From Phlyctochytrium arcticum (lineage: Eukaryota > Chytridiomycota > Chytridiomycetes > Chytridiales > Chytridiaceae), in assembly GCA_025602905.1 (NCBI GenBank), contig JAHLKI010000026.1, positions 124,001 through 188,000 on the forward strand: a DNA stretch of 64,000 nucleotides, in the 5' to 3' direction. The notes under the pieces were generated by a model. The model was not told the origin of the DNA. It did not search any database and saw only the letters and a list, made by a program, of their open reading frames with translations. Of this stretch, positions 1 through 64,000 are shown piece by piece. How positions within the stretch are numbered: position 1 is the stretch's first letter; the number at the start of each line of letters is the position of its first letter. Position numbers and translations under genes: made by a program.

Positions 1-599
1 GTCGGTGCACCTTTTGGAGGACCTGAAGGACTGATGGTTCCACTCTCTATGTCCAACGGGTCCGCCGGTCGCTCACGGGGTGGCAGTACTAATCGACCAG
101 CCATGGTCATGCTCTGCCATGTTCGATTACATGACCTGAAAGCTTCTGTACCTTTGGTCTCGCCACACATTTCATGGATGAACAGTGCCCTTATTCGACC
201 AATTGTCGGGTATTTGAATGCAGTCAAGACCAGTATTCATATTTCTTTCAGTGCGAAAATGGACTTGGTATGTAGCTGCTAGTCTCTGATGATCCCCAAT
301 TACCTCGACTGACACACGCTTTTGACATTTTATAGGACAATTTTGAAGGTGCCTGGACAGTATATCAAGCTTCTCTCGTCGATGTTTTGGGCGAAGAAGT
401 CGGACGAGCTTTGACGGACATGGTCGCTGCCCAACGAGCTAAGCACATGAAACGGATTGGCATCTGGAGTTTGCAGAGTGTGACCAAGAGGTTGGCTATC
501 TTGATGGAATACGCTAGAGGCGCTCGAGGCTGGACGCAGTTTGGTCGAGGTGAAGGTGGAGCGTTTGCCTTTGGGCGAGAGCTAGGAATCGGACTGTAA
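1..599 (+). CDS. MDM31/MDM32-like mitochondrial protein, C-terminal part (5' end outside window)
   Basis: The reading frame is open from the first base. It is interrupted by one intron (268-335, donor gtatgt, acceptor tatag) that keeps phase 0, and it ends with TAA at 597-599, giving about 177 residues here. The end of the protein contains RPIVGYLNAVKTSI, then DNFEGAWTVYQASLVDVLGE and KRIGIWSLQSVTKRL. This order (P-I-V-x-Y-x-N, then a GAWT/GSWT-type block, then a basic W-S-L-Q segment) is what I recall of the C terminus of the fungal Mdm31/Mdm32 family, inner mitochondrial membrane proteins needed for mitochondrial shape and lipid homeostasis. The assignment is by eye on a partial protein and is tentative. 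The open frame and intron are clear. Confidence 0.5.
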
Positions 600-1349
600 A
601 AGTCATTTCGAATATACCCGACATTTGTTAGAAAACACGGCACGCTTGTACCGTCCTCCTTTACCGTAGTCTCATGTTCTTTCACCACAACCCTCTTCCC
701 TCCTACGATTCCTAGTTATGTGTTATACGTTCCTTTTGCATTTGTAGCTTTTTCGTTTTAGTGTTATTTAGCCCGAGGGTGTCTTTTTATCATAATAAGG
801 GTTTTTGACCTGGAAATGAGCATGCCGCAGTGATAAAAGTTCGGGTAGCAGTTGTAGCAGAAGGATGTCAAACCAATTTAGCGGGGAGCCTGTTGGCAAA
901 GGATTTTATAGACGACGAAGACTGGTCCGTTTCACGACGCGTCGCGCGATGGAAGTCTTGGAAGTATGAAGTCGCGCGATGGAAGTCTTGGAAGTATGAA
1001 GTTACAACAGGGAAAAATACCTGCATCAATGCATATTATATTGCATAGATAGGGCCGATGGGAAAGCCGCATGAAAACCAAGCGTCCCGCCCATCGGCCT
1101 CGACTCTCGAGCGACGCGGGCTTTTCGTTTGGGAGTCAGACGGTATCCCTTCTTCTTTCGGAAGCTTCGTTCGCCGCCGCCAAAAGTCGATCTTTGGATT
1201 TTCATCGTACTGGGACCCGACATTGTTTTTCCCATTGCGTGCGTGGCAGCATATTCAGTAGCCATTGCCAGTACAGTAGGCGTCGGCAGCAGCGCAGCGG
1301 TTGCGAGATATAGGACATTTCCTAGATCGTTGACGTGCCCAAGCTCGCA
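600..1349. other. Intergenic region with one 30-bp direct duplication
   Basis: No convincing gene was found between the MDM31-like stop codon and the SH3-protein start. Short open frames on both strands here lack conserved features. The only structure seen is a perfect 30-bp tandem duplication at 941-1000. Confidence 0.6.
941..1000. repeat. Perfect 30-bp tandem duplication (2 copies)
   Basis: Positions 941-970 and 971-1000 are identical. The unit begins gtcgcgcgatggaag and ends ggaagtatgaa. No third copy follows. Confidence 0.95.
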
Positions 1350-2469
1350 ATGCGCACAGCGCGTTGTCCTCGGTTTGGGTTTCTGGCGACGCTCGTCGTG
1401 CTTGGTGCTTGCGCGAGACAGAGCAGCGCCCAAGCAGTCCTAGGCGGAGCTTGTCAAGTTGCCGTTGATGTCTTTGGATGCCAGGGCAAAAACTATATGA
1501 CCTGTAGGTTTCTACAAAAGTATCATGTTTATTCGCACGCGTACTCATTGATGTTTTTACAGGCGATCCACAGTCAAGTAAGACAGCGGATGCATCTCCC
1601 ATATTATGATTAATTGCTAAATATGCCTTATTTCTCCAGATCGATGGATATTGCAGAATGTTTGTGTCGAAGACTGCCTCACCATCCCGTCCTTTGCGCA
1701 AAATTGCGGTCGTAACCAGCACGGCATCGAAGGTTCGGAAAAACCGCCGGCGCCGGCTTCCCCATCGAAACAAGTACCCCAACCTACTCCCGAACCTGCT
1801 CCCGCCCCTCCTCCTAAACCGCCCGTTGCAACGGCAGCTCCCACTCCTACGATTGCATCTTCAGCTCCCATCACCATCAGCCCCACTGCAACACCCATTG
1901 CAGTTTCAAACATTCCCGCCAACCGAGATCCCGCAATTACCCCAAATGTCATCCCTGCCATCCCTGGACCCGATGAGGCGACCGAGAACAATGGCAATGG
2001 CTCGAAATCGTCGACTTCGCAGGCCGTCATCCTTGGATCTACCGTAACCGCTGCTGCCCTTGTTCTGTCCGGTGCACTCGCAGCAGTATTTTATCGCCAT
2101 CGAAGGAAGCCAATCGCAAAAGATGCGTCGCTGTTGCCGACAACCATTACTTCAGTATTGGAACGGCGATATCGAGTTACGCACATGTATCAACCTGCAG
2201 CCGATGATGAGATTGCTCTGCACATGGGAGATGTCGTCCGCTTGAGTCTGCTGTTCAATGATGGATGGGCAAAGGTAAATATACTCCTAAAAGTAGCGGC
2301 GAAAACTTACTAAATTACCTATTTCCAGGGCATGAATGAGTCTACAGGACAGATTGGCCTTTTACCCTGTGCATGCATTGAGGAAGTGTCACTGGAAGAG
2401 TCAGAGGGGGGCCAACCCTTTCGTCGCACATCCCAAACCGCAAAAACACCCATCCCATCATCTGGATGA
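1350..2469 (+). CDS. Single-pass membrane protein with cytoplasmic SH3 domain
   Basis: There are four exons: 1350-1503, 1563-1577 (15 nt), 1640-2274 and 2329-2469. All junctions are GT-AG and in phase, giving 314 residues. The ATG at 1350 begins a clear signal peptide (hydrophobic FGFLATLVVLGACA, cleavage near SSAQA). A short ectodomain with paired cysteines (GACQ, FGCQ, MTC, NVCVEDC, QNCG) follows, then a long Pro/Thr/Ala stalk, one membrane helix (around AVILGSTVTAAALVL) with a basic stop-transfer RHRRK, and a C-terminal SH3 domain. The SH3 shows ALYDY-like YRVTHMYQPAADDEIALH, the GW of FNDGWAK and a final IGLLPCACIEEV. The architecture resembles fungal cell-surface sensors or adaptors with an inside SH3. 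Ligand and partners are unknown. Confidence 0.82.
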
Positions 2470-2699
2470 TTTACCAACGTATATACCTATATGATCGCCG
2501 CCTGCCCTATCACCGTACATAGTCCCCCCCACCCTGACGAGCACAGACGCGCGTTAATTCTCTTACATCCTGTGCTTTTACTCATATACCCACCCGCCGC
2601 TTACTCGTCAGCTTTGTACATAACCAGAATTTTTACTTGAACATGAACACAGAACTACATCCATGACTTTCAACTTGTGATTGATTTGGAAAAGCGTAT
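2470..2699. other. 3' flank of the SH3-protein gene
   Basis: The stretch is AT-rich with C runs and has no gene-like frame. It leads into the decayed mobile-element block. Confidence 0.5.
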
Positions 2700-3300
2700 G
2701 TTCAAGCAAGGCTGCATGTCTTGGTAAATGTATTGGGATTGGGAAAGGTAGAGCTAGCCGTTCCAAGTTCAGGGCTGATCGGTGAGGAGGACGACAAACT
2801 ATTTGTATGAATATCACCATTGTGCGCTTGCGCTTGCGCTCTGGAAATTAACCTATCAAATAACGTACGGTTCAAACTAATAATGCACTTAGAAAGTTCT
2901 TTGTAGCCATCTGCCCACATCCCAAGGAACGGGCCCAGACTCTTCCAACACAATTCCTCTCCGATGAGGTTGGAAAAGAGGACATTGGTTGCGAGATGAT
3001 TGGTGCCCGCTTGAATTGGCTTGGTTCCTTGGCTGACGCATACTTCTCCCTGACCCCCACATCCACACCAGGCCGTGCGCATGGATAGTCAAGCGTCCTT
3101 GCAATTCCTCTGCGAGAAACAAGGCCTCGACAATCCCGAACACTCCTCCGCCTGGTCTTGGTCGTTTCGCCTTTTTGTCCCAGCCGCAAATTGTCTTGAT
3201 GGTGACCTCCTGGTTGTGACGGTACGTACCATTGTGCTTGCAACACTGGGTTCTCCCCAACAATTTTGGCCATATTTGCGGGTGTCAGCATGTCTTCAGG
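2700..3300 (-). mobile_element. Decayed Helitron-like Rep (HUH) fragment
   Basis: Three minus-strand frames read one after another look like pieces of the Helitron-like N-terminal/Rep region. From high to low coordinate they are: GENPVLQAQWYVPS (about 3250-3210), then GGGVFGIVEALFLAEELQGR followed by LTIHAHGLVW (about 3145-3065), then NVLFSNLIGEELCWKSLGPF and a downstream tail (about 2990-2700). HAH at about 3075-3083 sits where the HUH metal-binding motif of Helitron Rep proteins lies, preceded by the usual E-x-Q-G-R. The pieces lie in different frames, so at least two frameshifts separate them. No helicase domain, 5' TC end or 3' CTRR hairpin end was recognised. This is a dead fragment. Confidence 0.55.
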
Positions 3301-5280
3301 ACCTGGGTTAGATACCCCGCCCGCTCCCGTAGGTTACCGTTTTTGGCTTTGGCCTTCAACGTTTGGTTCCCTACCACGTGATGTGATAGATGTAACATCC
3401 ATGTTGGATGATTCGTCGGTGTATTCTCGCGTTTGGGACATGGGAAGGGGGGGTATAATTACCGAGTAGCGGTGAGCAGAGGGGGGGGGGGGGGGGTGTA
3501 GGGAGGCACCAGATGGGTTGGGTTAGGTTTTTGAGTGGTTGATGGGATCAATGTACCCAACAAAGCCCAATCATCCATTCTTGAAGGGATGTTGCAAATG
3601 GCGTCAACGTCAACGGCAACTTTGCCGTCAATGTACTTACCGGTGTAGATCCGCAGGGTCCTTCCCGTGACCAGAATACCAAATGCCCCGATGCGCTTTA
3701 GGGCCTTATTCTACTCTTCCGACAGGGTGTTGTTTAGCACCATCAATCGTTGGACTGTTGGACTAAGATAGTGGCGCTCATGGCCCTGAGGATTTTGATC
3801 AAATCCCTTTTGAGCCGGGATTGGTCGGCGGTTGGCACTCTGCCAGTCACCTCCAAAAAAACGACGTCAAAGTTGGTCTTACTGTCCAACATAAGACTTC
3901 CAATGCCATCGTGCTTGGGGCTTGCTCGCGCAGCTCATTTGGAAGCTCGCCGCAAGTCCATGTCAGCCATATGGCAGACAAGGTTCTCTCAAAGAGGCGA
4001 TCCAGAAAGCTGGACAGCTGGACCGAAATGCCACTTCTCTTGTTTGATCAATAGCAAGCGGATTTTCAAGAGTTCCAAGGTGGAACATTTCCAAACATCT
4101 TTGGGTGATGCCCACCACACAAGCAATGTCTGAATTGAGAGACAGTAATTTCGGCGCCGCCTCAATCAGTGCCTTATCTGATCTGCCGTGAAGTTGTCGG
4201 GGGTGACGGCCCGCACCTCTGGCGTTGTGTACGAGTCAAAATCTTCATCAGGAGAACTGCCGGCGGCGGTAGCAGTCTGCTTCACAAAAAAGTTCTCCCA
4301 TACTTCGCGCAACTGGCCCTTGTCCCAATTCGCGTCAAGGTTGTCCATTTCAGCTTTCATCCTTTCCTGGTACTGAGACTTTACATTCTGGATAGTAGAG
4401 GATAGCAGAGGAGAGTCCAAATTTGACAAAGAACGGGTGGCCGTTGGGCACAAGAAAAACAATTTTGTGGCGTTCCATCCACTTGTTGGGGTCAGCAAAA
4501 GGCTCCTCGATTTCTATCTAGGTCACCAGAAAGGTGTTGTTTTCCGCATCCTCAGATGGGCCAGCGTATTCCACCAATCGACGTTTTTTGGCGGGCGAAC
4601 CTCAAAGCAAAGCATGGTGTTGTCGCCGTTCGTGATGATGCTGACTTTACCGATGGGAAAATTCTGGCCTCGATTGCGAAACGTCCAAGCTGGTGGTGCG
4701 CGGACGAGACTTTTGACCATTACGTCCGTGCGACCGGTAGAATCTCCGGTTAGGTCTTTCCCCTCCGGGATAGATCTTGCGGGGCCAGTGCGCCGGGTAG
4801 CATGACTTGAATGGGGTTGGCGCTCATCCATCTTCCCAAGATTTGACAAATGGCCCAGTAGTCAAACTGCGCGTAACCATTAACTGGTCCTCGGTCTGTT
4901 CTGTCCGGACTGAGTTTGGCATGTGTAAGAGTTCGCTTGACATGTGGTCCCCCTATCATTCGCTCCGGACGATTCCGGAATTCGTATTCAGTAAGGTACT
5001 GGAAGAGTGGCAGAAGGTGAGGGCAGGGCTGCTTTTGCTGCTCATCCGACGCTTCCATTGCAAGTTCAAATTTCGTAGTTCTGTGGCTCATGCTAGCCCA
5101 AAATCGGACTTTGACGCTGAGCGATCGCAAAATACGAACTTAAGGATATTGACCGACTGTGATTGGTTTTCATTTTCAGGTCGATGCAATTCCTTCATGG
5201 TTGCTGCCGTTGCCGAAAATTCGCCTCTTGAGTATAGCGGGATGCAAGATTTGAAAGAGACTGGGAAAGTGTGATCTGAC
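3301..5280 (-). pseudogene. Broken minus-strand coding sequence, identity unknown
   Basis: Several minus-strand frames here read like protein but break into each other. Examples are a stretch with AEMDNLDANWDKGQLREVWE (about 4390-4290) that stops after ADQIRH near 4166, a shifted continuation reading LIEAAPKLLSLNSDIACVVG, a piece with TNFDVVFLEVTGRVPTADQS (about 3890-3830), and one with YAQFDYWAICQILGRWMSAN (about 4870-4810). I do not recognise the family. The third piece faintly resembles restriction-endonuclease-like domains of large fungal mobile-element proteins. It may be one long decayed gene together with the Helitron-like relic downstream, or two insertions. No intact gene is proposed. 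Confidence 0.35.
3481..3496. repeat. Homopolymer run (G)16
   Basis: Sixteen consecutive G residues sit inside the decayed mobile-element block, with further short G runs nearby. Confidence 0.95.
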
Positions 5281-5782
5281 AGCACAAACGCGTGTACAAC
5301 TAAAAACTAAACCGAATATGAGGATTAGCCAATGTTCACTGGAAGTCTGCATGTGCTCCCAGCACCGATATACATGGTCTCTGAGGCGACTACGCGGCCC
5401 CATAACATATTCGCAGAGCCTCGGCCAAGGTGATCTCTGACGCGACTGACATCGCCATTGGCAGAAAAACGACTTGGGTGCATCATTGGGGGATCCACCC
5501 TGGAGAGTTTTACATGCAAAAGGACGGAGTGCAAACTCACCAAGTTATTCTTCGTCGACTCTTTGGCGTAGGTATGAAGATGTGCCTGAGATCGCCAGGG
5601 GAGAGAGGGAGAGAGAGAGACTTAGGGTTGCAATGACTCACATGACATGTCAGAATGCGATTGGCGCAGTCATGGAAAAATGCGATTTGGTTTCCACTTT
5701 GCAGCAAACAATAAACGGCACCGACTTCCATTACAAGACTGATCTTGTTACTCCAGCTAACCTAGAAAACTACGAAATCATC

Positions 5783-7065
5783 ATGACCGAGCTATCAAGA
5801 GACGAAAAGTAAGACAGATCTCATAGAAAAACCTCTACTCTTGGAATTGGGAGGCTCATGATGTTTTTCTTAGGTACCAGCTGATAACCCGAAACCTTCA
5901 GGAGGTGCTCGGAGCCGAGCAGATCAAGAAGATTCTGGATGAGCGGGACTTGAAGCTGTACTGGGGAACAGCGCCTACGGGGCGGCCTCATATTGGGTAC
6001 TTTGTGCCCATGACCAAGATTGCCGACTTTTTGAAGGCTGGATGTGAGGTAAAACGATAGCGTTTCATTATGTCGGGCCAAGATGAGACTGACCCCATTA
6101 TTTGAAAGGTGACGGTCTTGCTTGCTAACCTGCATGCTTACCTGGACAACATGAAGGCTCCCTGGGAGCAACTCGAGTACCGAACAAAGTACTACGAAGC
6201 CGTCATCAAAGGCATCCTAACATCGATCGGCGTCCCCATTGAAAAGCTCAAGTTTGTGGTTGGAACCGAGTACCAGTTGACGGAAAAGTACACCCTGGAT
6301 GCCTACAAACTTTTGGCCATTACAACCGAGCACGATGCCAAGAAAGCCGGAGCCGAAGTCGTCAAGCAGGTCGCATCGCCCTTCATGTCTGGATTAGTGT
6401 ACCCGTTACTCCAAGCATTGGACGAGGAGCATCTGGGCGTTGACGCTCAATTCGGGGGAGTAGACCAACGGAAAATTTTCACGTTTGCGGAAAAGTACAT
6501 GCCCAATCTCGGATACAAAAAGCGGTCTCATTTGATGAACCCCATGGTCGCCGGTCTCCGCGGCTCAAAAATGTCGGCGTCGGATCCGGATTCAAAAGTC
6601 GATATCCTGGACGACGCCAAAACCGTCGCTAAAAAAATCAAGGGCGCATTCTGCGAGCCCGGGAATGTGGAGGATAACCCGCTCCTGGCGTTTTTGAAGG
6701 CCGTTATTTTCCCGGTTCGAAGTTTGGCCGGTCCGTACACGTTTGTCATTTCTCGACCGGAAAAGTTTGGTGGGGACATTTCGTTCGATTCATTTGAAGC
6801 AGTTGAAGCTGCTTTCCTGGATCAGTCTCTCCACCCCATGGATCTTAAGAGCGGTGTAGCCGACGCCGTCAACCTGTTGTTGGAGCCCATCCGCGAATCG
6901 TTTAAAGACGAGGCATTGATTCAATTGACAAAGGACGCGTACGGCGATACATCAAAAGCCGCCAAGAAGAAGCCTGCACCCAAGAAGGAGAAGAAGGATA
7001 AGAAGGGTGGGGATAAACCGGTTGTAGCGGAAAATGTCGAGGCATCCGCCACGCAGGCCGAGTAA
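5783..7065 (+). CDS. TYS1: Tyrosyl-tRNA synthetase, cytoplasmic
   Basis: There are three exons: 5783-5808, 5874-6048 and 6109-7065, all GT-AG and in phase, giving 385 residues. The enzyme charges tRNA-Tyr with tyrosine using ATP. Class I signatures are clear: the HIGH-type motif is [10 protein letters not shown] (residues 43-52) and the KMSKS-type motif is KMSAS (221-225, within [12 protein letters not shown]). The Rossmann fold, the Tyr-binding segment [15 protein letters not shown] and the [10 protein letters not shown] helix match eukaryotic and archaeal cytoplasmic enzymes. The chosen start, [18 protein letters not shown], has the usual length of fungal homologues. Upstream in-frame codons run on without an ATG in good context. 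The tail is lysine-rich ([14 protein letters not shown]), as is common in fungi. Its cognate tRNA gene lies at 16.3 kb. Confidence 0.96.
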
Positions 7066-7385
7066 ACCGAGGTTTTTTGTTGCTGTTGCTCACCAAATTT
7101 TCCATCCTATTTATGACGGTCGGACTTTTTTGTATCTTTTTTCATATCATCTGAATTCGTTCCAAACTTAACCGTTCTATACATATTGATAAGTGAATTG
7201 CCATTTGATGCCTCTAAGATTTTTTTTAGAGCAACATATTTTACCGGTTCCCTCGATTGGATAAACAAAGTAGTATATATCGGCGAATCCTATTGCACCC
7301 AAAGTAATAAATAGAGCCTTCTAGTCGTAAAACGTATGTCGTCTAAACATGTAATCTAAGCCCATCCCAGCATATCCACAAGCGC
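7066..7385. other. Convergent 3' flanks
   Basis: The 320 bp lie between the stop codons of the tyrosyl-tRNA synthetase (+) and the METTL23-like gene (-). The stretch is AT-rich and consistent with two 3' UTRs. No gene was seen. Confidence 0.6.
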
Positions 7386-8648
7386 TCATCCCGCCGAGGC
7401 CGGCCGTCCCTTCAACTCAATAACAAGCATCCAAACACTGCCCACCTCTCTCGGCACACCCTGTCCACCCCCCACCTCCGTCCACACCTCCCCTTCCCCG
7501 CCCCACCCCTTTTTGGGCAATATCCGACACCGCAACCCCCACTTATCCAATAAATCTTGGATAGACCGCTTGGAGGAGCGTTCTTGGTAGGTTGTTAGGA
7601 ATTTGGCGGTGGGGGTGCAGGAATGACGGAGGAGGTAGGAGACTGTGGAGAGGAGGTCGTCGAATATGGATGGGTCGTAGAATACGTCGGCGCCCAGGAG
7701 GAGATCAAATGGAGGAGTCATTGAGGTTGGTGAAGGGGAGGCCGGTTGATTTTCATTAGATGGAGACGATGAACCTTGGGTGGGTAATAAACACTCTCTG
7801 GCCACAATCGTAACAGGAAACGCACCCCACATCAAGCCCGCAACCCCACACACACTCCCAACCCCATTCGCCTCAACACTCCGTTTCATCGTCTCAAGGA
7901 TCCCCCCTTCCCCCGGCGCATCCGTCAAGACCACCTCCCTCGCCCCCATTTTGGCCGCCACCATCCCGGGCAACCCCGTTCCGGCTCCCAGCTCCAGAAC
8001 CCGTTTGGACCGAACGACAGAGGGGTGCGTGTAAATGTATCCGGCCAAAACTAGCGCAGAGGGCCAAGTATAGGACCCGTACCCGTGAGACAGTAACTCG
8101 TAGGTGCGAATCGTGAGTATAGTGTCATCATTCTGCCGTTCTTTGGTGGGTTGCGAGAAGTGACCATTTGGTGCGGTTACGGGATCGGATAATGTCCCAT
8201 ACGCTAACACTGTTGTTTGTTGTGCTTGACGTTGCTGAACTTTTAAGCGTTTGGCGTATCCTCCTACACCCTTTCCCTTCTTCTTCTTCTTCTTGTCATC
8301 GTCATCATCGCTACTGCTGCTGACACTCCACTCCCGCCTCTTCCGTCCATCTGTTGATCCATTCACGGGTTCCAGAATCTGGTTGGCGGGTTGATCTATT
8401 ACCGCCGGATGAAATTGAAACACCCGAAATGACGGCGGTCCGTCCATCACATCCGCCGGGATGATCTTCAGAATAGGGTGTTCAGTTTCTTCAGCCCATC
8501 GTATGATCGACTCTCTCTCAGCCCCGGAATATGTATAGGAGTCAGTTATGTATTCATCGTTTCTCTTGTTTGTTTGTGTTATCGGTTCTGGGGGGCAGGC
8601 GGGCCCTGGGAACAATACTACTCCCAGCCTGGCAACACTCATCAACAT
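7386..8648 (-). CDS. METTL23: METTL23-like protein arginine/lysine methyltransferase
   Basis: One long exon encodes 420 residues if the ATG at 8648 is used. The frame is open further upstream without another ATG. The C-terminal half is a seven-beta-strand SAM-dependent methyltransferase of the Methyltransf_16 group: WPSALVLAGYIYTHP, motif I VLELGAGTGLPGMVAAKMGA, acidic strand-2 VVLTDAPG, then FDLLLGADVFYDPSIFDDLL and FLTTYQERSSKRSIQDLLDK. The W-P-S/C-A-L-x-LA entry, ADVFYDP and TYQERS match METTL23, reported in animals as a nuclear histone-arginine methyltransferase. An insert with poly-Asp and poly-Lys (DDDDDKKKKKKGKG) and a Ser/Pro-rich loop make it longer than the ~190-residue human protein. 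The N-terminal ~100 residues are not recognised. Confidence 0.85.
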   Translation of the reverse strand: MLMSVARLGVVLFPGPACPPEPITQTNKRNDEYITDSYTYSGAERESIIRWAEETEHPILKIIPADVMDGPPSFRVFQFHPAVIDQPANQILEPVNGSTDGRKRREWSVSSSSDDDDDKKKKKKGKGVGGYAKRLKVQQRQAQQTTVLAYGTLSDPVTAPNGHFSQPTKERQNDDTILTIRTYELLSHGYGSYTWPSALVLAGYIYTHPSVVRSKRVLELGAGTGLPGMVAAKMGAREVVLTDAPGEGGILETMKRSVEANGVGSVCGVAGLMWGAFPVTIVARECLLPTQGSSSPSNENQPASPSPTSMTPPFDLLLGADVFYDPSIFDDLLSTVSYLLRHSCTPTAKFLTTYQERSSKRSIQDLLDKWGLRCRILPKKGWGGEGEVWTEVGGGQGVPREVGSVWMLVIELKGRPASAG

Positions 8649-8896
8649 ATCCGTGGCAACCCGTGCGAATCTGCCAGATTCGGACACGACTGGACAGCGA
8701 CTGGATGCGGTGCGGTTCAAAACCACATTGTGATATATATAGAGAATACAAATTTATACTACAAAATGTCAATCCACCAAGGATAATAAGAAAAAAGATG
8801 TCCATCAAAAGTCCGGTGTCACATCTACGCAACAGCAACACTATTAGCAGCATGCGTAAACAATTTGTCCTAATAAAAACCCTCGTCAGATCCATG

Positions 8897-11571
8897 CTAA
8901 GTAATGAAAAAGAAGATGAACATGTTTACCTCAGCCTGCACAGAGATATCCCCATACGCTTCCTGTTGTTCCACATTGACCAATCCACCCGTCTTCAAAA
9001 CCAAGAGTTCAAAAAAGAGTCGGGCAGCATCGGGCCGTCGAGCCTGTTCAAAAAAAAACAATCAGCAAATATGAAAAAAGATAGAGATTGAAAGAATGTT
9101 CTTTACCCCAAGTGCCATGTTTTGGTACGAAAGCGATGCATCATGTCCTTCTTGCTCAAATCGTTTTTGCAATGTGTGGATGGTTTTTGTAGTGGATTGG
9201 CTAAACCCGCGCGAATCTAGGATCGGGCGGCCATCCAAATCATCGTCTTCGCCGTGCTCGCGGGCTTCCAGGGCAACAGCCGCATCGTCAACTAGGTCGT
9301 CGTCGTCGGGTAACAGACCTGCCATGTCTTCCAGAGCGGTGCGTTTGCTGCTGCTTCGGGCGGGGGCGGCAGAGAAGGCGTCTTCGAGGGGAAGGGGAGG
9401 AGATGGCGGGGCCAGGTCAAAGGAGTCCGTGCCCAGCGTAGCATCCTCCGCTGCTGTTGCTGCGGGTTGTGCCTCGGGGGTGGAGGGTATAGGGAGTTCA
9501 TCGACCATCGGGAAGGCCGGGTCGTCAATGAGATCAAAGGGAAGAATATCTTGGGCGTCAAAAGTCGGTTCATTATTATCAAAGGTGGCATCGTGCTCTG
9601 CTATAATACATTTTGCGTTATTAGTGAAAAGTTCATGGCTGCAAACTCAAAATGATAGAAGAATTTACCAGGTTCAATCGCTTTGCGCTTCTGACCAGAA
9701 GAAGCGGCGGATTCAATAGGGGGAGGCATGGGGGCATCCCGGAACCGGTTTCCGAAAAGGACACTTAGTTCGGGCGGGCCAAGTCCCTGGTCAATGTCCA
9801 ACCGAACATCCATATAAAATGCCACACCCTGTTTGCGAATTTCGTACAATCGTTGTAAGCGGCGTGAGCCCGGAACCGACGAGTCGTTCGTAAACAGGAG
9901 ATCGGCCGTGTTGGACAGCTGTTCACGAATAAATGTGGTCGGAAGCTCAGTTTGGGAATCGACAATCAGCCGACGACGTTTCGAAGATTGGTTGGCTGTA
10001 GCCGGAGTCGCCCGCGTGCGGGTTGCTTTGGGTATCGGGTCACTAGAGGCTCCGACCGTTTCCGGGATGGTTTCAGAATCTGTGCTGCCACGTCGGGATC
10101 CGTCAGCCCGTAACTCATCAAATTCCGCATCCGGGAAGGGCATATCCAGAGGCGGAAGATCTAGCTCCATATCGTCCTCCTGCTGCAACATGGGTTGATC
10201 CAGCGGGTTACCGAGATCAAATGACATGTCCCCAACCATTCCGCCGATGGCCAAGTCGTCCCCACTCCGGTCTTTGTCAGTTTGGAACGATTCGTCTCCG
10301 CCTGCAAAAGAGAGACTGTCCCGGCGAGGGTCGAAAGGCAGCTCAGCCATGGCATCACGTCCCCGCTCAATTTCCAACGACGCATCACGGTCAACATTCA
10401 GATTTTGATCCATCAGCGGAATCTCATCCTCTTCACCCAGTTCCAATCGCCAGTCCTGCATGTCTTCATCATCACGAACCGACATGTCCAGACCAAAAAT
10501 GTCGGGGAGCTCGCGGTCAAGCGAAAGTGTTGATTTGCGGCGGGGCGTTTCGGCCAGTGTAATGTCTTGCATTCGGGACGAGTGCTGGCTAGGTGTTGCA
10601 GACGATGGCGTTCCTGGTTGACTCGCTGGTTGGTTCATGGAGGGTCTATTTCCACATTGAATTAGTCTCACTGTACTTTTTCCCTATTCCCCCTCATTCA
10701 TCCCTCCATTCCCCTTCCATCCATCCCTCAAACCATTCGAGTCTGTAAGTAAACGCATGCTCCTCCCCCTCGCTACGCTCGGGGTCGTCGTATTGTTGCA
10801 CAACGCAAAATCTTGTCGCTCGCTCCTTGCGGAGCTTGGTCAGTTTCATTTCCCTCGCTGCCGCTCGAAAGAATTGCCTCGCTTCGCTCGGCGCCCTCCT
10901 CGCTGTCGCTCGCATTTGATTTTGCTTCGCAAAATCGTTTCCTCGCCCATCCATTTTTCCTCGCCCTCGCTTCACTCGGGCTCGAAAAAATGTCTGGGCC
11001 ACCCTCGGCCTCTGGCCTCGGGGCCCTCCTCGCCCTACGGGCTCGTCGGGATCGCTCCGCTCGCCTTTTTTCCTTCGGAAAAAGTCTCACTCCGCGATCG
11101 ACTTACCCAATGTTGATGTCAAAGAATTCTTCAGGCTCGAGAACGTGTTCCTCGGCGAGTCCCACCGAGATCGCATTGAGGTTGGTGGTACCAATTGAGC
11201 GATGATCATTCGAAGACATGTCGACCATTCCCGGTTTAAAAGCCATTTTAATCTTGACCAATGCCTCGGTGCAGTCTTCCAACAGATATCGGGCTTTGCG
11301 CGAGTAGATTCGCACGACACCTAAAAGCAATTGTCCTGATAGACGGAGAGCCATGGGATTCTGGCCTGGATTGATGATGGAGCCTAGAGATAGATGTATA
11401 CATGTGAGCACGGCGCCAGTGTAAAAGGGGGAATGGATGATACGTACGAACACTTTGCTGGATGTCGGTTGACATGAACTGCGATTTGCTCAACTTGCGT
11501 TCCCAGTTGGCGGCCAGCCAGACCTTGGCCAGCTTCCCCTTGCGGGAGAGCAACGAGTCGGTATAAAACAT
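8897..11571 (-). CDS. RAD21: Cohesin kleisin subunit Rad21/Scc1
   Basis: There are five exons in transcription order: 11571-11448, 11383-11107, 10645-9669, 9600-9107 and 9043-8897, giving 672 residues. The N terminus ([20 protein letters not shown], then [20 protein letters not shown] and [17 protein letters not shown]) is the Smc3-binding kleisin domain. The C terminus ([10 protein letters not shown], then [20 protein letters not shown] and [12 protein letters not shown]) is the Smc1-binding winged helix. The middle is acidic and holds EIRKQG- and [17 protein letters not shown] conserved stretches. The protein closes the cohesin ring for sister-chromatid cohesion. The third-to-second exon gap (10646-11106) is unusually long (461 bp) and packed with hairpins. 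The end is uncertain: the last exon may read through to TAG at 8897, as given, or splice a 33-nt intron and end near 8870. Confidence 0.93.
10765..11100. repeat. Hairpin-dense GC-rich tract inside RAD21 intron 2
   Basis: The tract contains many short perfect stem-loops with 3-4 nt loops: GCTCC-TTGC-GGAGC (10822-10835), GATTTTGC-TTC-GCAAAATC (10918-10936), GCCC-TAC-GGGC (11032-11042) and TTTTTCC-TTC-GGAAAAA (11067-11083). Interspersed are variants of TCGCTNCGCTCGG (about 10769, 10878 and 10967). Base composition and repetitiveness differ sharply from the flanking exons and from the other introns of this gene (63-68 bp). It looks like a cluster of small mobile palindromic units or a slippage-grown palindrome array. 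Confidence 0.8.
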
Positions 11572-12347
11572 GGTGCTTGCCCTCCGTAGTCTTCAAAAAC
11601 CGGGTTGATGAGTTGAAATCGGATAGTTCCGGACTCTGTGGTGTACAGTTCGCCCGGATGTCTTCTTATTGCTCAGCTCAGTGTCTCTTGTCAACAAAGG
11701 TGTGAGATGTTGCACCTGGAAAGTGTTCCAAAAGTTGTCCGAGCGCGCCGCGAAACCGGCCGGGCTTTTCATTATCGCTGCTTTGGGACTGCTGACACCT
11801 CTGGCTGCGCAGTGGCTGTGCTAGCTCTTTGACCCCACACATTTGAACATTTCCCATCAGATTTCCCATCACGTCACTGCCAAGACGTGACGCAGATCTG
11901 GCCCCAGATTCTGGTTCTTTAAAGGAGCTTATATTATGCAACATGAATTTCAGGCTTGTTTGCTGGAATACGTACATACAGGCTGATGATATGTGATATA
12001 GTAAACGAATGCCAGGCACAGTCATTGAATGTGTCATTAGTGGAAGAGTACATTTGGAAGCCATGCTATTATGGGGTGATGTGTGCACTATCATAATATG
12101 TGTTGGGAGCATAGCCTTTTGAAGCGTGTCAGCGTGTCAGTGATGAGAACGGCTCGGGGATATGGGAACCGAGAGCCGGGGCTTTCTCCACACCCGAAAT
12201 CAGGGCACAGTGAGGTCATGGCTGGGATGGGCTCGAGTTATAAAAGAGAGAGATCGTCTCCTTCTCTCCCCTTTACATACATCCGCATTCTGACATACAG
12301 AACCTACTCTACACTCCAACACAACCTACTCTACAAAACAAAACAAA
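11572..12347. other. Divergent intergenic region between RAD21 and the small polyQ/Gly gene
   Basis: No supported gene was found. The region carries the promoter of RAD21 on its left and a TATA box for the gene at 12348 on its right. Open frames on either strand lack conserved features. Confidence 0.5.
12239..12246 (+). promoter_or_regulatory. TATA box of the small polyQ/Gly-rich gene
   Basis: A consensus TATAAAAG lies 102-109 bp before the ATG at 12348. It is followed by a pyrimidine/CA-rich stretch suited to transcription start sites and a 5' UTR rich in ctac/caaaac. A strong TATA element is typical of inducible or highly expressed fungal genes. Confidence 0.65.
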
Positions 12348-12727
12348 ATGGACGCCGTCAAGAACATGCTCAACAAGACCACCAGTGCCGGAGGTGCGCA
12401 ACAGCAGCAGCAACAGCAACAGCCCGGTGGTGGTGGCGGCATCATGAACAAGGTCAACTCGGCCATGGGTGGTGGTGCTGCCGGTGAGCGCAACGAGGAC
12501 GGGCTCGACAAGGCCGTCGACTTTGCCCAGGAGAAATTCATGGGTGCTGGTGCCCAGGTAAAAGCGTTTCTTTTTGGCCTTACGCGTTGGGATTGTTGCT
12601 AAAACCCGTTCATTATTAGAACAATGAAAGCGCTTTCGAGCAACGCAAGGATGAGGCCATCTCAGACTCTATCCGCTCCGGCTACAAGTCTGCCACCGGC
12701 AAAAACTTTCCCATTGCCGACAAATAG
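12348..12727 (+). CDS. Small polyQ/Gly-rich protein, stress-protein-like
   Basis: There are two exons (12348-12557 and 12620-12727), giving 105 residues. After MDAVKNMLNKTTSAGG comes a glutamine run encoded by CAG/CAA repeats, then PGGGGG and a conserved-looking acidic/amphipathic part. This includes NEDGLDKAVDFAQEKFMGAG and, after the intron, EQRKDEAISDSIRSGYKSAT followed by GKNFPIADK. The pattern of a short amphipathic N terminus, a Gly-rich linker and an AIxDxIRxGYxxxTGKxFPxxDK tail resembles small abundant proteins of filamentous fungi that I recall as uncharacterised or stress-associated. No enzymatic motif is present. The clean TATA box suggests high or inducible expression. The function is not assigned. 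Confidence 0.75.
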
Positions 12728-14031
12728 ATCCGTTTCCACGATCCTCTGTTGCCTGACACACTCTCTGTCAGTGGGAGCAGCATACCAACATCACTGTCTA
12801 TATAGATCCGCAACACTTTTTTGTAAATACCTTTGCTATAATGATATCCCGTTATTACACTGTCCCACATCATCTCTGTTTGTTCGTCCAATGAGGTCTC
12901 GGTGAAAGTTCTTCAAATTGTTGAGCGTGGGAACTGGATCTCTTTGGGAATTGCGACATGGACCTCGATCGAGTACTCATAAACCGTTGGGCGACATTGG
13001 CCACTCACAAATGATGCTGCCAAGATGGGTGATAACAGACCCCCACAGGATTCCATTTCGACGACCGACAGATCAATGAGCAATAGGGCGTTCCAAATTC
13101 CATTGTTTCTCACGGACCTTCCATGTAGCTAAAACATCAAACAAGGGCATCGACCCGCAGGCTCAGGGCACATGAGTATTCACAAAACTCTTGCGGAAAT
13201 TACTTCCACCCGTCACGAGTCCGGATGGCCACCCATCAACCATGGTACTTACTGCATGGTACTCACGGCACCCGAGACAAACACGGCGGGCTGGGCCATG
13301 GGCTGGGAAAATCGACTCCAAACATATTAATGATGCTGATGACCTCCACGGTGGCGCGTGACAAGTGTGTTTGAGGGGGCTTTCTGGGCGAACGGTTTGC
13401 CGGTAATAATAGTCCTTTTAGCGCGAGTTTTGCATGGCCAGAAGGAGCTCTCAGTGGGCCCAAGTTCAAAACCCCCGCCGCTGTCCAGCCCTAACCCGCG
13501 CTGAAACGGACCCGACGAGACGGCTCATCAGCCGCAGCCACGAACCCAAGCGGCCGAGCGGCACAGTCGTGCGGCGTACCGCAACCTCAATGATTGTGCT
13601 TGAGGCCATATATCATTCTGGCAACTCTCGGCACAAGCATCAAAGCCGTTTGGAACAAACTTGGAAAGTTACCTACATTTGGTTGCCCGGATATCCTTCT
13701 TTATCCTTGGCCTGCATCCGGGCTGTCTCTCCTCTCACGCAATCATCACATCAACGCTCGTTGGCGCACGACAAAACAACAACCATCAACCATCAAACTC
13801 CGACCACGTTTTGTTAGAATCCGGCACTATTATCTATTCTAGACCATGCCCCGCTGTTGAGCAGCACACATTTACCTTTCATCAGCGGCGAGGGCCTGGT
13901 TCATAGTCGCAACAACATTCACCAGGCAAATGGCCTGTGGTACTGGCTCTCCCACTGCTTCCTCTTCTTCTTCAAGTCCGGCATCAACCAATGGTCGGCA
14001 ACCCTTTTCCTCAAAGCGACCGCTCGACAGG
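12728..14031. other. Intergenic region upstream of the subtilisin gene
   Basis: 1.3 kb without a supported gene. Short frames on both strands have no recognisable features. The last ~100 bases are in frame with the subtilisin and could be its 5' UTR or an N-terminal extension from an ATG at 13930. Confidence 0.5.
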
Positions 14032-15702
14032 ATGAGCGGAGGCCTCATTTCTCGAGTCTTCTTGGTCCTGGTAGCCCTCCTGGCCCTCGTCACGCGAACA
14101 GAAGCATCCCCGCAAATCACCAAATGGGCGCTGGAAACTTCGGCTCAAACCATGTCCGGGGGACAGTCAGTAACCTCCTCGGAATCTACCACTTCCTCCG
14201 ACGATAGCAGTAATTCAATCACCACCACTTCTGCTGCGGCGGCTGCTCCCAAACCCGCTCTGGATGACGATCGTATTGCTTCCCTGCCCGAATTTTACTC
14301 GTACAGCGCCGATGCCCGAGCCATTCTTCCCAGCGGTCACGCTTCCATGAAGGAACCCAGCGAAAACGCCGTCCTGGTCAGTCTCCAGCCCGGTCTCTCC
14401 AAAGAAACCATCAAGGCCCATTTTACCTGGCTGCGCGAATCCATCAACAAGACGGGTCCGGCAGGCGGCAGTAGTGTTCATTGCTACTACGAAACCGGCT
14501 ACGGCGGCGAATTTTCCGAATCTTTCAAAAAGACGCTACAGGCCCGCCCCGAAGTAGCCGTGATTGAACCTGACGCACGCATGAAACTCGATTTTGCCTG
14601 GGTGGCCAGTGGTACCGATGCATCGTTATTGGACCGACGACAGGATAACGGTTTTACTGCCGCCTTGGGACCTAACCCACAGCTGGTCTGGGGTCTCGAC
14701 CGGATCGATCAAGAGTCTCTTCCCCTCGACGGCCAATACAACATACCCCAGTCGGCCGGCGGCAATGTGGATGTCTACATCTTGGACTCGGGAATCAATG
14801 TAGCTCATCCCGAGTTTGGCGGTCGCGCAAGATTTGGCACGTCGTTTTCTCCTTCGGGGAGTGATGATGGCAACGGGCATGGATCGCATGTTGCCGGTAT
14901 TGTCGGTGGAGCCTCGGTCGGTGTAGCTCGCACCGCCAACTTGATTGCCGTCAAAGTCATCGACGACAACGGATCAGGAGCCCAATCCAACGTCATCATG
15001 GGCCTCGAATGGATTATCAAAAGAGCCCAATCCTCCGGTCGCCCCTCTGTCATCAACATGTCGATCGGTGGTGCCCGCTCCATCACTCTAGACATGGCCG
15101 TCCTCCGCGCCATCCAATCCGGCATCTCCGTCGTCGCTGCAGCAGGAAACGACGCCCACGATGCGTGTCTCGACAGCCCCGCCAACCTCCTCCCCGTCAT
15201 CACCGTAGGCGCCACCTCCCAACTCGACCAACCCGCCGATTTCACAAACACCGGCAGCTGCGTCAAAGTCTTTGCCCCCGGCGTATTCATCAAATCCGCC
15301 TGGAAAGCCGGCCCGGACCCTTTTGTCGTTCTCAACGGCACATCCATGGCGGCCCCCCACGTCACGGGCGCCGCAGCAGTCTACTTATCACTTAACCCCC
15401 AACTCAACCCCCGCGAACTCCGCGACCTCATCATCAACCGCTCCGACGCGGGCCAAATCTCCCAATTGGATAAATCTTCCCCCAACAAAATCGTCTCGTT
15501 GGCCAATCTGGCGCCGGTTCGAGCTGGCGTGGGAGGTACACCGTCCAACTCATCTCCCCCTCCAGCCGTCCAACGCCCCTCAGACATCAATACCAAACCC
15601 GTCGCTTCCACCAACCGTCAACCCTCATCATCCGCCACCTCTTGTGCAACTTCCTACCTACCCTTCACCCTCCTCCCATTCCTCCTCTCATTCCTCGTCT
15701 AA
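14032..15702 (+). CDS. Secreted subtilisin-like serine protease (proteinase K type)
   Basis: A single exon encodes 556 residues from the ATG at 14032, chosen because it starts a signal peptide (SRVFLVLVALLALVTRTEA). An in-frame ATG at 13930 would bury that peptide. A Ser/Thr linker and an I9-type propeptide (NAVLVSLQPGLSKETIKAHF to EVAVIEPDARM) precede the S8 domain. The catalytic triad is visible: Asp252 in VYILDSGINVAHPEF, His283 in DGNGHGSHVAG and Ser438 in LNGTSMAAPHVTGAAA, with oxyanion Asn373 in VVAAAGNDAHD. This order and spacing fit the proteinase K family. After the catalytic domain a Pro/Ser linker ends in a hydrophobic tail (LPFTLLPFLLSFLV), which looks like a GPI-anchor signal, so the mature protease may be wall- or membrane-bound. 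GC3 is high. Confidence 0.93.
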   Translation: MSGGLISRVFLVLVALLALVTRTEASPQITKWALETSAQTMSGGQSVTSSESTTSSDDSSNSITTTSAAAAAPKPALDDDRIASLPEFYSYSADARAILPSGHASMKEPSENAVLVSLQPGLSKETIKAHFTWLRESINKTGPAGGSSVHCYYETGYGGEFSESFKKTLQARPEVAVIEPDARMKLDFAWVASGTDASLLDRRQDNGFTAALGPNPQLVWGLDRIDQESLPLDGQYNIPQSAGGNVDVYILDSGINVAHPEFGGRARFGTSFSPSGSDDGNGHGSHVAGIVGGASVGVARTANLIAVKVIDDNGSGAQSNVIMGLEWIIKRAQSSGRPSVINMSIGGARSITLDMAVLRAIQSGISVVAAAGNDAHDACLDSPANLLPVITVGATSQLDQPADFTNTGSCVKVFAPGVFIKSAWKAGPDPFVVLNGTSMAAPHVTGAAAVYLSLNPQLNPRELRDLIINRSDAGQISQLDKSSPNKIVSLANLAPVRAGVGGTPSNSSPPPAVQRPSDINTKPVASTNRQPSSSATSCATSYLPFTLLPFLLSFLV

Positions 15703-16288
15703 CACATCCATTCATTCGAGGACCTGCCACATACACACTACACACTCTAGAACCGCCAAAACCCACCTTTGCATTTGCACACTTTCCCTCGGCTTTTTCT
15801 TTTGGATACTTTCACTTCTTTTGGATAATCTTTCCTATCTTGTATATAAACTTTGTACATCCATTCACTACATATTTCTGATGCTTGCACCAATTTACCT
15901 TCCCGTTGAGCTTATCTAGATATTGGTGGGAAACAAAAGTCCGATCTGGTCTCACCAGAAATAAATGAAATCCGTTCCGCAAGTTAACCATCTGTTGCAA
16001 AAATGGCCAGCTGTAAGATGCTACCTTTTATCTTTTGTCATGTATAGTCCGTTGGCGTTCTCTAAACCCCGGGAAAATATGGGGCCCGGAAAACAAAGTC
16101 CGATCTGTTTACGCCCATACCTCGACTTGATCATCTAATTGCCCAGCTGATTGCCCATTGTAAGATGGAAAGATGAAACGCATCATTTATAGTTTTACGA
16201 GACAATTTTTTTACAGGTTTGCCCAGTCTTGAGCCCTCTGTTTAGTTTACGGATATGCCCTAAACGGATCCCGTCCAAATCATCGAAT
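15703..16288. repeat. Two degenerate ~155-bp direct repeats in the subtilisin-tRNA interval
   Basis: acaaaagtccgatctg near 15935 recurs as acaaagtccgatctg near 16091. Each copy is followed about 70 bp later by a gccagctg/gcccagctg...tgtaagatg block. The copies have diverged with indels. No gene was seen in this interval. Confidence 0.5.
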
Positions 16289-16372
16289 CCGGCTTTAGCT
16301 CAGTTGGCAGTAGCATTAGACTGTAACATTTCAGCAATCTAAGGGTCCCCAGTTCAAATCTGGGAAGCCGGA
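16289..16372 (+). tRNA. tRNA-Tyr (anticodon GTA) with a 10-nt intron
   Basis: The acceptor stem CCGGCTT pairs with AAGCCGG (16365-16371), with discriminator A at 16372. The D arm is GCTCAGTTGGCAGTAGC. The anticodon stem TTAGA/TCTAA surrounds loop CTGTAAA once the 10-nt insert catttcagca, one base past the anticodon, is removed. The T arm is CCCAG-TTCAAAT-CTGGG. The canonical intron position 3' of base 37, the C1-G72 pair expected of eukaryotic tRNA-Tyr and a downstream T run all agree. The intron requires the tRNA splicing endonuclease. Confidence 0.96.
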
Positions 16373-16378
16373 TATTTC

Positions 16379-16392
16379 TTTTTTTCTTTTTT
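16379..16392 (+). terminator. RNA polymerase III terminator
   Basis: Seven T residues, a C and six more T residues lie 6 bp after the end of the tRNA-Tyr gene. Confidence 0.85.
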
Positions 16393-16833
16393 GCCGTCTC
16401 GGAAATCTCAGTAACTCCCAGCGCACGGGTCCCATTTTAGGCCTAATCAACCCACCAAATTAGGAACGTGCTTGCGCAGCTTTGCTGATGTAATCAGAGC
16501 TCCGGCGTGTCCGTGAAATACGCGTTGGAAAACCTACTTTGGCCTGTATACTTGCAAACCGTCAATAAAAATGCGCTCCTGCATCTCGAAAGGCGGGGTG
16601 GTGTATATTACTTTGAAGTGGCTTATGGGTTGGGCCGTTTTGTGTAGCGATGATAACAGTTAAGTGCAGATTTCTGATGGCGATTTCGCTGTTAACTCCC
16701 CCCACTTCGAGGTTCCCCCAATCGAAGGATTCGCGTTGCATCAGTACGGGGACGCTTGGATCTCGTCAAGATACCTATCAACTCCCCCTGTTGACAGCCT
16801 AAGACGATTCCATCCGAGCCCACGCAACTTATA
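16393..16833. other. Intergenic region between tRNA-Tyr and the CxxC protein gene
   Basis: No gene was seen. The stretch contains short C-rich runs (aactcccc repeated near 16696 and 16780). Confidence 0.5.
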
Positions 16834-17433
16834 ATGACTGACAGCACCCATAGTAATCAGTCTTCTGGAGGCCGTTCTCAGAACACCGGTCGATTTGTCG
16901 GAGCATTTGATAGCCCAGTTAGCAAGAAGAAATCAGGCATCAAATATACTTGCATTACTTGCAGGACAACCAAGCCCTCTGCCCGATACTACCATCGCAG
17001 TTTGGGACTTCTCGCGCATCTCGTAGCCAACAATGTTGATTTTCATTTCGACACAAATGCCGGCCACAAAAATGCTACTTTCTGCAAGAAATGTTGGTCA
17101 CATTTAAACCGCAAACACCCACATCCCCTTTTTTTAAGCACCCAACAGGAGGACAATACCCAAGCTGTTGCTGTTGGCAGCAGTAGCACCGCGACGCCCG
17201 TCAGGCCCACTGCTACTATGACTATACCCGGAACGCCTGTACCTGCCGCAACAACTATAACCGTCACGCCCACCACACCCGTCACCCCTGTACCCAACCC
17301 TCTCTTTATCACTCCTGCACGCGTAACGCCTGTTTCTGTCGGTGGGTCGCTTACATACTCTACACCAACTTTCGCGGCGCCCGTACCCATCTCGTCTGTG
17401 GTCTCGCCTGTGGCACGCGGCATTCTTCACTGA
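16834..17433 (+). CDS. Uncharacterised protein with paired CxxC motifs and a Thr/Pro/Val-rich tail
   Basis: The ORF has 199 residues and a good ATG. The N-terminal third contains CITCRTTKPSARYY, then about 45 residues later FCKKCWSHLNRKH. Two CxxC pairs followed by basic residues suggest a small zinc-binding module. The C-terminal half is low complexity, with repeated T-P-V and P-V-P steps (TIPGTPVPAATTITVTPTTP). I do not recognise the family. It opens a block (16.8-24.1 kb) of unrecognised genes that includes a transposase-like SWIM fragment, so it may be a mobile-element accessory gene. Confidence 0.55.
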   Translation: MTDSTHSNQSSGGRSQNTGRFVGAFDSPVSKKKSGIKYTCITCRTTKPSARYYHRSLGLLAHLVANNVDFHFDTNAGHKNATFCKKCWSHLNRKHPHPLFLSTQQEDNTQAVAVGSSSTATPVRPTATMTIPGTPVPAATTITVTPTTPVTPVPNPLFITPARVTPVSVGGSLTYSTPTFAAPVPISSVVSPVARGILH

Positions 17434-17851
17434 TTGAGGGCAAGATGATGCAAGAATGTAACGAAGGAGGGGCACGCGGCATTGACAAGTCGTGCATGCA
17501 TGGAGCAACGGGCGCGATCGGAAGAAGAACTGAGAGAAGACCTCATATACTCTGCAAGTCAAATTGCCGCTGTAGAGATAACCGGGTTCTTTATAGAGAG
17601 CGTGGAACGGAACGTGCTTTTAGGCAGTTTTACCCGAACATTCAATTATAGAAATGATGCCTAGGTATAGTCAACAAATGTCTCATACGGAAATGGATTT
17701 CAGTTGGTGGACACCTTATATAGGATTAGGGCTGATGTTGAGGCTTAAGTGAAAAAATGATCGCACACTACAAGAGTGTGACGGGTCGCCAAGAATACGT
17801 AGCGGATCCAAAAAGATATACAAGAGCATATAGAGCAGATCGTCTTTGTTA
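17434..17851. other. Intergenic region with one marginal short frame
   Basis: A plus-strand frame ending at 17664 includes EELREDLIYSASQIAAVEIT and reads faintly like protein. It is under 60 codons with no clear start or splice partner and is not called. Confidence 0.4.
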
Positions 17852-18790
17852 CTAAATTACAACAACAGCATTAAAGGCCTGAGCTTCTTTCATAAACACC
17901 CTGGCGGGGTCTGCCTCATCCATCCTGATACCGCTTAAATTGTCCGAGAAGATCACTCGGGGAAGCACTTTCGAACCCATCCGCGCTCTAGCAAAATCAG
18001 CGGGGGAAAACCCACTGACTTGAGACCAGTCATCATCGGGCCTCCCTAACCTTTGAACATCTCCGTTCGCAACTTCTGCTTCCTGAGACGATAACGGAAT
18101 CCCCGCAACCTCTAATGCCCAGTTCCTAATATTTCCCGCGCGAGAATATCTACCGTGCCATCCACCGCTGCCTTCTGACTTTAACCCCGGAAGTGCAGGA
18201 AAATCTTGTTCATAGGTATTTGTCGTAGTTGAAGATGGCCGCGAGGATAAAATGTCACTGCCATCAACGTCCTTGCTTCCTTCTCCATTGGGGTCTGCAT
18301 CAACATCATCACCATCGTCATCCTCCTCCGCCGCGTCCGCCATATTAGCGATTAAATCGTCCAATCTCTGTCTTTCTCCATCCTCTAATTCAGGCACAGG
18401 TTTATTTGCAGGTAGAGTACTTTCCACGACGACCTCGACGGACGGGTAGAGGCAAAGATAGGACGGCCTACGATCCCAGCCATCTTTAGTGCGAACCGCA
18501 TCGTGATCATTGAAACGTTGCGTTGGGTGGAGAGGGATGAAGAAGTTGCGCTTATGAGGGTGGTCACTGACCTGAGTATTTATATCTCGGTTGTCAAACG
18601 TTGTGCAAAAGTAAACTGAATAGACCGTTCCGGCTCTGCTGTGGACGTACACCAGGCGGGATTCCAGGCGACAATCTGTTTGTGAGCGGGTATGTTGGGA
18701 ATAACTAGCAGTGGCAATTTCGGATGGAATAGAGACCATTGCTTTGCAGAAAGTTCCCGGCGCTGGTCTGAATTGCTTCGGCTTCACCAT
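17852..18790 (-). CDS. Uncharacterised acidic protein
   Basis: A minus-strand exon is open from about 18890 to the stop at 17852. The first good ATG is at 18790, giving MVKPKQFRPAPGTFCKAMVS (312 residues). The N-terminal half has globular character (RLVYVHSRAGTVYSVYFCTT, PSYLCLYPSVEVVVES). The middle is an acidic low-complexity linker (EEDDDGDDVDADPNGEGSKD), followed by a Ser/Gly part with YEQDFPALPGLKSEG and a C-terminal globular stretch (VLPRVIFSDNLSGIRMDEAD). The FPALPG peptide resembles motifs in RNA- or ribosome-associated proteins but is too short to assign. An upstream exon is possible because a cryptic acceptor lies just before the frame opens. The function is unknown. Confidence 0.6.
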   Translation of the reverse strand: MVKPKQFRPAPGTFCKAMVSIPSEIATASYSQHTRSQTDCRLESRLVYVHSRAGTVYSVYFCTTFDNRDINTQVSDHPHKRNFFIPLHPTQRFNDHDAVRTKDGWDRRPSYLCLYPSVEVVVESTLPANKPVPELEDGERQRLDDLIANMADAAEEDDDGDDVDADPNGEGSKDVDGSDILSSRPSSTTTNTYEQDFPALPGLKSEGSGGWHGRYSRAGNIRNWALEVAGIPLSSQEAEVANGDVQRLGRPDDDWSQVSGFSPADFARARMGSKVLPRVIFSDNLSGIRMDEADPARVFMKEAQAFNAVVVI

Positions 18791-19425
18791 ATTTGTCCTG
18801 AAAAGATGTTCAAAAATTTCGTAAGCTGCTTCTGATCGCAATATCCACAGGGGAGTCCTGGGTCGCCGTTCTGTCGCCTTCTGAACCTACCGATATTTGT
18901 TTTTTGGAGTGTGGGTTAGCGTTGACGCCGGAGACTATTTCTTGTCTTTCTTGTGGGCTATTAAAGGGTAGTGCGCAGTTCCTAGTTGCGGGTCATTGCG
19001 TCAGCAGCCGTTGGCGACGGCGACTCGTCCGCGCCGAAAAATGCGCTTGGAGGGCGTGGTATAATTTGAGCTCTATAAACCGCATTACGCACCATAGACA
19101 AAAAGTGATGATAGAATCCGAATCGTTGCGTTGAGTTGCATTAGATCGTGCATGGACAAACTCTCAGGCTTTCTGGACAGCTTCAAATTGGCACTCAAAA
19201 AAGAACGGAATTATTCTTGATACTGCTGGTCATTCAGGTAGCTGCTATCATAAGAACCACTGATGCAAATGAACATATGGCAATAAATAATGGTTTTATA
19301 GGGTTCTTCAACTATATAGATCTATGTACGTTGCCGCTGAGACTGGGTTCTAAGTTACATGCTGCAAATAAACAATTGTTAGCCCTTTACCCTCGCTTCC
19401 CGATAAACTGTGAGTAGACCCACCC
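18791..19425. other. Intergenic region
   Basis: No supported gene was found. The sequence is AT-rich from 19150 onward. One 89-codon plus-strand frame (19148-19417) has no recognisable features. Confidence 0.45.
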
Positions 19426-19851
19426 TCAAGTTTTCTGCCTTCGATTAATCTTCAATGCTGTTTCTATCACAGAATAGTCCACCGCAGACCCTATACTGAG
19501 GACTTTGGTTGTGCGGCGTCGTAAGCCTTGTTGTTCTATGAGGATGTCTTCGTTCAATACTCCAATCCATGACATGCGGTCTATCAAGTTCACGATCAGC
19601 GCCTGGGTCAGAGATGATCTTTGCAACGAGGCAGTAATCGCTTCAAGGTCATCCTGGTCAATGCGATTGATTCTTTGTACCGACTGGCTGCGGGAATAGA
19701 TGTCTCTCAGTAGCGCGGGAGTTACGTCGAAAGGCTCTTGACCCCGATTGGTGTAGCTGTCGCTCAAAGAGCATAATCTCTCAGTGAGTTCGCGGAGGCT
19801 GTCAATATCACATTTCACCGATATCGCTCCAGGGGCTCTCCAAGCCGGCAA
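19426..19851 (-). CDS. Possible small hypothetical protein
   Basis: A 141-codon minus-strand frame reads plausibly as a helical protein (SLRELTERLCSLSDSYTNRG, DQDDLEAITASLQRSSLTQA, LIVNLIDRMSWIGVLNEDIL). It starts at a non-ATG codon, with a stop shortly upstream, so the true start or an upstream exon is not resolved. It lies within the putative transposon-derived block, downstream of and on the same strand as the SWIM fragment, and may be its neighbour gene or another remnant. The family is not recognised. Confidence 0.35.
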   Translation of the reverse strand: MPAWRAPGAISVKCDIDSLRELTERLCSLSDSYTNRGQEPFDVTPALLRDIYSRSQSVQRINRIDQDDLEAITASLQRSSLTQALIVNLIDRMSWIGVLNEDILIEQQGLRRRTTKVLSIGSAVDYSVIETALKINRRQKT

Positions 19852-20155
19852 TTACTGCAGGGAATTGCCGTTGGGTATTCTAGGGAGAGACATCTTCTGG
19901 CTTCCAATTTTGGGTGCGTATGGGGCGCTGAAGAATTTGGATCGAACCAACTTTCTCGCTTGTTCGACTTAGGGAAAATTTTTAAGTCCGCAGACCATCG
20001 GGTATGATGTTTTGCAAAGAACTTTTTGCGCTCTAAGGGAAGATATATCATATTCAAAGTGTGTCAACTAAAAAGAAGAAAGAGGGAACCATTGAACCTC
20101 TAAAGTAACTACATAACGGTCAACTATATTAAAAACTGCAAATCTAATCAAAGGT

Positions 20156-20590
20156 TCAGTCAATTTGGGATTCCGCGGTAACAAAGGTCTCCAGCCTTTG
20201 GATGAACTCAAGAAGACGAGGCTCCGCAAATGGATCGCCTTCCGATACTTTGTCCTCGAGTCGAAAGTAATGGTTGAGCAGTCTCTCTTCGGCCACCTTT
20301 ACCTGACGCTTCCGGTAGTCCCGGTAAATGTCAACTTGGCTGACCTCTGCGGTTTCGATGGGTACGCGAGACTTGGTTTCATATACCTCAAAACCGCATT
20401 CATCAAATAACTGAGCAAACTGTTCCCAGACTTCCTCTGTCAAAACTTTCTCCTCTCCGAAAAGATCCGCATGAAAAACATGTTTGCAGGGAAGTAAGTA
20501 CTGTCTAGCGAAGAGACAGTTGCATTCCAGAGTATCGTAGTCGGGGGCGAGTTTTCCTTTAGCCACTCGGTTTGTCACAGTGCGCAGCAT
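20156..20590 (-). pseudogene. SWIM zinc-finger fragment, MULE-transposase-like C terminus
   Basis: The frame begins with ATG at 20590, inside the right-hand half of a palindrome arm, and encodes 144 residues. The CxC...PCxH pattern ECNCLFARQYLLPCKHVFHA is the SWIM zinc-binding motif found near the C terminus of MULE-family transposases and some chromatin proteins. The rest is a charged helical tail ending in VTAESQID. A typical MULE transposase would have several hundred residues with the DDE domain ahead of the SWIM; here the sequence is cut off exactly at the palindrome. It is therefore a truncated remnant, or a small captured SWIM gene. Confidence 0.55.
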
Positions 20591-20619
20591 TCTTGACAAG
20601 AATGCTGCGCACTGTGACA
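20573..20619. repeat. Perfect 23-bp inverted repeat with 1-nt spacer
   Basis: Positions 20573-20595 (tgtcacagtgcgcagcattc...) are the exact reverse complement of 20597-20619, with a single A at 20596 between them. Each arm contains an ATG reading outward (minus strand 20590, plus strand 20602), and both outward proteins begin MLRTVT. Confidence 0.95.
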
Positions 20620-22947
20620 TCGCCTACGCCTGCACGCAAGCTGCTTTTTGGCACCATTGAAGTTGATGTTGAAGAGACCGTTCAGCCGGTTTTGAAGGAT
20701 ACTCTCAAGTTTAGGGCGGGAGTATTACAACTACTGGACAAAAAGTGCAAACTTAAGATGCCCTTCACATCCGACCTCGACGCCTTCATTGAGCACTTAG
20801 ACAGCTGTGAACAGCTCGCCACCAAAACCGCTGTTGACCTCGGTTTGTCAGGTATGTAGATCTATTTTGATTTGGATATATTAGATAGCTAATTTCCTTT
20901 TGATAGCCACCACATGGAAACAAACAGAGTCCGAGAGAAGAAGACGTATCATTGCTTCCATTGCTGTACAGAAGGCGGCATTCCTTCATCCGCACATCAA
21001 TTTCGTGAAGGATGTGGTGTTGTCTACGACTCTGGGAATATCTGACTCTAGTAGGAAGGTTCTTTCGTCATTCAACTTGAGCTATAGCCTCGACATTGCG
21101 GAGCAGAAAATGAAGGCCGCCAATGAAAGGGCGTACAAAGAGTTGACTGAGCGGATGGCCAGCGGAACGGAAGTGCCAGTCGTGAAGATGGACGACTTTA
21201 ATAGGGTTTCGGTTCATGGAACTCCCGGCTCAGCCAACTCCGGGAAGTTTAGCACTGTCCATACGCAAGCTAATTTGGCTGTCAAGTTCTTTCCCAAAGG
21301 GGATTCGTCCAAGGATGAAGAGAATGGATTCGTACGGCGGGCTTTACCCTTGCCACTTCTGGACAAGCCCCACATCGACTTTAGCTCCCTGAAGACTGAT
21401 AAGGACAAAAAGACCTTTGTCGGTGCGCCGTTCCTGAGCCAAGCAGTTACCGATGTGATTGTTAAGGAAACTTACGGTGAAAAGTTGATTACCAAGGACC
21501 AATCAAACAACTTTCGCCAGCCGTACTGTTTTGACATGTCCACTAGTGCTGCTGAACTAAAGCAGTTCCACGTTTTCGACGCGATGCCCAATCGCATGAA
21601 GTCAGCGGAGGATTTGCGCTCTTTAATGGTTTCCGTCAAAAAATTTATTGAACACTACAAGGATGGTGCTATCTGGATAACTGGCGACTTTTATGTTTGG
21701 CGTAACGTGATGAAGATGCTCTGGGCGCATAGTCGAACCCCATTACCTACGGATCATCTGTATCTGAGAGTTGTTCTCTGTCCATGGCCTGATGCCATGC
21801 ATATAGCACTGAACGCGCAGCAGGGTAAGCTCTGTATCATTTACGTTTCACGGCAAGGCAATATACTTACTGTATTTCAGCTTTGCTGCAATGGAACTTC
21901 AATGTCTTCATGCCCATTTGGAGCGCCGCATTCCCCGATTTCGCGGTTACTCTAGTAAAGCTGCGACCTGTAAGGCGCATGATGCTGCTGACTATGATGT
22001 TCCTGTCCTGGAAAAAGTGCCGAGTCCAAGTGTTGGATTGGGTGAAGCAGCAAACGGATCTACCTGAGTTTCAACGTGTTATAGTGGAGTCTCTAGTCCG
22101 CCTTTTTGATGAAGAACTGCCACTTGTTCTGGATGCGGCAACGGCTATGGCCAGCGGAGATGTTATGCTTTACAAGGAGGTGTTGCACAGACTTTTGCCG
22201 TTGTTCATTCGCTACCGCAAAAAGAACTATGTCACGATTGTTCTCCACATACTTTCTGCTATTCAGGAAATGGAGGCTGGAGGAGACCCCGAAATTATTG
22301 CTGCGCTTTATAGTCAACTCCCTTTGGCAAGTTCGGAGGACTTGGAAGTATTTCACTCCCTGCTTCGTGCATGCATTCGTCCCTTTGATTCTCACGGCCG
22401 TGCTGTTATGACTACCCTCTACTTGTCATCCAATAAGAACCTGAGTGCGAGATCATTCCTGGCCCAAGTCGCGAAACAAAAAGCACTAGATAGGAGAAAG
22501 AGGCTGCCATGGACTAAATATATGAACAGCTTCAAGCTTCAGCCACGGCAGCCCGTACAAACCAAACGTACGCAATTCTACAATGCCCATCTCAACGTGA
22601 TGACTGCCGCCCTCACGACTATGTTCCGCAAACTCATTGCCAACTCGCCAAACATCATCATCCAAGGAGAAATGATGTTTACCCATTCTGCAACTGGTAC
22701 TAAAGTTCGTGGGTATCAGGTACGATACAAAGTTGCACCGCCATCAGCAACCACTTCCATCGCAACGACCGCTGAACCGCCAAAAAAGAAGCGGAAGAAA
22801 GCCACCAAAATTTCCCAATTCACCGCTGCAAATATCGGCCCTGAAACAATCGTGACATTCTCAGAGCGTTTGCTACCACTGACTTTGTGGGGGGACAAAA
22901 AGGTTGCTTTGAATGTCCACACGCGTATTGTAATAGAATTAGTGTGA
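20602..22947 (+). CDS. Large uncharacterised protein, possibly mobile-element derived (DUF6589-like layout)
   Basis: There are three exons (20602-20851, 20907-21824, 21881-22947), GT-AG and in phase, giving 744 residues. No catalytic motif is certain. The segments VVKMDDFNRVSVHGTPGSAN, AIWITGDFYVWRNVMKMLWA, LRVVLCPWPDAMHIALNAQQ and RLLPLFIRYRKKNYVTIVLH recall, in order and spacing, the N-D-N.., GD-x-x-T, DxMH and YxxxxxNYxxxxxH features I associate with DUF6589-type proteins of transposon-rich genomes. The resemblance is weak. The C-terminal part carries a textbook nuclear signal (PPKKKRKKATK). The gene starts inside a perfect palindrome shared with the SWIM fragment on the other strand, which supports a mobile-element context. 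It looks intact. Confidence 0.65.
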
Positions 22948-23237
22948 ACTGTTTAGCGTAAGCAGTAGATGTCCTTAGTTGCCATAGAGATGAGTGCGGT
23001 AGGCTCCGTCCATAGCACGTGAGGATCGCGTAGCTAAGCCTCCGGCGAGCCGCACGAATCCCCGCTGCTCTCATAGTAGTTGCCACACCCATTATGGCAA
23101 GGCCAATGAGTGTCTGCTACTCCGGGAGAGCATAATAAAGGAAGAAAGGACACCGGACGGAGAGAGGAGAACTCTCTACGTCGAATTCTACACACACACA
23201 TTCATAAACAAACACAACAGTAACTTGTTGGTATAAC
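22948..23237. other. Short intergenic region
   Basis: The stretch includes an acacacacaca run near 23190. No gene was seen. Confidence 0.4.
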
Positions 23238-24128
23238 GAGCCCATACTACAAGGTTTACTACACGTATTGACCAGTTTGCTGCCGTTGAAACGACGCGAC
23301 CGCGGCCCCCTCTACGGGATATTACCAACCAAGCCTTGAATCCAGTCGACGTCGCTCAGCAAAACACCAAGTTTTACATCAAGACATCGAAACTTGAAAA
23401 GCCGCCATCTTCTATTTGCTCATGTCCCATTCTTGATCAAACTATTTGCCCTCATCTCAGGAGACTAATTACCGAGAACAAATTCATCTGGTGGATGTAC
23501 AATATGGCCACCCCACTAAAAGAAGATGACTTCGTAAGAGACGAAGAAGATGAAGAAATTACTGAGGAGCTGTGGTAAGTAACGCATGTCAACTTGCGAC
23601 TTCTTCATCTTACTTACTTGAAAGCAGATCTGATATGTATCAACCGCCAGAACCGCCCCACCAAATGAGTGCTGCTTGTGTCAACTCCCCAAGAACTATA
23701 GTAAGTATAAGATATCCAATTTTGAAGCGATTCCGTCCGAGCCCAAGGCCCCTACCGTGCAATATACACATCCTCGTTACTCTTCTTCAATCGAAAATGC
23801 CGTAGAATAGGCTAGTTTCGTTAGTATACCCTGTCTTTTTTTCTATATACCTCAGCTTGGATACGTTTGGAACGAAATGAGTAATATCGGGACGCTTGTT
23901 CGAGGGGTTTTTATTAGTTCTCTTCCGCCCAAGAAGAATCCCTGGGGAAAGAATCCGCGGGTGGAGGTGGCTGTGCAGTGCATAATGACAGAAATGGGAC
24001 CCGTGCGCTGGGCGGTAACTTCAGCCTCCGTGTGTGGTGCAATTTGGGTGGTCACGCACCAAACGTTTGAGAATCATTATGGGTTCAGACTTTCTTGTTT
24101 TGGATTGGAGGATATCCACCGCACTTGA
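23238..24128 (+). CDS. Hypothetical multi-exon protein with a CxCP...CPH cluster (5' end unresolved)
   Basis: Three exons can be chained in phase: from about 23238 to 23574, 23625-23700 and 23856-24128 (stop). The first has no ATG in frame, so an upstream exon is likely. Readable segments are RPPLRDITNQALNPVDVAQQ, a cysteine cluster SSICSCPILDQTICPHLRRL, FIWWMYNMATPL, an acidic run, then CRSDMYQPPEPPHQMSAACV, and a last exon with LGYVWNEMSNIGTLVRGVFI and VRWAVTSASVCGAIWVVTHQ. The P-L-R-D-I-T-N peptide resembles short motifs in mitotic proteins but may be chance. The product is not recognised. The last exon is the least certain part. Confidence 0.38.
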
Positions 24129-24629
24129 TCATATCGAGTGCCAGGCTCCTTGGTGCCGGCGTTCGGTTTATGCGCCAGATATCCGGCGCAAGAGTCAGTA
24201 CCCCGCCATAAAATTTACGTTTGACAAGGCACCCACCCACCCAGTCGATGACGACGATCAATGCCCATGATTGACTGATTGTCAAAACGGCCAACCATTC
24301 CCCTGGGCGTGCGCTGCGCGCAAGCAACAGTGCTGAGGGTTTTAAGGTTTCCGGCAAGAGGGAACGATTCAGGAAATGAACTCGCAGTAACAACGAGTAC
24401 GACCTGCAAGTAGGGGGACGGGCAGTACGGGTCGGGCGGCCAAGTACAGGACGAAGTGTACTCAACAACCAAAAAACTCGTAGAAAATGTGATATGATAT
24501 ACGTAGGAACGGACTTTCAAAACCAAACATGTAGCTTGATTCAGATTCATATGAGAGAGTTATGTTCAAGTAACATGCATTTGGTTCCCCTCGCCGCCCT
24601 TTGAAATCCAACAAGCTACGAAAACCACT

Positions 24630-24930
24630 GAACTCTCAATTGCACACCTGGCGAGCATTAGCTACCTTATGAATCTAAAAGGATGCCGGATGGTGTTATT
24701 TTAGCTGTCCACCTCTGTGTAAATATAATCTTTAAACTCTACCTTGCACGCCTGGCGGACGATCTGATATAACAGGCTGCTAGCTAACGTAGTGTTTCTT
24801 TCCATCTATGGCTTACCTTAACTTACGGTCTTTCCATTACACTCCTGGAATGCATTAGGTACCGCTTGAATCGAACAGGCAGCCAGATATCAATATGATT
24901 GTGCTCATCTCTCTATAATGCACACGAAGG
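24630..24930. repeat. Three degenerate ~100-bp tandem repeats
   Basis: The recurring core is tTrCACnCCTGGnnnnCATTAGsTACC. Copies begin near 24640 (tgcacacctggcgagcatta), 24746 (tgcacgcctggcggacgatc) and 24838 (acactcctggaatgcatta). Each is followed by ..gaatc/ggc-g-c-c-rGAT and, further on, a ccatct/catctct block. Similarity is imperfect. Confidence 0.5.
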
Positions 24931-25254
24931 GGCTGCCATTATTCTGTCCATCTTCGTATTACTACTAGGGGGGAAATGGGTCAAAAGGGGAAACAGGCTC
25001 AATAGGATGGAGAAGAAACTAAAAGGCCCTATCTAGGAAAATGGGCCCCATTTTGGCCAACAACACTTCGGTAAAACCCTCAGCACAGCGCAACCAGCGT
25101 CGTTTTCAAACAGTCTAGACTTTTGTAGAATTATGGAACACTATGCCATCTTATCAGCTTAAAATAAATCTGTTAATTCAGAGTCTCATCAGAGAGAGAG
25201 AGAGATGAAAAATCGAAAGATGTGCCATGGCTCTTGCGTTTGAAAACGGTAAAG

Positions 25255-25360
25255 CGCGACGTCGCGTTGAGCCGCTCGCTTCCGCCCTTGTGTGCCTTGC
25301 CTTCCTTTTTTTGTTGGCGCACAAAAAGGGCCAGCGCAATAAGACTGGCGGAAGCGAGCG
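25255..25360. repeat. Foldback element: 12-bp palindrome next to a 14-bp inverted repeat
   Basis: CGCGACGTCGCG at 25255-25266 is a perfect palindrome. CGCTCGCTTCCGCC (25273-25286) is the exact reverse complement of 25347-25360, enclosing 60 bp. Inside these lie TTGTGTGCC (about 25288) and GGCGCACAA (about 25315), which pair with one mismatch, and a T-run/A-run stem. The GC-rich stems recall the tract in RAD21 intron 2. Confidence 0.8.
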
Positions 25361-25644
25361 TTTCTTTCGCAGGCAAGCCGCAGCAAGTTTTGATTTTCCT
25401 CATATTTAGGGTGTTTTGCGGGGACATATAGATTTTAGAGAGCATTATATAGATACTAGAACGGTTTCTCTCACACCATCATCATCATCATCATCTGATT
25501 CTGATTCTTCAACACTTTCGCAAGTCTCACAACCAAGTTTCAAGAACTGCTACCTTCTCAAGTTTCCTCAATCCCCCGTCAAGGCAACACATTGCTGGTC
25601 AATCTGGACGCCGCCGTCTGCTGTATAGAAAGTCGTCTCTCAGG

Positions 25645-26988
25645 ATGCCGTCTAAAAAGCTCGTAACAATGAAGCGGGTAGCGATGACTGTCGCCCTTCT
25701 GTCGTTGATGCTGCCCTTGTCGAATGCGCAATTTCCTGATCCACGGCTGCCTCAACAACCCGCTCCTCCAGCTGAAACCCCCGTCAATACTCCAGTCGTT
25801 CCCGCACCCGCACCGACGACAGTGTCCAGAGTCGTTGTTCCGAGACCAACTCCTCTGCCATCGGCTCCTGCTCCTGCTCCAGTTCCAACGGTTGTGGCCC
25901 CACCACCTGTGGCTGCGACCCCTTTACCACCTACCATCACTCCGACGCCAGTAGTGGTGCAGCAACCGACTCCGTCGACGTCTCGCACATTGCGAACACC
26001 CTCTGTCCCAGCTGCAACGCCCACTAGTCCGTCAACATCAAAACCCAATGCGCCCAAAGGCGATGCGGCGAATAAAGAAGAATCGTTGTCATCTGGGGGC
26101 ATGCCCAAAATCCTGAAATCTGCCCTCATTGGGCTCGGAGTCATTTTTGGTCTGGTTTTGCTGTGCGCAGTGGGAACATTGATCTACCACAAGGTCATCA
26201 AGCGAGAAAAGGAAGACGACGATCAACCGTTTGCGCAACGCGTTGTGGCCACCCTGACCAGAAGCAAATCTACCGCCAAACCCCCAGTGCAATTGCAAGT
26301 ATTGGAAAACATGGGTCCGGGTGGATACGCCAAATTGGAGCAGGATCGGCAAATGTATCGACAGGGCGCTGGCTCGCCGTTCCCGTCTCCGGGATTGATG
26401 AGGTCGCCAACGGTCATCAACAGCCCCGGCGGCATGTATCCGCCCCCGCCGTTCGACAGCTCGGCGGACGTATACCACATGTACGCTGATACGCTCGCGC
26501 ATCCCCAGCCGCCAACCCAACCACAGTCCTACTTTCCGCATCAGCAACAACACGGTCAGCATCCCCAGGGCGGAATAAATACCAGCTTTACTTCGTCGGC
26601 AGGGTCATCCACGTCCCACCCCCGGTCCCCTCAATTCCCCACCTACGATGCCCCTCCCTACTCATCTGGAGGCAACCCATGGGCTGATCAACAACAACCT
26701 CATTCATCTCAACCTCATTACGCACCTGTTGCCTCGAGTCATTTGACACGGTCCAACACGATGCCGGGCTCCCAATACCCTCCACCATACCCCCCTCAGC
26801 AACCGGGTCTCGCGCGGTCCCCATCCTCGCCCATGTCCCGAGGAGGTCAACAGCAAGGATATTATCCTCCGCCCCCACCCGTCCCCACGCAACTCCATGC
26901 ACCCACGCGGCAGGCCAGTCGGGGTCATGGTGATAGATATGCGATGCCGCCGCGGTCACCTTCTTCACCCCGATCGCCCGGCTACTAG
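25645..26988 (+). CDS. Single-pass membrane protein with Pro-rich ectodomain and Pro/Gln-rich cytoplasmic tail
   Basis: One exon encodes 447 residues. A second ATG at 25669 would give a more canonical signal peptide (MKRVAMTVALLSLMLPLSNA). The ectodomain (about residues 30-155) is dominated by Pro, Thr, Ala and Val (VPAPAPTTVSRVVVPRPTPL), as in O-glycosylated wall stalks. A membrane helix (about LIGLGVIFGLVLLCAVGTLI, residues 170-190) is followed by basic and acidic KVIKREKEDDD and a long disordered tail rich in Pro, Gln, Ser and Tyr (PPPPFDSSADVYHMYADTLA, QQGYYPPPPPVPTQ). The layout parallels the SH3 protein at 1350-2469 but has no SH3. The poly-Pro tail could be a ligand for SH3 or WW domains, so the two may belong to one surface-sensor system (inference). 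No homologue was recognised. Confidence 0.8.
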   Translation: MPSKKLVTMKRVAMTVALLSLMLPLSNAQFPDPRLPQQPAPPAETPVNTPVVPAPAPTTVSRVVVPRPTPLPSAPAPAPVPTVVAPPPVAATPLPPTITPTPVVVQQPTPSTSRTLRTPSVPAATPTSPSTSKPNAPKGDAANKEESLSSGGMPKILKSALIGLGVIFGLVLLCAVGTLIYHKVIKREKEDDDQPFAQRVVATLTRSKSTAKPPVQLQVLENMGPGGYAKLEQDRQMYRQGAGSPFPSPGLMRSPTVINSPGGMYPPPPFDSSADVYHMYADTLAHPQPPTQPQSYFPHQQQHGQHPQGGINTSFTSSAGSSTSHPRSPQFPTYDAPPYSSGGNPWADQQQPHSSQPHYAPVASSHLTRSNTMPGSQYPPPYPPQQPGLARSPSSPMSRGGQQQGYYPPPPPVPTQLHAPTRQASRGHGDRYAMPPRSPSSPRSPGY

Positions 26989-27370
26989 ATTTCCCTCCGT
27001 TTCTGTTTTTTTTTATATCTTCTGCTCTTGTAGTAGTTCTTCTTCTGTATAACCAATCTGTTGTTGATAACTGCTATATTTTAATTACATACATGTCGAG
27101 TTACGAATCTGAATCTGGGCCATTTGGAGCTGCTGCAGAGATCGGTATAGCTTGTGACTTGTTGCAGGGGGTGTTTACCCGAAAACAGACGGCACTCAAT
27201 TACTGCCCAGGTAAGAAACAATGCCAGAAGCTTATACGGCGGACATCTGTGGGTTGAACCCTGACTGCGTGAGGGCACACTGATGCTCTCTGAAATCCAT
27301 TTTCAGGAATTGACCGGATTAATCTCCCAGCCTGTCTTTCTTTCCGGTCTTGACTAAAAAAGTGAATGGA
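26989..27370. other. Convergent 3' flanks of the Pro-rich protein gene and SEM1
   Basis: AT-rich, with no gene seen. Confidence 0.5.
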
Positions 27371-27770
27371 TCACTGCTGAGGCTGCTGTTCCTGCCCTTC
27401 CATCTCCGTAGGTTTCGTCAATTCAGCTCTGTCCAATATCCAAAAAGAAATGATTTTAGTAAAAAACCAACCCGCACACACAATTTTAACAAAAAGACTA
27501 ACCGCAACTGCCGCGTAAACTCATCGTCAACTTCCACATCATCCCAGTTGTCCTCCCATAGCGTCGAGTCTTCATGGTCCTCGTCCGCTTCCGTCCAGTC
27601 TGTCAATAGGGAGAGTCAGTCAACAAGGGATACACTTGGGTCTTTCGGCACGAACCTTCAGTGGGAAAATCCTCAAACTCGTCGTCTTCTTCGAGGGCGG
27701 TCAATTGTGGGGGTTTGGGGAGCTGAGATGCGTTTTGGGTGGGGTTGGAGGGAGCGTTTGGCGTAGACAT
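27371..27770 (-). CDS. SEM1: Proteasome lid / TREX-2 subunit Sem1 (DSS1)
   Basis: There are three short exons in transcription order (27770-27656, 27599-27503, 27428-27371), all GT-AG and in phase, giving 89 residues. A flexible N terminus leads to the first acidic block ALEEDDEFEDFPTEDW (spanning the first intron), then EADEDHEDSTLWEDNWDDVE, VDDEFTRQLR and, across the second intron, AEL. The two acidic/Trp segments followed by an F-x-x-Q-L-R-A-E-L helix are the signature of DSS1/Sem1, a small disordered subunit of the 19S proteasome lid and of mRNA-export and BRCA2-type complexes. The length matches the family (about 70-90). It is divergently arranged with the TPR gene at 28016, with 245 bp between starts. 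Confidence 0.95.
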
Positions 27771-28015
27771 TCTTGCAGAGTTATTATCAATCGTCTTCAG
27801 AATCGTCTTGTCTCAGTCGAAGGATTTCCGCGGATTTGAGATCGCCTTCCGAAAATAATGGAATACATAGCCACATGACTAACGGACTTGAACAACAGCT
27901 TGAACAAAGTTCAACAAACTCGCCAGACTCCAGCCGTCAGTGCATGCAATCGTGCAATCGTCAAGCAAATCAACACTCCGAACGAAGCTTTTAACCAGCA
28001 ACCCACGTCTCAACC

Positions 28016-28875
28016 ATGGGCAATATTTCGAGTGAGCTCGTAAAGGAGAAGTTGGAAACAGGGAAGCAGGAGAAGGACAAGGGAAATGAACAGTTCAAAA
28101 TCGGGGAGATCACCAATGGTACGCTATATTATATACAAGATTTTGGCACAAGGTCATTACCAGGACAGCCAGTAATATCCTTCCTATAGCTTTGCGGCAC
28201 TATCACCAGGTCCGGCGTTCCATTTGCATATAGCTTCAACATTGTTCCCAACAGTCTCTTGTGGGTCACGCAGGCAGTATTATACCTCTCCGGTCTTGAC
28301 AACACCAGCATGCAGTCTGCGCTTGCCATGGGTGGTGCATCGGAAAATCCTGACGATGTGGGTGATGTGTTGAAAAAGGAAATTGGAGAGGTATGATTTT
28401 TATGTGTACTCTACGTGTTGTGATTGGAATCTCATGGAGTAAACACACCAGACTCTGAAGTCATGTTACAGCAATATGGCGGGTAGGCGTCGAACAATCT
28501 TAGGTTTTTTTGTTGATGTTTAATGATTGATGTGTATAGCATGTTACATCAAACAAAGCAAGTACCAAAAAGCCATCACAACGTGTGACAAGGTCATCGG
28601 CCTCGACCCAAAAAATGCGAAAGCCTATTTTCGCCGCGGCCAGTCCAACTTTAAGGTAAGTTGGTGCCTGCCCAACCCTCTTTCCCACGCTTGGTCCTAT
28701 CGGCTAATAATTTGCACAGCTGAACAATCTTGACCTCGCCCAGAAAGATCTTAAACAGGCCGTGGCACTTGCCCCACAGGACAAGGGTATCCGCGACGAG
28801 CTTGCTGCAGTGAACGCGCGGTTGCAGGAGTATACGCAAAAAAGCGTAAACGAGTTCAAGGGAATTTTAGCCTGA
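28016..28875 (+). CDS. TPR protein, TTC9-like co-chaperone
   Basis: There are six probable exons: 28016-28118, 28190-28209, 28255-28390, 28452-28482, 28540-28655 and 28720-28875. The product reads MGNISSELVKEKLETGKQEK, then TPR 1 (KGNEQFKIGEITN / ALRHYHQ), then LLWVTQAVLYLSGLDN. TPR 2 (SNMAACYIKQSKYQKAITTC, DKVIGLDPKNAKAYFRRGQS) and TPR 3 (LDLAQKDLKQAVALAPQDK) follow. The order of GNxxF, YHxALL, GLD insert and NxAACxxK matches the TTC9/FKBP-like TPR family, typically HSP90/HSP70 clients or adaptors. The junction between exons 2 and 3 is odd: the best GT-AG sites leave the frame off by two nucleotides. A GC-AG donor 5 nt downstream restores it. The gene is convergent with CEP43, with only 82 bp between stops. 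Confidence 0.75.
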
Positions 28876-28957
28876 TTCATGTTGTTAGTGATATTGCACT
28901 TTCTCTTCCAATGCTGACCCTCAGATAAGCTATTCCAATGTTGTCAAAATATACGTT

Positions 28958-30407
28958 TTACGCCGACTCGACATCTTCCTCGTGATCGTAAATAGACCCT
29001 TTGGTACTGCGAGGCGGACTAACTGTATGATCGCTTGTTATCAGGTCCATTTCGGACTGATTTTGATGAGACTTCTAAGATACGATTAGACGGATGCCCC
29101 TCCGCATGTGATTCGAAACCCTACCGGTCTTTCACTCATTGACGATAGATCTTCCCCATCATCCTCAGCCTCAAAGTCAGACTCGAAGTCCTCAGGTATG
29201 TCTTCCTCCATTCTGGCGATCAATAGGTCAGAATCATTCACGCTGGTCGGTGGGTAAGCGAACTCTCACTTTTCAGCCATTTGATTTAGACTCCCTGAAA
29301 GTGACCGATGATTTTTCAAATCGCGCGAGCCCAAAAATTCATCATCGTCTGGATTGCTCTTCCTTCGTCCTGGTGATAACGGGGACCGGGGGGATAAGCT
29401 TCTCTCTTGATCGTCTCTAAAATCGGTTGGGGATTTCAAAAAAGTAGAATCTACGGGGATGTCAATATATCGGGTGGGCAAATGTCACGGAGAGGAAAAA
29501 GTTACCTGCTATCTTCTCTACTTTCAGTAAAGGTAATGGGGGAGGCGGGGTGGGTAGGGCGGTCGTCGGGGGCGGCACGCGGGTGACGGGTGGGAGACCT
29601 GCTGGGTTCGGCAAACCAAATGGCTTTTCAATCGGGGAAGGACTGGTGATGAAGGTTCCTGCTGGTTTTGGGGCTGCTGCTGTTGCTCTCAAGTTAAGCG
29701 ATTTTCCGATATCCATTTGCTTTTAAACATGTCATACCATGAACATTGGATGTCATGGGCTTTCGCGTGGGCTGTGAGCTTCAAGGTGGTGTACGAGAAA
29801 TGCAAGTTCTGTATACCTGTTGAGTGCTACTGCTTTGTTTCTGGTTCAACAGTTGCATCAGATATGGGCTGGTTTCGTCACCGTTTCCATTTGACTTGCT
29901 CGGTACAAAGGCTTTCATTTCATTTTGGTCGAGAGGGTCGGACTGTTACGCTGCTTGTTGAGACATGATGCGTGTTTCATTCCAAAGGCATTGTGCTTAC
30001 CATATTTGCCTCGGGTTCAAAAACTGCCAAGGTATAGGTCAAATCCATCTTTTGTAGGAAATCGCGTACCATGTGCAGGGCTGCGCGACCTGCTCAAGTA
30101 TGAGTACTTCTGATGCCCTTCGCGGCCCAGGCAACACATACCCTGTGGAGAAGATCGCAAAGCATCCAGCTTGGGATTTGCAGGTCTTGCATTTCCTTTT
30201 TTCGCATTCGTCTCTTCTAGTACAGAAAACACGGAGGACCGTAATTGCGCCTAAAAACTTCAAAGTAAAGAACTGTTCTCAAGATCCCAAGATGCGTATG
30301 CCTGCGACCTTTATCTTTCCCAAAACACCCTGCTTCTCAAGCACATCCGATACCAGAGCCCGTAAGGACGATATATCGTCGTTATTTACTGCAGTTGTTG
30401 CTGTCAT
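28958..30407 (-). CDS. CEP43: Centrosomal/basal-body protein CEP43 (FOP, FGFR1OP)
   Basis: Eight small exons in transcription order were chained in phase: 30407-30309, 30250-30142, 30089-30001, 29942-29817, 29719-29506, 29450-29270, 29212-29125 and 29056-28958. They give 334 residues. The N terminus is the TOF/LisH dimerisation region: LRALVSDVLEKQGVLGKIK, AQLRSSVFSVLEET, then RAALHMVRDFLQKMDLTYTL and AVFEPEANM, matching FOP block by block. The middle is Pro/Ser-rich and disordered (SLSPRSPLSPGRRK). The C terminus has an acidic EDIPEDFESDFEAEDDGEDL and ends SDHTVSPP...YDHEEDVESA, like the conserved FOP tail. FOP anchors CEP350-type partners at centriole appendages and is needed for ciliogenesis. 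Its presence implies a flagellated life stage. It is divergent from GGA, with 327 bp between starts. Confidence 0.9.
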
Positions 30408-30734
30408 TTTTGTTCAAGTTTCTGGCTTGTTCGTTGAATTCGCCAACGTTCAATTGTGGTGACCAACTCACGCGGCTTGGAACGTTACACAAAGCTAAAC
30501 GTTCCGCTCCAAAATAGTTTCAAACACCATTGGCAAAACTGGACACCCATCTTTGACACGAAGGACAGACAAGGCTAGAGGGAAAACTACTTGATCGCTA
30601 GAAGAGTTCCAGCGGCAAGGAGGGCATATTTGGACTTTTATTCCCCGCTTCTCGCGCGAGTGTTCCCACCAGCTCTGCCAATCACCACCAACAGCTTTCC
30701 TTGACCAGTAGCCCCGAAAGAAAGCAGAGCAAAA
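30408..30734. other. Divergent promoter region between CEP43 and GGA
   Basis: 327 bp between two ATGs reading outward. No further gene and no clear TATA element were seen. Confidence 0.5.
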
Positions 30735-33700
30735 ATGACTTCGTTCATGACCATGGAGCAGCTTGTGGGTACGTAGAATTAGATGCACTTTACATCTGTG
30801 CGTCGCGATTAAAAAGTTATGATCGAACTGTTTACTCAGACACTGTTTGTTTTACGGTTCCGCTAGACCAGATATGCGATTCAGAATACCCCGAGCCAAA
30901 TGTCGCTTTGATGCTCGAGATCTGTGACATGATCAATCGGAAAGGACGGAGCTTGTAAGTTTTTCTGATTCTGTGTTCGGAAATTGGGCAATGAGGTGCT
31001 GATTACACTGGGTCTCGCAGGCCCCGCGAATGCGCGTTCACTATCGTGGCCAACATCAATAGCAGAAGCCAACAATCTGCAATGCATGCTTTGACTGTAA
31101 GCGCCGATAAACTGTTACTTTGAAGTAGACTGACGCGTCGCTCCCCAGCTTTTGGACTATTGTGTCAAAAATTGTGGTTACCCGTTTCATCTGATAATAT
31201 CCACGAAAGAGTTTCTGAATGAACTTGTCCGGCGATTCCCAGAGCGTCCAGGCGTAAGAGTCGCCTGCATTGCGTATCAGCGTCGGATCTCCCAACTTAA
31301 TCAATCATGTCCAATAGAACGTCAATCTGGTTCATCACCGTATTTTAGAATTGATTCAGGTCTGGAACGCGACATTATGTGTCACATCGCGATACAAGGA
31401 CGATTTCAAGCACATCAATGATATGTACCGGCTGTTATCGTATAAAGGTATGTCCTTGGCTGGAATAGATCAGTCTTTGCAAATGATAACCTTATTTGTG
31501 AACAGGGTACCGATTCCCGCAAATGGCAAGAGATGCGGGTGCCGGATTGAACCCCACGGAGGTAGGTTGACTTTTATACTATTCGAGCCATACGCCAGCC
31601 CCAAGTGCTCATCATATGTTAGTCTTTCAAAACCGAAGAAGAGTTAGAGAATGAAGACAAGGTTGCCCAAGGAGCAGTAAGTGAACAGTCGCACGGCCAG
31701 CAGCAGCGCCATTCTGAATAAGCAAAATTGCCAGAAATTGCAAGAGTTACTACGAATGGGAACTCCGGCCGCACTCGAACAGGCAAATGACCTTATGAAA
31801 ATCATGTCGGGTTACGTACGTAGCAATTTGTTGATCAAACGAACCTATTTCTAAGCATTGAAATATATAGGACACGGAGCGTATACCAAACTATAAGAAA
31901 CAAGTTGAAGAGGAAATAAATCGTATTGAACAGCGAACGATTTTGTTGAACGACATTTTGATCCAAAAGTCTCCGGACGAGCGCTATCGACCAGATTCGA
32001 CTGTAGATGTAAGGATACTCTTCAATGGGATGGGCAAGTGCGTCAGTCTAATTAACCATTTGTTTGCTCGTATAGGAGTTGGTGAGCAGCGCAAAGTCAG
32101 CCCAGTCCCGAATCCAAAAGCTGCTTTCCGAGGGCGAGGAGGACGAACGCACCGGTAAGATTCTGTGCAGCTGTCGCTGACCCTACCGGCAACTGCTAAA
32201 GCATTTGGTGGCGGCAATCTAGGACGCCTATTGGAACTGAATGATTTGATAAATACGGTCTTGACCAAGCATCACGACTTTAAAGCCGGGAAACCAGTAC
32301 AGGGTGCTGTTGAGAAGAGGTACCTAGCAGAGCATATTGTTCAATGCAAAAAAGTGCTTTGCTAAATGTCACCTAGCAACATTTCCTCAGCGATTTCCCA
32401 GGCAAATCAGAATCAGGCACAGCCTGGTGCTATCAGTCTGATCGACTTTGATGACTTTGGCACTTCGCCTGCAGCAACTACGTCTGCGACAAGTCCCTCG
32501 GCCTACATGAGCGCACCGCAATCACAGGGACATTCTCAACAGGCTGCTGGGCAGACTAGCAGCAGCTACGGAGGAAGTACGTTTACCTGTTTGCTAGTAC
32601 ATGTTTCAATTTCTGATGGACAAAATCATTTCAGGTTTGCTTGACGACCTTGGTAGTCTCAACTTTACAAGTGTATGTACAAGCTTTCCCATTTCACCAT
32701 TGCGTGACGACCTAACTGTTGGTGCTTACAGACACCCTCCAATAACCAGTCCGCCAACAACACCATATCGGGCTTCGGCGCGCCTCTGATTGATGCTCCA
32801 CAATCTTCGCCAATAGGTCATACCATGGCGCAAAATTCAGGTCGTTCCACGCCAACAATGGGCGGATTCCAGCACGCAGGACTTTCTCAGTCTCTGCCCC
32901 AGCAAATTTTGAGGACCCAGTCTCCCGCGCCTGCGGGTGTTAACCAATTTTTAGCCAACGGGGGAGCCTCGCCAGGTGGGCTTTTAAATTTGAATTACTG
33001 CTTTACATTATGGGACTAACTTTCTGCTTCTTTCAGCAAACACTCCCCAAGGTATGAATACTCCACAATCCCGGCCCATGCAGTCCTCAACAAGTATGTA
33101 TTGACTCACCATTAAATCCGTGGTTCACGTGAATCTTATACTTTATGAACAGATTGGAACTCGGGACCGGCTGTCTCCACTCCATCTTCAACGCAAAAGC
33201 CCGATCCCTTTGGTGGAGTTGATCTGTTCGGTAAGCTCGCCGGGATTGCGCAAGGTTAGAAAGTCTTTCTGACCGTGACCGCGTGGGCCGCTTGATCTAA
33301 AAACGCTTGGCTTATCCCTTAAATCTTCGATTAGGATCAGTGCAACCTGCTACCCCTCCTCCAGGTACACCCCCTGTTGGTGGGGCAGGGCTGGGTCAGC
33401 AACAGCAGGCCAAAGAGAGTGAGTTTCGAAGGATTCCAAACGCAAAAGTTGCAGGCCACTAATTACCATGGTGGTGACAGCAATGATTTATGACAAAAAT
33501 GGCCTTCAAATCAAGTATCAAGTGGCATGGAAGGGCAACGCGTATTCAGCCAAAGCCACTTTTATAAACGTGACGCCCGTTCCGTTTACGAACTTGATGT
33601 TTCAAGTGGCAGTTCCAAAGGTACGTGCGGCTGCTGTGACCTGTTGGGGACATGGTCTCACTCAGCTCTTCTTATTCCACAGTCAATGACTTTGAACATG

Positions 33701-33926
33701 GAACCTGCATCGGGTACGGTCATTGCGCCACTCAATCAGAGTCAAGTTTTGCAAGGAATGCAGATTTTGAATCCCCAAAAGGTATGTATGAAGACATGCA
33801 CCGCGTTGTTGCCATCAGCCTAACCCATTTGATGACACCCAGGAGCAACTTCGATTGCGATTCAAAGTGCAATACGCGGTCAATGGCGCGGTAGTGAACG
33901 AGCAAGGGGAGTACCATGATGTGTAG
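30735..33926 (+). CDS. GGA: GGA-type clathrin adaptor (VHS-GAT-GAE)
   Basis: Twenty exons from ATG 30735 to TAG 33926 chain in phase to about 643 residues. Exon starts are 30735, 30867, 31021, 31149, 31318, 31506, 31623, 31735, 31871, 32076, 32223, 32391, 32635, 32732, 33037, 33153, 33335, 33481, 33683 and 33843. The N-terminal VHS domain is clear: EYPEPNVALMLEICDMINRK, HALTLLDYCVKNCGYPFHLI, then HRILELIQVWNATLC and MYRLLSYKGYRFPQM. The GAT domain follows (LEQANDLMKIMSGYDTERIP, QVEEEINRIEQRTILLNDIL). A hinge carries a clathrin-box-like LIDFDDF and many Pro/Gln. The GAE ear closes the protein (MIYDKNGLQIKYQVAW, VTPVPFTNLMFQVAVPKSM, QLRLRFKVQYAVNG). It sorts cargo from trans-Golgi to endosomes with ARF and clathrin. 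Length matches the family. Confidence 0.93.
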
Positions 33927-34348
33927 ATCAATGAAAGCTCTGCATGTGTTGGAAATATGCATCTGTTTGAAAGTATCATGTATGGAAGGACGACAATCTA
34001 GTTCGTTTTCTTATGATTTCCGTGAGGGGCCGTTGATACCCATGCGACTCGAGCATAATAGCATAAGGATAGTGGGTACTTTGATGGTGCGGTGGGTATA
34101 TAGAGCTGTGATAGGCCAGAGATCATGAGAGATGTGAAGGAAGTGGATGAGATCGTACCGGTAAGTTTTTCCGGGAGTTTCCTCGGCCGAAGCACAAGTT
34201 ACAACTTTGGTCACATGAGCCGCCGAGGTGGTCGCACACTTGTCGCACAATGTTTTTGGCAAATTTGGGATTTCGAAGTCTTCCGGGCCTGCCCGCTCGC
34301 CACATTCTCCAACAATCCCATCCCAATCCCGTTCACCAAAAGAGAATC
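33927..34348. other. Intergenic region between GGA and DBT
   Basis: 422 bp, with a TATATAG at about 34098 that could serve DBT. No supported gene was seen. Confidence 0.45.
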
Positions 34349-36513
34349 ATGTTGTCTCGTGTGCGGTATCTGAAGGGCGGCGTCCTGAGCCGTTTGGCTG
34401 CAAGTTCTGCGGTAGGTTGACCTGGTGTCGCGAACTCATTCGATCACGATTGCTCACTCCTACTTCAATTCCCAATGACAGGTTACAGCCAGATGTGGGT
34501 TGTCAACAGTTTCTCTTGCGGCACCAGCAGCACAGGTTAGTTGTTTGGTTCATGACAGTTTCCTTGCCAAACGCAGATCGGGATTGTCCATCTCAATACC
34601 TGCACCTTGCGGATGACGATACGCGGTCAATCTGAGCCCGACCATGAAAATTTACGTTGCGTAGTGATATGGGACCTGATGGGTCAGCAGGGAATCGGGT
34701 ACTGGTGCAATGTATTTGGTATATGTTTAGACCGGGATATGGGTGTTGCAAAAGTCATTGTTTACTTTGGAATCGAGTGTTCCGAGAGGGCGCTTCTGAT
34801 GGCGATAAAGGGGTGGTATCAGGAAATGTATAGATCGCAAAGTCTGACTTCCATGTGTTTCTTTGATACAGAAGTCGCAGCGTCAGACGCGACCAACAAA
34901 GATTTCATCTGCATCCGTCAAACCAGGAGACCGACGTCTATTCCACATTCAGCCTCCAGTGCAGAAAGTGGTCCCTTTCTTGTTGGCCGATATTGGAGAA
35001 GGTATCACTGAATGTGAACTGATCCAATGGTGAGTACATACCTTTGAATACTTTAGCAATTTCTGGCGGTTTCTGATTGGTGCTTTGTTGCTGAAGGTTT
35101 GTCAAGGAGGGTGAAACTGTTGAACAGTTTTCCAAGATTTGTGAGGTCCAGTCGGACAAGGCTGCCGTCGAAATCACATCTCGTTATGATGGAATCATCA
35201 AGAAGCTGTACTGCAAAGCCGGAGACGTTGCATACGTAGGTGCCCCTCTGGTGGACATCGAAACGAACGAGTTCCCGGACGACGCGTCACCTGCTGCTGC
35301 TGAACCGGAAATGGCAGCTCGCCCTTCGGAAGCAGTATTGCCCGCGGCTGTTGCGGCCAAAGAAGAGTCCAAACTGGGCTTAAGTGGACAGGAGGATGCC
35401 TATATTTTGGCAACCCCAGCAGTCCGACGGATCGCACGAGAACACAAGATTGATTTGGTTCGTATCAGTGGTACGGGTCCAGGCGGTCGTGTTTTGAAGG
35501 GCGACGTTCTCGCTTTCGTGAGCGGAACGGCCACATCGGCAGCTCCGACCCCGGCACGTCCTGCTGCTGCGGGCAAGGAAGGTAAGAAGTGGCATGGTAT
35601 TGCTCCGTTGCTCAATTATGTTTGACCATGCTTGTTTAGCCCCCAAAGCGACCGCATCCGCACCAGGGAGCACATACACTCCCCCCGCCATCGTTCGTGG
35701 TGAGGACAAGACAGTTCCTCTGGGTCCCATCCAGAAAGCCATGTACAAAGCCATGACCAAGTCCCTTCAAATACCTCACTTTGGCTACTCTGACGAAATC
35801 ATTCTCAACTCTGCCTCTTCATTCCGTGGCTCCATCAATCGCAGTCTCAAAAATTCTCCCAACTCTCATAAATACCCGTTCAAAAAGATTTCCTACATGC
35901 CTATTTTCATGAAGGCCATGTCAATGGCACTCCACGAGTTCCCGGTGTTGAATGCCGCTTTGGTTGGAGAGGATGCGGCTAGTGCTCAATTAAAGTATCG
36001 CTCGGCTCACAACATTAGCATCGCCATGGACACACCAAATGGGTAAGTTCTTCTCGAGCCATTCTTGCTCGCCCATTTTAACGTTCGGTCAATAGACTCA
36101 TTGTTCCAAATGTCAAAAATGTCGAGCAAAAGTCCATCATTGACATTGCCGCCGACCTTGAACGGTTGAAGGAGGCCGGTCAACGAAACGCCCTCACCCC
36201 AGCGGATCTCAAGGACGGCACTATTACCCTTTCCAACATTGGCAACATTGGCGGCACAGTTCTCCATCCAGTACTTGTCACGAACCAGGTTTGCATTGCC
36301 GCCGTCGGACGCGTGCAACGTCTTCCCCGTTACGAGACTGTTTTTGACCCCGTCACGGGCGAAAAGAAGGAAATCATTGTTCCAAAAGAGGTCTTACATG
36401 TCAGCTTCAACGCCGATCATCGCGTCGTTGACGGCGCTACCATGGCTCGCTTTGTACAGCTATGGAAACGATTTTTGGAGGAGCCAGCTATTCTTACCGC
36501 TGAGATGCGGTAG
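34349..36513 (+). CDS. DBT: Branched-chain alpha-keto acid dehydrogenase E2 (dihydrolipoyl transacylase), mitochondrial
   Basis: There are six exons (34349-34411, 34482-34535, 34872-35029, 35097-35581, 35640-36042, 36096-36513), giving 526 residues. The first two exons encode a basic, Arg/Ser/Ala-rich mitochondrial presequence (MLSRVRYLKGGVLSRLAASS). The lipoyl domain (VPFLLADIGEGITECELIQW to GAPLVDIET) carries the lipoylated Lys in VQSDKAAVEI. The E1/E3-binding domain is LATPAVRRIAREHKIDLVRI with GTGPGGRVLKGDV. The catalytic acyltransferase domain ends with the active-site HxxxDG in FNADHRVVDGATMA. The IGEGI start and the whole layout fit BCKDH E2 rather than pyruvate or 2-oxoglutarate E2. 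The enzyme transfers branched acyl groups to CoA in Val/Leu/Ile catabolism. Confidence 0.94.
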
Positions 36514-36949
36514 AGAAATCTCACACACCCGCATTTGATGGATGTTGTGTGTTGCGTTCACCTTTTGTTTTATCTTTTTGCGAATACGCGGACACCTTTT
36601 TTGTTTTGTAGATAGGGATCACTCACATTGTTTTACTTATTCCGCATTGAGGACACGAATTTCATTGCATTTGTTCTATATTTTACCGATTCCAATAGAT
36701 GTCGGTTTATCTTTTTTTTGTTGCAGTCTTCATATTTGCCACCCCACTCATTCTACCCATAACAGTAAATGATACTACATGGGCTTTTAATTCGTTCAGA
36801 ACAAAATATTTGCCCTCACGTAAGAGCCGAAGTTGGAGGCCATAGGCGTGGGAAAGGCGCAGTTTCATGCAAACTCGCGGAAATCGAGAGGTACCTGGCA
36901 GACACTACAAGCGAACTTGATTTCGAGAAATCAGAGGGGTTTCATTGAT
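36514..36949. other. 3' flank of DBT up to the inverted-repeat arm
   Basis: T-rich 3' region, with no gene seen. A short frame around 36833 is not supported. Confidence 0.5.
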
Positions 36950-39900
36950 GGACCAATGAGCGCTTCAAATAAAGCCAGTTCAAAGCTCTCCATCAGTTAC
37001 TCTATTTTGTCCTACTATTCTTTTCCATCGTCCTCGATTAAAAAAAAAGACAGCTATCAGTTATGCCTACATGTGTAAATGCAAAAATGATGAGCGTGAT
37101 AACCGGCAAATACACATCCCCGATTCTTCGAAAGTGTGATCATTTAGTTGGAAGACGGGATCGGACACCTATTCGACCAAGTTCCAATACACACAGCTTG
37201 CTCTAAGAAAATTATGGAAATACTGCGCTTTTTTTATCCCGTTCTAAAACCGATCAAACTTTTGGAGGAGCATGCATGTATTTGGTTATTACCCCGAGAA
37301 TTGTGGCAGCTACATTTTTGAAAAAATTGAGTCTAACTCTGCTCTCAGGCTGTCCATGTTTATTTCGATATTAGGGAATGCAGAATGCTAATAATATAGA
37401 GTGTGTCAAACTCAAATGTTGTGATGGGACCACAAACTTGGATCTGGAATGGGCCGCATCGTTTTATTATCCCCAGAAAATTACCAGGAAATTACTTACC
37501 CCCTGGTCGAATTGATCGTACCATCGTTTAACCTCCCTATTGAAAACTTGAAATAAATACGAAGCCAGGGACGTTACACAACTTTCAAGAATTTCCATGA
37601 CACGTTTCTATTTGTACAGGCTTCACCAAGAAGCAGCTTTTTATGCTTCCGCCTCACAATTAAATGCAAATCCCTGGACTGAAGCAATCATATAGGCTAT
37701 GAACTCGATTGCGCCTCTGGCTGTCATAACAGATTCAGTCTTTGACGCGTGAGCTCGTCAAAAATGCAACTAGAATAGCATCGTCTCTCACTTGCTGTAG
37801 CTAGCTAGCACTCAAGTATGGGAAGTTTATCCTGCTATTCTTTCCTCTTGCAAGTTCTCCAACGGTCTGTTTGATATTTGTTTGTAATTACATACCCCGT
37901 AAACAAAACCCTCATGGAATACATAATCAAAACTTCGGTTCAATCCTCACATCTCGCAAAGACCCACGGAAAAATACGGTATCATGGACCCTCACTTGCT
38001 CACTAAAGCAATCTGGGGTGAAATCTCCGGGACAGCCGTTGGAGAGCCTCATTCTCTCTTCCTTAGTTTTCTCGACCTCATCGCCTCCTGACCTATCTCG
38101 TGCTGTACTCGACATGGACCGTCGGCACGGTGAGATATCTCGCCGATGGGGGCATCGGTCCAGCGGGTCTGAGGGAAAAGCCGTTGCAGGAAATAGCCAA
38201 AATGCCGTTGCGGGTTCTGCCCCAACTTCACCCCGCAACAATCTCTCCACTGATGATGCGTCTGTTGCAAACACCTCTGCATCTGGCGATATACGAGATC
38301 GCTCCGCCATGCTCACTACCGAAAACCTACTCTCTATCCACAATAGCAAGATCGGGGACTCGCTTGTGCGGCTGAACAACCAACCAGTGCAGATCGACCA
38401 TGTTATTCCAAATTTCATCTCGAAACATACAAGGGATTGGTGCGATCGATACCTACAGCGAGTCGGCACAGTAGCTGATAAAGTTGGTAAGTAAACGACT
38501 ACTCAAAGCAAAAAGCACAGAGTAATTTATCGTTGCATATTCAGCCATGGAAATTGTTGCTCCCAGCAGTATCGCAAAGTCCGGACCAGCAACTAGCTTG
38601 GAATTTCACGGAAAAATGACTGGCTCTCTGGTCCCAGGTGTTGGCATGCAAGAAATTCTGAGCAGCTCCCCTGGGCCCTCTGGAGCTATCAGCAATATGC
38701 CTGGACCCACCATCACTACCTTTTTGGCCGAAGCTGAGCGCAGCACGCCTCACCTTGTTCCCAGCGCAGAGCTTACCTTTGCGGCAGTTGTCATGGCCGA
38801 TGTCAGCGGGTACTCGTTACTCACCTCACGACTGGCCGAGCTTGGTCCTTCTGGAGCAGAGATTCTTGGTCGCACAATGAAGGGTTATTTGGACAAGGTA
38901 CGGATCGAAACCTTTACTTGGCATTGCACATTATGGTATTCACGCGAGAATTCGCTCTTAGATCATTTCAACCATTCTGTCGCACGGAGGTGATATTGTA
39001 AAATTCGCCGGTATGTCAAAATCTGCGGTTGTGGTTCTTCGCAAGCGATGTTTTTTTGTACCTAACCATTTTCACTTTCCTTTATTCTCCGAAAATTTCC
39101 GATTGCCGCCGCTGCTCTCAATTCTCCGATTCTTCTCGATGCTTCGGCCATATAGGCGACGCTGTCATTTTTTATTGGCCCCTGGATCCTCGAAAGGATG
39201 ACATTGAAAATGAGCAAACGCGAGGCGAGATTGTACTTAAAGCATCCTACTGCTGTTTGGATCTCCTCCATCATTGCAATCCTTATCCCATCAACCTGAC
39301 TGATGTTGGAATGAAAGAACTGCGGATCCATCTGGGTATCGGCTCTGGATACGTTTACGATGTGCATGTGGGAGAACAATATAGATGGGAACACTTTATC
39401 GCAGGGGACGGTGTCAATCAAATTGCAGCGGTACTGGACTTGGCGAAACCAGGTATTTTTTTTGGAACGCTTTTTCCTGTCTTATGTTGAACGCTCACAC
39501 GTTGAGTTTGTAGGCCAACTGGCAATGTCACATCAGGCTCTCCGTAGTTTACAAGTTATCTTGGAATTACAGTCCGTCACAATCGGAAATTACGACAAGA
39601 AATGTATCATTCTGGAAGGCCTGGAAATGGCTCGGCGCAAGGTTTCTCCACCCTTAATCAAGTCCAACGATGATCTTGCTATGTGGGATATCGTTCCCCC
39701 TTCGGCCAATGTTGAGCTTTATAGACACTTTGTCAATGAAAGTGCGTTGTTCAAACTGCAGGCTGACGTGAGTCAGTCTCGCATCTTCCGTATGGAGTCC
39801 GGCTTGAACGATCTCCTTTCCTTGACGGAATTGCGCCAAATCACGACAGTTTTCATCCGTATTGGATCCCTCCGTCGATGGGACTCTCCGGCTTTACTCG

Positions 39901-42900
39901 GTGATGCCCAAGAGGCTATGACCATTGCTGATCGTGCCGTGAAACGCTACGAGGGGGATATCCGTCAGTTTCATGTTGATGAAAAAGGCGCGGTGATCTT
40001 GGCATTCTTCGGCTTACCCCCCAAGGCCCACGAGAACGACGCAACGTTCGGCATCAAGGCAGCCTTGGAGATTTGTACCCGATATCTCCCTTTATTTGAT
40101 GATTTCTCTGTGGGGATTACCACCGGTGTAGTGTCTATTGGAGGCGTGGGAAACTCCATTCGTACAGAGTACGCAGTAGTAAGTGTAGTACCCTTGTTCA
40201 TACCTTCTGCGTGAATATTGACCTTGTTTGTCGCAGATGGGAGACTCCATCAATATGGCCGCCCGCCTGATGTGCCACGCAGAAGCCAAGCGATCCCTGT
40301 TGTGCGATGAGCGATCGTACAATCTTGCGGACACTGACTTTGTATTTGACAAGTTGGGTGAGACTATGGTCAAGGGAAAGTCACATCCTATTGCAATCTT
40401 CCGTCCTCGAGCAACTTTACCTGAGCGTACGTTGAGCAAGCGAGGTGCCGGCCGACGCCTTGGAAAAGGCCAGCTCGTTGGTCGCCTGGTTGAAAAGGAC
40501 AAAATCATTAGTGAATTGAAACAATTCGAGGCGTCTGGCAATGCCGTTGTCAGCTCGGTTCTGGTCTTTGAAGCAGAGGGGGGGCAAGGATTGTCCACGC
40601 TTCTTGATTATGCCAGGGTAGAGGCGGCAAACTACAAACTCGCCATGTGGTAAGTTCTATATCGCGTCGCGACCGCATTAGCGTCCATTCTTGACTTCTA
40701 ACTCATTTCTGCTTGTTCATAGTACTGCCAGTGCGACGGAAACCGAAAAGTCGACGCCGTTCTACGCCTGGCGTGATCTTTTACGTGATTTGTTCAACTT
40801 TATCGCAAATGCTCACGTGAACGATAACTTGACTCTCACATTCAAAATCCGGGAACCTATCGACCACCCTTCGTCGGAGGAAGATACACAGGCAAAACCG
40901 GCCCCGGCCGCGGAAGCTTCAACTGATGTACAGCTTTCTACGCCTTCACAACGTCGCGATCTCTGGAGTGCGGTCAGGCAACGATCGCGTAAATCCTTTA
41001 TGGGTTCTCCGGAGGATTCCGGTCGGAAATCAATCTCCATGGCCTCTCCAGAGTCAGGCGAAATGCAGCGCTCTGCGTCATCTGCATCAACCACTATGAG
41101 ACCCAGTCCAATCGATACGACAACCGATTTGCCCCAAGGCCAAGGCAAACTGAAAGCTGTCGCAGAAGACAAGGAGATCAAAAGTCCAGAGGCAGCGTTG
41201 GCGACCCCCCTCAGTGCCGTAGATCCAATCGAGCTTAGACCGCTGAAAGACAGCATTAGAATTGCTTTGCAGCGAGTTGGCTACGACGAAACCCGCGTCG
41301 CGCATTTGTTTGGGCTTGTCTTCCCGGGAGAATACGAGCTTCCTCAAATGGATCATGGTGTCCTGATCTCTGGAAAAAGCCACATCAAAGAGCTCAGTGA
41401 TGTCGTGTGTCGCTTGATCAAGGCTGTTCTTGCTTCCAATCGAGTCATTCTGGGTTTTCCTGAAGGTCAATGGATGGATTCTTCATCCTGGGAGCTTTTG
41501 TATGACGTTCTGACCTATATTCCGAACGGCTTGCCAATTCTCATCTTCACGCGATTAATCAGTACCTACGAAAACGAGCAGAATACTGTGGTTTACAACA
41601 AGATGCGGCGACACAATTTGACCTCGTTCGATATTCATACGGTGGAAGGGCTCACGCTGGCTGACACGCACGACATGATCATTGTCGCTTGGCCTGGAGC
41701 GCTTATCAAGGGCGTCCATCCCGACATCGTTGAGCAGATCTTTAACCGAACTGAAGGAAAGCCGTTATATATCGAGTCTCTCGTCATGGCCTTTCAGGAG
41801 TCGGGCCAATACAGAATTGATCAAGACAGCATTCTAACCACTCAAGGAGATAACTTTAATTTCGATCACATCTTCGCCGGGCAAGGCCACCGCTCCATCA
41901 TTACCGCACAATACGACCGGCTGGACCGGACGTATCAACTATTCCTCAAGATTGCTTCGGCCCTAGGCGAGCGATTCCATGTTGAAGATGTAACTATATT
42001 TTTCAAAGACATGCCTGTCTTTACCGAGGCCTTCAGGGTCGATCAAAAACAAGTGCCCCGTAGCATTGACCAATACGACAAATATGGCTTTCTAACTCGA
42101 TGCGAATCCCCTGATATACGAGAGGGAGTAACTTATCAATTCAAGTCGGACGCTGTACGAAAGTGTATCTATTACATGATGGTTTTGACTCAACGACAGC
42201 AGCTTCATCTCAACATAGCTCTACATTACGAAAATCGAATCACAAAGGACAAAGACATGCGCCCAGCGCTTCTTATTTCTCTGTTCGAGCATTATATGCA
42301 GACAGACGACCGCCAAGTGATGAAGCGTATCAAATATATGGAAGAAGTCGCGGGCTTTTACTGGGAAAAGCGCCTGGTCACCGAGAGTATCAAGCATTAC
42401 CGCTGGCTTATTTCGACGGTTCAAGAGAACGAAATCAAAAGAGATCAAACGTTCTACACTGCGGACACGCGCTCGGACTGGCACCGCCATTTGGCAGAGG
42501 CTTACATGTGGAAGGACGATGTTGTTAACGCAGAAATCAATGCTCTACAAAGTCTCAAATGCCTGGGATGCCCCATGCCCACAGGTGCTACTCGCTTAGA
42601 GTTTGAAATTCGCAAATCACGCCGCAACGAAAAGGCGTGGCGTAAAGAATGGGTTCCGTGGGAGAAAAAAAGGAAGGATGCGGAAGAGATGGATCCTGTT
42701 CACCGATCAAATCTCGAGGCGGCGCGAGACATCTATCAAAAGTCAGCCAAGAGCTTGCGTGAAACCAGTCAGATTGAGCTTGCTGGGTCGTTCTCCGAGA
42801 GAGCCGATATTGCTGATCAGCCCAGACTGCCGCTGAGCAACGATTTCCAATCAGAGATGAGGGCGTACCTCTCATCGGTCCCTGAACAATTGCATGCCAA

Positions 42901-44203
42901 CCTTTTCTCGGCATCTCCTCGCCAGTATGATTCATCAGACTCCGATCTCGTTGATTTGATCGCCCGTGACCCAAGGATGGCCAGGCAGCACAAGGTGCGC
43001 TTGACCTTACTCATTTTGGCGGAGATCAACCTTCGTCTGGACCGTCGCCGCGAGCTAATGTGGTGCATCACCACGGGACTCAACTTATGCTACAACTTTC
43101 CGTTAAAGATCATTTTCGGCCGATTTCTGGCATTATGGGCTCTCTACCTTTCAAGATACGAGACAAAGAAGAAATTTAAAGAGTCACCCGAGTACGCTCG
43201 AGCGGCCGCTTCTAAAGAGCGCAGTGGTGACATTTTCAGCTCCATTCACCTTCATGAAACAATCGCGTCCTTTTATTTTGACAATTCCAAAGTACTTGGC
43301 AACGCAGAACACGCGCTGGATCACTATGAGAAGGCATTGAGTGCTGCTAAACTTGCTGGTGACAAAGTATCAATCAGTCGGATTTGGCGTTTGAAGAGTC
43401 TCCTACTGTTTTGGACAGTCAAACGTATCGATTCGCAAAAGGAGGCTCAAGCATATCTAACCTGGGCCTTTGACGAGGAAAATGACGAAGGAAAATTCTA
43501 TGCGTCGGCCATTTTGTCGGCGAACCTTTTGGAAGGAGACCGTCCGAATGAGGAGATCGAAGAATGTTCGTCGAAAATGTCTCAAGCGGTTAATCGCGCT
43601 GTCGTGGGAAAAGGTGACCACATCGCTAAGATACTTTATGACGCCTTGAATATGAAAACCAACTTCAAGTTGGGTCGTACCGTGGATCCCGCTTTCCTGG
43701 CCGAAGCCGGCAACGCGGCTATTTTAGAAAGAACCAGTAACGCCCATCAACCGATGGCTAATCTTGCCTACTTTGTCTTTTACGATGTAAATCGTCTGAT
43801 CTGGCGTCTCGGGTGGCACGACCAACAATCGCTGGGCGATAACCTTGCCATTCTTTCATTCATGTCGCGTCGACTCAAAAAGATCATGAAGTGGCAATAC
43901 CCCGCCGAACCTGTCTACTACGCGATCGCTTCTCTGAAGGCTGAAATTCGTGGTCAAGTGAAGAAAGCGCATGAGTCCTTTTGTAAGTCCTACAGACACA
44001 CCGCTAGTTTGTCGTACTTCGATGGGAAGCTCAACTTTCACCACTTCGAATTTTTGGACAAGGTGGCATCTACCAAGCAACTGCGAAACTACAACGAATA
44101 TGTCCTTTCAAGCAAGGCTCTGGCGGACACAGTTATGAAACAGATGGGGATGGCGGCTGACTCCCCCGATCAGTATATGGAAGGGGCATGGTGATACCGT
44201 CTG
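36950..44203 (+). repeat. Left arm of a ~7.2-kb inverted repeat
   Basis: The arm matches 48680 to about 55920 in reverse complement. From 37774 to 44203 every compared base and every open frame is identical, at fixed symmetry p <-> 92883-p, so there are no indels over 6.43 kb. The first difference is at 37773 (g versus t in the partner). Further out (36950-37772) the arms remain alignable but show many substitutions and small indels. Homology stops inward 9 bp after the cyclase stop codon. Confidence 0.93.
38114..44194 (+). CDS. Soluble adenylyl cyclase (ADCY10-like), copy 1
   Basis: There are seven exons (38114-38486, 38545-38897, 38962-39010, 39156-39452, 39514-40178, 40237-40649, 40723-44194), giving 1873 residues. 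Class III cyclase C1 holds the two metal aspartates, Asp210 (VVMADVSGYSLLTSRL) and Asp260 (KFAGDAVIFYW), and adenine-contacting Lys256. C2 has Asp513 (FHVDEKGAVILAFFG) and the transition-state Asn585/Arg589 (MGDSINMAARLM), but FIRIG replaces its metal Asp. The Lys/Asp pair predicts ATP rather than GTP as substrate. A STAND-type ATPase region follows, its P-loop degenerate (FEAEGGQGLSTLL, no Lys), then a >1000-residue helical TPR-like tail. The order C1-C2-ATPase-TPR is that of sAC, which makes cAMP in cilia and cytosol. No membrane helix was seen. The start at MDRRHGEISRRWGHRS is the first in-frame ATG. Confidence 0.9.
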
Positions 44204-44751
44204 CTTTTGTTTTTTTGTGTGTATATATTTAAAGAAAATCGAGTTCCTCTGAATTCACTCTCAAAAATGTCATGACTGAAACCCTAAGTCTAATACGGGC
44301 TTGCCCGCAACTGAGATGACATTTGCACATTGGTACATTGACAACATTACAGTTGAGGGTCGTTCTGGTGAGCACAATGTACATGCTTGAAGTCCGCAAA
44401 TTCCCCGGTGCTTCGCGGTGCCAGTACTATTTTTGCTTGCTTTTGGACCCGCAAATAAAGCGTAATTTCCGGTCCGCCATATCTATAAAAGGCCATACCC
44501 ACTTCGTTTCCCTCTCCCCTCTCACCCATGTTTTCTGCCCCATCATATGTACATGCCTCTGCCAAATGCGACCCACGACTCGGACTGCGTGGATGTCATC
44601 AGACACTCGCCGGCTAGAAACAAATGCATAACCTTCCTGACCTGCAACCTGGACTCTAGAGCTTCATTTGAATGGAAGCTGTGGAAACAGCCATGCGCAC
44701 TTGTGATCTACATGTGGGCTCAAGATAATCAAAAGTAGCGCTGCGCTGCAT

Positions 44752-45080
44752 TCATAAACATTGCGAATTTGCGATGCAGCAAGATGCTGGAGATGATGCC
44801 AATTTTGACGCTAAGGTAGGCCCGGTATTAGCCTGACAAGCATTGGGAATGCTTATTCATTGCTTGTCCCAAGATCCAAGACTGGAAGCGCGGTCTGCGC
44901 GAGTGAGGAAGGCTCCGCTGAAATCATAAACATTGTGATGACAGCAAAATGTTGGAGATGATGCCGATTTTGACGATAAGGTAGGCCCGGTATCAGCCTG
45001 GCAAGCATTGGAAATGCTTATTCATTGATTGTCCCAAGATTCAAGACTGGATGCGCGGCCTGCGCGAGTGAGGAAGGCTG
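44752..45080. repeat. Two direct tandem copies of a ~160-172-bp unit
   Basis: Copies start with tcataaacattg at 44752 and 44924 and share gctggagatgatgcc/gttggagatgatgcc, taaggtaggcccggtat, an aagcatt...aatgctt inverted motif, and gcgcgagtgaggaaggct. The copies differ by scattered substitutions. Confidence 0.85.
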
Positions 45081-46204
45081 ATGAGACGCAAAAAGTATCG
45101 GAACGCGGCTGATCGTTGGCGTCGATGAAATGAGGACAAATCACCTGCTGGCCATGATTTTCGAGGGTACCCCTCTTCGATCAATCATCGTGGGAGATTG
45201 TTGTAGCCATGAAAGAGCAAGTGGTCCGTGATGAAGCGATCATGAGTGACATTTGGTGAGTGACGGTTGTTGATTGACATTTGAGGATTGACATTTGATG
45301 GCTGACGTTTCCTGGTGGCTACATCGGCGGATGAACGGTGAAAGTGGAAAGGATGGAGGCGGGGCGGTACGTCAAACGACGTGGTGGTTGCTCTCTGCGT
45401 ACTCGCTGGATCTGGGACGCACTACCAGAAGAACAAGGTGTAAATTAGAAGAAGGCGCAAACCCCGCCAATTTTGCTGGAGCTTACCAGGATGGACGACA
45501 AAGAGATGTTCCTACTCGCAGTCCCTAGTCGCAGGTCGAAAAGCCGACAATATGACGGGTGTTTGATTTGACGCGCAAAGGCAGTTCCGAGGTCTGAGTT
45601 GGAGGTAGGCGGTTCGCAAATCAAGTGCTCCGTTCCCGAGCGTGGGTTTCCGCAAGCCTGTGGGCTTCATGGGAGTAGTAGGACTTGGTTCTGATGGGTC
45701 AGTATTCTTGCGGTCCAGTGGAAGGAGCTACCAGTTTAGCGCACGCGAGAGATCAACGTTTGGTTTCCCCCCTTGGCAAGTTCATGTCATGTGACCTCAA
45801 CTCCAGATGGATTTCCGCTACTGACGGCGATTGACGGCGATGGATGGCGATGCACGACGATACCAGCACACGAAAGAATGGATCATGATTCAGCACAAAA
45901 GCAAGCTGATCAGCTTTGAAGTACAAGATGAGGGCCAAATCCAAAGTGTTGAGCTTGTCACTCATTCAGATTCAGTCGGTGGGGAGCACGCTGGCGTTAT
46001 GCAGCATGAATTCACCCGCAAATTGACCAAGCACCACGCAAAAAATGCCGATGGCTGTGGAGTAGAGTGCCAGATTTTGTCTCAGTTGTGTTTGTGTCAA
46101 GAAGTTTCATTCAGATGCGCGATGATTCCAGCCCCAAATCGCGATTAATCCTACCGTACTGCAACAAGTGCTCATCGGCGCTGCGAAAATATTGATTTCA
46201 AAAG

Positions 46205-46275
46205 GTCCCTGGTGGCCGAGTGGTTAAGCAAGGGCATGCCGACGGGTACTGCGCGGGTTCGATTCCTGCACCTTG
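46205..46275 (+). repeat. tRNA-derived unit with A and B boxes (SINE head or tRNA pseudogene)
   Basis: TGGCCGAGTGGTTAAG (46213-46228) is a Ser/Leu-type A box, and GGTTCGATTCC (46256-46266) is a consensus B box at a suitable distance. The acceptor stem does not close and no anticodon arm can be folded. The next ~150 bp contain several short hairpins (for example gtccttcgggac near 46387) before a T-rich stretch. The layout is that of a tRNA-derived SINE, but only one copy is seen here. Confidence 0.5.
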
Positions 46276-47189
46276 CGAAAAACCCCTCGGTATATTCTTC
46301 AGCTTGCATATGTAAGCTGCAGTAAGAATAGCGCAGCTGCCCCGAGCAGCTGGTCAGGCGTTCCCTAAGGGGTATCTGGGGCTACTGTCCTTCGGGACGG
46401 GAGCTTCAGATATTCCTTTTGCCATGCGTCCTTTTTCTTATTCTCAAGTCCTGGTAGTCTGCAGACTGCCTTTGGCCCGATTCATAGATCGTAAATGGAG
46501 GGAGAGCTGGACGAAAGGTGTTCACGATAAAGTGTATCAACTCGCTGGCTATCGACGCATAACTAGTTGAACGCGTCTATCCGGGCAATAAACCAAACAC
46601 TAGTATACCTGCCTGAACAGAAAGAGTCTAGGGGATAAGGTTGTCGGTATGAAGCAAAATTGAATGACTAGGGTGAACGATTAATCGTTTGTTCGTATAG
46701 CTCGAGTGGAAAAAAAGAAAACTAGAACAAAAAACCAGTATCAGTGACTGGAGAAAAGCTGTGCTTGTTTTTGAACTTACCTTGTCACATTTTCACAGCA
46801 TGGACTTACCTTCACAGCATGAACTTACCTTGTCACGGGCCCTTGAAGATAGTTACGAGCACCGCGCTGCTACTTATGCCTTGTTGGCGCGAAACCGTAG
46901 CGGTTGCGGGAGCCTTTCCTGGACGCGTCACGGCCAATCTAACGGTCGACGCGTCGGGACGACAGCATCGCGACTTTGCACACCAAACACTCGGAAAAGA
47001 ACCGGCGACCACAAACAGAAAGCAGGAATATTGGTGCTGGCACTGGTACTGGTACTGGCCAGCGCACGCCGGCTATGGGCCATCGGGGTATATGGGGTTT
47101 CGGGTATGGTGGTTGGTGCGTTGAGCAAGTTGTTTTTTCCTCCTCTGAACTCTGAAAATAGGCTCAAGTAAACCTACCACCACAAACCC

Positions 47190-47753
47190 ATGGACCAACC
47201 AACGAAACTACCTCCTAGTACTGGTCAAAGAATGGTCTCTCGAAACCTTTTCCCCGCACCTCCTACCTTCCCAAACACATCCTTGTTTAAGACCGCAAAA
47301 CGGCGAAACCAACTTCCGCCAGAGCCCCCGTTTGGACCCAGGAATATGTCTCGGGCGAACATGCTCTTCTCCAGGAATGTGATGTCTGAGCCTCCCTCGG
47401 CGTTTGATTGCAACAAGATCGACTTTCGTTCTTCAGCCCGACACCATCCCGTCCTTTGGATGCCTCCAGCGAACCTTTTCCCCCTCCACATTTGGCCCCT
47501 TAACCGGAAAACCTACGAAATGCCAGGATCACCTTTCCCATATCACCACGGAATACTCGCCATGAATATATATCACCAAACCCGTTTGGATGCCGCTTCG
47601 TCCTCGTACCAGGAGCCCCTCGCATATTGCGGCACAAGCTTCCGCCCAACGCAAATAATCCTCCTTCATTCACATACCGCACTGTATTTTCAGCCTGCCA
47701 ATTTTCCTTCGCAATCTCGGCTGGTCATCTCCGCAACTGAAAGAGTCGTTTGA
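47190..47753 (+). CDS. Weak hypothetical ORF in the inverted-repeat spacer
   Basis: 187 codons from a genuine ATG, with a Pro-rich composition (LFPAPPTFPNTSLFKTAKRR). It has no recognisable domain, no splice support and sits in repeat-rich DNA. It may be non-coding. Confidence 0.2.
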   Translation: MDQPTKLPPSTGQRMVSRNLFPAPPTFPNTSLFKTAKRRNQLPPEPPFGPRNMSRANMLFSRNVMSEPPSAFDCNKIDFRSSARHHPVLWMPPANLFPLHIWPLNRKTYEMPGSPFPYHHGILAMNIYHQTRLDAASSSYQEPLAYCGTSFRPTQIILLHSHTALYFQPANFPSQSRLVISATERVV

Positions 47754-48143
47754 ATGCGGAACATGTACCTTTTGGTTTTTTGAATTGAAAGCATGTGGAA
47801 AGCCAGACTGGGCATCTACAGTACCAACATTTCGAGACGGCCTGTAGGACCTTGATTTGCAAAATTAGGTGTAGTTTCATCAAAGATGTTTCAAAAACAC
47901 CAGCTAAAGTCATTTTCAGTGAGCGCAAAGGTAGAGTGACATTGGCTCGTGGTTGTAAGATTCGGAGTATTGTTGCGAAATAGGGTCTTTTCATCATTTG
48001 GCTTACCCGTAATGAAAGCCTTTCCCATTTCCTTTATGTATAAACACCGAAATCTCTCTCCCACTTCTGTAATCTTAACTTGCATACATCAGTAGCAAAC
48101 TTTTTAGTTCAAAAAACGGCATCAGCACCATAGTCTCTCCACT

Positions 48144-48533
48144 ATGACAGACCAAAGACAATCGTCGTCCGCGGATACTACTTTTACCCCAGCTGCTCTG
48201 GAGTTGGCAGCCGAACTCCTCAAAAGCAACAAACCCGAAATAGATGAGACTGAAGAATCTCATTCATCATCTCGTTACTTTCCCACACTGACTATTAACA
48301 CAGAAGATGTATTGACTGTCAACGGAACGAAACAAAGTATTCAAGGACATGTACCGGCAAAATTATATTTGGCAAATACGGGAATTCTGATCGGCGTATA
48401 TGTATTCATGCAATGCGCGAAATCAGTCGCCAAACCGTCCCACAGTCGTGCGACGAAGATGGTTAGTGGATACCAATGCCGTGTACAAATATCAGTACCT
48501 GGCCAGCGTCTCGAAGTGGGGTTCTGGATATAG
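48144..48533 (+). CDS. Weak hypothetical ORF next to the right arm
   Basis: 129 codons from an ATG in acceptable context. The first half reads plausibly (TFTPAALELAAELLKSNKPE followed by IDETEESH), while the second half looks less protein-like and may include intron sequence. No homologue is recognised. It is convergent with cyclase copy 2 on the other strand. Confidence 0.28.
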   Translation: MTDQRQSSSADTTFTPAALELAAELLKSNKPEIDETEESHSSSRYFPTLTINTEDVLTVNGTKQSIQGHVPAKLYLANTGILIGVYVFMQCAKSVAKPSHSRATKMVSGYQCRVQISVPGQRLEVGFWI

Positions 48534-48679
48534 ATAACTGATGCAGTTGCACTTTGTAGCATAGACGGGATCATGCTTGCATTTGCATGTCTGGTTATAA
48601 GTAAAATCGGAGAATACATTTTTGTGTATGTCATCATATAATCGGAGAATACATTCACATGTAGATACAAAAACAAAAA

Positions 48680-51600
48680 CAGACGGTATCACCATGCCCC
48701 TTCCATATACTGATCGGGGGAGTCAGCCGCCATCCCCATCTGTTTCATAACTGTGTCCGCCAGAGCCTTGCTTGAAAGGACATATTCGTTGTAGTTTCGC
48801 AGTTGCTTGGTAGATGCCACCTTGTCCAAAAATTCGAAGTGGTGAAAGTTGAGCTTCCCATCGAAGTACGACAAACTAGCGGTGTGTCTGTAGGACTTAC
48901 AAAAGGACTCATGCGCTTTCTTCACTTGACCACGAATTTCAGCCTTCAGAGAAGCGATCGCGTAGTAGACAGGTTCGGCGGGGTATTGCCACTTCATGAT
49001 CTTTTTGAGTCGACGCGACATGAATGAAAGAATGGCAAGGTTATCGCCCAGCGATTGTTGGTCGTGCCACCCGAGACGCCAGATCAGACGATTTACATCG
49101 TAAAAGACAAAGTAGGCAAGATTAGCCATCGGTTGATGGGCGTTACTGGTTCTTTCTAAAATAGCCGCGTTGCCGGCTTCGGCCAGGAAAGCGGGATCCA
49201 CGGTACGACCCAACTTGAAGTTGGTTTTCATATTCAAGGCGTCATAAAGTATCTTAGCGATGTGGTCACCTTTTCCCACGACAGCGCGATTAACCGCTTG
49301 AGACATTTTCGACGAACATTCTTCGATCTCCTCATTCGGACGGTCTCCTTCCAAAAGGTTCGCCGACAAAATGGCCGACGCATAGAATTTTCCTTCGTCA
49401 TTTTCCTCGTCAAAGGCCCAGGTTAGATATGCTTGAGCCTCCTTTTGCGAATCGATACGTTTGACTGTCCAAAACAGTAGGAGACTCTTCAAACGCCAAA
49501 TCCGACTGATTGATACTTTGTCACCAGCAAGTTTAGCAGCACTCAATGCCTTCTCATAGTGATCCAGCGCGTGTTCTGCGTTGCCAAGTACTTTGGAATT
49601 GTCAAAATAAAAGGACGCGATTGTTTCATGAAGGTGAATGGAGCTGAAAATGTCACCACTGCGCTCTTTAGAAGCGGCCGCTCGAGCGTACTCGGGTGAC
49701 TCTTTAAATTTCTTCTTTGTCTCGTATCTTGAAAGGTAGAGAGCCCATAATGCCAGAAATCGGCCGAAAATGATCTTTAACGGAAAGTTGTAGCATAAGT
49801 TGAGTCCCGTGGTGATGCACCACATTAGCTCGCGGCGACGGTCCAGACGAAGGTTGATCTCCGCCAAAATGAGTAAGGTCAAGCGCACCTTGTGCTGCCT
49901 GGCCATCCTTGGGTCACGGGCGATCAAATCAACGAGATCGGAGTCTGATGAATCATACTGGCGAGGAGATGCCGAGAAAAGGTTGGCATGCAATTGTTCA
50001 GGGACCGATGAGAGGTACGCCCTCATCTCTGATTGGAAATCGTTGCTCAGCGGCAGTCTGGGCTGATCAGCAATATCGGCTCTCTCGGAGAACGACCCAG
50101 CAAGCTCAATCTGACTGGTTTCACGCAAGCTCTTGGCTGACTTTTGATAGATGTCTCGCGCCGCCTCGAGATTTGATCGGTGAACAGGATCCATCTCTTC
50201 CGCATCCTTCCTTTTTTTCTCCCACGGAACCCATTCTTTACGCCACGCCTTTTCGTTGCGGCGTGATTTGCGAATTTCAAACTCTAAGCGAGTAGCACCT
50301 GTGGGCATGGGGCATCCCAGGCATTTGAGACTTTGTAGAGCATTGATTTCTGCGTTAACAACATCGTCCTTCCACATGTAAGCCTCTGCCAAATGGCGGT
50401 GCCAGTCCGAGCGCGTGTCCGCAGTGTAGAACGTTTGATCTCTTTTGATTTCGTTCTCTTGAACCGTCGAAATAAGCCAGCGGTAATGCTTGATACTCTC
50501 GGTGACCAGGCGCTTTTCCCAGTAAAAGCCCGCGACTTCTTCCATATATTTGATACGCTTCATCACTTGGCGGTCGTCTGTCTGCATATAATGCTCGAAC
50601 AGAGAAATAAGAAGCGCTGGGCGCATGTCTTTGTCCTTTGTGATTCGATTTTCGTAATGTAGAGCTATGTTGAGATGAAGCTGCTGTCGTTGAGTCAAAA
50701 CCATCATGTAATAGATACACTTTCGTACAGCGTCCGACTTGAATTGATAAGTTACTCCCTCTCGTATATCAGGGGATTCGCATCGAGTTAGAAAGCCATA
50801 TTTGTCGTATTGGTCAATGCTACGGGGCACTTGTTTTTGATCGACCCTGAAGGCCTCGGTAAAGACAGGCATGTCTTTGAAAAATATAGTTACATCTTCA
50901 ACATGGAATCGCTCGCCTAGGGCCGAAGCAATCTTGAGGAATAGTTGATACGTCCGGTCCAGCCGGTCGTATTGTGCGGTAATGATGGAGCGGTGGCCTT
51001 GCCCGGCGAAGATGTGATCGAAATTAAAGTTATCTCCTTGAGTGGTTAGAATGCTGTCTTGATCAATTCTGTATTGGCCCGACTCCTGAAAGGCCATGAC
51101 GAGAGACTCGATATATAACGGCTTTCCTTCAGTTCGGTTAAAGATCTGCTCAACGATGTCGGGATGGACGCCCTTGATAAGCGCTCCAGGCCAAGCGACA
51201 ATGATCATGTCGTGCGTGTCAGCCAGCGTGAGCCCTTCCACCGTATGAATATCGAACGAGGTCAAATTGTGTCGCCGCATCTTGTTGTAAACCACAGTAT
51301 TCTGCTCGTTTTCGTAGGTACTGATTAATCGCGTGAAGATGAGAATTGGCAAGCCGTTCGGAATATAGGTCAGAACGTCATACAAAAGCTCCCAGGATGA
51401 AGAATCCATCCATTGACCTTCAGGAAAACCCAGAATGACTCGATTGGAAGCAAGAACAGCCTTGATCAAGCGACACACGACATCACTGAGCTCTTTGATG
51501 TGGCTTTTTCCAGAGATCAGGACACCATGATCCATTTGAGGAAGCTCGTATTCTCCCGGGAAGACAAGCCCAAACAAATGCGCGACGCGGGTTTCGTCGT

Positions 51601-54600
51601 AGCCAACTCGCTGCAAAGCAATTCTAATGCTGTCTTTCAGCGGTCTAAGCTCGATTGGATCTACGGCACTGAGGGGGGTCGCCAACGCTGCCTCTGGACT
51701 TTTGATCTCCTTGTCTTCTGCGACAGCTTTCAGTTTGCCTTGGCCTTGGGGCAAATCGGTTGTCGTATCGATTGGACTGGGTCTCATAGTGGTTGATGCA
51801 GATGACGCAGAGCGCTGCATTTCGCCTGACTCTGGAGAGGCCATGGAGATTGATTTCCGACCGGAATCCTCCGGAGAACCCATAAAGGATTTACGCGATC
51901 GTTGCCTGACCGCACTCCAGAGATCGCGACGTTGTGAAGGCGTAGAAAGCTGTACATCAGTTGAAGCTTCCGCGGCCGGGGCCGGTTTTGCCTGTGTATC
52001 TTCCTCCGACGAAGGGTGGTCGATAGGTTCCCGGATTTTGAATGTGAGAGTCAAGTTATCGTTCACGTGAGCATTTGCGATAAAGTTGAACAAATCACGT
52101 AAAAGATCACGCCAGGCGTAGAACGGCGTCGACTTTTCGGTTTCCGTCGCACTGGCAGTACTATGAACAAGCAGAAATGAGTTAGAAGTCAAGAATGGAC
52201 GCTAATGCGGTCGCGACGCGATATAGAACTTACCACATGGCGAGTTTGTAGTTTGCCGCCTCTACCCTGGCATAATCAAGAAGCGTGGACAATCCTTGCC
52301 CCCCCTCTGCTTCAAAGACCAGAACCGAGCTGACAACGGCATTGCCAGACGCCTCGAATTGTTTCAATTCACTAATGATTTTGTCCTTTTCAACCAGGCG
52401 ACCAACGAGCTGGCCTTTTCCAAGGCGTCGGCCGGCACCTCGCTTGCTCAACGTACGCTCAGGTAAAGTTGCTCGAGGACGGAAGATTGCAATAGGATGT
52501 GACTTTCCCTTGACCATAGTCTCACCCAACTTGTCAAATACAAAGTCAGTGTCCGCAAGATTGTACGATCGCTCATCGCACAACAGGGATCGCTTGGCTT
52601 CTGCGTGGCACATCAGGCGGGCGGCCATATTGATGGAGTCTCCCATCTGCGACAAACAAGGTCAATATTCACGCAGAAGGTATGAACAAGGGTACTACAC
52701 TTACTACTGCGTACTCTGTACGAATGGAGTTTCCCACGCCTCCAATAGACACTACACCGGTGGTAATCCCCACAGAGAAATCATCAAATAAAGGGAGATA
52801 TCGGGTACAAATCTCCAAGGCTGCCTTGATGCCGAACGTTGCGTCGTTCTCGTGGGCCTTGGGGGGTAAGCCGAAGAATGCCAAGATCACCGCGCCTTTT
52901 TCATCAACATGAAACTGACGGATATCCCCCTCGTAGCGTTTCACGGCACGATCAGCAATGGTCATAGCCTCTTGGGCATCACCGAGTAAAGCCGGAGAGT
53001 CCCATCGACGGAGGGATCCAATACGGATGAAAACTGTCGTGATTTGGCGCAATTCCGTCAAGGAAAGGAGATCGTTCAAGCCGGACTCCATACGGAAGAT
53101 GCGAGACTGACTCACGTCAGCCTGCAGTTTGAACAACGCACTTTCATTGACAAAGTGTCTATAAAGCTCAACATTGGCCGAAGGGGGAACGATATCCCAC
53201 ATAGCAAGATCATCGTTGGACTTGATTAAGGGTGGAGAAACCTTGCGCCGAGCCATTTCCAGGCCTTCCAGAATGATACATTTCTTGTCGTAATTTCCGA
53301 TTGTGACGGACTGTAATTCCAAGATAACTTGTAAACTACGGAGAGCCTGATGTGACATTGCCAGTTGGCCTACAAACTCAACGTGTGAGCGTTCAACATA
53401 AGACAGGAAAAAGCGTTCCAAAAAAAATACCTGGTTTCGCCAAGTCCAGTACCGCTGCAATTTGATTGACACCGTCCCCTGCGATAAAGTGTTCCCATCT
53501 ATATTGTTCTCCCACATGCACATCGTAAACGTATCCAGAGCCGATACCCAGATGGATCCGCAGTTCTTTCATTCCAACATCAGTCAGGTTGATGGGATAA
53601 GGATTGCAATGATGGAGGAGATCCAAACAGCAGTAGGATGCTTTAAGTACAATCTCGCCTCGCGTTTGCTCATTTTCAATGTCATCCTTTCGAGGATCCA
53701 GGGGCCAATAAAAAATGACAGCGTCGCCTATATGGCCGAAGCATCGAGAAGAATCGGAGAATTGAGAGCAGCGGCGGCAATCGGAAATTTTCGGAGAATA
53801 AAGGAAAGTGAAAATGGTTAGGTACAAAAAAACATCGCTTGCGAAGAACCACAACCGCAGATTTTGACATACCGGCGAATTTTACAATATCACCTCCGTG
53901 CGACAGAATGGTTGAAATGATCTAAGAGCGAATTCTCGCGTGAATACCATAATGTGCAATGCCAAGTAAAGGTTTCGATCCGTACCTTGTCCAAATAACC
54001 CTTCATTGTGCGACCAAGAATCTCTGCTCCAGAAGGACCAAGCTCGGCCAGTCGTGAGGTGAGTAACGAGTACCCGCTGACATCGGCCATGACAACTGCC
54101 GCAAAGGTAAGCTCTGCGCTGGGAACAAGGTGAGGCGTGCTGCGCTCAGCTTCGGCCAAAAAGGTAGTGATGGTGGGTCCAGGCATATTGCTGATAGCTC
54201 CAGAGGGCCCAGGGGAGCTGCTCAGAATTTCTTGCATGCCAACACCTGGGACCAGAGAGCCAGTCATTTTTCCGTGAAATTCCAAGCTAGTTGCTGGTCC
54301 GGACTTTGCGATACTGCTGGGAGCAACAATTTCCATGGCTGAATATGCAACGATAAATTACTCTGTGCTTTTTGCTTTGAGTAGTCGTTTACTTACCAAC
54401 TTTATCAGCTACTGTGCCGACTCGCTGTAGGTATCGATCGCACCAATCCCTTGTATGTTTCGAGATGAAATTTGGAATAACATGGTCGATCTGCACTGGT
54501 TGGTTGTTCAGCCGCACAAGCGAGTCCCCGATCTTGCTATTGTGGATAGAGAGTAGGTTTTCGGTAGTGAGCATGGCGGAGCGATCTCGTATATCGCCAG

Positions 54601-55920
54601 ATGCAGAGGTGTTTGCAACAGACGCATCATCAGTGGAGAGATTGTTGCGGGGTGAAGTTGGGGCAGAACCCGCAACGGCATTTTGGCTATTTCCTGCAAC
54701 GGCTTTTCCCTCAGACCCGCTGGACCGATGCCCCCATCGGCGAGATATCTCACCGTGCCGACGGTCCATGTCGAGTACAGCACGAGATAGGTCAGGAGGC
54801 GATGAGGTCGAGAAAACTAAGGAAGAGAGAATGAGGCTCTCCAACGGCTGTCCCGGAGATTTCACCCCAGATTGCTTTAGTGAGCAAGTGAGGGTCCATG
54901 ATACCGTATTTTTCCGTGGGTCTTTGCGAGATGTGAGGATTGAACCGAAGTTTTGATTATGTATTCCATGAGGGTTTTGTTTACGGGGTATGTAATTACA
55001 AACAAATATCAAACAGACCGTTGGAGAACTTGCAAGAGGAAAGAATAGCAGGATAAACTTCCCATACTTGAGTGCTAGCTAGCTACAGCAAGTGAGAGAC
55101 GATGCTATTATAGTTGCATTTTTGACGAGCTCACGCGTCAAAGACTGAATCTGTTATGACAGCCAGAGGCGCAATCGAGTTCATAGCCTATATGATTGCT
55201 TCAGTCCAGGGATTTGCATTTAATTGTGAGGCGGAAGCATAAAAAGTTGCGTCTTGGACAAAGTATCGCGTCATGGAAATTCTTGAAAGTTGTGTAACGT
55301 CCCTGGCTTCGTATTTATTTCAAGTTTTCAATAGGGAGGTAAAACGATGGTACGATCAATTCGATTAGGGGGTAGATAATTCCCTGGTAATTGGGAAAAT
55401 AGAACGATGTTACCCCTCAAGTTTGTCGTTCATGACAACATTTGGGTTTGACACACTCAGTAGCATTCTGCATTCCCTAAGAGCTGGATAAAAACCTCAG
55501 AAGGTATGGACAGCCTGAGAGCAGAGTTGGACTCAATTTCTTTTAACGGTCTACTTGCCACATTCTCAGGGTAATAATCCAATACATCACATGTATGCTC
55601 CTCCAAAAGTTTGATTGGTTTTGGAAAGGGACAACATAAAAAAAGGACAGTATTTCTCAGAACAAGATGTGCATATTGGAACTTAGTCATATAGGTTTCC
55701 AATCCCGTCTTCCAACTGAATGATCACACGTTAAAAAAACTGGGGATGTGTATTTGCCGGTTATCACGCTCATCATTTTCGCATTTACAAATGCATGCAT
55801 AACTGATGTTTTTTTTTGCGAAGATGGAAAAAAAGTGGGACAAAATAAGTGGAGCAACAGATGGAGAGTTTTGGAATGGCTTTAGGCGCCAGCCTACAGC
55901 TAAAGCAATAAATGCAAGCG
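48680..55920 (-). repeat. Right arm of the ~7.2-kb inverted repeat
   Basis: Reverse complement of the left arm. Positions 48680-55109 match 44203-37774 with no difference seen. From 55110 to about 55920 the match continues with clear substitutions and small indels, for example around 55245-55275 where the left arm has about 20 extra bases. The two arms are separated by 4476 bp. Confidence 0.93.
48689..54769 (-). CDS. Soluble adenylyl cyclase (ADCY10-like), copy 2
   Basis: This is the mirror image of copy 1. Exons in transcription order are 54769-54397, 54338-53986, 53921-53873, 53727-53431, 53369-52705, 52646-52234 and 52160-48689. They encode the same 1873 residues with identical introns. 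All features described for copy 1 apply, including the intact catalytic residues and the degenerate P-loop. Both copies therefore appear able to make the same enzyme. Differences lie only upstream of about 55110, so the proximal promoter and 5' UTR are shared and any expression difference would come from more distal promoter sequence or from the 3' UTR, which diverges 9 bp after the stop. Confidence 0.9.
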
Positions 55921-56145
55921 ACATACGAAGCGTAAAGGCAGATCTCCGTTCAAAAAACGAATCTATTTCATGTTATTCACAGAAGATCGTTTTTTTACTC
56001 ATTGTCAAATTATGGAAAAGTTGCCAAGTGGCTTTTTCCCAATCTGTCTCCAGGTTTATTTTTAGCACTCTTGAAAATACAGCATTTCATCCTTACAACG
56101 GATAGCAGTTTTGCTGTATCTTCTGCTTGCTGACCGGGGAAAGTC
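55921..56145. other. Intergenic region before the FERM gene
   Basis: AT-rich and presumably the FERM-gene promoter. No gene was seen. Confidence 0.4.
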
Positions 56146-56173
56146 GCTGCACCACGCTGCACCACGCTGCACC
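56146..56173. repeat. 10-bp direct repeats abutting the FERM-gene start codon
   Basis: gctgcaccac occurs in two full copies plus a partial third and runs directly into the ATG at 56174. Confidence 0.85.
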
Positions 56174-59100
56174 ATGAAGATCTTCAAGGGCAAAAAAGAA
56201 AAGTTGGAAAAGACACTGTCAAATCCTCTATTGCAGGAACAGGCCCTGGCCCGGCGAAAACCTGCAAAGAAGATTGTGGAGAGAGGACCAGATGCAGCAC
56301 GCGAAGCGCAATGGCAGCCGCCTTTACAACGACACATTAAACCTGACGATGGTTCAGAATTTGTTACTATCCGAGTGCGCATTCTTAATGGGGACGCCGA
56401 GCATGATTTTAATGCAAAGTTTCCGTACGGGCCCTTGTTATGTTCCAAAGTGACCAATATCATTGCCGATAAAGAGTCGCTGGACGCAGAGGCTAGACAG
56501 CTCTTTAGTCTTTGGGTTGTGGGCAAGGATATCGGTAACGGATATTGCCTAATTTTTTTTCGATTTTCTCATAACAATACTTCGCTTTAGAACTTCAGGT
56601 TCGGCCGGACTTGGACATATTTACCATCATGAATAAGTGGAATACCCTGTAAGTAGCTGGCTCTTCGATGTATTTCCCAAGCTCGCCCTAAAGTTCAGAG
56701 CTTATTAAAAGTGTTCTGGACTGCACGCATTATCCTGAAGCAATTGATCCAACTCACCCCATCAATCGCCATTGGTTTGTTTATCGGCGTGAAGCAACCG
56801 TTTTAAAGGATGTCGAACGGTGCTGCACGGATCCTGCTGCTGTGCGACTATTGTATGGAGAGGTACATTACTGCTCTGTTTGGTGTTTTCCTCAAAACGC
56901 ATCTAATGGGCGCTCGCCACCACAAGGCAAAGAGGAATGTCATGACTGGACGTTATGTGTGTGTGCTTGCGGATGGTGTAGCATTGGGGGGGATGATGCT
57001 CGCAATGGCTGCTGGTCCATTTGACCGTCTTCGGCATGCGGATGGCTATCTCACGTACGTATCGGGCATGCGACATGGTTATACGGCCTAGTTTTCATGC
57101 TTTCAAATGTAGGAAGAATGAGTATTGGAAAACATTAATTCCAATGCGCCTACATGATGACCTGAGGCCGCAAGAATGGGAAGAGTGTCTGAAAACGGAG
57201 CACATGAAGCACGATGGTAGATCACCAGATGTCTTGCGAATTATGTAAGTAGAACGCAGGATATACTGTTCCGCATCTGACAAGCGCACAGGTACTTGGA
57301 ATATGTTCGCGAATTTGCGTGTTACGGATGCTCATTTTTTCCCTGCTGTCGGGATCGCCCACCGGCCGGTTTTTTCGAGTTCCGATTGCAACGATGGTTA
57401 ATAGGGGTCAGTACAGACGGCGTAGTGGCCATTGATCAGGACAAAAATGTAGGCGCGTATTGAAACGCTCAAAGCGAAATGCTAACCTACGGGCACAGGG
57501 TTACGCATTTGCCGAACAGTGGGCAAACTTGACAGTCAAAAGATCTGTTGACAGGATTATATTGCGATGGAGGGATGGCGACAAAGGAAAGCAAAAGAAG
57601 CTGAAATTGTTCACGCCTCAGGCAGAAATGATTTGCAACCTTGCACTTCGTGCCAAATATCTCGCGCTGAAAGCGCAACACGAAGCGGAGCAAGGACCTC
57701 AACAGAGCATCGGACATCCGCCAATGCCAGCGTTGGGTATCTCACATTCTGCGACAACTGCCTCAAAACCTATTTCCCATGCATTGCAGGAGGGGACAGT
57801 CCCAGCACAATATGACGCTGGGTGGTATCCAAGCCAGCATGAAGTGCCACCCTCAATGAATGATGCATACCAGAACAAACGACAATCTCACCACGCCGCG
57901 TTAATGAACCCAAGTCAAGGTCAAGGCTATTCGGGTGATCACTATCAGGATACGCGACAGTCCAGCTATGGTGGATTTGTGAATCCAGCGCAGAACCAAC
58001 CAGGCGACCCTTATCAGGACAAGCGACAGTCCAATTACGGTGGCTTTATAAATCCGGCACAAAATTTTGCGGGAGAATCCTACTCGGACAAACGACAGTC
58101 TTCTCATGTAGGACTGGCGAGCTCATCCCAAAACAATATGGCCCGACAGGCAGGGCCATCGCCAGCTGAAGCTGCGGCCTTCAGATCATATCGCCAATCT
58201 GCGGTATCTCAAGTTGGAGGGGCGGAGTATGAGCAGGACAAGATGTTTACGCCTGCAAGTCAGTCAGGCCAACAGAACTACCCTCAAGAATATGGCCAGA
58301 GCACGTTCCCCCAAGAATATGCGCAAGTTGAATCGCGATCTCGCCGGACAAGTTTACAACTGTCAGAACCTTTTGCAGATCGAGGCAAAGCAGTAGGCCC
58401 CGGACAGGCAGTAAATGAAGAGTTGTATGGTCGATTTAAGCAAGGCAATGTCCAGGCATCGAATTCGGCCTATAATCGATATTCTCAGCAACAAGCCCCT
58501 CCGCAGGCCGATGTAGCCTCGCAGCCACAAGGGTATAGCCAGCGAAGCGCGTCTCAGCAATGGGAGAACGACTCCTCCCTTGACGAAGTCGGCCAAATGT
58601 TATCGCATGCCTTGAGTGATCTCGAGCCGTCTCAAGCATCCGTGTCGACGCCTTCAGCCCCACCTATGGATATTTTTAACGAGTCCCGGAAGACAATCAA
58701 CGGTACCTCAAACTTACCAGGATTATCCTCAGGGCGTCCGCTGAGTATGACAAACGCTGGTGCTGCAGGTGCTGCGCGTCCTCCTCTTTCATCTTTCATT
58801 CGTCGGCCAAACAGCCCTGGTCCCAATACCGCAGCTGCTAGTACAGGAATATCATCACCCGCCCAAGCCCTTTACGGAGGGGGTGCAAACTCATTGGGGG
58901 CATTTTCTAGTACAGCAGCAAAGCGGTTATCCGTCGGATCTCAACTGAGTGGGCTAGCGGGACCACCCTTGGCAAGTGTTCCAATACCATCGCTGGGCCT
59001 TACGCCCGCACATCGTCGTCCATCTGGCTTACCTGCAACTGACGCATCGAAAACGATTTCTGAGATGGGCGCGTATAATACCCCTCATTACGCCGTAACG

Positions 59101-59370
59101 TCAGAAGGTAACAAAGGCACATCTGAAGTACCTCGGCAGGTTGACGGATCACTGCGCCCGTCGGCAACATTTGGGGTGGCCGCTGGCGGAGACATTAGTC
59201 AAAGTCCATCATTTCAGTATCAGCGCCCGTCTATCACGGCCACTACTGGTGGGCGATCGCGAAGCGCAAGTATTGTTAGCGCTATTGCTGGAGCTTTCAA
59301 AGATACGGGGGTACGCAGGGGCGCCGATGCTGCACCCGATTTTGCAGCCGCTTTGAATCACTACCTGTAA
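56174..59370 (+). CDS. FERM-domain protein with repetitive disordered tail
   Basis: There are seven exons (56174-56534, 56591-56648, 56694-56862, 56927-57054, 57113-57244, 57292-57448, 57499-59370), GT-AG and in phase, giving 958 residues. A basic N terminus (KGKKEKLEK) precedes a FERM module. F1: EFVTIRVRILNGDAEHDFNA to LELQVRPDLDIFTIMNKWNT. F2: RHWFVYRREATVLKDVERCC, then NVMTGRYVCVLADGVALGGM and GGMMLAMAAGPFD. F3: WLIGVSTDGVVAIDQDKN, then WANLTVKRSVDRIILRW and AEMICNLALRAKYLALKA. The lobes are most like the KRIT1/FRMD8 type by eye. FERM modules link membranes or receptors to the cytoskeleton. The long tail is Gln/Ser/Pro-rich and contains four imperfect ~20-residue repeats around YQDKRQSxYGGFxNPAQN (residues about 225-310). 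No actin-binding C terminus was recognised. Confidence 0.83.
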
Positions 59371-59400
59371 CGCTTCATCCCGGTCGGGACAAAAATAAAA

Positions 59401-60880
59401 ATGAATTTACGGTATGCGCAAATAAATACAATGTTACGACCGTGTTACGAGCCACCCAGCTCTTAAGATATGCTACTTATTAAAATTGTGTCGTCGGACC
59501 AAAATACTTTGCCTTGCTCTTCATCCGTTGTTGTGGCAGTCAGAGTACCTCGCCTCCCGCCATGTCGACGAGAAAATCGACTGGATATCGATTCAAGAGC
59601 TTCATCTAAGCTCAAATCTGAATCCTGTGGAGATTTCCATGTGACGGTACTTGCTGCTTTGGTCGCTCCGAAGAAACCCCGTGGACGAGTTGATGACGGC
59701 CGGAATGACGATAATTGCGGCGATCTTGACCCAGTGGCATCGATGCTGTCTCTTATGGGCAAAGCTTTGGTGGGACGTGCATGATTGACGGTCGATCGTG
59801 TCGCTCCGATGGCAGCTGCGGCTGCTGCGATCCGACGGTGTGTGAGAAGGCTGTATATATCGTCATCATCAGTCGCCTGGCCTTCATCTGCACTCCATCC
59901 ATTGCCATTGTTACGGAATGAGATATTTGCAGAGGCACGTCGCCCTGATGAAAAATCATATTTGACTTCCTTTCGATAATTTTCGTTTTTAAGGTAAGCT
60001 AATCTGGAGGTTATGTCTGCATTCTCCTTGATGGGATGATCCGGGAATGTGGAGTCCCCCAAGCCTGAAAATCGCTGATGGATCCTCCCACAATGGTTTT
60101 CAGTCGGTGCATGGTACCTAGCTCCAGTTGTACTACGTTCATGGGATGAAAATGCCAAAACCTTTCAGCGTGTCGAGGTCGTTGTCTAACATACAGTATA
60201 GTATACGGGGTAAAGATTAAATTGAAGAGTATGCGGAATGAAATAAATACAATGTTACGAGCCACTCCTTGAGTCAGCTATTAAATTATGCGACTGATTG
60301 TTAAAATGTGTCGTCAGACCAAAATACTTTCCCTTGCTCTTCATCTGTTGTTGTGGCAGTCAGAGTACCTCGCATCCCGTCATGTCGACGAGAAAATCGA
60401 CTGGATATCGATTCAAGAGCTTCATCTAAGCTCAAATCTGAATCCTGTGGAGATTTCCATGTGACGGTACTTGCTGCTTTGGTCGCTCCGAAGAAACCCC
60501 GTGGACGTGTTGATGGCGGCCGGAATGACGATAATTGCGGCGATCTTGACCCAGTGGCATCGGTGCTGTCTCTTATGGGCAAAGCTTTGGTGGGACGTGC
60601 ATGATTGACGGTCGATCGTGTCGCTCCGATGGCAGCTGCGGCTGCTGCGATCCGACGGTGTGTGAGAAGGCTGTATATCTCGTCATCATCAGTCGCCTGG
60701 CCTTCATCTGCACTCCATCCATTGCCATTGTTACGGAATGAGATATTTGCAGAGGCACGTCGCCCTGATGAAAAGTCATATTTGACTTCCTTTCGATAAT
60801 TTTCGTTTTGAAGACAAGGCGATTTGAAGGAGATGTCTGGATTGTCATTGATACGATGATCCGGCAATGTGGAGTGAGCG
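59401..60880. repeat. Direct tandem duplication of ~0.65-0.8 kb covering the 3' end of the C2CD3-like gene
   Basis: Copy A (about 59401-60060) and copy B (about 60240-60880) align with a mostly constant 820-bp offset; for example atgattgacggtcgatcgtg is at 59781 and again at 60601. The coding part is about 97% identical. The edges (stop-codon side and the distal ~60 bp) have diverged. Confidence 0.9.
59463..60020 (-). pseudogene. Duplicated C-terminal fragment of the C2CD3-like gene
   Basis: This minus-strand frame repeats the last ~160 codons of the neighbouring gene (NENYRKEVKYDFSSGRRASA onward to EEQGKVFWSDDT) with about five residue changes, including DDDDIYS for DDDEIYS and RHGGRRG for RHDGMRG. 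It ends in a different short tail (ILISSIS). Upstream of the homologous part the frame continues to an ATG at 60158 with unrelated residues, so it lacks its own conserved start. It is probably a relic of the tandem duplication; use as an alternative last exon cannot be excluded. Confidence 0.75.
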
Positions 60881-63800
60881 GAAGACGGTGATGATGGTGA
60901 TGATGCGGAACTGTAACTGTCTTGAACCATATCGGTACGATTGACGGTGTCATGTGGTCCATGGTCTATGAGCGTCAATGAGGGAAGAGGGTCGTCGTCA
61001 GGAGGAGAATCATCGTCTGGAGTCAACGCGATATGGTTGGGGGTGCCAAGTGGCTCATGGTCGACAATGGGGGATGAGGAGGGCCTGTCGCCGTCTGCCA
61101 TGATTGCGCTGTGGATATTCGTCTCTGATGATGGCACATCGTCTGTGCCTGGGGGACAGTATTCTGGAGCGGCCAGTTCGTTTTCTGAATGGGGGGTGTA
61201 CGGACGTGGTAGATTTTTTAGATGCTGATCTCCAGAACCATAAGAAGGCTGTGAGTATATAGGAGTTGGCGGGGCAATAGAGGTAACAATATCCTGATCA
61301 TTTTGAGAATGGCTTTTCTCAATTTGTGCCGTTGGGGATATAGGTTTGAGATTTGGTGAGCATGAGTGTAGAGAATCACGCCGATCGCCAGACAATACAT
61401 CTGACTGCGAGTGTTCCGGTATATTCTCTGGTTCTTGGGACCTCAAAAGACTTGGAGCGTCCAATTGACTTAAACGTAACTCCTTCTCGAAAGGTGGCTC
61501 AGGAGATGGCAAAAAGGCCTTGCCATGCGCTTTCACTACGGGGAACTCATCAATCCTCGGGTCGCATTTCTCGGAAAATTGGGTTGACATCACCCTTGCG
61601 CTGGAATGATTTTGCCTCCCTCCGTGATATATCCGCTGATAAGCCTCCTGGCTTGCCGAAAGTTCCTCCCCTTTGAAATATTCCCGTTTTTCACTTAGAC
61701 TCTGGGTCCGCCTTTTCAGCCGTGCGTTCAAGTCATCCAAATCGGCAAGATTTTGTGCCATTTTAGAGGGGGAAGACGTCTGCTTGATGGACGGCTTCTG
61801 CTCTTGACAAAGGTTTGGATCACTTTTCTCCGAACTGTCTACGATCTTGACATCCACCTGCCTATGCTCCCACTCGCCGCCGTTCCAAACCCATGTATCC
61901 ACGCTTTGTAGAAGTGGGTTGTTTAGGAGTCTGCTGGGAGACGATAATGTCCGTATAGTTGATGGCCTGAAAGTATTGCCCCTTTCAGGCTTTCCCCGAG
62001 TACCAATAGAGGCCGCCCTGCTGCAGGCTGCCTCCAATGGTCGTCTACCACTTCCTTTTGAGGTTCGACCAGAAGAGTGGAGCTCATCTTTCAGTCCACT
62101 CAGACGTCGAAGTACGGCTGCCAGCTCTTCTTGCGGACGTACTTTAACCAGAAGTTGCCCTTGCAGATTTCCTCGTCCGTCCATAATATGATACCAACCG
62201 TGCAGCTCCTTGAAACCCGAAAATAAACTCCCTAAATCGACACGTGCAGAGCCAATCAATTCGGACTTCTTTTCGTCAGCAACGTCCGCGATGTCTACGG
62301 TGGGTACCGGTGTGCGTCCAACATTAATATCTGGGGCATGCCATATGTGAAATAAAAGCGTTTTCTCGTTCTTTAGTAACTTTAACTCCCGTTCGTTCTG
62401 AGGTTGATGAATCATGAACTTGGCATTCCAGGAAGGGCATCGTTGGGCGGGTGCTATATGGGTTCGAAGCGTCTGGTGCTCCGCAAAGTGCTGTCGCCCT
62501 TCATCCCATTCAAAAGTCACAAAAGTATTGGGTGGTACCATTTGCTTCTCGTCGGCCGTTACGAAAGGGGAAGCAAGATAACTTGCAAAAGGGTCACCCA
62601 TAAGCGGCAAATGCAACGCCTTCTCAATGCATATCTCAATTGGAATAGCAGGCAATGTGGTTTGCTGGACCTCCAGAGTATATTTCGAGCCGGAAACAGC
62701 AGAAAGCTGATCGCCAAATAAGTCTGTATCCTTCAAAGGGCCAGATTTCCTGTTGAATGTTCTTGTCGGACCTTGCACTGGAACATAGTCGTCGTCTAAA
62801 TCTAAATCTCCTCTAGCGCTCTCGAGGTCTTGTCCCATTGCGTTTATAGCACCGTAGGATCCATGGGGGTGTGCAATGGCTTCGTTTAAACTACGCCCTT
62901 GATCTACACCTGCCCGGGTTTTTCGATGGGATCGCTCATTTTCCGCAAGGGCATGGCTGTGCTGGTGTTTGAGCGGAATATGATCCTTGACTGACGGGTT
63001 CCCTTCATTGCGATGCCCTTTGGACAATCTATGGCTCCCACGAACTTGGCGCCATGTTCCAATTGATATGCTTGTCGTCAGCCATCCTTTTGTGAGGCCC
63101 GTGAATGGGTCTACAATTTGGTGCTCGGCTTCGGGTAACATAATCGGATGCTTATCTGCCACAAAGTCATTTCCTGATTTTGAAGCGACGGCAGCTGCGT
63201 TGAGAACTTGATGTACAGGCAATCGAAGAAGTCCTAGTAACTTTGCTCCATGGTCTGTGTGATGACCATCACTAGGAGGACTTTCGAGGTACGTTCCTCT
63301 ACGAGCGAGTGTCTCGTTGGCGACCCAAACTTCAACTATCAAAGGCCTCTCTTGATTTTCAAGTAAGAACTTGTCATCTAGCGTTACTGGCAGAGTATAA
63401 ACAAAATTGAAATTTGGAGGATCTGTCAGTTTGCCGGTGGCAGCGTCAAATGGCTGGCTGTATGAAATCGGAGGGGTCTCGATCGGTGGATTTGCGCTTG
63501 AGAACATCTTTACGATCAAGTATATTGGAACAGATCCCCCGTCAAATGCCGGCATGACAGAAAGGGACCGGGCCGTGGTGATTTGCAATTGAAAATAACT
63601 CAATATAGGTGATGAGCCGGATGTGCGAGGCGACTTTGGGATATTCTCGATGGGCATGGGCGACTGTCTTTTATCACTAGCGGCCAGTGTGCCACTGCAC
63701 TGACTCCCATGAAGTACGGTCTGCGGTTGCTCTAGATGTACCTTAAGATACAAATCTCCCACATAAACCTGATCTGCTCCCGTTGAGTTTAGCAGCCTTA

Positions 63801-63981
63801 GAGGTCCCCGACGAGGACGAGAACGTGTGTTCATCATGTTGAATGCAGGCATTTGATCTTGACTGACAAATAACGGGACTTTGGCGTTCATTTGAAGGTT
63901 CTCGTCACGTAAAAGGTCGGAGGATGCAGATTTGCCATTTGCAATAAGCTCCATGTTCGATATCAGTGAATTCCGGGTCAT
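60301..63981 (-). CDS. C2CD3: C2CD3-like centriolar C2-domain protein (5' part may lie beyond the window)
   Basis: A single 1226-codon frame starts at an ATG at 63981. The frame is still open to the window edge, so the true N terminus may be further upstream. It begins with a conserved GPLRLLNSTGADQVYVGDLY block, then a first C2-like domain (about residues 125-330: ILSYFQLQITTARSLSVMPA, PLIVEVWVANET, AKLLGLLRLPVHQVL). A second follows (about 440-625: IPIEICIEKALHLPL, PPNTFVTFEWDEG, CPSWNAKFMI, TLLFHIWHAPDIN, IGSARVDLGSLFSGFKELHG, GWYHIMDGRGNLQGQLLVKV). The GWYxIxDxxGxxQGQxxVxV ending and the WN...L.F.IWH spacing match the final C2 domain of C2CD3, a centriole-elongation and distal-appendage factor required for cilia. 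The remaining ~600 residues are disordered. The lack of introns is unusual for this window. Confidence 0.78.
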   Translation of the reverse strand: MTRNSLISNMELIANGKSASSDLLRDENLQMNAKVPLFVSQDQMPAFNMMNTRSRPRRGPLRLLNSTGADQVYVGDLYLKVHLEQPQTVLHGSQCSGTLAASDKRQSPMPIENIPKSPRTSGSSPILSYFQLQITTARSLSVMPAFDGGSVPIYLIVKMFSSANPPIETPPISYSQPFDAATGKLTDPPNFNFVYTLPVTLDDKFLLENQERPLIVEVWVANETLARRGTYLESPPSDGHHTDHGAKLLGLLRLPVHQVLNAAAVASKSGNDFVADKHPIMLPEAEHQIVDPFTGLTKGWLTTSISIGTWRQVRGSHRLSKGHRNEGNPSVKDHIPLKHQHSHALAENERSHRKTRAGVDQGRSLNEAIAHPHGSYGAINAMGQDLESARGDLDLDDDYVPVQGPTRTFNRKSGPLKDTDLFGDQLSAVSGSKYTLEVQQTTLPAIPIEICIEKALHLPLMGDPFASYLASPFVTADEKQMVPPNTFVTFEWDEGRQHFAEHQTLRTHIAPAQRCPSWNAKFMIHQPQNERELKLLKNEKTLLFHIWHAPDINVGRTPVPTVDIADVADEKKSELIGSARVDLGSLFSGFKELHGWYHIMDGRGNLQGQLLVKVRPQEELAAVLRRLSGLKDELHSSGRTSKGSGRRPLEAACSRAASIGTRGKPERGNTFRPSTIRTLSSPSRLLNNPLLQSVDTWVWNGGEWEHRQVDVKIVDSSEKSDPNLCQEQKPSIKQTSSPSKMAQNLADLDDLNARLKRRTQSLSEKREYFKGEELSASQEAYQRIYHGGRQNHSSARVMSTQFSEKCDPRIDEFPVVKAHGKAFLPSPEPPFEKELRLSQLDAPSLLRSQEPENIPEHSQSDVLSGDRRDSLHSCSPNLKPISPTAQIEKSHSQNDQDIVTSIAPPTPIYSQPSYGSGDQHLKNLPRPYTPHSENELAAPEYCPPGTDDVPSSETNIHSAIMADGDRPSSSPIVDHEPLGTPNHIALTPDDDSPPDDDPLPSLTLIDHGPHDTVNRTDMVQDSYSSASSPSSPSSAHSTLPDHRINDNPDISFKSPCLQNENYRKEVKYDFSSGRRASANISFRNNGNGWSADEGQATDDDEIYSLLTHRRIAAAAAAIGATRSTVNHARPTKALPIRDSTDATGSRSPQLSSFRPPSTRPRGFFGATKAASTVTWKSPQDSDLSLDEALESISSRFSRRHDGMRGTLTATTTDEEQGKVFWSDDTF

Positions 63982-64000
63982 GCCCTGTTTGGATTCTTCG

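What the first reader, a model, noticed from the sequence alone, without database searches (positions are those of the whole stretch)
36950..55920. Inverted gene pair of soluble adenylyl cyclases homogenised over exactly one transcription unit
Two complete 1873-residue cyclase genes face each other tail-to-tail. Their 6.43-kb cores (37774-44203 / 48680-55109) show no difference and no indel, including introns, while the outer ~0.8 kb of the same arms has clearly diverged with substitutions and indels. Homology on the inner side stops 9 bp after the stop codon. An old inverted duplication followed by recent gene conversion limited to the gene body explains this better than one recent duplication. 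It resembles palindrome-arm maintenance of functional duplicates. Identity starting about 340 bp before the ATG and stopping right after the stop suggests that conversion tracks, or selection, follow the transcribed unit.
Basis: seen in the sequence. Interest (0 to 1): 0.85.

Follow-up and report, generated by a model that had tools for sequence, protein, structure and literature searches.

The report
Inverted cyclase gene pair, recently homogenised
In what appears to be a chytrid fungus genome, two back-to-front copies of a large cyclase gene are letter-for-letter identical although their flanks show the duplication is old, which points to recent gene copying between the two copies, a known process seen here in a new place.

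Summary
Two intact 1873-residue soluble-adenylyl-cyclase-like genes lie tail to tail. Their arms align over 36970-44214 / 48669-55884. There is no difference in 37774-44203, six introns included, but the outer ~0.65 kb has ~12-17% substitutions and 11 indel events.

A control supports an old duplication followed by recent gene conversion. A decayed copy on contig C28 is similarly far from the diverged outer segment (67-69% identity) and from the homogenised upstream segment (75%). Constraint therefore does not explain why the arms differ by 17% in one and 0% in the other.

The claim that conversion follows exactly one transcription unit is not supported. On the inner side the right arm is cut 20 bp after the stop codon by a 4.4-kb fragment of a dispersed repeat, so no homology is left to convert. 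On the outer side the tract starts at ~37637, about 480 bp before the ATG. The tract is simply the arm DNA still alike enough to recombine.

Flattening by the assembler is unlikely but untested, as no reads were available. The process is known (sex-chromosome palindromes, Cryptococcus pheromone genes); this is a new example, apparently in Phlyctochytrium arcticum.

The parts
36970..37636 (+). left arm, outer diverged flank (not homogenised)
   Evidence: 103 of 616 compared bases differ from the right arm
37637..44203 (+). left arm, homogenised tract (one G/T difference at 37773, otherwise identical)
38114..44194 (+). left cyclase gene; exons 38114-38486, 38545-38897, 38962-39010, 39156-39452, 39514-40178, 40237-40649, 40723-44194; 1873 aa
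   Evidence: spliced frame open, GT-AG introns; 49.6% identical to P0004 (Spizellomyces punctatus SPPG_09415) over residues 1-1799
44215..44288 (.). left-arm downstream sequence with no match to the right arm or to the repeat copies
44289..48670 (.). fragment of a dispersed repeat, cut off inside the repeat at both ends and abutting the right arm
   Evidence: 56 matches listed in the own genome including the window itself (lower bound; 40 of 42 candidates scored); matches over 600 bases, the window's own left out, are 86-94% identical, on C1, C2, C3, C10 and C16; other copies continue past both ends
48669..55246 (-). right arm, homogenised tract and last 11 bp of inner homology
48689..54769 (-). 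right cyclase gene; exons 54397-54769, 53986-54338, 53873-53921, 53431-53727, 52705-53369, 52234-52646, 48689-52160; identical to the left
55247..55884 (-). right arm, outer diverged flank

Best explanation
A segment of about 7.2 kb, from ~1.1 kb upstream of the cyclase ATG to just past its stop codon, was duplicated in inverted orientation long ago. A fragment of a dispersed repeat came to lie between the arms, at the duplication or later. The arms diverged, and recently one copied over the other by gene conversion between the inverted arms. The copied tract was about 6.57 kb (37637-44203). Its inner limit is the repeat fragment, where homology ends. Its outer limit is where the flanks had become too different (~12-17% substitutions plus indels) for strand exchange to go on. 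Shown: the identity pattern, the repeat fragment, the intact gene pair and the old age of the flanks. Inferred: that the agent was gene conversion, in one step or several, its direction, and that rejection of mismatched strands set the outer edge.
For: Zero differences in 6430 bp against ~17% (MAFFT) in the adjoining flank. At the flank rate the six introns alone (459 bp) would be identical with probability ~5e-34; the upper 95% bound on core divergence is 4.7e-4, about 360 times below the flank. The C28 outgroup copy is 390/562 (left) and 378/562 (right) identical to the outer flank, 208/279 to the homogenised upstream segment and 34/40 to the short piece between. Introns 1 and 6 are 45/57 and 51/66 identical to C28, gap columns left out. 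The core is thus somewhat better conserved than the flank, but far from invariant. Both arms carry changes of their own in the flank: of 96 differing sites 34 are left-derived, 46 right-derived, 16 unresolved. So neither flank is a recent copy of the other. The arms' alignment stops at 36970 / 55884 and the middle is asymmetrical, unlike a hairpin artefact.
Against: No reads and no second strain were available, so homogenisation by the assembler is not excluded directly. Only one pair is known, so rate and direction cannot be measured. The tract runs to within 11 bp of the end of homology, leaving little homology for the second end; copying that ended there by non-homologous joining is also possible. 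The homogenised upstream segment is a little closer to C28 (75%) than the flank is (67-69%), so mild constraint may add to the contrast.
Confidence: 0.82

Rival explanations
1. The assembler or polisher flattened two cores that really differ, by mixing reads from both copies.
For: The identical tract lies where reads of the two copies are hardest to tell apart; no reads could be examined. One of three control pairs, an inverted one on C28, also shows a long identical run (1235 bp) followed by a sharply different end.
Against: The same assembly keeps differences between other near-identical repeats on C28: a 4.48-kb direct pair (99.78% by BLAST) has 12 differing columns, five of them scattered and seven at one edge, longest identical run 1394 bp; a 0.88-kb pair has 14. 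The window and 200 kb of C28 hold no N, which fits a long-read assembly (inference). The controls, 3 of the 11 pairs listed, are shorter than the arms.
Confidence: 0.1
2. A second copying event replaced one old arm: strand invasion at ~37637, copying through the gene, then non-homologous joining to the repeat fragment, rather than conversion with homology on both sides.
For: The inner end is a junction with a repeat fragment cut off at both sides, as in templated insertions at break-induced replication junctions (recalled).
Against: Needs the repeat to have arrived with the last, recent event. Among the listed matches over 400 bases, other than the window's own place, the closest are 94% identical, and a 139-base piece is 96%, so there is no sign of a recent arrival, though the true source copy may be unlisted.
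Confidence: 0.07
3. Simple recent inverted duplication with fast-evolving flanks.
For: Identity of the cores alone.
Against: The diverged outer flank and the identical upstream segment are similarly far from the outgroup (67-69% and 75%); both arms have private changes in the flank.
Confidence: 0.01

Closest known systems
Mammalian sex-chromosome palindromes with arm-to-arm gene conversion (PMC8981503: start of abstract and passages seen; Rozen et al. 2003 seen only as cited in PMC526376)
   Same: Inverted gene-bearing arms, near-perfect identity, a separate spacer; spacers are described there as structurally unstable
   Different: Arms of ~7 kb here against a median of 37 kb in the primate X set; nothing shows that this contig is sex-linked or non-recombining; homogenisation stops short of the outer arm ends
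Cryptococcus MAT pheromone genes (PMC526376: passages seen)
   Same: Fungal; repeated genes usually in inverted orientation, judged there to be kept by gene conversion within one allele
   Different: There ~500-bp repeats within a mating-type locus; here a whole 6-kb gene, and no mating-type link was looked for
Willow sex-chromosome palindromes (PMC7023750: passages seen)
   Same: Conversion confined to part of the arms
   Different: 200-kb plant sex-linked structure
ADCY10-type soluble adenylyl cyclases
   Same: Two cyclase domains match ADCY10 (best E 1.6e-27)
   Different: Thr of the human EYTVIG motif is Ala578 here and Ala in Spizellomyces P0004 too; substrate choice untested

Membership tests
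gene-converted inverted gene pair (palindrome type) | inverted arms with near-perfect identity | tested here: met
gene-converted inverted gene pair (palindrome type) | duplication older than the arm identity suggests | tested here: met
   diverged outer flanks with an outgroup control
gene-converted inverted gene pair (palindrome type) | copies more alike within a genome than between genomes | not testable with these tools
   the own-genome searches state that no relatives are held
gene-converted inverted gene pair (palindrome type) | structure confirmed by spanning reads | not testable with these tools
   no reads available
conversion limited to one transcription unit | both tract ends set by the transcript and not by loss of homology | tested here: not met
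   inner end is a repeat junction; outer end at ~37637, 477 bp before the ATG; transcript ends themselves are unknown
ADCY10-like soluble adenylyl cyclase | two cyclase homology domains related to ADCY10 | tested here: met
   two stretches, 205-368 and 460-628, match 4cm2; Pfam PF00211 itself matches only residues 556-629
ADCY10-like soluble adenylyl cyclase | metal-binding and transition-state residues | tested here: met
   Asp210, Asp260, Lys515, Asn585 and Arg589 align with identical human residues (their roles are recalled)
ADCY10-like soluble adenylyl cyclase | ATP rather than GTP as substrate, bicarbonate response | not testable with these tools
   Ala578 replaces the human Thr

The most novel reading that the evidence does not exclude
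Inverted pairing acts as a gene-preserving device in this fungus. The only intact copies of this cyclase type that were found are the paired, homogenised ones, while the copies found on C28 are all truncated or broken. Conversion between arms would then be what keeps the gene alive, outside any known sex-determining region. Against it: a 3' fragment near one C28 copy lies tail to tail with it, so that locus may be a pair that decayed all the same.
Probability: 0.1. Interest if true: 0.55.

Novelty: new member of a known kind. Interest (0 to 1): 0.33.

Why it matters
It is a clean case of recent homogenisation between inverted gene copies, with a sharp tract edge, a usable outgroup and decayed paralogs in the same genome. 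It would let one ask in a chytrid whether pairing protects genes and how divergence sets the limits of conversion tracts. The one literature search here that named Chytridiomycota with inverted duplication and gene conversion listed no paper.

Tried and rejected
Hairpin artefact of sequencing: rejected, because the outer flanks differ, the alignment stops at 36970 / 55884 and the middle is not symmetrical.

Core identity by constraint alone: rejected with the C28 control and the introns.

A clean transposon insertion in the middle: not supported, because other copies of the repeat continue past both ends of the fragment. Six of the 19 open frames of 60 residues or more that overlap it were scanned and matched no Pfam family, so its type is unknown.

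A mobile unit with fixed ends that carries the cyclase gene was considered. The C28 copy's upstream homology also fades near the outer end of the arms (window ~37001 against 36970), and a C28 3' fragment loses similarity soon after the stop codon. At ~69% identity such edges are soft, and I did not search for terminal repeats or target duplications, so this stays open.

A promoter and terminator scan of 44150-44400 uses bacterial consensus rules and says nothing here. An open-frame list for part of the C28 element gave none of 150 residues.

Papers: 8 of 10 searches used. For the organism's name plus genome three papers were listed, none a genome paper by its title; one was opened and holds the name only in a reference title.

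Changed on checking: the odds of the novel case fell from 0.12 to 0.10 because of the tail-to-tail fragment on C28.

Full report
Where it is. The window is C26:124001-188000 of a 31.5-Mb, 91-contig genome. It appears to be Phlyctochytrium arcticum: P0003, given that name by its source, lies on a contig of 374593 bases, the exact length of C28. C26 has the length, 415809, given for the contig of P0002, a protein 100% identical to the query and listed without source, as the window's own proteins are. The name is an inference from contig length plus a protein label.

The pair. Arms 36970-44214 and 48669-55884 are inverted and tail to tail. The gene model has seven exons and 1873 residues. The protein matches ADCY10 in two stretches, carries part of a Pfam cyclase domain (residues 556-629), and is 49.6% identical to P0004, a Spizellomyces protein, over residues 1-1799. 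P0002, the listed model, is the last 727 residues only.

The identity pattern. Differences lie at or before 37636, at 37773 and at 44204, and nowhere else. The part up to 37636 has 103 substitutions in 616 compared bases (MAFFT) and the arms have 11 indel events. BLAST, which places gaps differently, counts 77 mismatches and 83 gap columns over the whole arm. The rate in the flank therefore lies at about 12-17%. The identical run of 136 bp after 37636 puts the tract edge there and not at 37774.

The control. C28 holds related pieces: two truncated copies (33.9-36.1 kb and 129.7-133.8 kb, both ending at the same place of the gene, window 43174) and smaller fragments, including some at 127.5-129.0, 31.3-31.5 and 220.4-221.6 kb. 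Of 21 protein matches in the own genome, 12 are the window pair and 9 lie on C28 (all 19 candidates scored); no other intact copy was found. The C28 copy at 129.7-133.8 kb extends through the upstream region, so it serves as an outgroup. Its identity is 390/562 (left) and 378/562 (right) to the outer segment, 34/40 to the short piece between, 208/279 to the homogenised upstream segment, and 45/57 and 51/66 to introns 1 and 6. The arms differ from each other at 96 of 562 sites in the outer segment and at none of 279 in the homogenised one. In the first 170 aligned coding bases the C28 alignment is poor (94/170) and was not used. Synonymous divergence of the two truncated copies from the intact gene is 0.39 and 0.29, with dN/dS 0.36 and 0.41, which fits a time under constraint before decay. 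The 130-kb copy has one stop codon and shows no match between residues 203 and 654; the 34-kb copy begins at residue ~799 and its frame is split at 35239.

The middle. A search with 44200-48690 listed 56 matches in the own genome, the window included (a lower bound; 40 of 42 candidates scored). Matches over 600 bases other than the window's own, on C1, C2, C3, C10 and C16, are 86-94% identical, and the matches together span 44289-48670. Three other copies at the right end and two at the left continue past the fragment. The fragment is therefore cut off at both ends, and its right end meets the right arm within 2 bp of the end of homology. The left copy keeps about 94 bp after its stop codon before the repeat begins, the right copy 20 bp. 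Without the fragment the arms would be only ~74 bp apart.

The neighbourhood. A search with 32000-37000 found only its own place; one with 55800-60400 found its own place and an overlapping tandem copy.

How it works. The likely course is an old inverted duplication, divergence, then conversion between arms over the DNA still alike. The gene fills most of that DNA, so the tract looks gene-shaped. The outer edge may be held by rejection of mismatched heteroduplex (established knowledge, not tested). Nothing requires that the tract follows transcription.

Artefact check. Three of the 11 repeat pairs listed within C28:1-200000 were read column by column. A 4.48-kb direct pair has 12 differing columns, five scattered and seven at one edge. 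A 0.88-kb pair has 14. A 1.49-kb inverted pair has 75; of these the 30 shown all lie beyond an identical run of 1235 bp, so it too has a sharp edge. These pairs show that small differences are kept, but they are shorter than the arms, so flattening is made less likely and not excluded.

Known or new. Conversion between inverted gene copies is known in mammals (PMC8981503), in willow (PMC7023750) and, in a fungus, for Cryptococcus pheromone genes (PMC526376); passages of all three were seen. This is a new example, not a new process. That the paired copies are intact and the other copies found are broken is suggestive, but it is one family in one genome, the two larger C28 copies share one truncation and so count as one loss, and one C28 locus may itself have been a tail-to-tail pair.

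Noticed in passing
L028:6967 to L029:1447 (C28:136967-141447) and C28:170289-174769: A 4.5-kb repeated element, 99.8% identical between two places. A search with 3034 bases of it listed 94 matches in the own genome (40 of 83 candidates scored); its first ~60 bases match their own place on the other strand, so they look self-complementary. One frame holds a Prim-Pol domain (PF09250, E 2.9e-15); type not determined.
   Followed up: partly
C28:141428-142913 and 148335-149819: Inverted 1.5-kb pair with an identical run of 1235 bp and a sharply different end
   Followed up: no
window 36970-38113: G+C is 0.394 in both outer flanks and 0.447 in the homogenised upstream segment; it would fit GC-biased conversion but could as well be base composition near the gene
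   Followed up: no
window 59385-60055 and 60206-60875: Direct tandem duplication, 91% identical, at the 3' end of a 1226-residue open frame (60301-63981, - strand)
   Followed up: no
window 44740-45079: Two ~170-bp direct copies, 87% identical, inside the repeat fragment
   Followed up: no
C28:32513-36098 and 126011-131844: The two truncated cyclase copies share about 1.3 kb of further sequence beyond their break, though spaced differently
   Followed up: no
C28:31334-31527: A 3' fragment of the cyclase in orientation opposite to the nearby truncated copy, so that locus too may once have been a tail-to-tail pair
   Followed up: no
window 13930-15702 (+) and 7386-8726 (-): Subtilase-family peptidase frame (PF00082) and a lysine methyltransferase frame (PF10294)
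   Followed up: no
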